In this document: piece after piece, positions 1-64,000 of the stretch
How positions within the stretch are numbered: position 1 is the first letter of the stretch
Layout of the letters: each line of letters opens with the position of its first letter
Made by a program: the position numbers and the translations under genes
From: Albula goreensis
Taxonomy: Eukaryota > Chordata > Actinopteri > Albuliformes > Albulidae
NCBI GenBank assembly: GCA_022829145.1
Contig: CM040756.1
Location: forward strand, 4,079,023 to 4,143,022
Length of the DNA: 64,000 nt
Direction of reading: 5' to 3'
Notes under the pieces: model-generated
What the model was told of the DNA's origin: nothing
Databases searched by the model: none
The model's input: only the letters and a program-made list of their open reading frames with translations

Positions 1-508
1 GAAGTGCTACTCAATGCATAAAACGTAATATAAAAATATCTGGGAAAGAAAAGACATAAGCTATTTTATGATCAAACTTCAGCAAATTAATTTTTCAATC
101 TCAAACGCAAATTTCAGAAGACATGATGCTCTCTCTTGCTCTTTCTTTTTTTAGACGCGGACGCTCTTTAAGCCTTAAGCAAATGTAACTGATTTCATGC
201 ACTTGGCCTGTCAGCCCTGCTATTTGAACTATAAACGGTCTTTTCATCTCAGTAATTTTAATGAACACAATATACGTATCGTTTGTTTGCCAAAGTGGTA
301 ATGCGCTCACGGAGCACAGAGGAACGCAGTCTGTATTTTAAAAGGTGATACACTGCCCTCTTCTGGCCACTTCTGTTGAAGCTTGGATATCTATGGGCAG
401 GTGATTAAAAAGGATTTATCTAATTTGGAAATCTGCAGTGTTTGTGAAAGTTCTGTGCCCAACAGCAATGGCGGATGCTGATAGCAGAGATCCCCAAGAA
501 CTTATCAA

Positions 509-571
509 CCCCCCAAAACTCTTACATGAATCCCCCCAAAACTCTTACATGAATCCCCCAAAACTATTACA
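509..571. repeat. Short tandem repeat, about 23-bp unit, three copies
   Basis: The unit CCCCCAAAACTCTTACATGA plus a few bases occurs about three times head to tail, with the last copy slightly diverged. It is non-coding and isolated. Confidence 0.75.
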
Positions 572-794
572 TTAAGCAGCAGAGACTGTCATGGAACCTT
601 ATTCTCTTGTCACCTCTTATACTAACATTCACAGCCACGCCCACTGCACCCGTGTCACAATTCTGGTGCCCCGCCTCTGTCCCCGCCCCTGCCCCGCCCA
701 CCTCACTGACAGACATGGAAGATAGCCATACACAGCCAGCAAAGCAGAGAGTCATGGAATTAACAGACTGCAATGAGTGGAGCGCTGCAATACA

Positions 795-970
795 CCGTGA
801 TGGGAGAGGGAGAGGGAGAGAGAATGAGAGAAAGTGCTAGGGAGAGACACAGAAACAGACTGAGAGAGAGAATGGGAGAAAGTGTGAGGGAGAGACAGAG
901 AATGTGAGACAGAAACAGACTGAGAGAGAGAAACAGAAGGAGAAAGAGGGAGAATGGGGCGAGAGAGGGA
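795..970. repeat. Purine-rich GA/GAGA degenerate repeat
   Basis: The + strand is nearly pure purine, made of imperfect GAGAGAGA, GGGAGA and AGAAAGTG words. Open frames on the minus strand here are low-complexity Leu/Ser runs and are not genes. Confidence 0.7.
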
Positions 971-2359
971 AAATGAGAAAGCACTCTCCAGAACTAATGG
1001 AGGACACTGCAGAACAGGAAGAGGCCTACAGATACTAAAATTGTTTCCTCATACTGGGAGAAAAGAAAAAGTTGTGTTATTTATACAAAATGAAGTTTCC
1101 CACACAGTCACATGGAGGCCATTACGGCTCCCTGGGGCACTCACAGCTTCCTAAGGGCCTTCAGTGTGTGGGTGATCAGGTGGTCCCGTGCCAGTCTGCC
1201 ATGGCTCTGCCTCCGGCTCATATCCCACGATGCATTGCTGTCACCTTGCCTTGCTCTCACAGGAACATGTGGGCTACCAGGAAACAAAAAAACTCCCTTA
1301 AAATCAAGACCAAGACATGACTTTATGTGCTAGTCTCGGTCTCCAGCCTCTATCCCAAGATATCAATGCTAATACTTTTTATGTAAACTGATTTTTTTTT
1401 GTGCTGGCTCTGAACTCTATAAACCTGGCAAGGGCAGCAGAGTAATAAATCTGCACACTTTCTGAAACACACTTTGCGTTTTCCAGTTTGATATGGATTC
1501 CAACCAAAAAGCCCTTTCAAAGCTGCCCCCTGAGAATCTGCCCTGTGATTAAATGTGACTTGCTGGCTTCAAAAAAACTAAAAAACAGAAGCAGTGAGCA
1601 GTGACGCAGTAGTTCATGGAACTAGTTGCAAACACCAGCTTAGTTGCTCGGCAACATCACACACATGTTGGTTAGGTCACATCTATGCGTAATACACCCG
1701 TTACCTAAGTCAAGGCATGAGGGAAATCATCTTAGGAGAAAGTAATAAAATTTCATTTGCCAGCAAAAATACTCGGTTACTTTCGGTGATGCAACAATTT
1801 TGGGACCCAGCTCATTCTGCAGCACCATTGTCAAGCTGCGGGATGTGACACATCTTCTGAAAACCAATCAAGATCAGTTAATTGGACCTTTCAGTCTCCG
1901 CCCACCTGGTGAGGAAATGGCTGCTCTCTCACATGCTGTTTTTAAACACGGAGACGAGCGTGTCCGGAGGTTTCTATAGATCTGAGTCTGTGTTCTGTGG
2001 CTTCTCTTTGAGGGTTCTGGACGGCGGCTGATTCTCATTGGATAACATTTCAAAAGACTCTTAATAAATCATAAATTCAATGTCATGTTCAGAGAATTTG
2101 AGCTCATTTTTTGGATGAGAAGATCTTCACTGATAAGCCTGGTTTCAACAATCACAGAGGAATCATCACTGAAAAATGTATGTGCTTCATCTTTTCCTTT
2201 CAGCTCAATATAATTAGGGCCTGCAGAGACACCCCAGAGGAAAATCAAAGCAGATTTCCACTGTCATCTTCACTGGCAAAGGTGAGCAGTATAAATAAAA
2301 CACAGAAAATATGACCTTGGGATTATGTGGTTCTATCTGTGAAAACTATACAAATCACA

Positions 2360-2515
2360 AATTAATTGCACTACATTGCAAGAAAGATATTGAGGCTCTT
2401 AAAAATGTTCAAAGAAGGACAACTAAACTGGTTCCAGGCATGAAACTCGGAGGTAAAGAGGAAAGACTCAGGACAGTTAACCTATTCAGGCTTAGGGAGA
2501 CCAGAGAGAGATTTC
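2360..2515 (+). mobile_element. Fragment of a non-LTR retrotransposon reverse-transcriptase 3' region
   Basis: A short open stretch encodes KKDIEALKNVQRRTTKLVPG, followed by EERLRTVNLFRLRETRERF. This matches the well-known pattern just after the RT domain of fish LINEs (LEKVQRR.TK..PG ... YEERL..L.L..L..RR.RGD). Only about 50 residues survive, without the catalytic core, so it is a dead fragment. The family (L2/CR1/Rex type) cannot be fixed from this length. Confidence 0.6.
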
Positions 2516-4429
2516 CTCACGTTTTTTTGAATTCATAAAAGGATTTAACAAGGTTTCAGGTTGAGTTCTGTCCCTATGTTTTATAATATAAAAATTCTTT
2601 TCAGACGCTGGATCGAAGCACCGTTTCAGTTCTGTATTTCAGCGTTACTTCACAGTGTGTTCACCACGATGACCCAAGAAGGCAAGATACCTGAGTATGA
2701 AAGGAGAGTGCAGTTCAGATCACCCAAAAATAGGTCTGTCCTTCGTATATCCAGCCAACTGGCCACAGTACTGAAGGCATTGAACAGATTTTCACAGACA
2801 TTTTTCTCTGTAAATTGTGAAGGAGAGACCTCTTACAGATAAAACCTTATCATTTTAAAAAGGCCATTTGGGTTCAGTTCAACACTGAAACCTTAAAAAA
2901 AGATGGAGAAATTCATGCCATTTTCAATACCTCATATCTATTTTGATGATAAGACATTAAACTACACAAATTTTCCAGTTATTTTATTTCTCTGGCTGTA
3001 ATATTGAACGTGGCATCCTCGGGGACACGGTGAAAGACACCTTTCCCTAATTACGCTGGAATGCAGCTGTTGTTTTTCATTATCCTTAAAACCAGTGAAA
3101 GCTGCCCTCACTGGTGCACCAGTCACGCAAAGTCGCCCCTAAGTAAAAGGACATCGCCCACATAATTGGTTAGGGTCCGCATATTCTGGCACATTCCTCG
3201 GTGTCCAGTATCCCGAGACACAAGACCTGATGTATTTTTTGGTTCTTTTTTTTCTTTTCTTTTAGGTAGGAAAGGTGGAGTGTAATAAATGTAAGTAGGT
3301 TCAGATCGCTATGGTGACCCCCAGGACTCTGTAAACGGACGCTCCACTAGGCGAATGGATAAAGTTTCGGCATTCAAAAAGGAATGAAAACAAAGGCCCG
3401 ATGCATCTATGTGGGGGCAGGGGGCGTTCTTTCATTGATTCGGTGTGTACACAAAAGCCCCGAGCCCCCTGTCCGCCCTCTCACCCAGAACAACAACACA
3501 AGGTGGCCCCGTACCTGTCTCCATGACTTTATTAAGGAGGTAATTTCGCTGGGCTCTTGGCATTTCAAATAAGCTGTGAATCACTTCCTCCAGTCAGGCC
3601 TCTCTGACCACCCCTGCAGTGTACAGATCTATATTCAAGCCAATTAAAGTGTTGACTCATATGTCAAACCCACCCAAGCATTCATTTTTACACTGTATTA
3701 AAGCTTTTTTTTTTTGTTTTAAATACAGAAAACATTATGCAAGTTGGTTTACTGTTGGTTGTGTTTTTAGAGAAAGACAGGCAAATCTGGTCAGTGTCGT
3801 CAGCCTCACTGAGCCCCTCATACAGTCATTGCTATTTGCTGGATTTAATCTAATCTCAAGTGTCACTTAAAATTAACCAAGGAGAAGAACGACACAACAG
3901 GAAATATACCATATAAGTAAACCAACACAGGGATGAGGGAACTGGGAACAGTCAGGCAAACAGATAAACAGACAAACATACAGAAATAGGTAGATCAAAA
4001 GACAGACAGACAGATATAAATATAGATGACTGTTAGTGGTTCACATTCACAACACAGCATGCCTCTAGTTAGATTCCATCTCTGTAATTATTGTTTTGTT
4101 CCCGGTAGACCAAGTATTGTTTGCATTACTTGCAAATTGACTGATTGCATAAGTGCACAGGGGTTTTAGTTAGCACAGCCACCTAATGGGAGAGGGCTGG
4201 ACAATAAGGGTTAGCTCTCAGCCTGACAGAGTAATTGTATTAATAGTGAGAATGGGGGGCAGCAAGCGCAAGGATGAATTTTGCTTCAGCACACACTGGA
4301 AACTAGCAGAGGGTGTCTTTATTAAGTGCGTCTGTCCTCAGAAATGAATGGACCAGCCTCCTTCACCCACTCTCCACCCGACAGGGCCTGAGGTCAGAGG
4401 AAAAAGGACCCACCAGCCCAGTCGCTAAT

Positions 4430-4795
4430 GTACACATATACACACGCACATCCGCACGGAGAAGCACATACACACGCATATACACGTACCCATCCCCACA
4501 CAGTGATCACGCACACACACACTCACATTAATACTCGCACAAACACTGGCACAGCCACATAATCACACGCAAAAGCACATACACACACATATACAAGTGA
4601 GCACCCCCACACAGTGATCATGCACACACACATACACACACAAAGAAACACAGAGGAACACACACACACACACACACACAAAGAAACATAGAAGAACACA
4701 AACACACACACAAAGAAACACACACATACAAACACATACATGAAGAAACACAGAGGGCACACACACACATAAACACACACACATACTAACTCATC
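4430..4795. repeat. CA-rich microsatellite region
   Basis: About 350 bp of imperfect CACACA with interspersed ATACACA, AAGAAACACAGA and GCACA words. Cys/Val-rich minus-strand open frames are artefacts of the repeat. Confidence 0.85.
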
Positions 4796-5714
4796 TCAAT
4801 TTTACATCCTGACAGTGAAAAGTTGAAAAGTTCACCGCAAGCACACACACGCATCGGTCTGTGCTGTGATCACCTTGACAACGACAGCTCTTTCTGCGCG
4901 ACACATATTTCATTTACCAAATCAGATAACAAGCAAATACAACAGCTGAAACAGCCGAGCCGCTGTGTAACCAATGTGTTATGACTCTTCAGAAGAATAA
5001 CTGTGGATATTGACTACCATGTCAAGACGCATGTGTGTCTGCGGGCGTTCCTACACACGGCCTGGCTTAATAGAGCAGCCACCGTAGCATGGATTACAAG
5101 CTAATACATTACCACTTACATGCCACCTCATAAGGTGGAAAATATGGGCAGACGTATCAATCCAAAGCACTTTCTTTTATTAGCGAGCGCGTCAGCTACG
5201 AAAGGCTTGTCGCTGCCATCTACTGGCCACAACAGGAAGTACAAGTGGTATGAGGCTGAAGTTATGAGCAAGTTTTTAGCCTCCCGTAGAATTCAGGCAT
5301 CAGTTCGATGCCACTAATGTACCATTGCTCATAACTTTGTTTTCAGCTAGTGAGCTAACGCCTCGTCATATTTGCAGACTCTTAGGACTAGGGGAGCAAA
5401 CGTTAAAAAAAAAAACCCTTTATCAAAAGTGACGGGGCCTTCATTTTTCCTCCTCATATCCAAGGTTTGGGGATCTGAAACTGAATACGCAAACAATTAT
5501 CTGCAAGTCACCCAACACAAGACAACCAGTTAAGTGTATTCATCGTGTAACAATTAGGGCATACAGTATCATGCTTTTTTGAAACTGGAAACCAAAACAC
5601 GATATAAACTCGTTTTATAGAAAGCAGGCCACAAGATATGAGGTCTCGTACGGATATGAACTAGATTAGGACACTTCATGTGCAGGTACGTACAGGCGGT
5701 CTTTCACAGCCTGG

Positions 5715-5729
5715 CCAGCAGGGGTCGCT
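5715..5729 (+). promoter_or_regulatory. CTCF-like motif
   Basis: CCAGCAGGGGTCGCT differs by one base from the vertebrate CTCF core consensus (CCASYAGRKGGCR form). It is a motif match only; it lies in the intergenic region about 4.3 kb upstream of CNGB3 copy A. Confidence 0.4.
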
Positions 5730-6495
5730 AGAGGGTGAAACGACATGGAGTTCTTGCTTGGCGTACTGCAGCACATTTCACAACGAGATGTGATTTAATC
5801 AACATCACTGCTACCACAGCAACTCTTCTTACCAGGAGTGTAGGGGTTGACAGGGGTTGTCAACCTTACTGCAGGGTACCCTAGTTTACGTTTCGTCTGT
5901 AAATTCAGCTCCCAATTCAGACCCAAAATTACAAAGCATGCTCCTGGCTACTACACTGTCAGAAAAATGGTTCATTAGGGTTCTATATAAAACATAAATG
6001 TTATATATAGAACCACGTATCCTTTATGTGTACTACACATGAACTAACTACTAACAAATACTATTAACGCGAAAGTTCGCTGACATGATTTTCCATGCCT
6101 CATGCTTTAACACTGATAGCCGCGTGTGCGTGCTGGATGGTGGAGGAGGTGGAGGGGGTAAAGAGAGGGGCTTTTTTCCCCTTTATCCTTCGTGATTTAT
6201 TAGGACATCAATTCTCACATTTGGTCACCGAATTCCGAATGGTGAAGTTCCAGACTGGCTCGTTACTTACACTTTGCTGTGTGCCGGAAGCGGTATGCGT
6301 GGGATCACTTTCTTCGGCCGGAGGAACATCTTTTGATAAGAACGCATGAAATGTTTATGGGCCTCTTCTGTGGATTTTGAATCACTGGACCAGAGGAAGA
6401 TGAAATATTAAAGATTATATGACATATTTTCTATGATCAGTCCAGTACAGGTTAATCAAACATAATTAATATGAAACAGAAATTACTTAGCAACA

Positions 6496-6586
<91 letters not shown>

Positions 6587-6617
6587 ATTATCATTATTAT
6601 TTTTATTATTATTATTA
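6496..6617. repeat. Triplet microsatellite (ATT)n then (GTT)n
   Basis: About 17 ATT units are followed by about 13 GTT units and then degenerate ATT. The poly-Leu and poly-Asn open frames over it are not genes. Confidence 0.9.
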
Positions 6618-8305
6618 ACAGCAGTTAATTGCTCTGGGCCAATGATAACAAGCTTAAAGCGTTTGCACGTGCCGGTGGGTTTACATTTGGTTGTTTTTCT
6701 GGCATAAGATCCGCTTACCGGTCTGTCGGGTCGCTGATACCGCACACAGTCTCCAGACTGGAGTAATCTATGCCAGTAATAATTCGATTACCTGAAACAA
6801 TAAAGCAGATTAATGAAATGGACATTGGTCTAGACATGGGCGACATGGCTTTTGCAAACTAGATACTTGTGTAATGTAAATGTTAATGCACTTGCAAATG
6901 ACTAGGTACTTGTGTCATGTACCCACCTTAGGTTAACCACGACTATAACTAAACAGTTAGTTACATTGAGTCCTAGAGCTACTATTTTTTCTTTACTTGT
7001 TTTTTCGAGTTTGTTTGATAAACTGAACTGAATAAAGCATTAAATATGCACGGACCTTCCCACGGTGCTCGCATTTGGCTTGTACCCAAAACAGTAGCGA
7101 CCAAGCTGCGTACCGATTTCTCAACCAGGCAACAATTCATTTCAGACTCGCGACGTTTGAATCGGCCTGCCGGTCAATGGTTCTGGAGCCTATGTATCTG
7201 GATAAGCGAAAACTTAAATATCTTAAACATATCGATAGATCAGTTGACTCTTTCATAGTTAGCACGATATTTCTGAGGTTTTACATACCATCACACTGCA
7301 GAGCAAGAACGTTGGTTGGAAGAGGCATTATTTAATTATGAGAATAACATCTACTATGCAAAAAAATAAATAAATAAACAAAGATGAACTTGTGCAGGGC
7401 GCCTCAGTTAACCGGATACTGTCTCCCTTCCCTGAACTGAAAAGACTTCACTGACGCACGTGTTTTGGAAGGCTTCCTTTCGCCATGGCAACAGACAGGG
7501 TTAGTACTCGCGACACACAACTGTTCAGGCATTGTTTCTGAGCCGGGCAATGTTGCCGAGGTGCAGCGGAACACTGCGCGCAGTGTACAACACCGCAAAA
7601 CCTACTTCACGCGAGACGCTCACCGTGTACATCTCAAGAACATTTATTATCATGGGAACACAGTTAATTTGCAGTTAATAAACTAAATGAAAGGAGCTGA
7701 TAAGCAATTTGTATAGGGTTAAAATGATGGTTTATGAAACATTTACCACACAGGGATTTTATTGGTAGGCAAGTAAAGCCCGATAGGATTAAAGTGCATG
7801 CTTTAAAATATGTTTTGCAGTACATGCACACATGCATATATAAAAGTAAAGCCATACATTTAACCTATTTTATCTGATGCATGATTTGAAAGACGGCTGT
7901 TGCTCGGAATTAGTGGCTCCGAGCGCGGCCTACATAGAGGAGAGTGCATGGCTGCCAAGGAGTTCACAATTATATCCAGAAAAAAGCTGAGTAGCTGTTG
8001 GCTTACTCAGCCTGAAAGAGCACAGCGCTAATCCTCCCACCAGGGCCCAAAGACTGCGGGTTAATTAACTGAGTGGTCTCCTCCTGCCCGCGTTCAGCCA
8101 GGCATCAGCAGAGAGAAAGAGTGCGCATAAATAATAATGTTGAGATTTGTGTTACACTCATCGTGGGTTTTGTTATGTAAATTAGTTGCTATTTATTTTA
8201 TGTCATCCTTTGCAATGTTTGAGTGTGCAAGTCTTGCTTTGGCAATACTGTATATGGTTGTCATCCTGCAAATAAAGCAAAACTGGATTGCATCAGATAA
8301 ATAGA

Positions 8306-8316
8306 GAGAGGGAGTT

Positions 8317-8353
<37 letters not shown>

Positions 8354-8354
8354 A
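8306..8354. repeat. (TG)n-(AG)n compound microsatellite
   Basis: A run of TG dinucleotides switches directly into AG dinucleotides. Confidence 0.85.
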
Positions 8355-8456
8355 AGCAATCCAGCATTTTATAAGAAGATGAAATGGGTGAAATGTGAAG
8401 ACTATGTCCCTCCACAGCTCACCCATGAGCGCCATCATATCAGTGATGCTTTATGA

Positions 8457-8492
8457 AGGGGGGGTGGGGTGGGGTGGGGGGGGATGGGGGGA
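8457..8492 (+). repeat. G-rich tract with quadruplex potential
   Basis: Repeated GGGGTGGGGTGGGG is followed by an eight-G run and GGGGGG. At least four runs of four or more G with one-base loops are present, the pattern expected of a stable G-quadruplex. No gene is adjacent. Confidence 0.6.
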
Positions 8493-9863
8493 TGTGCTTC
8501 CATTGGGCCATCCCTCCGTTAAAAATTAACAAATCACCTACAGCACTCAATACTGTATAAACAGGTACATGGGTCCTGCCAGCCTGTTAGATGTGCTCTG
8601 GAGAGCTCTGGTTTAGTGGTTTGGTCTTCATCAGGTGTGAAAGGGGTTATGAGCTGCATAAAAGTTTTTTTTTTTTAAAATGTTTGTTGTCATCATGAGG
8701 GACAGAGAGAGAGAGAGAGACAGACAGGGGGAAATGAATTAGAATATGATAGAGAGAAATCTCATCACTGGAGGAATGAATTGTTTTCAGATTTAGTGGA
8801 GAATTTAGATAGGCAAATGCATGAATTTGATGGAAATGAATATGACAGATATCCTAAAATGTGGGTGAGAAGGAGCAAGATAAGTTCAATTTGATAGAAT
8901 ATTATCTTAATTGTTTGTGAGTGAACGAAAGGGAGAGAAAAGAATTTGAGTTGGCAGAAAAGTATGTTAATTGTTTGAGAGTGAGAAGGAACAAGATAAA
9001 TTTGACAGAATGATTTTTTAATTGTATTTGAGTGAACAAAAGAGAGAGAAAAGGAACTTGGAATCGGCAGGGTGATATTTTAATTGTTTGAGAATGAAGA
9101 GGAGATGATTTTGGAATTTGACAGAGAGATTTTAATTGTTTGCAGGCGAGAGGGATAAGTGAGGTGGGAGCGTTGCGTAACCAGACAGCTCTCCTCCCTG
9201 CAGCCTGGCTAACTGTGGATAAAAATGCGAGCAGAGGGACAGGGTGGCACAGGGACACAAACAAACGCACCTGAATGGCCATCTGAGCACCGTCACAAAA
9301 TTCACAGGTGCAAAGGATTCAAAAATCCACCAGAAAAATGAAAATGCAATGTTTGTTGACCAATAACCATGTAACCAAGCAAATCAAACAAAAGAATGAA
9401 CAGTAAAATTTTGCAGCGGTAATTTATTCATTATTTTATGAGAGTATAACTGGGATTGTATTTTATCAATATCAGAGCATAATTAGTTGATAGGAAGTCA
9501 CTCCAAGCAGTAAAATGCTGCTTAAAAACTGCATAGTGCTCCCAAAATTACCCATTTAAAAAAATACTATGATAATTTCAATAAGAAGCAAAATCAACAG
9601 CAAAACAGTTTAGCCGAATACCTGGTGAGCTAATTAACTAGCAAGCAAGCTGGTTCATGCATCTGGCCATTTCACTGTCTAGCCATTATCTTTCATAATG
9701 GGAAAACGAGCAAAAACATGAGAATATGGTGAAGCTGAATGAAGGACCATGGTCATATGAGAGAAGGGGAGGGGGGAAGGTATTTAACGCGACACCACTG
9801 GGGGGTTCAGTGTGGGAAAGGAGACCCATAAGAAGGGGGTGTTTCTGGTGGGTATTAGCGGGG

Positions 9864-9885
9864 CTAAAAGCACTAATTGAATCAG
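9864..9885 (+). promoter_or_regulatory. Upstream block shared by both CNGB3 copies (copy A)
   Basis: CTAAAAGCACTAATTGAATC plus AG lies about 135 bp before the start codon. A closely similar block lies about 110 bp before the start codon of copy B (26306-26328). The TAATTGAATC core resembles the homeodomain sites bound by photoreceptor factors of the OTX/CRX/RAX type. Its conservation is visible; its function is inferred. Confidence 0.4.
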
Positions 9886-10018
9886 CTCCTCGGGTCATGG
9901 GGATGGGCCTGTGACTGGAGGGCTGAGGGGATAAACCTCTAGAGGGTGGGGAAGGGGTGGTGTGGTCTTACACTGTAGTCGCTGCCGGTCACGTTCTCCA
10001 TCAGAGAGCTTGCCAGAC

Positions 10019-10237
10019 ATGTTCGACAAGCTGAAGAAGGCCCTTGGGCCGCCCAGAATAGCCCAGAACCCAGGCAGCCCGGGCCCGGCTCCTGCTCCGG
10101 CACCGGCTCCGGCTCCGGCTCCGGCACCAGCACCAGCACCAGCACAAGCTCCACCACCAGCTCCAGCACCGGCACCAGCTCCTGACCCCGCCCCTGCCCC
10201 TGCTGCTGCATCTGCGGCTGACCCTGCACCTGACCAG
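10019..10237 (+). CDS. cngb3: CNGB3 copy A exon 1
   Basis: Starts [20 protein letters not shown], then about 45 residues of alternating Pro-Ala and Pro-Asp encoded by a GC-rich coding microsatellite. It is 73 codons, ending in phase 0 at CAG|gtagga. Copy B has the same design but only 40 codons, so repeat length differs between the copies. Confidence 0.8.
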
Positions 10238-13200
10238 GTAGGACACCCATCTCCTTTTCCCTTTTTTAAATCTTCCTCTGATATACGGCTTTAATTTTGC
10301 ATCGTGGCTATAAATTTGATTCCAGATATGAAAAGGAGAACACGTTTTCAGATTCCCTGACACAGTCACTGCCTGCTTTCCTCATTAAAGGGAGAAATGA
10401 TTTTTGCTGTGTCTACTCATAAAAATATAAATATATTGAGAGAGAAAAGGTAAAAAAACTACAAATGTGGCTGACTGTTCCAATGTTCTTCGACATTTGT
10501 CCCTCTATTCCTCTTTAAACCCTCCTTTAAGGAGTTAAAGTTTTTTATGAACTAACACCCAAGATAAACTATTTCAGTGCATTTGCTGGTTTTGTTGTTT
10601 GGCTTTGCTTCAGTTTCTCTTCCGATTAACTTTCTGGATCTCTACTACCCAGGCAGTGGGATGGGAGAATGTGCTGTAGGACTTGTGTGGGGTGTCCACC
10701 TGTCTGTCCATGACTGTGTGTGACATGTTGAGTCTGGGACTCAAATAAGCTTTGTGTTTGTGTTGTGGAGGAGACAGGAAAATAAAGTGAAATTAGGGAA
10801 ACATGAGGCCAAATCCAGACAAGCTGTGGATTTGCCTGTGGCTAGAGTCGTACCTTCTCACCAACATGTCTGAAGGTTCGAGAGGGGCCTTCCACAAGTC
10901 TTTGCTTCACCAGTCAAGTTAAAGGAAATTTGATACATACTATAAAAATACTCATTCTCATCTGATCTAAAGCTTGTATCAGCAGCGTCAGGGGTCCTTC
11001 TTTGCCCTAACTAAAAACTAAAACTCCAATAAGTCCGTAAGTGCGTGCGGCCGTAATTTTTCCAAACTACGTCGCTAGGTGGCCGCTGAGCCGGTAACAG
11101 AGTGCTTCCCCTGATGCAGGTGATTTCCAGTTATTGCCCTTTTTCACTGGAATGGAGAAGGCAACCTGCACACGGAGGACGAGTCAGCGGCAAATTCATG
11201 AGCTTATCAGAGGGGTTTTATTTATTCACCTGCCTGTGCTCCCGAGAACCCGACTCTGACTGTTTTAGCTGTCACATTTTAGTACGTTTAAGTACGTTTA
11301 AGTAGACTGTGTCCTCTCCAATTGGGGTTTTTATTTATTTATTTATGTCATTTTCATTATTACAGTTCAAGAAAAATAAATGAATTCAATAATGTGAATG
11401 ATTACTTGCTGAGTAGGGTTCTTTTACCACGGTTTTATTCATCCTAGTTGTGACGAGTGCTAATGTTTCCCCAGGGAGAAAAGCCTGCCGAGAAGAAAGA
11501 TGAAACCAAGAAAGCAGAAGAAGCCAAACCCGCAGGTAAGCTGCTGTCCCAGGTGCCTGAAGATGATTGGCTGAGTCAGACTGTGAGGTCATCAAATCTG
11601 ACTGGGACACTCACAGCACGCTGTTTGGTTTTACCTGTTCAACAGATGCAGAAGGCCCACCTGAGATGTTTTGAGAGGCCACAAACGATCAACCTGAGTG
11701 TTTTCCCTTTTTTTTATACGTCGGCACTAATTAAATAAAACTATAAACTATAAATGAGATAAAACTATGTTTTAATGTTAAATCATTTCAAGTAACTCTT
11801 AAAACATGGTTGGAACAAAGTATGAAGCTTGAATGATCAGAAAGAACCCCTGTTAAGACGCACCCTGCCATCTGTTTTTGTTTTTTGTTTGTTTGTTTTG
11901 TTTGTTTGTTTGTTTGTTTTAGCATTTTGTCTTCAGTTGTCTTTTTAAATGTGGTGTGTTGTTTTGTTGTCTTGTGTATTTCTTGTGAAGACCACAATGG
12001 AAATAAGCCTTATCGGCTTTATTGTGTAAATCCTCGATGATTTTAAATGTATGTGATCGCTGCTTTAGAGCAGGATTATATATATTTTTGATCATCATCA
12101 TCGTTATTTGCTTGCCCGAGCCAGATTACTGCCGCCCCGCTACAGCTATAAGACTTTATGCCAAAGGTGTTAGAGCTGAAAAGTGTAGAGGAAACATATT
12201 TTAGGAACTGGGAATGTTTGTCATGAGATGGCCTTAGCTCATCTCTATCCAGTGTTTATTTTTGATCAGCAATTACTAATGCATGAAGCTTAGGATGTAT
12301 TTAATTATGGATAAGAACACCTTTATGCAAACTGTTTTAGCAACAGAAACTGCTGTACTGAAATTCCATTTGCAGTGAATGTCTGCAACGGCTTCTGATA
12401 TCCTCACAAATATGGCTGCCAGTGACTATCAGTGCTTTGTGGAATGAAACAGTGCAAAACAATCAGAAAACATTCATTCAGTTGAAATCCCATTTTGATT
12501 TGCAGTTTTGTTTTTCACCCTAGTTACCATAGACTCGTTTTGAAGTTACCTGTTAGCTGTGTATGAATGATTCCTTGGCAACAGCACCTCCTACTGGTGT
12601 GTCTGTGCAGGTCCTGCCCCGGCAGCTCCTGCAGCCCCTGCACCTGACACTAAGAAGCCCGAAGAAAAGCCAGGTGACCCCGCCAACAAACCGGCAGACG
12701 GCGCTGAAGGGTGAGACAGCATGCTCTGTGCCTACAAGACCATTTGGCACCTAGTGGCACTCCGATAGATGTGTTTTGCACCTCTGAGACTATGTGGCTC
12801 TGTATAGCACCCTCTGTTAGTCTTTTAATTTTGTTTCTGCTGGACAAGCATGCTCAGTCATAGCCCTGGAGACTCACAGTATGACAACTGCACTAAGCTA
12901 CTGTTACAATATGGTGTGGAAGTGTCTGAGGCATAGGTGTAAGAGAAATTGGCTGGGACCCAATGAAATGAATGTAGTCTCATATGAAATATTGGCAAAA
13001 CTGACTTTATTCTTAGCATTTGGTGTATGAAAAGAATACGCTGGAAAGATTACACTCATAAGGCTGCATGTTTGCTTCTCTCCAATGAAATAGAAAATCA
13101 GAAAAAGGTGCCGTAATGCAAGATTTGCATTGGTGCTTTGAATGACTGGCATGTGCCTTTAAATGCATTTAAATGCTCATCTGCATTTGGTCCCAGCCAT

Positions 13201-15020
13201 TGTTTATGTGAGGCACTGGCCAACCGCACACCTGTCCTGGCACACGGTACGCAGTTGTTTTCTTGGCTGATTTGGACGGGCGAAAACGAAGACTGGCCAA
13301 AGAGTCTACCTCCCTGTGTGGGGAAAACTGAGATTACAGCAGAGAAGCCAAAAGAAGATTACAGGATTTGCAGTATTTGTGTCTTAAGAGGATCACGGGA
13401 GCTCCCTGATGCTAAATCAATACAAAACTAAAAACAAAGGCAATACGCATAGAGCAGCAGAGATCAATATTACTGTAGTGACAGATAACATGCACAGAAT
13501 ATTCGCTGGATGTGTGTCTGACATTAGCACATTGGCTGTCTCTGTCAGAGCAATAGTGATGGTGATTCTTTAGCATCTCCTGTCGTTTTTACAGTACAAT
13601 ACAACGGGTCCCAAACGTTACTACCACAAGACTCACCTAATGATCGCAGATGTTTTCAGCTCACAGCTTCTGGTTAGAATGCACACTAAAACGTTATTAC
13701 CACAGAAGCTACAGGGTGTGGACTGAATCTTTAGCATTGGATGTAACAGGTACAGTGGTTAATTGACTGGTTCGAGTGACAGTGGTTTGTGGGACTGATT
13801 CAGTAGAGGTACCAAACATGCTTCAGTCCAGCTATAAAAAGAGTACTATATATGGAGTATTTGCCCTGTTCCACATGCTCAGCTTACACTGTGTGAGTGA
13901 GGGGGTATTTATATACCTCCAGTGACTTTTGAAATGTCTGGCTCCTCCTTCATTAAAAGCGTCTTCTCCTCTGAGCTTGGACTGCTCCAGCTCTGCTTTT
14001 TTGGGTCAGTCCTGGTGAAGTTACCTTGGAAAAGATCCCCTCAGTTCAGTTGGGTGTTGGAGAGTGTTTGACACACAGTGAGTTATAGGTGTGTGAATCT
14101 TCTGACTCACATCAACCCCTGTCATGATTCACTGAGTCCCACGGTGTGGGAATCACTGCTGTAAGGCACACTAGGGCAGACAGGGCCGGTACCTGGCTTC
14201 TTATACTGGTCCGATCATGAGGGAACAGAAGAAACGTCCGGAGGGCACAGAAGTAGATTTTTCCTCTTTGTTTTTTTTATCCTTTGTAATAAAGGGGTGA
14301 TAAAAACGTTCAGGGAATGAGCACTGAGGGAGAGAGAAAGAGAGAGAAAGAAAGCAAAAGAGAGAGAGAGTTTTTGGTTACTGATAAAGCGACAAAACGA
14401 CAAAGCTTGACTGGCCTGTCTGCTCAGCGTGGACGGCCTGCACTCCCACAGCAGTGAGGGAGGAGAGGAAGCAGATTACGCTTCCTCATAAGCGGGGAGG
14501 AATACACTGCAGTTCAAGCACAATATTAACCAAAATGTCTCTCGCCAAGCCAAATAAAAAGGGGTTTGAACATGAATTTGAGGGAAAGAGAGACAGAGGG
14601 AGACCTGATTTCCTGCTGCCCACCTGCCCTACCTCAGGAAGGCCGAGCCCCCCCCTCCACCCCGCCCCATTGTGGTGAACAGATACACCGACGACCACCT
14701 GCGTGAGGTGGTCAAGCGCATGAGGGAGAGGACGGAGCTGTACAAGGAGAAGGTCAACGACCCCACTGCCTCCTCCCCTGAGCCAAGCCCCCCTGTCAGT
14801 AAGTCTCACACATACACACACACGCTCACACACACAGTCACACACTCACACACTCACACGCACACACACGCTCACACACACACTCACACACACACACACA
14901 CACTCACACACACAGTCACACACTCACACACTCACACGCACACACACACTCACACACACACTCACACACACACACACACTCACACACTCACACACAGTCA
15001 CACACTCACACACACACACG

Positions 15021-15059
<39 letters not shown>

Positions 15060-15188
15060 ACACACTCACACACACAGTCTCACACTCACACACTCACACT
15101 AACACACACACATGCTCACACACACACACACACACACACTCACACACACAGTCTCACACTCACACACTCACACTAACACACACACATG

Positions 15189-15229
<41 letters not shown>

Positions 15230-18200
15230 ACTCACACACACAGTCTCACACTCACACACTCACACTAACACACACACATGCTCACACACACACACACACA
15301 CACTCTCACACTCACAAACACACAAACACACACACACACACACAAACGAACACGCACATTTGACTACAGTTCAGTCATATCCGGTAAGACCAATCAGAGT
15401 TCAAGTGCTTAAAATCTATTACAGTTTGTCAGGCTTACAATATCATTCCTATTTTTCCCTTTAACAATCCAGCCCCCGTCTTGAGAAAGTGCGACTGGAT
15501 AAAGAAACAGGAAGAGGAGCGGCTCAAGAAGGAGGAGGAAGAGAAGAAAAAAAAAGAGGAGGAAGCTAAAAAGGCAGCAGAGAAAAAGGAGAAAAAAGAC
15601 GACAAAAAGATGAAAAAAAGATGAAAAAAAAGACGAGAAGAAGAAAGAGGAGAGTAAGGAGGGGGTGGAGGGGGCGGAGGGTGAGAAGGCGGGCGGCTCG
15701 TTCTGCCCGTCCATCAGCTGTGCCTTTCTGGACATCCTGCTGAAGCCGGTGGAGGACGCTCTGGATAAAGTTGTGGGGAAATCCTTTGATCCTTACACAG
15801 GTGAGTCACACCTGCACCCCCAGCGGTTCTGTCCCCCTCTCTTTTTCTCTCTTTTCGTTTCTCATGCTCTCACCCCCTCTCTCTATCTCACTCATTCAAT
15901 CACTTTCCCCTCCTCTCTCTATCTTTCCCTACGCCCCCTCAATAATTTAATACTATTCAATATAATGTTCTTTACCAAAATTAAATTCTGAGGGTACTAC
16001 TAAATCATAATACGATTATGGGAAACTGTAACAATGTTTCAAATATTTCAATTCAGAGATTTTAGTTATTAAGAAGAAATAATAATTGTACAAGTAACCT
16101 GTAACATATACTTCTACAGACATTTCATTTTGGAATTTCAGACCACGTATATCTCCTGGTTCAGCTTGGCCACCCTTGCCTTCAATCTCTGTTTCCATTT
16201 TCTTCCTTTTTTAATCTCTCTCTCATTCTCTTCAATCCTCTCTGTCTGTCTTCCTCTGTCTGTCTGTGCAGACCGCAGGTATATCTCCTGGCTCAGCGTG
16301 GTCACCCTGGCCTTCAACTACAACGCCTGGCTGATTCCTGCCCGGATGTCCTTTCCCTACCATACCGCCTACAGCATCCCCTTCTGGATCTTCTTCGACT
16401 TCCTGTGTGACTTCATCTTCTTCGTCGACATCATCGCCTTCCGGCCCCGCCTCCAGTTCGTCAAGGGAGGTGATGTCATCGTGAGTACACTGGATGTTGT
16501 CTAAAATCAGCAAACCAATCCGCATAATGATATGTAGTCAAGCATGTTGACTGTTCTGAGTAGCTGGCCCTGCTGTACACAAAAGCTTCTGGGTGTGTGT
16601 GTGCACACGCATGTGTTTTTATAAAATATGTAGTCAAGCATGTTGACTGTTCTGAGTGGTTGGCCCTGCTGTAGACAAAAGCTTCTGGGTGTGTGTGTGC
16701 ACGCATGTATGTAATTATGCTCATAAGTGCTATTTGCTAGGTGTAGTGGTGAGACATCTGAACCTCAAGCTGAAAGATCTGGGCTCAATCTTAAGGAAGG
16801 GAGTGCTGCCGTCATACAAATAAAGTATTAAAGCTAAATGAAGTTATGATTATTTAGACTGTAACTTGTGCAAACTGCGCTATTGTTTGATTAGACTGAA
16901 CACAAGTTTAAAAATATGCTTATCTTTTCAGAAAAAAACATTATTAAGCCCAACATTTCTATTAAAATCTAAGCACAACATTTTAGCTAAGAAGGCCATC
17001 AACACTGTTAAACAAAATGTTTGACAGTAATCACTACCGAAAAGCAACAGAGTGTCTTGAGAACAAAGATATACCCCAATTTAGCAGAATTTTGAAAAGC
17101 AATTAAGCAGCTTTTTAGCAGATCACTCCTGGAATAAAATCTTCAAAATTTCATTTAATATTCAGCTGAAAATGTGAGATTTTGACAGTGGGTGAGAGAG
17201 AGAGAAAGACAGTAAGGGAGAGATACAAAAGAGAGAGTACCAACAATGTTTTTTTTTCTTTCAGAGTGACAGGATTTTAACCAAGAAGAATTACAGAGAC
17301 TCGGCAGTATTTAAGGTGCAGAAATACATGTATAACGGTTTATTTTCATACTGTACAGCTCGTACCATCATGCTTCATTCCTCACACAATTTTCCTCTCA
17401 CCCTGACTTTATTTCTCCCATGTTTAGACAGACCTGCTCACTATCATACCCTTTGACCTGCTGTGTCTGAAGTTGGGGTTTAACTCCTTTTTCAGGGTCA
17501 ACCGCCTGATGAAGGTGAGTGTCAGAGAGCCAGACAGTGCACATGTGTGAGTCAGTCAGTTAATAATCAGCGCGTAAACGACCAAATCCCAAGATACCTT
17601 AAGATACTGGTTTTAAGGTACCGGTCTTAAGATACTGGTCTTAAGATACTGGTCTAAAGGTACTGGTATTAAGATACTGGTCTTAAGATACTGGTCTAAA
17701 GGTACTGGTATTAAGATGCTGGTCTTAAGGTACTAGTCTTAAGATACTGGTCTTAAGATATTGGTCTTGAGATACTGGTCTTAAGATACTGGTCTTAAGG
17801 TACTGGTCTTAAGATACTGGTCTGATACAGCAGACAATTTGGCCATGGGTATCAGGTGTGTGGACATTAGCCAATCAATCAATCAACTGCAATTAAGCCC
17901 TGAAGTACCGGAACACATCCAAAACCATCAGGACTGGAATTCCAGATCACTGTTCATAAGAATGTTACTGATGTTGTTATTGTTACTCTTCGAGATCACT
18001 GACTTCAAATCATGAATTGCATTCTTTTTCCTCCAGATGTATGCATTCTTTGAGTTCAGTGACCGTTTGGAGAGTCTGATGACCAAAGCTTACATATGGA
18101 GGTAAGGAGGAGGTTTGGACCATTGAGATGAGAGTTCAGTACAGTCTTGTTTTAATTATTGTTCTATGAGTTCAGACCACTAAAAGGGATGAAAAATTAA

Positions 18201-21200
18201 TGGTGCTTTTTAATATTGCACTATAGGTTTGGACCATTGAAACAGAGCTCAGTATGGTGTATGTTGCACTATGAATTTGGACAGTAAAAATCCAGCTTTC
18301 ATATAGCCATTGATTTCCTGAGATAGCGTCAGCAAGCACTGAACATTGTTAGAGATGTGAAAGGGTCAAGCACTTCACTGTTTTGTTTTCTCAGAGTGAT
18401 CCGAACCATCGGATACCTGATATTCATTCTACACATCAATGCCTGCATCTACTACGTCGCTTCAGCCTACGAGGGCATCGCATCCACCAAATGGGTTTAC
18501 AGTGGCAAAGGCAACGCGTATGTAAACATCTCCAAATGACAGGACACTCATGAGAGGAAGTGATCACCAGACACTTTCACCTTTGACATTAGCGAAGCTA
18601 CATCATGGGTAAAACATAACTTTTCAGCAACACTATGTCACAGTTTCTTCTCATCTGTAAGATTACCTTACAGGATTTTATATTTTTGTTACACATTGCA
18701 TTTCTCTAAACATTTTAAAGAATACTTTTTATGCATTTACATAACTTAATGTTTAGATTTGAGGGGAAAATTTTTTCACCTTTTTGAGTATCATACTAAT
18801 TGGCATATATAATGATTTTTGTGCATATTTTTAGGATACGTTTCATTTTTACTTTTGCTCTTTTCTTTAATCATGTAACTCATAGGCAACAGGGGTTCTT
18901 ATTTTGACTGTTTTCAGTGTTTTTGTGCTGTTTTAGCTACCTGAGCAGTTTCCTCTATGCTGAGAAATCACTGCTGATGATCGCAGAGCTGCCCACGCCT
19001 TGCACCATGTTCGGCCAAATCTTTCAGATGACAAACTACTTTTTTGGAGCTCTCTTTTTGTCCACAATTCTTGGGCAGGTACACAACTATCCATGTTGTA
19101 TGTTTTTTTTTTTTTTTTTTTTTTTTTTTAAGTTTCATTTTTTCATTTTATCTTTTTGTTTTTTTGCTTGATGATCCGAGCATCAGATAGCGCCGTTCAT
19201 ATACTATGCTGTGCTATGCTATGCTGTGCTTTGCTAACCTATGCTATGCTAAGCTAAGCTGTGCTATGATACGTTGCACTAGCAGTCATTTCGCATCCTA
19301 TACCCTTCTCATGTGGAAACTTTTTTTCTTAACTTTCCGATTTTTTCTCTGCGTCCTAGCTTAAAATCAACCCAACTTATTGTTCTACTGCTAGCTAGCC
19401 TTTCTTGTCAGCTTTAGGAGGAGAGAGCCATATTTCCTTCAATGTAATTAAAAAAAAAAAGTCATCATGCAGGTGTGATGTCAGAAAATAACATGGCTGA
19501 AGTCCTCCAGTAGCGCTTCACAATTCCTCCTGGCCATTCTCAGTGTTTTTTCATTCTTCGTTTTTTACCCTTTTTATTTTCTGTGTTTGTAATCTTTCTT
19601 TTTTTTCATAAAAATCATTTTTGTTTTTACTTAATCGCATATATCTAATGGATTACTTCTACTTTAACAGTGTCTCTCAGTTTGTATTTAAGCAGGTTGT
19701 ACAGTTCACAGTACATTGCACTACCACAACATTACAATACATTCATGTAGCAGGATGCAAGTGGGATACAGTAGGATCTAGTTCCTGCACGCTACATCTT
19801 TAAATGAAAGAAGGAATTGCACTTGGACCACAGAAATTGAATCGTCACTCACTGCAGCTCAGATTAAAAATAGGAATATGAGAAGGGAGGTGGAAATTCC
19901 CACCTTCAGAAAGAAGCACTCCAGTGTATTTATTTCACCCATGCACTAAAACAGAATGATTGTCATGAGATCTGTTTTGCCAGGTAGGAGAGCTCATTAA
20001 TGAAATTTGCTTTGTAAATAGTAGTGCTTCTTCTTTCTGCAGGCAGGAGTCTCCACTCCTGTTTGTATGTGTGTGTTCGTGTTTGTGTATTGGTGCTGTG
20101 TAGGTAGGAGTGTGTGGGGAAGGGGTTGTACCCCTCCAATCCATGGCTTAACAGTTGGGGTTTCATGTAGTTTTCCTCTTAGTTATTTACAGTGCTGTGG
20201 AGGAAGCAGTACAAATTAGAAAACTAATAACTAATAACTGTGTAACTCTTTCATGACCTCAGGACAGGTGTGCTGAGTCCAAGGTGTTAGGGGACAGGTG
20301 TGGGTGTGTGTTAGGGGACAGGTGTTGGTGTATGGGGAGAGGTGCAGGTGTGTCTTAGGGGCAGGTGTAGTTGTGTTATGAGCAGGTGCAGGTGTGTCTT
20401 AGGGGCAGGTGTAGGTGTGTCTTAGGGGCAGGTGTAGTTGTGTTATGAGCAGGTGCAGGTGTGTCTTAGGGGCAGGTGTAGTTGTGTTATGAGCAGGTGC
20501 AGGTGTGTCTTAGGGGCAGGTGTAGGTGTGTCTTAGGGGCAGATGTAGGTGTGTGTTTGGGGCAGGTCTGGGTGTGTCTTAGAGGCAGGTGTAGTTGTGT
20601 TATGGGCAGGTGCAGGTGTGCGTTGTATGAATCCAGGTATCATTTTTCCCGCAGGTACTTGCGCTGTTACTACTTTGCTGTTCGCACCCTGATCACCATC
20701 GGGGGCTTGCCCGAGCCCGTGACGGTGTTTGAGATCATCTTTCAGTTGTTGAACTATTTCACAGGTGTCTTTGTGTTCTCCAGCTTGATCGGACAGGTAG
20801 GAGCATGAAGCGGTAGCTGGATCATGGCAGAGGCCTACTATAGATGCAGAGAAAATGAGTTTTGTAGCAATCATTTATCCCTAGACACAACAGGTGGCTG
20901 AAAAAGTTAATTTATGAGAAAAAGAATAAGAAAAGCTCACTTTTCTTCAGTAATAACCTAGAAAGTTTAAATGCTATCTGTTGCTATTGGGTTGTCTGTT
21001 GTTATGCTGTGTTGCATGAAAGACCATTCTAGAATGTGACAGCGAGGATTCTGGAACTTTTGTCTGGCTATGGCATTCCTTACGGTTCAACATCAAGGGA
21101 TAGGTTTGCCTGACTCCACATGACCTATGACCCCTGGCTCTCTTCGCTCTGTCTCACAGATGAGAGATGTTATCGGGGCGGCTACTGCTGGGCAGACATA

Positions 21201-24200
21201 CTTCCGCAGCTCCATGGACGGCACCGTGGCGTACATGATGGCAAACCGCATCCCCAAACTGGTCCAGCAAAGGGTGCGCACCTGGTACAACTACACCTGG
21301 GACTCCCAGAAGATGCTGGGTAAGGCCTGGGGATTCTTTAAATTCATTTGTGTTACAATTGTATACATTTATTTAATTTTCCTTATCTTTTAGTAATACT
21401 AAATAGAATAGAAAATGCTTCTTCGATATGATCATTTCTGCAGTACATAGATGGACAACAGAGAGCTGAAGATCACACACAATAAGTGAAAAAAATAGAA
21501 AACCCCTGCCTTTCCAAGTGTCAGAAGATGTGATGTGATTGCTGAATGAAACAAATGGCCTCACGCCCCCTCCCCCCTCCCCTTCCCTACACACGCACAC
21601 AGACGAGTCAGAGCTGCTTGTGCAGATGCCTCTCGTCATGAGGACCGCCATCGCCGTGGATATCAACCTCGCCACCTTCCAGAAGATCGACCTGTTCAAG
21701 GTGAATGCCAAAGAACCTCCTCGGCACCAACACTTTTCTTAAAGTCCTACTCCAGCCAAACGGACCTCCTGATTTGACTCAGAAATACTCATGGAATGGG
21801 AGTAGAGCGTGGTGACATAGGAGTTCATTAAACTAGTTGTAAAAGGAACACCTCCATATTTGTCCATTAACTTTATGAACTGTAATGCTAAGTCATATCT
21901 GGCAGCTTCTTTTCTGTGATATATTTCTACAACAGTTACTATCACTGAGGGCATACAAACTTAGCTCAGCCTCCCCCAGTAGTGTCATTATTTAAATGAG
22001 GTCTTTATCGAGTTGAGATCTTGGGATTATACAGTGTTTAGCTCGGAATAATTAAAGAGTAAAATAAGCAAAGTCCCATGACTCAGTGAAAGTGAACGCT
22101 GTGTTGAACAGAGACGAGGTGCAAAGTTTGTGCTGCCACAGCTTTCTCAGACTGAAGGAAACACATAATTCAGCGTCTGATTGGGTGATGATGCTGAACC
22201 GTCCAATGGTCAGTGTGCAGGGCTCTGGGCTGAAACACCAATGGACAATGTGTTTGTTGCAAGGCTTGAGCAATCGGGGCTGTAATTGGAGAGGACTCGA
22301 GTCCTCATGAATAATTAATGACCAGTGTCAGACACACACATGCTCAGCCACACACATTTTAATCTAAAAAAGGATGAATGCTATTATCTCATAACTGATG
22401 ATTGTTTATTATTATTTAATACAGTTGAGGCTAAGGTAACAGTGCTATGAAAGCTGGATGACCATGTTTTTTTCTGACCTGTTAACTAGATAACTAGATG
22501 ACAATTGTTGTTTCAGGGCTGTGATAACCAGATGCTTGTGGACATGTTGCTGAGGCTCAAGTCTATCGTGTATTTACCAGGGGACTTTGTGTGCAAGAAG
22601 GTGAGGAAGTGGATCAGAATTATCTTGACATCAAATGACAATAATTTTAAAGGACAAATGTCTACACATTACACACTACTTTTTGATGTTTCAGGAAAGG
22701 GTATAATATAAACACTTTGCATAATTTGTAATTGCTTTTTTAAATTGTATTCTTGCTCATTTCTCAGTTAGTTTCTTGACTAAACAGACCTTCACTTTCT
22801 GGTTTTTACTTCTTTGTGTCTGGTCTTGGCTGTATCGTCTTTCTCTTCCTGATTTCGTCCCTTGGCTTTATAGTATTTCACTACACAGTGTCTGTTCCTT
22901 GGGTGTGTCGTCTCTCACTTCCTGTTTCCTTTTCCTTGGGTGTGGCTTCTCTGCTGCTGCCCTCCTTGACTCACGTATTTCCTCTCCAGGGGGATATAGG
23001 GAAGGAGATGTATATTATCAAAGCCGGGGAGGTGCAGGTGATCGGGGGACCCGACAATAAGATCGTATTTGTGACGCTGAAGGCAGGATGCGTGTTTGGA
23101 GAGATCAGGTAAAGCAGGATGTGGTGTTCGTATTTGGGAAGTGACATCACACATAAAACTGTGCAAATACAGATCTGCTTAGTCAGTTATATTGGACATA
23201 AAATCTGTTTTACAATCAAAATGCTGTAGACATATACATTAGTCATCATTTATTGGTTGAACATTTCTGTAATTTTTGCACATTTATGGAAGTTTTTACT
23301 GGACAACCTCTGTTGACTTCTCTGTTGAACTTCTGCCATTCTATCTTTAGTAGAGTTTACAGATAACTTTGGTAACTGGAAGTATCAGAAGCAGCAGCTA
23401 GCCGCTGGCTGACACATCAGATGCTTATATCATAATGGAGTGAGAAGTCAGACGAGTAAGGCTACTGTCCATATGTGTCTCTATCAGCCTGCTACAGTCT
23501 TCCAAAGATGGAGGCAACAGGAGGACGGCTAACGTGGCGGCCCACGGTTTTGCAAACCTCTTCGTGCTGGACAAGAAGGACCTCCAGGACATCCTGGTGC
23601 ACTACCCCGAGGCTCAGAAGATATTGGCCAGGAAGGGCCGGTGAGTGATGACAGTCTTTGAGTGGAGCATCTCTCAGCTATATGTGTAGGGCAGCCATTG
23701 TTGTTGGGCCCCTGAGCAAGGCCCTCAACCTCAACCCCACATTTCTTGGTTAGCCTAATCAACTGTAAGTTGCTTTGGGTAAAAGCATCAGCTATATGAC
23801 TGTAATGTAGTATATCACATTCTACAGTTTTAAAAATAGGGTTTCACAGTAATCCAAGTGTGAAAGTTGAGCTCCTCTTCCTCCTAGCTTGGTTAGCTTA
23901 GCAAGTTTGGTGATTCCCAGGTCAACACTCTCTGCTTACATTTTACGAGTATTTCTTCCTGTAAAATCGGGACATTTGGCCAATATGTCAGGAGTCTGGA
24001 TCCCAGTCAGGGAGCAGCTGGTGTATATAAAACATCCTGAAAAGAGACCTATCAGCCCGTATAAAAGGATATACAACAGGGGATGGTAGAACAGCAGTGG
24101 AGAGGAGCAGCAGGTCCTGTCATGTGACTAGATGATTCAGATTTAAAAAAGGGTTCTCAACCTCACAAACGGATAGTAAAATAACTAATAGATAGCTATT

Positions 24201-24941
24201 TATGAGATTCATGCCATACTGCAACTGGATGCCAATAAAGTCTGTCCAGAGTTCTCGTTTCAGACACATGTGCTCTTGACAAAGGCGTAATTAGGACAAA
24301 GACTTGGAATGCTGTTTGTCATTGAATGGTTCCATACCTTCTACTCTTCTTCCTCATTAGGCAACTGATGAAGTCTAAAGCCCCCGCCGCAGCCGCGGCA
24401 GAGGCGAACAAGAAGACAGGAATGGCTTTGTTCGCCCCCAAACCCCCCACCCCGAAAATGCTCCGCGCCTTTGGACGGTTCAACAAAGCGGCTTTCATTG
24501 AGAAACTCAAGGTACCTGCCCAACTTTATTATTCAATGCAGAACCTCAAACAGGCTGACTGTCAGATTATGTGAAACAATAGGTCTTATGTACAATTAAT
24601 CAACAAGCAGGAGCTAGCAAAGTTGAGTAGAGCTAAGGGCTTGCTGTAAGAGTACAAAGCTAGTTCTCTTGGCTGGGGACCTTGGTCTTTAGCTTACTGG
24701 GATAGCTGTATGTCTTGCTGAGCAAACCACACAGATAAAAGTCATTTTTAAACTGCTATTTTGGATTTTCTTTTCATGTTAGGAATGGGATTGTTTTTCC
24801 CTGTGCCATGTACTTGTATGCTGAATTTAGGCGGGAGTCATATGAGAGCTGTTTATGTGTTCTTGCTTTTCCCCTGATATGTCACATGACCTAGCCCATT
24901 TCTCTCTCTTTCAGCTGGCGTCAAGTGGAGACAAGCAATAA
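10019..24941 (+). CDS. cngb3: Cyclic nucleotide-gated channel subunit beta-3-like, copy A (18 exons, with a frameshift in exon 5)
   Basis: This is the modulatory subunit of the cone cGMP-gated cation channel. Exons 1-3 encode a Pro/Ala- and Lys/Glu-rich N-terminus. Exon 4 carries [16 protein letters not shown], the CNGB3 N-terminal calmodulin-site region; CNGB1 differs here. Exon 6 encodes S1-S2, exons 8-9 S3-S4, exon 10 S5, exon 11 the pore (TIGGLPEP) and S6, exons 12-13 the C-linker, and exons 14-16 the cyclic-nucleotide-binding domain with FGEI and NRRTAN. The spliced length is about 779 residues once the exon 5 reading-frame break is allowed for, close to the roughly 809 of human CNGB3; the C-terminal tail is shorter. 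The start codon opens a phase-0 first exon matched by copy B. An alternative pore exon lies at 18937-19078. Identity is well supported by synteny with CPNE3. Whether the gene is intact is uncertain because exon 5 is frameshifted. Confidence 0.9.
11475..11535 (+). CDS. cngb3: CNGB3 copy A exon 2
   Basis: Encodes the charged segment [20 protein letters not shown]. The 61-nt exon is bounded by ccccag and gtaagc and matches copy B exon 2 in phase and composition. Confidence 0.75.
12611..12710 (+). CDS. cngb3: CNGB3 copy A exon 3
   Basis: Pro/Ala-rich then [20 protein letters not shown]. It is 100 nt, with acceptor tgtgcag and donor gtgaga. The tail EEKPxDPAN is shared with copy B exon 3. Confidence 0.75.
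14638..14798 (+). CDS. cngb3: CNGB3 copy A exon 4
   Basis: 161 nt encoding [20 protein letters not shown] followed by [16 protein letters not shown] and SSPEPSPPV. Human CNGB3 has the same arrangement (a Tyr-Ala-Asp-Ala segment, then VKRMRQRTALYKKK, then SSPEASP). This is the best short argument for CNGB3 over CNGB1. Confidence 0.9.
14806..15352. repeat. Large CA/TCAC microsatellite with higher-order repeats
   Basis: About 550 bp of CACACA/CTCACA begins directly after the donor of exon 4. A block containing CAGTCTCACACTCACACACT then CACTAACACACACACATGCT recurs at about 15075, 15148 and 15240, so there is a higher-order period of roughly 73-92 bp. Thr-His open frames here are repeat artefacts. 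Confidence 0.9.
15473..15800 (+). CDS. cngb3: CNGB3 copy A exon 5 (contains a reading-frame break)
   Basis: Begins [20 protein letters not shown], then a Lys/Glu coiled-coil-like stretch, and ends [20 protein letters not shown]...DPYT. The entry frame reaches TGA at 15622. The exit frame is open only from 15614. The exon is 328 nt, not a multiple of three, whereas copy B exon 5 is 285 nt and in frame. The break lies among A5 (15604-15608) and A7 (15613-15619) runs. Two missing A residues would restore a regular KKDE repeat, so an assembly error is plausible. Confidence 0.8.
16142..16186 (+). pseudogene. Broken duplicate of the start of exon 6
   Basis: After an acceptor-like tttcag, about 45 bp match the first bases of exon 6 (TATATCTCCTGG.TCAGC.TGG, CACCCTTGCCTTCAA). 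The match has a 2-base deletion near its start and no downstream donor, and is followed by a pyrimidine tract like the one before the true exon. It lies 130 bp upstream of the real exon and cannot be used in frame. Confidence 0.7.
16272..16480 (+). CDS. cngb3: CNGB3 copy A exon 6 (S1-S2)
   Basis: 209 nt encoding [20 protein letters not shown] (S1), [13 protein letters not shown]2, then [12 protein letters not shown]. The FPY.TA and PRLQFV.GGD motifs are conserved in CNG channels. The first 118 nt are identical to copy B, and the rest is clearly diverged. Confidence 0.92.
16530..16715. repeat. Tandem duplication, about 95-bp unit
   Basis: Two near-identical head-to-tail copies of a block starting ATGTAGTCAAGCATGTTGAC and ending GCTTCTGGGTGTGTGTGTGC, in intron 6 of copy A. 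Confidence 0.85.
16738..16830 (+). mobile_element. Possible tRNA-derived SINE head
   Basis: GTGTAGTGGTGAGACATCTG resembles a Pol III A box region, and GGGCTCAATC about 40 bp later resembles a B box. GTGCTGCCGTCAT then follows, a common start of fish SINE bodies. No full element is delimited. Confidence 0.35.
17265..17315 (+). CDS. cngb3: CNGB3 copy A exon 7
   Basis: 17 codons, [17 protein letters not shown], in phase 0 at both ends. This is the S2-S3 linker. Copy B has [17 protein letters not shown]. Confidence 0.88.
17428..17514 (+). CDS. cngb3: CNGB3 copy A exon 8 (S3 and start of S4)
   Basis: 29 codons beginning [18 protein letters not shown] and ending [13 protein letters not shown] is the conserved S3 motif, and the Arg/Lys residues begin S4. 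Clearly diverged from copy B, which has [10 protein letters not shown] here. Confidence 0.9.
17593..17825. repeat. Minisatellite, about 14-15-bp unit
   Basis: About 15 imperfect copies of AAGATACTGGTCTT, with variants AAGGTACTGGT. It is in intron 8 of copy A and has no spacers, so it is not a CRISPR-like array. Confidence 0.9.
18037..18101 (+). CDS. cngb3: CNGB3 copy A exon 9 (S4)
   Basis: [20 protein letters not shown] then WR, ending two bases into the Arg codon (AG|gtaagg). FFEF..LES...KAY is strongly conserved among CNG subunits. Confidence 0.92.
18395..18517 (+). CDS. cngb3: CNGB3 copy A exon 10 (S5 and turret)
   Basis: [20 protein letters not shown] is S5, followed by [20 protein letters not shown]. 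The turret has WVYSGKGN where copy B and human CNGB3 have WVYDG-GD/EG-, so an acidic residue near the outer pore is lost here. It ends GC|gtatgt with two bases of a codon, and fits either downstream pore exon. Confidence 0.92.
18937..19078 (+). CDS. cngb3: CNGB3 copy A alternative pore exon 11a
   Basis: A second, complete pore/S6 exon lies upstream of the usual one. It has acceptor tgttttag, donor CAG|gtacac, 142 nt, and the same phases as exon 11b. It is fully open: [20 protein letters not shown], then [20 protein letters not shown], then LSTILGQ. Ungapped alignment to exon 11b gives 20 of 47 identical residues. In the filter, MIAELPTP replaces TIGGLPEP, which puts Glu where CNGA subunits have their pore Glu (TIGETPPP). 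Including both exons would shift the frame, so they could only be used alternatively. It may be an alternative exon, or an older native exon now bypassed. Confidence 0.72.
19103..19131. repeat. Poly-T tract
   Basis: A run of about 27 T lies just after exon 11a. On the opposite strand it could be the A tail of a retroelement, but I see no body attached. Confidence 0.7.
19197..19272. repeat. Imperfect CTATG/CTGTG tandem repeat
   Basis: Repeated GCTATGCTGTGCTATGCTAT words with TAAGC variants, in the intron between exons 11a and 11b. Confidence 0.7.
20272..20625. repeat. Minisatellite rich in GGGGCAGGTGTAGGTGTG (copy A)
   Basis: Imperfect 20-45-bp units of GGCAGGTGCAGGTGTGTCTT run up to the acceptor of exon 11b. 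The same repeat occupies the matching place in copy B (34660-35055). The last units and the acceptor are nearly identical between the genes. Confidence 0.9.
20655..20796 (+). CDS. cngb3: CNGB3 copy A pore exon 11b (pore helix, filter, S6)
   Basis: 142 nt encoding [20 protein letters not shown] then [20 protein letters not shown] and FSSLIGQ. This is the canonical CNGB pore. It differs from copy B exon 11 at a single silent position (141 of 142 nt identical). Identity stops just past the donor: gtagga here, gtacaa in copy B. Confidence 0.93.
21160..21319 (+). CDS. cngb3: CNGB3 copy A exon 12 (C-linker)
   Basis: [20 protein letters not shown], then [20 protein letters not shown] and KML. This is the C-linker A'-C' helices, which couple nucleotide binding to the gate. 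160 nt, ending G|gtaagg. Confidence 0.93.
21603..21700 (+). CDS. cngb3: CNGB3 copy A exon 13 (C-linker)
   Basis: [20 protein letters not shown] then [13 protein letters not shown]. 98 nt, phase 0 at the end. Copy B is almost the same. Confidence 0.92.
22517..22600 (+). CDS. cngb3: CNGB3 copy A exon 14 (start of nucleotide-binding domain)
   Basis: [20 protein letters not shown] then PGDFVCKK, 28 codons. Only two bases differ from copy B, both silent. Confidence 0.93.
22990..23108 (+). CDS. cngb3: CNGB3 copy A exon 15 (nucleotide-binding domain)
   Basis: [20 protein letters not shown] then [19 protein letters not shown]. This is the beta-roll leading into the phosphate-binding cassette (FGEI). 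119 nt and in frame, unlike copy B, which is one base shorter at the G run. Confidence 0.93.
23488..23640 (+). CDS. cngb3: CNGB3 copy A exon 16 (cGMP-binding core)
   Basis: [20 protein letters not shown] then [20 protein letters not shown]. The NRRTAN stretch holds the Arg that binds the cyclic phosphate and the Thr linked to cGMP preference. [10 protein letters not shown] is two residues longer than the human LLAAGGGN loop. Confidence 0.93.
23690..23815 (+). mobile_element. SINE-type 3' tail
   Basis: TTGGGCCCCTGAGCAAGGCC, then CAACTGTAAGTTGCTTTGGG, then TAAAAGCATCAGCTATATGA. This is the widespread teleost SINE/LINE 3' tail (CGCTTTGGATAAAAGCGTCTGCTAAATGA in other copies). The element is truncated at its 5' end. 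Confidence 0.65.
24361..24511 (+). CDS. cngb3: CNGB3 copy A exon 17
   Basis: [50 protein letters not shown]. The PPTPKML motif corresponds to the ETPKLF region after the binding domain of CNGB3. 151 nt, phase 0 at the end. Confidence 0.88.
24915..24941 (+). CDS. cngb3: CNGB3 copy A exon 18 (terminal)
   Basis: LASSGDKQ and stop TAA, after a strong ctctctctttcag acceptor. The C-terminus is much shorter than the long acidic tail of human CNGB3. Confidence 0.75.
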   Translation: MASSGDKQ

Positions 24942-25583
24942 GTGAAATGCCGCTTCACACCTCTTTTTTTATCGGGGAGATCTTTTTATTTACTTTTTCT
25001 ATAAAATAAACAACAGAGAACTTGCTTGCACTTTACCAACCAGCTTACCAGATGTACTGTATAGTAACATGTTGAAGAAAATGTGATAGCGCTACAATTA
25101 TAAGTTGGTGAATTATTGAAGAACCCAAAAAGTCATCCCTTTGTATATGTGCAAGGATGATCCTAACTGAAACAGGTTCTTTGCATTTATAAATTATTCT
25201 TTCTGTTCCTATGTATTTTTGAAATTTCTCAATGTAATATTTGTATTATATGGACAAAAACTGATGTTATGCTGAGATGTCTGTAATAAGCTATTTTGTT
25301 TGATAAAATTTCTGCACTTTAGACTGCAGTTACTTTTCACAGGTCCTGTGAGTTGCAAATGATAGTTTTTGTTAAGAATTTTTTTTTTGTATTTGTCAAG
25401 ATCGACAGGCCTCCTGGCCAACCAGAAAACATCCTGTACTGTGCTATGGTCTACAGTGCCTGTTGATGTGCGATATTGCCAGCTTTGTGCATGAGCAGGA
25501 CAATTATGAGTTATTTAGCTAATACTTTTGCACTGGTTGTTGTTATATGTATAAATACGTTTGCTTGTTTTGAAACGATACAA

Positions 25584-25589
25584 AATAAA
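25584..25589 (+). other. Candidate polyadenylation signal, copy A
   Basis: AATAAA about 640 bp after the stop codon. A second AATAAA lies only 64 bp after the stop, at 25005. Confidence 0.45.
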
Positions 25590-26305
25590 ATGAAGGAAAT
25601 ATAAATATTAATGGAAGTACAGTATATTATGTAGATCACACTTAACTAAAAAGGCTGAGTCCGTTTTTTGTTTCACTTCTGAATCAAAACAAGGTTTTGC
25701 ATCTATTTGTGTGAAAGCCTCTAAAACTCACACATGGAAGTCTGGTCTGAAGCAGTATTTGTTTTTTCTTATTAGTTTTTCCCTTCCCTGAAGGTTTATA
25801 CTTGAAAATGACCTTGAATCATTTTGAAACCAAATCTGACAAAGACTACAGTTCTGTATTTTCTTTTACTTTTCATTTTTATGTTTTTACTTCTCATTTT
25901 TATGTTTTTCGATTTTTGACACATAATGTTTCCGCATATTTTCTTTCGAAAATTGAAATAAACAAAGGCTTTCAGTTTGCCAAACATAATGAACATCACA
26001 GCATCACATCTTAGTCAGGCAATTCAGATGGAAAATTATGCAAATTTTCATAATTATTTTTTCCATGCCTTGCCAATATAATTTCAAAGCCACTAAAGCA
26101 AGTGCAATATGAAATATGTATTATTTATAATGCCACCCTACAAAAACGTTAAGTTTATAACAGGGCCGTGTTAAAACTGCATAAAAATGACACACACACA
26201 GGATACAATGAGCTTCACACAAAGCTGTTCCTTATTGGCTGCAGTGTGTCCTGATGGGGCCCCTTTTGGCCAATAGGGAAGAGATCCCTGTGGGAATTAA
26301 TGAGA

Positions 26306-26328
26306 CTAAAGGTAATTAATTGCATCAG
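26306..26328 (+). promoter_or_regulatory. Upstream block shared by both CNGB3 copies (copy B)
   Basis: CTAAAGGTAATTAATTGCAT plus CAG lies about 110 bp before the start codon. It aligns with 9864-9885 of copy A around the TAATTG.ATCAG core. Homeodomain-type binding is inferred from the TAATT core. Confidence 0.4.
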
Positions 26329-26436
26329 GGCTGTTTGTCAGGATCCTGAGGACAGTCGCCTGACAGGAGCCGCGGGCTAAACGCGGGATAAACCCACATC
26401 CTCCCGCGGTGCGGACACCGCCGACGTTCGTCAGCC

Positions 26437-26556
26437 ATGTTCAGCAAGCTGTGGAGCCTCTTCAGACCCCCGGTGGCCCCTGACCCGGCCCCGGCCCCAG
26501 CCCCCACACCGGCCCCTGCTCCTGCAGCACCAGCCCCTGCACCTGCTCCAGCACAG
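26437..26556 (+). CDS. cngb3: CNGB3 copy B exon 1
   Basis: [20 protein letters not shown] then Pro-Ala repeats, 40 codons, ending CAG|gtaaga in phase 0. It parallels copy A exon 1 with a shorter repeat. Confidence 0.78.
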
Positions 26557-28071
26557 GTAAGAGCGAACCTGCAGGCCTCCAGCACAGACATCTGGCTGTA
26601 ACTAGAATCACTAAGTCAGTGATGTAAACTCTTGCTGCGACAGGGCTCCTATCTCTTTCTGTCTAACACCTTGGCATAGTTAACGCAGTTCAGTAAAGTG
26701 GTCATGTAGCAGAAGTGACACACCATGGTCCAGCTAATGATTTTTGGTTCCTGGAACAGTACCAGATTGTTAAAATTCGTAAATTTGCCCAGTTCCCTCG
26801 CACAATTGTTGCCTGAAGTGTTTTTTTTTCTGTGGAACTCATTTGAAAAGTTGAAATGTTCTCGGACTGTTTGGGGAAACAGTATCTCACAGCGAAATAG
26901 TAATCTAACTCCAGTCTTCTCCTGTGTTCTCAACACATTAAAACATGTGGTAATGTACATTCTATTAAGGGGGCGTTGCTTTTCTAACTATTTCTGTGAA
27001 GTTCTGTGTCACTCTATTCTGTAGTTTTATGAGTGTTTCTTTAAAGGAAATCATGAAGTATTATATGCTCAAAGAAAGAGCTTAAGAGGGCTGACTTGGT
27101 GGGATTCATATGAAAGACGTAACTGAGAGAATCTGCCTTACAGAAATTATGCAAAATTATTCAAAACAATATGCAGAATTATGAGGCGGATCAATGCATT
27201 GTGCGACAGTACACACTCCTTTGAGTCACACTCAATGATTCACTATATATCCCAGAATCTTAGTTTCACATTTTGGTGCTTCAATTCAGTGCTCATATCC
27301 CTTAATAAAAATGTGATTAATTTCCAGTTTTGTCCATTAGTGTGAATACTCAGCCAGAGCAAACTAAACTTTTATCTCTGCAGGAAGAGAAGCCGGCTGA
27401 AAAAGAAGAACCAAAGAAAGAAGATGAGGCAAAGCCTGCTGGTATGTGAAGATCCATAACAGTTCCCAAAAATGTTTTTTTAAATATGTGCAAACTAACA
27501 CTAACTTGAGTTAATGTAACCTAATGTTCCTTTCATTTCACATGACCAGTAGACACGAGACTGCCATTAAAGAGCCAGCAACATCTCTGGTTTTTGTTGA
27601 AACCTTGAAACTCGCAGCCAGTTCAGACCCAGACAACTAGGAGTGCTGAGTTAACTGTGTATCCAACCTTTTTTAAAGAGTCGGTCAGTTTGGCTGAGTT
27701 AACCAGCACCATACAACTCCTACAGAGAGAGAATTCAGTCTCCAAACCTGCAAGGACTCCTCTCAGCTATAATAATCACCAATATCATATCAGTAATGTT
27801 GAAACGGGGCTTGGCCCACAGTGGAGGTTAATTAGGAAGGTCTGTGCTGCGCATCTGTGAGTAACGCTTGTGTGGCGTGGGGATTGTGGGTAATTTGAGC
27901 TGACGAGGTCACAGATCCATCTGGCCTCGGTCTGTCGCAATGGTAACTGCAAGCTCCTGTGTGTGTTATCCAATCGCAACTTCTGTAGCATAGCTCTTTG
28001 TATGGCAGTATTTATATATTAGGCTACCCAGGCAACACACTCAGCACGTCCCCCTCCCCCACGTATACATA

Positions 28072-28111
<40 letters not shown>

Positions 28112-29074
28112 CACACACACAAACAAACTTGCTAATGCGCATGAACACACGGACACACACAAACATCGAACACAATCATGCTCACACACACACCCGCTCA
28201 CACATCCCACCCCCATCAGCCTTCAGTCCAGAAATAAACATTCGGAGTCTGGATTACCCATTTTAGCCTGTCTAAATGGGGAAAGCAAACAAAGGCCTGT
28301 GAAGTTCAGGTACACGTACCAACTCTTTAACCTCGACAAAGAATCAGTCATGGTTAGTGTTCCCCACCCCATATTTTCCCTAGCAAAACCCACCTTCTTG
28401 AAGACATACCTCAGAGCTTTATATGGTCATTCTTCCTAAAATGTTATTCACTGGTGTTGTACTTGTTGTTCCTGTTATCATTTTAATTATCATTTGAATC
28501 AGTGAGAGTTATGTCAGTATGTCAGCCATCTCCACTCTCCTGCCTACCCGTTGCCACCCTGGGTTGTCACCCTGCGCCAGCCAGAAGCAGATGGGCTCCC
28601 CCTCTGAGCCAGGTTCTGCTCAAGGTTTCTTCCTGTTTGTCAGGGAGTTTTTCTTCCACTGTTGCCTTGGCACTAATCAAATAAAATTTAATTGAATTGA
28701 ATGTTACTGATGCTACATTGTGTTTTGCCGTGTATGTACAGAGCCTGCCCAGGCCCCGGACCCAGCCCCAGCCCCAGCCCCAGCCCCAGCCCCGGCCCCG
28801 GCCCCCCAGGCTCCAGCGCCTGGACCCCCAAAACCAGAGGAGAAACCGGCCGACCCCGCCAACCAACAGCCCGGCGCTGAGGGGTAAGACAGCCTCATGA
28901 GACTGTGTGAGGCATTGTAACAGAGGGGCAATAAAGAGAATGTGTGGGTGTGTGTGTATGATGTTTGGTATGTTTCTGTGAGTGTGTGTGTGTGTGATGT
29001 TTCTGCGTTTGTGTGTGTATGATGTTTGGTATGTTTCTGTGTGTGTTGTGTGTGTGTGTATGATGTTTGGTATG

Positions 29075-29111
<37 letters not shown>

Positions 29112-32100
29112 GTCGAGGGTAGTGGTGCAGTAGTGTAATTTCTTCTTAAAAGGTTTGAAATTTTAAGTCCAAGTTATTGATCTTGGCTCAGGGAATGGCA
29201 GAGACAGTCATTTTAGTGATTCGGCCCATCTGCTGTTTTCTACACTGCAGAGAGGGCTGCAGCTTCTCCAAAAAGCCCGGATACAATATTTACCTTTGCA
29301 ATAATACCACGCAGCAGCCTCCTCCCTTTGCTTTGAGCCGCACCTGTTCTCTCTGTCAGCACAGCTCTGGTTCACAGTCTGGGACTGTAAGGAGCAGATG
29401 AGAGGAGATTACTGGCTTTGCAGTATTTGTGACTTAAGAAGATCGCACACCAGGCAGCCCACGTGAATCAGATGTTCATCTTCTGTTTCATTTTTTGGTT
29501 TATTTTTCATTGCTCTCTGGAATTTATTTCTACATTCCTTAATGTTTCATTCATAATTTACATCGCAAGAATATTTGCAAGTGTGAATTTGGGCCATATA
29601 GTCACAATTTGGTGGTTCTGATGACATGTAATATGCCATTTGCCACTCTCAAAATGGTTGCTACTAACTGCTGCTAGTTACCAGAGTGACCTTTGTGACA
29701 TCACACTAATGTCTATGTGATGAGTCTGCTCTTTGAGATCCACACTATCTTATAGTATTGGTAGGCAGAACCATAACTGTGAATTGTATTTTGCTTGTAC
29801 ACTATCCCTAGCAAATGTTTTACAACACCTACAGGATACTAATAATAACAATATAATAATAACAATAATTATTCGTGTCATTCTCAACATGATGGTGAAG
29901 TAATGGAGCTGGCAATTCACTTCATGCTCCACTGATCTGAAATGGCCAGTGTGCTGTAGTCCCTCCATCTGAACAGGCAGGGAGTCAAGACCAGCAGTAG
30001 TTATCTGATTACCCTGGAGGTGATTAAGAGGCCAGATTGTGAGAGATGGGAGATTAGGGACTAAGCCAGGACAGGGAGGCAACCATCACTGCTCTTTGCT
30101 AAGAGTGGAGCACAGTCTCTAAATCAGCCCTTGGCCCTTTGAAAATACACATCAAAAAATTAACACAGAGTTGTGACATCGTTGGTAACGGAGATAGTTG
30201 TAAAGGTCACACCATCTCATCTGTACAGAGACACAGACTACAATATTCCAGCTATTATTATAATTATTACTAATAATAACTAATAAAAACTGCTTAGTAT
30301 TTTTTTCCATGATGAAACATTATTGTTAATATTTATTATAATTATACGTTAATAGTATGTGGTACATTGTCAGTTTATACTTATTTATACAGTATTTCAT
30401 TGGTCTGAGGGTCAATAGTGAATCCATAGGTGGAAAGATGAATAGCCTTGGTGGTTTATGCTAATTGTTGTGTCATTTCCTGTCCAGCCAGGAAATGGCC
30501 CCTCCCCTTGAATACCATAACCCCTAATTGTTGTGTCATTTCCTTTTCAGACAGGAAGAGGCTCCCCCACCTCCACCTCCAATCGTGATAAACCGCTATT
30601 CAGACGACCAGCTGAGAGATGTCATCAAACGCATGCGGGAAAGGACCGACATTTACAAGGAAAAGGTCATCGACCCCTACGCGTCCTCACCTGAACACAG
30701 CCCGCCCGTCAGTAAGTCTCCATGGTTACCAATATACATCTCACACAGCCAATCATGATCCCAGCAAAAGCGATATTTTTGGAAACACTGGTGAAGGATT
30801 CCCAGTCAGAACCCCATTCAGTCAGAACACTATACTTTGAACACTATACAGAATACTTTGAAATGTTTTTAAATCACAATCACGAAATAACAGCTCTGCA
30901 AATTATATGAAATGTCCAGAAAATTGTTTCTCTCATGACAGGCAGCTGAATAGATTGGGTGAAGTGTTTGCTCAGTGAAAAGTGTAATTGTTTTTTTTTT
31001 GGTCTGGATTTAATTTACATGCAGCCATTTATTTTTGCCAAATACAGCTCCGGTCTACAGAAAGTGTGACTGGATAAAAAAACAGGAGGAGGACAGGATC
31101 AAAAAAGAGGAGGAAGAGAGGAAAAAGCAGGAGGAGGCAGCTAAAAAAGCAGCTGCAAAAAAGGATGAGAAGAAGGACGATAAGAAGAAAGAGGAGAAGA
31201 AGGAGGAGGTGGTGGAGAAGACAGACGACTCCATCTGTCCCACCATCAGCTGCAGCTGCCTGGATGTCCTGCTCAGACCTTTGGAGGACAAAATGGACAC
31301 CTACCTGGATAAGACAGTGGATCCCTTCACAGGTGAGTCACTCTGCATATACCTGCCATACCTGACAGGTACAGTGACCCCAACATGGAGGTGTGTACAA
31401 CCCCTCTGTGCCTGCAGCGACAGGACCTGTTATTCTTAGTCCCTCTCTTCCTTTTTCTGTATCTTGATCACTCTCTATTCCATTATATTCCATTTTCATT
31501 CCAACTCTCCCTCTTTATTTCTTTTTCTCTCTGTCTCTTTCTTTCTCCATTTCTCTGCCATTTATTGTTTCTTTCCCCTCTCTCTCTCTGTCTCTCTCTC
31601 TCATTCTCTTCAATCTGTCTGTCTTCCTCTGTCTGTCTGCGCAGACCGCAGGTATATCTCCTGGCTCAGCGTGGTCACCCTGGCCTTCAACTACAACGCC
31701 TGGCTGATTCCTGCCCGGATGTCCTTTCCCTACCATACCGCCTACAGCATCCCCTTCTGGATAGCGTTCGATCTCCTGGCGGACTTAATCTACATCGCCG
31801 ATATGCTCATCTGGCAGCCCCGCCTCCAGTTCGTTAAGGGCGGCGACATCATCGTACGTTCGGGACACCTTCGGGAATTTGAATCTTCGCTCACCTAGCC
31901 CCGCTCATCTTTAGCCTAGCCTAGCCTAGCCTAGCCTTGGCTCCAGACACCCACTGATTGTACTCACCAGAACATTGGTATTGTGTTTTTTTTAGGCGCC
32001 AACTGCTTGATTGGTCCTAAGTTTCTGAGGGTGGATTCGATTGGCTGGGGGGTTTCTGGAGGCATTTAGCCACTTCTGATTGGCGTCCTGCCAACACAAG

Positions 32101-35100
32101 ATCACAACTAGTCATAAGTGGTTCTGATAACAATTGGTTTATTTGCAAAGAACATTCCTCAAGTTGGTGGAAGGGATGGGTGACACAGTACTTTGTATGA
32201 GCTTGGTAAGGGAGGCAAATGTACATATTTTTTTCCAATATGGAAATATAACTGCCAAAATTCTGTTGCTTTGCTAATAAACCAACGGTTGCTACGTCTG
32301 AAGAATCACTGTCTCATCAGGGTAGCCAATGGGTCTCGGGGTGGGCGTTTGAATGGCCTTCAGCTGGGTCAATGTTCCCAGCCTGAGCAAATGTGTCAAG
32401 AGAAATCTGCCGGTACCAGTCATGGTCCAGAATTCCGGGCCAGAACAGTTAATGAAGCAATCCAAGCACTTTTTCAGAGATTGAGTCTGGAGTCTAGGTT
32501 ATCGCTCAGCTAACTAAAGAAAGTGTCATTCGTAGAGAGACTAAGCCATTTAAGATATCCAACAGGTGTAAGGTCTATGAAAGATATACCATATGGCAAT
32601 ATATAGGTTGATATTCTATATTTTAGACACTGTAGAGGTTAATTAAAACAAAAGTACAAAAGCTTCATGTAAATTTAATTTCCACATGTGTGTTTGTGTG
32701 TGTTCGTATGTGCACGAGAAAATATATGCGTATTTGTGTGTCTTCTTTTTTCAGAAAGACAGGACTTTAACAAAGAAGAATTACAGGGACTCTCCAAGGT
32801 TTAAGGTAGGAAAATGCATGTCTTTATATATAATTCTTATGCTGTAGATGCAGCACTAGCAGGAGCTGTAGAAGTGAAGTAGTAGAAGCAGCGTAAGCAG
32901 TAGTCATAGCAACTCAGGACAGACATTGGAGCCTCCAGTTTGAATGCTCAAATGTTCATTTAAAATCAAATATTGCTCAGATTTCTTCTTATTTGCTCTG
33001 GTTTGTTCCCCGTTCAGATCGATCTCATCACAATCATTCCCTTTGATGTGCTGTGCTTCAATTTCGGGTTCCTGTCCGTCTTCAGACTCAACCGGCTGCT
33101 GAAGGTACGCTGAGACTGAGCTGGTGCGGTCTGCAGTGATGCATTTCTACTGTTTTATCGTTTCAATGAGCCATAAGGCTGAAAAAATGCTTTAGTCCAG
33201 GTGCTCGTTTCAGAAAGCGAGCATCTGCTAATGTTACTCCAGGTGGGAGATCTGAGGAAAATCAAAGGGGAGAAAAAGACATTATCCTGCTGGGGGTTAC
33301 CTGAGGTGGTGGCGGGGGTGGGGTGAATTTGAGACCTGAAAGCCAGATATACAGTGGGGTCCAAAAGTCTGAGACCACACTGAGCTTTTGCTTCAATTTT
33401 TTTTTTTTTTTTTTTTTGCCATGTAATCCTTGAAATAAACAGAAAGTTGTAGGATTTTGAAAAATTTAAAACAAGATATTTTAAAGAAAATATAAAAAAT
33501 AAGAAATATTTAAAATATTAATTAAAGTCTCTGGGTCATATTTAAGCAAAATTGTGACATTGACCACAGTAACTAACAGTAAAGGTCAGACCCCATCAAA
33601 CATTTATGGGGCACTTAAAGGCCAAGAAAGTTTTTGGACACATAAAGACCATGGCATAACATGGATCATCAAGTTTTGCACAAACTTGTGGAGTCCACAC
33701 CAGCTGCAGTGCACATTGTCATTAAAACACAAGGAGGAAATACCAAAACTGAGATATTCTGAAATTCATGAACATTTTTCAAAGATTTAACTTTTCACTC
33801 AAAGTATTAGTATTATTTGTAATAAGAAATGTTGTACTACATTATAAAAGAATGCACTTCCACCAGTGGCCTGAGGCTTTTGGACCCCACTGCAGTCACA
33901 GTGAATTCTGGGTATTAGGCCTTTGCCTGGGTACCATTCAGCTTCACCCATGTTTTTACCTAAACCTGTACGAGAAGCTAAGTCAGCTCATGTCACATGA
34001 CGTCAATTTCCCCCCTTTCACCCCCGCAGCACGAGTCGTTCTTTGAGTTCAGCGATCGTCTGGAAAGCATCATGGCGAAGGCCTACATCTGGAGGTATGG
34101 GATGCAAGGGAACGGTGCACAACTTCAACACAGATCAAACAAAAAAAAAAACCCTTGGTCCATGTCTTATAAATGTGAAATATGACAGACAGTTCTTTTT
34201 TTGTGTGCATGTGCATGTGTGTACCATGCTGGTCGAGCAATGAGTCACTTTTTCTTCAGTGACATCACAGTCATAGCTGTCAGCCAATGAAATGACAGTA
34301 ACTCACCCTGTTTTCCTCAGAGTGGGACGGACCACCGGTTACCTGCTGTACATTCTGCACCTGAACGCCTGCATATACTACACAGCGTCGGTGTACGAGG
34401 GCATCGGCTTCACCAAATGGGTGTATGATGGCGACGGCACAGCGTATGTCACCCTTTCCACATGTTTCTATTCTGCTAGTTCCGGGAAAAGGCGTGCACT
34501 GAGCTTTTTTTTATTAAGGTTCTAAGTCACAGCAGCACCTAAATATGCCATTTTTCTACAGTTAGAAGGAGGAGAGAACACAGCATACAAAAATATGTGC
34601 CCAGAAAGTGCAGAACAATGCATTTTAATAAATACAGAATTAAATTGTGTGTGCATTTTGGGCAGGTGAAGGTGTGTACTATAGACAGGTGTGGGTGTGT
34701 TATGGGCAGGTGCAGGCATGTGTTAGGGGCAGGTGCAAGTGTGTCATTGGGGCAGGTGTAAGTGTGTTAGGAGCAGGTGTAGGTGTGTCTTAGAGGCAAG
34801 TGTAGTTGTGTTATGAGCAGGTGCAGGTGTGTGTTAGGGGCAGTTGTAGTTGTGTTATGGGCAGGTGTAGGTGTGTCTTAGGGGCAGGTGTAGGTGTATG
34901 GGGGCAGGTCTGGGTGTATGGGGGGAGATGCAGGTGTGTCTTAGGGGCAGGTGTAGGTGTGTCTTAGTGGCAGATGTAGGTGTGTGTTTGGGGCAGGTCT
35001 GGGTGTGTCTTAGAGGCAGGTGTAGTTGTGTTATGGGCAGGTGCAGGTGTGCGTTGTGTGAATCCAGGTATCATTTTTCCCGCAGGTACTTGCGCTGTTA

Positions 35101-38100
35101 CTACTTTGCCGTTCGCACCCTGATCACCATCGGGGGCTTGCCCGAGCCCGTGACGGTGTTTGAGATCATCTTTCAGTTGTTGAACTATTTCACAGGTGTC
35201 TTTGTGTTCTCCAGCTTGATCGGACAGGTACAAATATTAAACCCTTCCTTGAGAGGTCATCTTTGAAGTAGATTAATATTTAATTAATATTTAAAAATGA
35301 AGAAGACATTAATATGGATGGATGTGTATACTGACACATTGACAGACACAGACATACAGATAAATTTGGAGATAAAAGGACAAGGCTTTGGTTTGTTGTT
35401 AGAAATATTAATTTGTATGTATGCATTTGAATTCCACATGTGATAAATATTATTCAGAACAAACTCTTAAGAGTTCAGCATTAGTTGAACCAAAATGCAA
35501 TTTTAGCTGGTATGTTTTCGTTCTATGGTGAAAGGTAAACAAGACTCCACAGCCCTGACTGTATTAGGAAGCTCATCCCACCACTAGGGGGCAGTAGTGA
35601 AAATGTTTTTTCCCCCTTCATTTGTCTCATGGCACAGATGAGAGATGTTATCGGGGCGGCCACCGCTGGACAGACGTATTTCCGCGGCAACATGGATGGC
35701 ACCGTGTCATACATGAACAAGTACAGGATCCCCAAACTGGTCCAGACCAGGGTGCGCACCTGGTACAACTACACCTGGGACTCACAGAAGATGCTGGGTT
35801 AGTCCGTTTGGTTACACACTGTACCTCTAAAACAGGGGTTCCCAACCTGGGGTGCACACACACCCAGGGGGTGCAAGATGGAGTTGCAGGGGGTGCGACA
35901 AAGAGCGGCTTGTGTCCTTGAGAAGTGGTAGTTGGTGAATAACAGAATTAACTTGGAAGTAAAGTAACTGATTGTCAGAGTATTGCTTTTGAATCATTAT
36001 AACGCAACATCTGACATAGTCATTGTCTGTTGTTGCAATCAAATTCACGATCACGAGCTTTGTTAGGTATTTCACCCCTTGGGGCCTCTCAGCTCGCCCA
36101 TCATCACCTCTGCTCACATGCACCGGCTTCTTCATCTTCAAATGTGATATTACTTTTTGTAGGGGGTGCAGAAATTAATCAAACATTTCAAGGGGTGTGG
36201 GGCATAATAAAGGATGGGAACCACTGCTCTGAAATCAAAAGTTATAATGCTCATAATTAAGTGCTTGACAAGTGGGTCTACCTTTCTAACCCTAACCCTA
36301 ACCCTACCTTCTCAGGGACCAGCTTCTTCCATTCAGTAAGGCAGACATTAAATAAATTTGAGGATGACTTGGTCTTTTTAGTTAATTAATAAATTATTGT
36401 ACTTAGGACATGAGTTGTAAGCAAACGTGTTGCACTCCAGCCAAATGAAAAGCATTGAAATACACTCAAATTAATTCATACATAAAAGCTACCATCAAAA
36501 GTACTGTTTTTTTCCCAGTTTATTCCTTTAAAACCACTTTTAGATCTTTATTTAATTTCTCTGCTGGTCTGAAACATCAAAAATGAAAATGTTATAATAT
36601 GCCAATACAATTAAAATTGTGATTCATCACAATTATTGCATATGAAGATATTTTTGTCTAAATAAGACTGAATTTGATATGAGATATTACTCTACCTCTC
36701 ATCCCCCCCAACTCCCCCCACACAGATGAGTCAGAGCTGCTCGAGCAGATGCCCCTCGTCATGAGAACAGCCATTGCCGTGGATATCAACCTCGCCACCT
36801 TCCAGAAGATCGACCTATTCAAGGTTAACCCCCCCCAGCCAGACCCCACTTCTGTGAGGACTGTGTCCATTTTTAAATTTCCTTCTCTTTTTGTGGTCAG
36901 ATCACCTTTGATACTTCTGTCAGGGCAGACTTTGCCTGCAACAAACAAACAAGTGGAATAATAAATAATTGAAGATTATGTAGTCCTATCATTAACGTTA
37001 ACTGATATTTCATCTAATTTTCTTCATAATGACAGCTGAAGACTGTTCTAATGAAATGTTTCCATAACCAGCATTAGTAAACTGGAATACTTGGCGAATT
37101 GGTTGAGTGGGAGGTGTCCATCCCTGGTGAGGGGCCTTGTACCTGAGGAGTTGCAGGTTCAAGTCCCAGCTGTGCCATGAGTTGACTCTGACCAGCAGAA
37201 GTCCATAGTGACTGCATTCAGGATTTGACTGACCCCTAGCTGGAGGTCAGCTTGGCTGACATCAGCATTTCATGAAGTATCACTGTATTAGTTTCTCCCA
37301 GCAACAGCATGGCATGTCATTTGTCAATAGGGAGATGTACTGTACACCTCTGATCCAATCAGGTGCTAGGTGAATACCTCTCCTCCGATAAAAGTAAAAA
37401 AGGGAAAAAAAAATATATATATAAGCAAAATGGACTTCAGTTTGAAGAAAAACAGATTAAAAAAAAAAACTAAATGCTACAGCTTTGCATGTTGAATGCC
37501 AGCTTTTAATGAGAAGTACCATTTATTCTACCCTGTCATATGGCTCCATCAGTCAGACACAATTCATTTTTTTAATTAACTTAAACCTCAAGCACAGTAG
37601 AAGACAAAACAATATACATTCTTCATAAATTATTTTTTTTTTGTTGACTTTCAATTTATGGGAACAATAAAAACAAATTGCATTAGCGTACCCTATGCTA
37701 GATTAAGAGCAGTGCACTCTGGTCATGTGAATTTATAGCTGTAACTATGTGGATTAGTCTCTGAGCTCTTGCCCCATTCTATTTGGCACATCAATGCCTC
37801 CAAGCTGAAATGGCCTGTGATCTAGCTCCCCCTGCTGGTGAAAATATATGTGCCCTACTTTAGGAAGGTGTTGATATCTTTTCACCCACTTACAGAGTAC
37901 ACATACATCATTATTCGAATGTAGCAATACAGTAAATGGATAAATCTGTGAACTGAGATAAATAAACATGTATTGGCTTTTTTTTATTGCTTTGGGCTGT
38001 GATAACCAGGTGACCATGTTGTTTCAGGGCTGTGATAACCAGATGCTTGTGGACATGTTGCTGAGGCTCAAGTCTATTGTGTATTTACCTGGGGACTTTG

Positions 38101-40111
38101 TGTGCAAGAAGGTGAGAGATGGATCTGAATCACCATCACAGTGCAATAATGAGAGAATGATTATACATTATATCTTTTCATTGTTCTCCTGTGTTCTTGC
38201 TCATTTCTCAGTTAGTTTCTTGGCCAAACAGACCCATCAATTTTCATCATTTTTGCTTCTTGGCTGTGTAGATTCTTACTTCCAAGTGTCTGTTTCTTGG
38301 CTGTATAGTCTCCCACTTCCTGTTTGTGGCCCTTGGCTTTATAGTATTTCACTACAGTGTGTCTGTTTCTTGGGTGTGTTGTCTCTCACTTCCTGTTTCC
38401 TTTTCCTTGGGTGTGGCTTCTCTGCTGCTGCCATCCTTGAATCACATATTTCCTCTCCAGGGGGATATAGGGAAGGAGATGTATATTATCAAAGCCGGGA
38501 GGTGCAGGTGATCGGAGGACCCGACAATAAGATCGTATTTGTGACACTGAAGGCAGGATGCGTGTTTGGAGAGATCAGGTAAAACAGGATGTGGTGTTTG
38601 TATTTGGGAAGTGACATCACACATAAAACTGTGTGAATACAGATCTGCTTAGTCAGTTATATTGGATGTATAGTTATATAAAATATAAAATCTTTTTGCA
38701 GCCAAAGTGCTGTAGACATATACATTAGTCTTTTTTTTATTGGTTGAACATTTCTGTAAATTTTGCATATTTATGGAAGTTTTTACTGGACAACCTGAGA
38801 AATCAGGAATGTGTCTTGGTGGGAGGAGCCTCATCTGGGATGGGTGGACTGCCTCGAGATGTGATTGGCTTGTTTTGGATGGAGGGTGGAGCTATATCTG
38901 TAGGAGGCAGGGCTATGTATAATTTATTACAGATGGGTGGGGTCACAGCCAGCATTAGATCAGGGGGAGGCCCTACTTCTGCAGAGTGCTGGAGATGTTT
39001 TCACATAATCTGAGGCTCTATCTAATCTTATTCGGATTAACGGATGCAGGTGACTGTGTGCTGGAGTTGGAGGAAGATTTCCAACCTTCAGTCTCTAGCA
39101 CCTCACTCTTGCTCAAACTGTAATCGAGAACCTATTTGGAACCAGAGCCAGAGTAGTCGCGGGCACTCCAGGACCAGAGATACCCTTGGGGGAGGCTTCC
39201 TACTGGCTTCAGGGGGAGCGCTTTGAAAACATGACTCCTCTAATTCATGCAATGGCTAGTCTTGCTTCTGTCCACACCTCCAACGCATACTGTCCATACC
39301 ATAGCCAGTCATAGCCAGGGAAGGGACTTTGACTCAAAGTGTCCTGTTACCAGCCTGCTTCAGTCAGCCAAAGATGGAGGCAACAGGAGGACGGCTAACG
39401 TGGCGGCCCACGGTTTCGCCAACCTCTTCGTGCTGGACAAGAAGGACCTCCAGGACATCCTGGTGCACTACCCTGAATCCCAGAAGGTGCTGGCCAGGAA
39501 GGGAAAGTGAGTGAACCCAGAATTTCTGTAGGCAGTCTAACTAGACTTTAGTCTTGAAGGATTGAAGCGTCTGCTGTTCCTTTTTGGTGAGTTTAAACCC
39601 TTAACTGCTGTATTTCTAGGTCAACGTTTGATTAAAAGCTCACAGATCTTGTTACCAAAGCCAAAAGTGGCTGCTGATTGTTCTAGAACCATCTCAACAG
39701 ATGGCATCTTTTTGATCTTGCCTTAAAGTATAACATGGTCAGAATGTTTTGAAAACAAATACGTACACCAGGTCCGACTGTGACATCACAAAGACCTGAG
39801 GCCAGTCTTCCCCTGTCATGTGTATTTAACCAGCTGGTCCTCTTTCTCATAAGGAAACTGCTGAAGGCTAAAGGCCCGGCAGCGGCTGCAGCGGAGGCAG
39901 ACAAGAAAAAGGGAATGGCGCTATTCACCCAAAAACCCCCCACCCCGAAAATGCTGCGCGCCTTCGGAACATTGGGAAGCTCAAGGTACTGAGATTCTTA
40001 TCACTGTAGTTGAAAGTTTTAACAAAACATTTGTAAAATTTATCACAAATGTGAAAATTATTTATTTCTTCTCTCTCCAAGGCCGCGCTAAATGCTGAAA
40101 ATAACAAATAG
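26437..40111 (+). CDS. cngb3: Cyclic nucleotide-gated channel subunit beta-3-like, copy B (18 exons, with frame breaks in exons 15 and 17)
   Basis: Second CNGB3-like cone channel modulatory subunit, tandem to copy A with the same exon plan and phases. The order is a Pro/Ala and Lys/Glu N-terminus, the [20 protein letters not shown] segment, S1-S6 with the TIGGLPEP filter, the C-linker and the nucleotide-binding domain. The transmembrane exons are nearer human CNGB3 than copy A (for example WVYDGDG in the turret, and no extra pore exon). Exon 15 lacks one G and hits a TGA, and exon 17 is out of phase with exon 18; both sites are G runs. With both restored the protein would be about 739 residues. 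This is either a recently damaged gene or one carrying two homopolymer assembly errors. ZFIN names two zebrafish loci cngb3.1 and cngb3.2, so a fish tandem pair is not new in itself. Confidence 0.88.
27384..27441 (+). CDS. cngb3: CNGB3 copy B exon 2
   Basis: [19 protein letters not shown], 58 nt, acceptor tctgcag and donor gtatgt. One codon shorter than in copy A. Confidence 0.75.
28075..28122. repeat. (CA)n microsatellite
   Basis: About 23 CA units with one GC interruption, in intron 2 of copy B. Confidence 0.85.
28545..28705 (+). mobile_element. LINE 3'-end-like fish repeat
   Basis: GATGGGCTCCCCCTCTGAGC, CAGGTTCTGCTCAAGGTTTC and AGGGAGTTTTTCTTCCACTG, ending AATAAAATTTAATTGAATTG. This string is found many times in teleost genomes, ending in an (ATTGA)n tail. 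No coding part is present. Confidence 0.6.
28742..28883 (+). CDS. cngb3: CNGB3 copy B exon 3
   Basis: A Pro-Ala repeat then [19 protein letters not shown]. 142 nt, starting just after tgtacag and ending GG|gtaaga. It is 42 nt (14 codons) longer than copy A exon 3, owing to repeat length. Confidence 0.75.
28937..29107. repeat. GT microsatellite with repeated TATGATGTTTGGTATGTTTC
   Basis: Several units of (GT)n plus GTATGATGTTTGGTATGTTT are arranged in tandem with a period of about 50-60 bp, in intron 3 of copy B. Confidence 0.8.
30551..30711 (+). CDS. cngb3: CNGB3 copy B exon 4
   Basis: [20 protein letters not shown], then [20 protein letters not shown] and SSPEHSPPV. 161 nt, the same length as copy A. 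It carries the CNGB3 N-terminal calmodulin-site region. Confidence 0.9.
31048..31332 (+). CDS. cngb3: CNGB3 copy B exon 5
   Basis: [20 protein letters not shown], a Lys/Glu-rich stretch, then [20 protein letters not shown] and DPFT. 285 nt and in frame throughout, so it is the reference that shows copy A exon 5 to be frame-broken. Confidence 0.9.
31645..31853 (+). CDS. cngb3: CNGB3 copy B exon 6 (S1-S2)
   Basis: 209 nt. [20 protein letters not shown] is followed by S2 [19 protein letters not shown] and [12 protein letters not shown]. The first 118 nt are identical to copy A. Confidence 0.92.
32755..32805 (+). CDS. cngb3: CNGB3 copy B exon 7
   Basis: [17 protein letters not shown], 17 codons, phase 0 at both ends, acceptor ttttttcag and donor gtagga. 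Confidence 0.88.
33018..33104 (+). CDS. cngb3: CNGB3 copy B exon 8 (S3 and start of S4)
   Basis: [20 protein letters not shown] then VFRLNRLLK, 29 codons. Confidence 0.9.
33352..33892. mobile_element. Non-autonomous DNA transposon with terminal inverted repeats
   Basis: The left end is CAGTGGGGTCCAAAAGTCTG, and the right end is its inverse GCTTTTGGACCCCACTG. The left flank is TA. The element is 541 bp with no transposase frame. Starting in CAGT with a TA target fits the Tc1/mariner group, though the right-hand TA is not preserved. It lies in intron 8 of copy B. Confidence 0.7.
34030..34094 (+). CDS. cngb3: CNGB3 copy B exon 9 (S4)
   Basis: [20 protein letters not shown] then WR, ending AG|gtatgg. 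Confidence 0.92.
34321..34443 (+). CDS. cngb3: CNGB3 copy B exon 10 (S5 and turret)
   Basis: [20 protein letters not shown] is S5, then [16 protein letters not shown]. 123 nt, ending GC|gtatgt. Only 640 bp separate it from the pore exon, leaving no room for a counterpart of exon 11a. Confidence 0.92.
34660..35055. repeat. Minisatellite rich in GGGGCAGGTGTAGGTGTG (copy B)
   Basis: Same units as in copy A intron 10-11 (20272-20625), running up to the acceptor of exon 11. Spurious Cys/Arg-rich open frames lie on it. Confidence 0.9.
35086..35227 (+). CDS. cngb3: CNGB3 copy B pore exon 11
   Basis: [20 protein letters not shown] then [20 protein letters not shown] and FSSLIGQ. 142 nt, the canonical CNGB3 pore and S6. 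One silent base differs from copy A exon 11b. Confidence 0.93.
35581..35594 (+). promoter_or_regulatory. CTCF-like motif
   Basis: CCACTAGGGGGCAG matches the CTCF core well. It lies in intron 11 of copy B, 44 bp before exon 12. Copy A has no equivalent at that place. Motif evidence only. Confidence 0.45.
35638..35797 (+). CDS. cngb3: CNGB3 copy B exon 12 (C-linker)
   Basis: [20 protein letters not shown], then [20 protein letters not shown] and KML. 160 nt, ending G|gttagt. Confidence 0.93.
35833..36226. mobile_element. hAT-type miniature transposon (394 bp)
   Basis: The left end CAGGGGTTCCCAACC and right end GGATGGGAACCACTG are imperfect inverted repeats. They are flanked by CTCTAAAA and CTCTGAAA, an 8-bp target duplication with one mismatch, as expected for hAT elements. 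The interior has GGGGGTGC words and no transposase frame. It lies in intron 12 of copy B. Confidence 0.75.
36286..36307. repeat. Interstitial telomere-like repeat
   Basis: CTAACCCTAACCCTAACCCT is a little over three units of the vertebrate telomere repeat, 60 bp after the hAT-type element. Confidence 0.8.
36726..36823 (+). CDS. cngb3: CNGB3 copy B exon 13 (C-linker)
   Basis: [20 protein letters not shown] then [13 protein letters not shown]. 98 nt, acceptor cccacacag and donor gttaac. Confidence 0.92.
37090..37405 (+). mobile_element. tRNA-derived SINE
   Basis: TTGGCGAATTGGTTGAGTGG has an A-box form, and GGTTCAAGTCCC at 37156-37167 is a B box. A SINE-like body follows, ending in an A-rich tail near 37400. 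It lies in intron 13 of copy B and is too degenerate around the arms to be a tRNA gene. Confidence 0.65.
37825..37840 (-). promoter_or_regulatory. CTCF-like motif
   Basis: On the minus strand CACCAGCAGGGGGAGC is close to the CTCF consensus. It lies in intron 13 of copy B. Motif evidence only. Confidence 0.4.
38028..38111 (+). CDS. cngb3: CNGB3 copy B exon 14 (start of nucleotide-binding domain)
   Basis: [20 protein letters not shown] then PGDFVCKK. The 16 bases GGGCTGTGATAACCAG around the acceptor also occur 33 bp upstream (37994-38009), a small local duplication of the exon start. Confidence 0.93.
38461..38578 (+). CDS. cngb3: CNGB3 copy B exon 15 (one-base frameshift)
   Basis: [13 protein letters not shown], then one G fewer than copy A (GCCGGGAGG against GCCGGGGAGG). 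The entry frame therefore reads RCR and stops at TGA. The exit frame [20 protein letters not shown] then CVFGEI is intact. 118 nt against 119. If real, the binding domain would be truncated. The site is a G homopolymer in an otherwise almost perfect exon. Confidence 0.85.
39354..39506 (+). CDS. cngb3: CNGB3 copy B exon 16 (cGMP-binding core)
   Basis: [50 protein letters not shown]. 153 nt as in copy A; the phosphate-binding Arg and the Thr are present. Confidence 0.92.
39854..39985 (+). CDS. cngb3: CNGB3 copy B exon 17 (out of phase at its end)
   Basis: [39 protein letters not shown], then LGSS. 132 nt against 151 in copy A, so 19 nt shorter and out of phase. One extra G in ACATTGGGAAGC would give GKLK, aligning with EKLK of copy A and opening exon 18. 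Confidence 0.75.
40082..40111 (+). CDS. cngb3: CNGB3 copy B exon 18 (terminal)
   Basis: Read in phase 0 it gives AALNAENNK and stop TAG, which parallels LASSGDKQ-stop of copy A. Read in the phase left by exon 17 as assembled, it stops after about three residues. Acceptor tctctccaag. Confidence 0.6.
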   Translation, partial: AALNAENNK

Positions 40112-40635
40112 CAGGATGGGAGTCTTCGCAGGGTGACCAGTTACCCGATTCTACGTCATCGAAACATCAAGATGAATTAAAACATGACAGAGGATTCAAC
40201 GGCTATTAAAACCATCTCCTACATTTTACTAAATATCTGCTTCGTAAAAGACTTCACTCTTTTTCCTCTAAGATAATTTTGTAGATGGACATTGTAATTT
40301 TGTACCCTTCTGGTCTGAAATACTGCTTTATTTCTCCACTTACATTTGTAATGTCTACCAATCTTTGCATAAGACCTGGTATGCAAAAATATAATATTTG
40401 CCATGAATGTTGTATATTTTTGGCCAGAAGTCTCTGTAAGAGGTCAGTCTGGTTATATAAAATGTAAATGTAGGATGAACAGTTTCTGACACCCCGCAGC
40501 ATAACAGGAGAGAACACCAAATAGAAAAATGTAAGTTATGGAAACGATTTACCTGACTGTAGGGTTAAAGGGAACGGGCTCATTCTTCGGCCCACCATTT
40601 TCTATCAAATGTCATCAACAGGTCAAGGATTTGAA

Positions 40636-40641
40636 AATAAA
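40636..40641 (+). other. Candidate polyadenylation signal, copy B
   Basis: AATAAA about 525 bp after the stop codon of copy B. Confidence 0.45.
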
Positions 40642-41285
40642 CATACAGACACTTGTGAATTTTCGTTAACGTCTTTGGGGGTAAGGGGAAAAATGCAAGA
40701 CGACCAAACTATTACTGTTATATTGGCATTTCATTTGAAGTTATGAATGACAGATACATTATGGCATTATTGTACTTTAATACATGCTTCCAGACTAAGA
40801 CAAAATATCAGCTATCTACTGAAAAAAATTAAGCATCATGCTTAATAAAAAAAAATTTAAAATGAACAACAGAAAGCATACAAAATTACACTGCTGATGA
40901 TGAGGTTTTGGCACACACTTACTCACAATGACCCTGCAGAGCAACATGCGCATACCATTAGCACATGCACAGGAACCTAACGATGAGTGACATGAGGAAA
41001 CGCAGTCACAAGTACCGACAAGGTGACAGACTGTGACTCAATCCAGCGATGAAATCTAACAACTGAAGCAGTCAGCGCTGTTAGATTCTGTAGTGGTAAA
41101 ACTACGTTACTCAGTATTATTTATATATATATATTATATATGTTATATTCCTTACGCTATATATTAGTAGTTATATGCTGGTTGCTCGGTGTAGGGGGTT
41201 CCTGTGCTTTGTGGACCATGTTCCACAGTATGAACATGTGGGGTGCAAAAAACACTGCCGCCTTGGGTTGTCCCCTCTTTGAGGA

Positions 41286-41286
41286 A

Positions 41287-41327
<41 letters not shown>
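41286..41327. repeat. (GT)n microsatellite
   Basis: About 20 uninterrupted GT units. Confidence 0.9.
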
Positions 41328-41328
<1 letters not shown>

Positions 41329-43852
41329 CTGGAGAAATGTGTGTGATTTGATTCAGATGAACAGTCTCCCTGGTCCTCTGCTATTAATGAATTCATTTTT
41401 CATGTTATTAGAACCCAAAACGGGCATGACTACCAAGGCTACACATGACAATCCACAACAATATAATGTTTGTCTATATAAAAATATATATGTAGAAATT
41501 CAATAACAAGCAAATATCTACCGCTAAGGCAGCATGTGGTCGATGCTTGCGAAAGGACAAGCCACATGCTGTACTGGACTGAGCACATTGGAGCACTAGT
41601 GGGAACACTACACAGTTATCTATATGTAACATATACAATGTAGTCCTTAAATCGTGTTAATCTGGTACTTTTTTGCAACACCAAAAACAAAGTTTTCAGT
41701 TTGCTGACCCATGACCTCAGCTACCAGGAATTTCGATCACCGTAAAACTCAAAGACCAACTTTGATTCCTTCCAGGCCGCATAGTTGGATCCGTTCATCT
41801 GTGGAGTCCGATCGCAATGATTTGCTTAGGACAACACTGTATTCTGATTGGTTCATAGCAATAATTGACGATACATGGTCAGCAACCCCCACCTATTCAC
41901 CTGGACACTGTAATATGTGTCACGTCAACAAAGCTCCACAGACAAGACACTTGAAATTTGAGGAAAACAGGGACAGTTCCTTCACTAACTAAAGACTTGC
42001 GTTTTTGTTCAATAAAACTTTTAGGAAATTAGGAGTGCAAATTAGGAACACTGGCGTTATTCGGTTTTGCATTGCTGTACAATTTCAGCACACCTTCAAG
42101 GCTACAGCACAGCTACAGAACTCTGTCCAGCACCCACACAAAGCCTTGTTAAAGTTTAAAACTGGTCTGAGGCCAGTTTGACGGGAGACACGACACAAAT
42201 TTCACGAGCTTCATGTTCTTTATCAAACTGGAGCTGCTGACAGTTTGACTGAATCAGACCCCAGATATCTCCAGAGCAGATTTGTGTGCTTATGGCATAC
42301 TTTTGCCTCTGTAATATCCAGGGACTGAAATATTAATGTTTCATGATCAATCATCCCTGATGCAGTTTGGCTATTTCTCCATCACATTGCCGATTATTGA
42401 CAATCTATCGATCGGTTCATGATTGACAGCTCACCGCAGTTCCAAACGTTATGAAGACTCATGACAACCTCAATTCTCCAATCACCAGCAAATGGGACAC
42501 AGGTCACTATGAAGACAGGGACTATAACTAGATGGCAAAACAAATACAAAAAAAAAAAAAAAAAAAACCAACAGATATCTAATACTAAAGACACTTGGCA
42601 AAGCAGTTTAAAATGGCAAAGCAGTTTAAAAATGAGTAAAAAAATAATCCTACAGTAGAAATTACTGTATGTTAATATTGCATTATAATCATACTTGTTT
42701 TGTGTTTGGCAACAGAATCATACATAAAAATATAACAATATGTATACTATTTCCAGTTAAATAAAAAAATGCAAAAAAAAGCAGAAATTGGGCACCGGTC
42801 AGATATAATAAAAAAGCAGGACTTTTGCACTTGTCTGGCATAGTTTACAAAGAGAGAGGTATCCAGGGTACGTTAAAGGCGTAAATAAGAGTAAGGCTAT
42901 TTCAGTAAACAGGCATGCACAGTGTTATTAGCGTAAGCACTGTTTGCTTGTGCTTCTCAGTTTTGTTCTGGGGTGAGATGACTCAACTGCACTGACAGAA
43001 GTCTAGCCCAGCTCCTCAGTGACTGGACCACAGCAGAGGTCTGCCAATCAAAAGCAAGATCTGCCAATCATGAGTCACAATGTTAAGAACTGGAGTGTGT
43101 GTGTTTTTAAATAACTGAGGGAAATGAAGTGGATTTCAACCATCCAATGAGGTGAATTAATAGTGAAACAGTGGATTATAGAAATCCAATAAGGCAAGGT
43201 GACTGAATTACTTCAAATTCAGCATTGCAGGTATTTAATACCTCTGAGCTGTCAAAACAAGGCACACCTGATAAATCCAGGTGAATACTTTTTCCTCCAA
43301 ATAAAAAGGTATCAGTGAAAAGCAGCTGTATGTAAGATCACTTGGCACAGACAAGTTTTCCGCTGCCAGACACCTTCATGACCTCCTGCCAGATTTGGTA
43401 GGTGAGTGTGTTTTCAGGTTTTGGTGCTACATTAAGGATTGCAGATCTTTAAAAAAAAACTTTTTTTTTGGGCTGTCCCATTCTACTTGAGAGAAAATGG
43501 TGGCACATGCCTCTGAGAATATACACTTATGCAAGCAGGCAGTTTGGCTCCACCCACTTTCACAATTGTGCCTTTAGTTTGGCCTATTAAAAAATGTCAA
43601 ACGTGAGTGCATACAGGGGCAACTGCTGTTCCTGGGGTAACCACTAAACCATTTTGGTTTGTGGGGTTTGACAAGAGCTAAGTACTGTAATATCTTATGC
43701 GTGTTTGGGGAGGGGGGTGCAGGGGTGCAGGGGGGGTACATTATTTCAGCCGGGGCAAGGAGCGGGAAAGGGGTTTCAGGGTAGCTTGTGCTAAACCATC
43801 CATCCTGGAAAATTCTTCTTCCATCCACTGGAGGCGGGTTGAGTGTTCAGCT

Positions 43853-62544
<18,692 letters not shown>

Positions 62545-63724
62545 CTCAGAGCTTACCTGGAATAAATAAAAAAATATATATTTAGAGTTAGTTTCATACT
62601 TCATCAATCGAAGTTAAACAAGACGGACTGTAATGCATTTTAAATGAGGGGCAATGACTAAAAAATAACACCTGTGACGTTACAAGAAAAAGCAGGCCTA
62701 CATTTTGTGTAAGTAGTGTTACACTCTACCTGTAATATCTGCAGGCAATATCTGTTAATCGAAGTATCTTTACGGCAATGCAGCTAAATAAAAAACAAAT
62801 GAGTAAACCCTCCAAATGAACTAGAAATTGACCATTAAGGCCAGGCCTTGTTATTGAAAGTGATTAATTGTATTACACCTTCTGACTGCTGAAAATTGTT
62901 GATTACTGTGTTCTATAGTTAAGCTATATACATGATGATTATGTATTTGAATATAAGGCATTTTGCACCAAATTAGCTAAATATTCACTTTACGCGTACA
63001 TACTCGTATGCCTAGCAGGGTGACTTAGCAGAGAGCCTCGCTCATTTTCTTGACCATGCCTGTCACCTGGACATTGTGTACATCCTGCGCATTCCGTCAG
63101 CAAGCTGTAAATCTTACACCTTTTTTCCACTGGGTGACTCACCCCAAAAGTTTCCACATAACTAGCAAAGTCAATTAACGGTATGATACAATAGCTAACT
63201 AGCCAGCAAAACGGAAGCAGTATCGTGGTTACTCCAGTGAACAGATTGCTTAACTTCAGATACATTTTTATTACTGGCAAGTTTCTTGCACCTCGCCTAC
63301 TGGTATATGACACCAACTGAGATTGCCTTTACGTTAGCAAATTAGCAAAAACGTATGAATGCATCCCTCCTTCCACCTCCAGCGTTAGCTAAATCAATAC
63401 ATGTCCCATGGCCGATGTAAATACAGCTCCTCACCCCGAGCCACACTCCAGAAAAAGTTCACCAAGCCTGCCTGAGTAAGATAATGAATCACCAGCTCAT
63501 CTGTAACGCTTAGCTGGCGCGTCGTTAAGTCACACCTCGTCAGAACAGCCTCAATCTTCCAACTCTGAAACTTGCCTTCTTGCACCGCTCGTTTTTTTTT
63601 TAAGATTATGAAACACGAAAAATAGTATTTACACTACACAAGAGCAAGCTGGATATTTCTCTTCTCACCACTACAACATAAGCATCTGCTGAACAGTTTG
63701 CCAGCGAGTGAATCTCTTACTTAC

Positions 63725-63840
63725 CAGTCCGATAAGAACAAAAATTGAAAATACAAACAAAACGCAATTGTACGACTAAATCCACAAGCACTAGCTGAAC
63801 TGGGGCTACTCCCAGTTGATACGTAGCTGCGCGTCTAACG
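63725..63840 (-). other. cpne3: Probable non-coding first exon of CPNE3
   Basis: On the minus strand ATCGGACTG|gtaagtaaga is a strong donor at 63725/63724. It lies just downstream (in gene direction) of GC-rich promoter-like sequence. The 5' end is a guess. Other donors in the region cannot be excluded without transcript data. Confidence 0.4.
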
Positions 63841-63855
63841 CGATGCCCTGCGCTG

Positions 63856-63892
63856 CTGGGGCGGGCTCAGCCCACCTCCGCCTGACGTCACC
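63856..63892 (-). promoter_or_regulatory. Probable CPNE3 promoter: GC box and CRE
   Basis: GGGGCGGG at 63858-63865 is an Sp1-type GC box, and TGACGTCA at 63883-63890 is a perfect palindromic cAMP response element. They lie within the most CpG-rich 150 bp near this end, just upstream of the proposed first exon. Confidence 0.5.
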
Positions 63893-64000
63893 ATAACAGA
63901 AATGATGGGCGTGCCTCTGCGGCAGGGGGGGAGGAAGGCCTCTTCTCACATTTCTGTTTTTTCAGCAGGATCGAAAAACACAAATGTCAGAGACCTTGGA

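Follow-up and report, generated by a model that had tools for sequence, protein, structure and literature searches.

A putative alternative pore exon with a filter glutamate in one of two tandem cngb3 copies of Albula goreensis

The tandem cngb3 copies and the exchange between them

The window, that is, the whole stretch of 64,000 nt of Albula goreensis DNA that was analysed, contains two tandem copies of cngb3, here called A and B (Table 1). Exon numbers were fitted to the labels 10, 11 and 12 used in an earlier note on this DNA. The assembled protein of copy B matched human CNGB3 (8ev8_D) with an E value of 4e-218, and exon lengths were equal in 10 of the 14 modelled A/B pairs. Exons 4, 15 and 17 differ in length; the difference at exon 16 is due only to the end of the copy B exon being modelled one base short. 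For exons 4 and 15 the difference comes from a frame break in one copy, and exon 17 differs at its end. In exon 4 of copy A (15473-15800), which is not open throughout, the frame changes in an A-rich stretch at about 15610-15635. This break is either a real frameshift, in which case copy A itself could be damaged, or a homopolymer assembly error. Similarly, exon 15 of copy B (38461-38578) has one base fewer than its copy A counterpart, the difference falling at a G run, and its expected frame is closed by either a frameshift or a homopolymer error. The C-terminal exons (24361-24511 in A and 39854-39985 in B) have different ends after a common 11-residue motif. Two local repeats were also observed: in copy B (37994-38042) the first 15 nt of exon 14 and the preceding G are present twice, 33 nt apart, around the acceptor, and in copy A a 14-nt tandem repeat lies between exons 7 and 8 (17557-17877), the 16 copies listed all lying in copy A. 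Among ten other long open reading frames, out of the 240 listed for the window, Pfam gave one weak match only, below the cut-off, and Rfam gave nothing at the gathering threshold in the whole window.

Table 1 Main features of the cngb3 locus
Feature	Position	Strand	Basis
cngb3 copy A, 15 modelled exons including 11a and 11b, first exons outside the model	14638..24511	+	exon model
Copy A exon 10, S5 to turret, ending GC followed by GTATGT	18395..18517	+	exon model
Copy A exon 11a, putative alternative pore-S6 exon, filter MIAELPTP	18937..19078	+	translation, tblastn, phmmer, exon model
Minisatellite of 21-23 nt just upstream of 11b, common to intron 10 of copy B (about 34597-34966)	20273..20642	+	repeat comparison
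Tract that differs from copy B at only 4 of its 302 nt and runs to the exon end	20495..20796	+	blastn/alignment
Copy A exon 11b, canonical CNGB pore-S6 exon, filter TIGGLPEP	20655..20796	+	translation, comparison with copy B
Copy A exon 12, C-linker, common to both putative isoforms	21160..21319	+	exon model
cngb3 copy B, 14 modelled exons, single pore exon	30551..39985	+	exon model
Pore exon of copy B, encoding the same residues as 11b	35086..35227	+	tblastn, exon comparison

According to the available parts of the papers concerned, a local duplication of CNGB3 into cngb3.1 and cngb3.2 is found across teleosts (PMC9803222), and in zebrafish the two genes are partitioned among cone types (PMC9803222, PMC8405809, PMC8370914). 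Copies A and B fit this tandem duplication. The same parts of these three papers make no mention of a second pore exon.

The unconverted upstream exons of A and B have a pooled dS of 0.94 (0.63-1.56), and most introns gave no alignment when A was compared with B by blastn. Exon 11b, in contrast, is identical to the pore exon of copy B at 141 of 142 nt, with 3 differences in the 159 intron bases upstream of it, and the identity runs only 3 nt beyond the 3' end of the exon. Judged from this alignment, 11b is a recent gene-conversion tract that copy B has in common with copy A. In exon 5 the two copies are identical over the first 118 nt (16272-16389 in A, 31645-31762 in B) and then diverge abruptly, and this 5' part is, on the same kind of evidence, a second conversion tract. 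Around exon 15, the exon and parts of its flanking introns (22746-23309 against 38190-38796) align at about 86% between the copies, unlike most introns, which marks the region in the alignment as another exchange tract. The near-identity of 11b and of the exon 5 part, set against the divergence of their neighbours, indicates that the pair swaps exon-sized patches, and the minisatellite that precedes the pore exon in A and B alike may promote this exchange.

Exons 12, 13 and 16 are nearer to copy B (pooled dS 0.36) than are the unconverted upstream exons, which prompted the idea of a gene fusion by unequal crossover, with 11a from one copy and 11b onward from the other. This idea was set aside because blastn of introns 11 to 13 gave no A/B alignment past the exon edges, and patchy, exon-centred conversion fits better.

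Since 11b was exchanged with copy B, the divergence between 11a and 11b cannot date the exon duplication. The dS between 11a and exon 11 of copy B is 1.70 (0.86 to saturation), which suggests that the split between these two exons is about as old as that between A and B, or older. Exon 11a could thus be copy A's own older pore exon, a point missed by the earlier note.

Anatomy, homology and frame of the two pore exons

Exons 11a and 11b are 142 nt each, are preceded by AG and followed by GT, and have equal phase. They share 20 of 47 residues and, at the nucleotide level, 80 of 142 nt, and differ at 19, 16 and 26 sites of codon positions 1, 2 and 3, respectively (27 at the third position when the exon of copy B is the reference). 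Coordinates, length, shared phase, GT-AG sites and residue identity as given in the earlier note were all reproduced on the sequence. The frame of 11a runs through its 142 nt without a stop or indel and its flanking AG and GT are intact, so the hallmarks of a dead exon (stops, indels and broken splice-site dinucleotides) are absent from the exon and its flanks. This anatomy is real and unusual.

When the window was searched with 11b by tblastn, the matches were 11b itself, the exon of copy B and 11a (E 6e-10). No further pore exon was found in the window by tblastn and blastn, the next-best tblastn matches of 11a or 11b having E values of at least 0.031, and neither program found a counterpart of 11a in copy B. 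Among PDB chains, phmmer aligned all 47 residues of 11a with CNGB1 (best E 2e-5) and CNGB3 (best E 8e-5), without gaps across the CNGB pore helix, filter and S6. The remaining chains at E<=10 belonged to the NaK-type potassium channel only, one of them being a chimera with the olfactory CNG channel; save for this chimera, no CNGA chain was found at that threshold. On these matches, the homology of 11a and 11b is not due to chance. The scores for CNGB1 and CNGB3 (27.7 and 26 bits in phmmer) are too near each other to separate the two as the origin of 11a. Exon 11b corresponds to the canonical vertebrate CNGB3/CNGB1 pore exon (PDB 8ev8_D, 7rh9_B and others) and is identical to human CNGB3 at 41 of 47 residues, against 18 of 47 for 11a, which matches the canonical pore gaplessly over the 47 residues but has MIAE for TIGG. 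Pfam assigned no family to any of the three 47-residue pore exons (11a, 11b and that of copy B), and is uninformative on 11a because the canonical exons gave none either.

The terminal GC of exon 10 (at 18517) is completed to an Ala codon by 11a and 11b alike. When only one of the two is used, whichever it is, the frame is open through exon 12. If both are included, a stop is reached after 25 codons of frame-shifted 11b, and if both are skipped, a stop follows directly after the split codon. The modelled ends of exon 12 are one base short in A and B, so the read-outs with 11a only or 11b only are frame-shifted after exon 12; the two stops are unaffected. A full-length subunit therefore requires exactly one of the two exons, because both or neither brings an early stop, and the proposal of the earlier note that they are mutually exclusive by frame is supported. 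Scored with vertebrate site frequencies, the 3' and 5' splice sites of 11a reached 2.9 and 0.2, compared with 4.3 and 4.4 for 11b and 4.3 and -0.1 for exon 11 of copy B. The scores of 11a are weaker than those of 11b and lie inside the range of the other exons of the gene pair, and its donor starts with GTACA, as in the pore exon of copy B. The intron separating 11a from 11b is 1576 nt long and therefore imposes no steric block on splicing 11a to 11b, so any exclusivity would depend on frame and decay, or on regulation.

Coding history of exon 11a

The earlier note took the open frame of 11a as an argument against a recently dead copy. Openness turned out to be weak evidence, since 13-21% of matched neutral simulations were free of stops, and a recent death remains compatible with it; a long death, in contrast, is disfavoured by conservative changes and the absence of indels. 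The simulations, which are coarse, were matched on differences per codon position, conditioned on no stop, and used exon 11 of copy B as ancestor. The BLOSUM62 score of 11a against 11b was 107, whereas the simulated means in five settings were 61.3, 65.4, 61.9, 66.8 and 70.1 (P 0.0000, 0.0047, 0.0088, 0.0072 and 0.0136). Similarity of 11a to human CNGB3 and CNGB1 was also high in the simulations (P 0-0.0054), and its S6 contains zero charged residues (P 0.006-0.031). No significant departure from the neutral simulations was seen for identity (P 0.12-0.31), for hydropathy correlation (P 0.23-0.27) or for the mean hydropathy of S6 (P 0.32-0.33).

Exon 11a is free of indels over its 142 nt, although about 9 would be expected at d 0.57. 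This expectation comes from two aligned intron pieces with 5 indels per 46 substitutions; in a third piece, 159 columns long, there were 3 substitutions and 0 indels. A truncated S1 exon relic bearing an acceptor-like CAG also lies in copy A (16139-16185) and ends 86 nt upstream of the real exon (16272-16480). The relic is identical at 42 of 49 columns, yet it has a 2-nt deletion and lacks the 3' half. It thus provides an internal contrast to the indel-free 11a, with decay seen despite high identity.

Periods of neutral evolution were simulated on two grids, one with neutral periods <=0.2 and the other with omega <=0.5, both assuming a conservative-change filter. On the first grid the eight best-fitting settings had no neutral period, and the best score was 0.133. 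With a neutral d of 0.1 the best score there was 0.016, and on the second grid it was 0.0003 at d 0.3 and 0.00004 at d 0.4. In some low-omega settings a short neutral period fitted better than zero. Coding in which stops were barred and no amino-acid preference was applied scored 0.021 at d 0.5, no more than about six-fold below the best fit. In a separate simulation, 88% of copies were still stop-free after a neutral d of 0.03.

The dN between 11a and exon 11 of copy B is 0.51 (0.33-0.76). The dN/dS check proposed in the earlier note was run on the 11a branch within this locus and gave about 0.6-1.1 (canonical branch about 0, half of a dS of 0.94-1.70), which is not confidently below 1, so constraint was not shown in this way. 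Of 35 residues that fish 11b has in common with human CNGB3 and CNGB1, 11a altered 18, the filter Thr and Gly among them; it retained 17 of these 35 invariant sites and 3 of the 12 variable ones, which shows no confident preference for the invariant sites (Fisher P 0.19). Neither the Fisher test nor the stop-only constraint control favours the reading as a live exon. Changes found only in 11a affect 23 of its 47 residues, compared with 13 of 137 sites in neighbouring exons of copy A and 7 in copy B; this relative-rate count covered five unconverted exon pieces of copy A, with exons 3, 4 and 14-17 left out and one exon 6 residue trimmed for the human alignment. These results suggest that 11a stayed coding under loosened or shifted constraint and evolved fast, possibly with a recent retirement. 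A coding history of 11a is supported, though not proved, by the substitution pattern.

The 11a filter, competing explanations and meaning

The filter motif of CNGA subunits is taken here, as in the earlier note, to be TIGETPPP. Unlike this filter, 11a is without the filter Thr and Gly and retains a CNGB-like LP.P. Aligning MIAE with TIGG places the Glu of 11a at Gly410 of CNGB3, the position of E368 in CNGA3, with residue numbering as in the available part of a review (PMC10761061), and in having a Glu at this equivalent position 11a resembles CNGA. At human CNGB3 positions 403, 407, 408, 409, 410, 430 and 434, 11a has Lys, Met, Ile, Ala, Glu, Gly and Leu, respectively. In the comparison with a CNGB-type pore, Gly410, Thr407 and Gly409 were thus replaced by Glu, Met and Ala, whereas the positive charge of the pore helix (R403 to K, as in CNGB1) and the hinge Gly430 are kept. 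The alignment bears out the claim of the earlier note that the Glu sits at the CNGA pore-Glu position, but a simply CNGA-like filter is too simple a picture, because besides the Glu there are the changes of Thr407 to Met and Gly409 to Ala in the filter and of Phe434 to Leu at the gate.

As described in the available part of the same review, the CNGB Gly leaves three Glu in the channel ring, Ca2+ binding would be weakened by the positive charge at 403, and changing Gly to Glu in CNGB1 made the Ca2+ block of the heteromer much stronger (PMC10761061). From this mutant effect and the logic of the ring, a stronger Ca2+ block would be expected from 11a. The 11a form would probably give a CNGB3 with altered Ca2+ block or conductance, and the Met, Ala and Leu changes make a lowered conductance or a silent subunit a real possibility.

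The nearest functional parallel is invertebrate NALCN, for which alternative pore exons 15a/15b and 31a/31b have been reported (PMC3557258). As far as the available part of that paper describes them, these are likewise tandem mutually exclusive exons over the pore helix and filter (exon 15 also covers the start of S6), with a filter Glu in the upstream exon and another residue in the downstream one. Unlike 11a and 11b, however, they belong to a four-domain family, were seen in cDNA, are conserved across phyla and swap E for K, whereas the present pair lies in the CNG family, comes from one vertebrate genome, is known from DNA alone and changes several filter residues. Vertebrate tandem duplicated exon substitution events (PMC9741552, PMC5740500), to judge from the accessible parts of these papers, also involve neighbouring homologous exons of which one is used at a time, as is proposed here, but they are described as expressed isoforms. 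CNGB3 splicing variants are the subject of PMC12146803. In titles and abstracts retrieved from the openly reachable literature, with subscription papers mostly outside, no alternative CNGB3 pore exon was described, which agrees with the statement of the earlier note. Tandem mutually exclusive pore exons are already known and, as far as searched, new for CNG channels. We know of no alternative filter exon previously found in the CNG family.

The best explanation, which we hold with middling confidence, is that 11a is a genuine alternative pore exon of cngb3 copy A, spliced mutually exclusively with 11b. The anatomy, frame logic, homology and conservative substitutions were observed, and splicing in vivo, assembly and altered block are inferred. 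In the proposed mechanism, the spliceosome would join exon 10 to either 11a or 11b, and productive transcripts would carry one pore, both or neither ruining the frame. The 11b form would be an ordinary CNGB3. The 11a form would retain the layout of pore helix, filter and S6, the positive charge of the pore helix and the S6 hinge glycine, and in a channel of three CNGA3 to one CNGB3 it would complete a ring of four Glu. The likeliest effect of this form would be a stronger Ca2+ block and a reduced conductance, which would tune the current of cones or pineal cells. Against this explanation, the branch dN/dS fails to show constraint, an 11a-type filter might be non-conducting, the frame break in exon 4 may mean that copy A is damaged, and copy B lacks a match to 11a in tblastn and blastn. 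A variant of it, in which the subunit made from the alternative exon is non-conducting or dominant-negative, is consistent with the replacement of the filter Thr and Gly by Met and Ala and of the gate Phe434 by Leu, but CNGB3 is one quarter of the tetramer and conduction may survive; we consider this version highly improbable.

A weightier but still somewhat unlikely alternative is a recently retired exon, in which 11a once served copy A as its native pore exon, or as a working alternative, before conversion with copy B provided or renewed a canonical 11b, and is by now unused, though too recently to have decayed. A recent exchange is indicated by the 1 difference in 142 nt between 11b and copy B and the 3 in the adjacent 159 intron bases. 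The dS of 11a against exon 11 of copy B, 1.70 (CI 0.86 to saturation), is compatible with the 0.94 (0.63-1.56) of the unconverted A/B exons, as if 11a were native, its GTACA donor resembles that of copy B, and the 88% of copies stop-free after a neutral d of 0.03 would allow for a short disuse. However, a normally constrained sole pore exon should not outpace its neighbours as 11a did, in which 23 of 47 residues carry changes unique to it, compared with 13 of 137 sites nearby. The identity to copy B also stops 3 nt beyond the exon, which points to a homologous exon already present in the recipient. If 11a were instead a long-dead exon duplicate, open by chance, the branch dN/dS near 1, the 13-21% of stop-free neutral simulations and the non-significant identity, hydropathy and invariant-site tests would all be accommodated, and exon debris does exist in the same gene (the S1 relic at 16139-16185). 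The conservative substitutions, zero indels and intact splice-site dinucleotides argue against this, as do fits several hundred-fold lower at a neutral d >=0.3 than at the best coding setting, a coarse comparison across two grids, and a long death is accordingly rated improbable. More improbable again is a poison or decoy exon, where joint inclusion of 11a and 11b, or competition between them, would cut cngb3 output through nonsense-mediated decay with no second protein. The stop after 25 codons of shifted 11b and splice-site scores below those of 11b are in keeping with such a role, but a decoy needs neither conserved residues nor an exact 142 nt, and 11a shows kept length and conservative changes.

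CNGB subunits help to set the strength of Ca2+ block on the light-sensitive current. Even if 11a is retired, the locus is a clear case in which gene conversion has homogenised a pore exon of two old tandem duplicates, with a divergent pore exon adjoining. Tentatively, and with more doubt than belief, the finding can be read as a vertebrate cone CNG gene that switches its selectivity filter by splicing, with 11a adding a pore Glu and so making a four-Glu ring with CNGA3. If true, cells could adjust by splicing both the Ca2+ block and the conductance of the light-sensitive current. A gene able to choose a Gly or a Glu filter would demonstrate that photoreceptors can tune Ca2+ block in this way, and the choice would offer a natural test of why CNGB lost its Glu.
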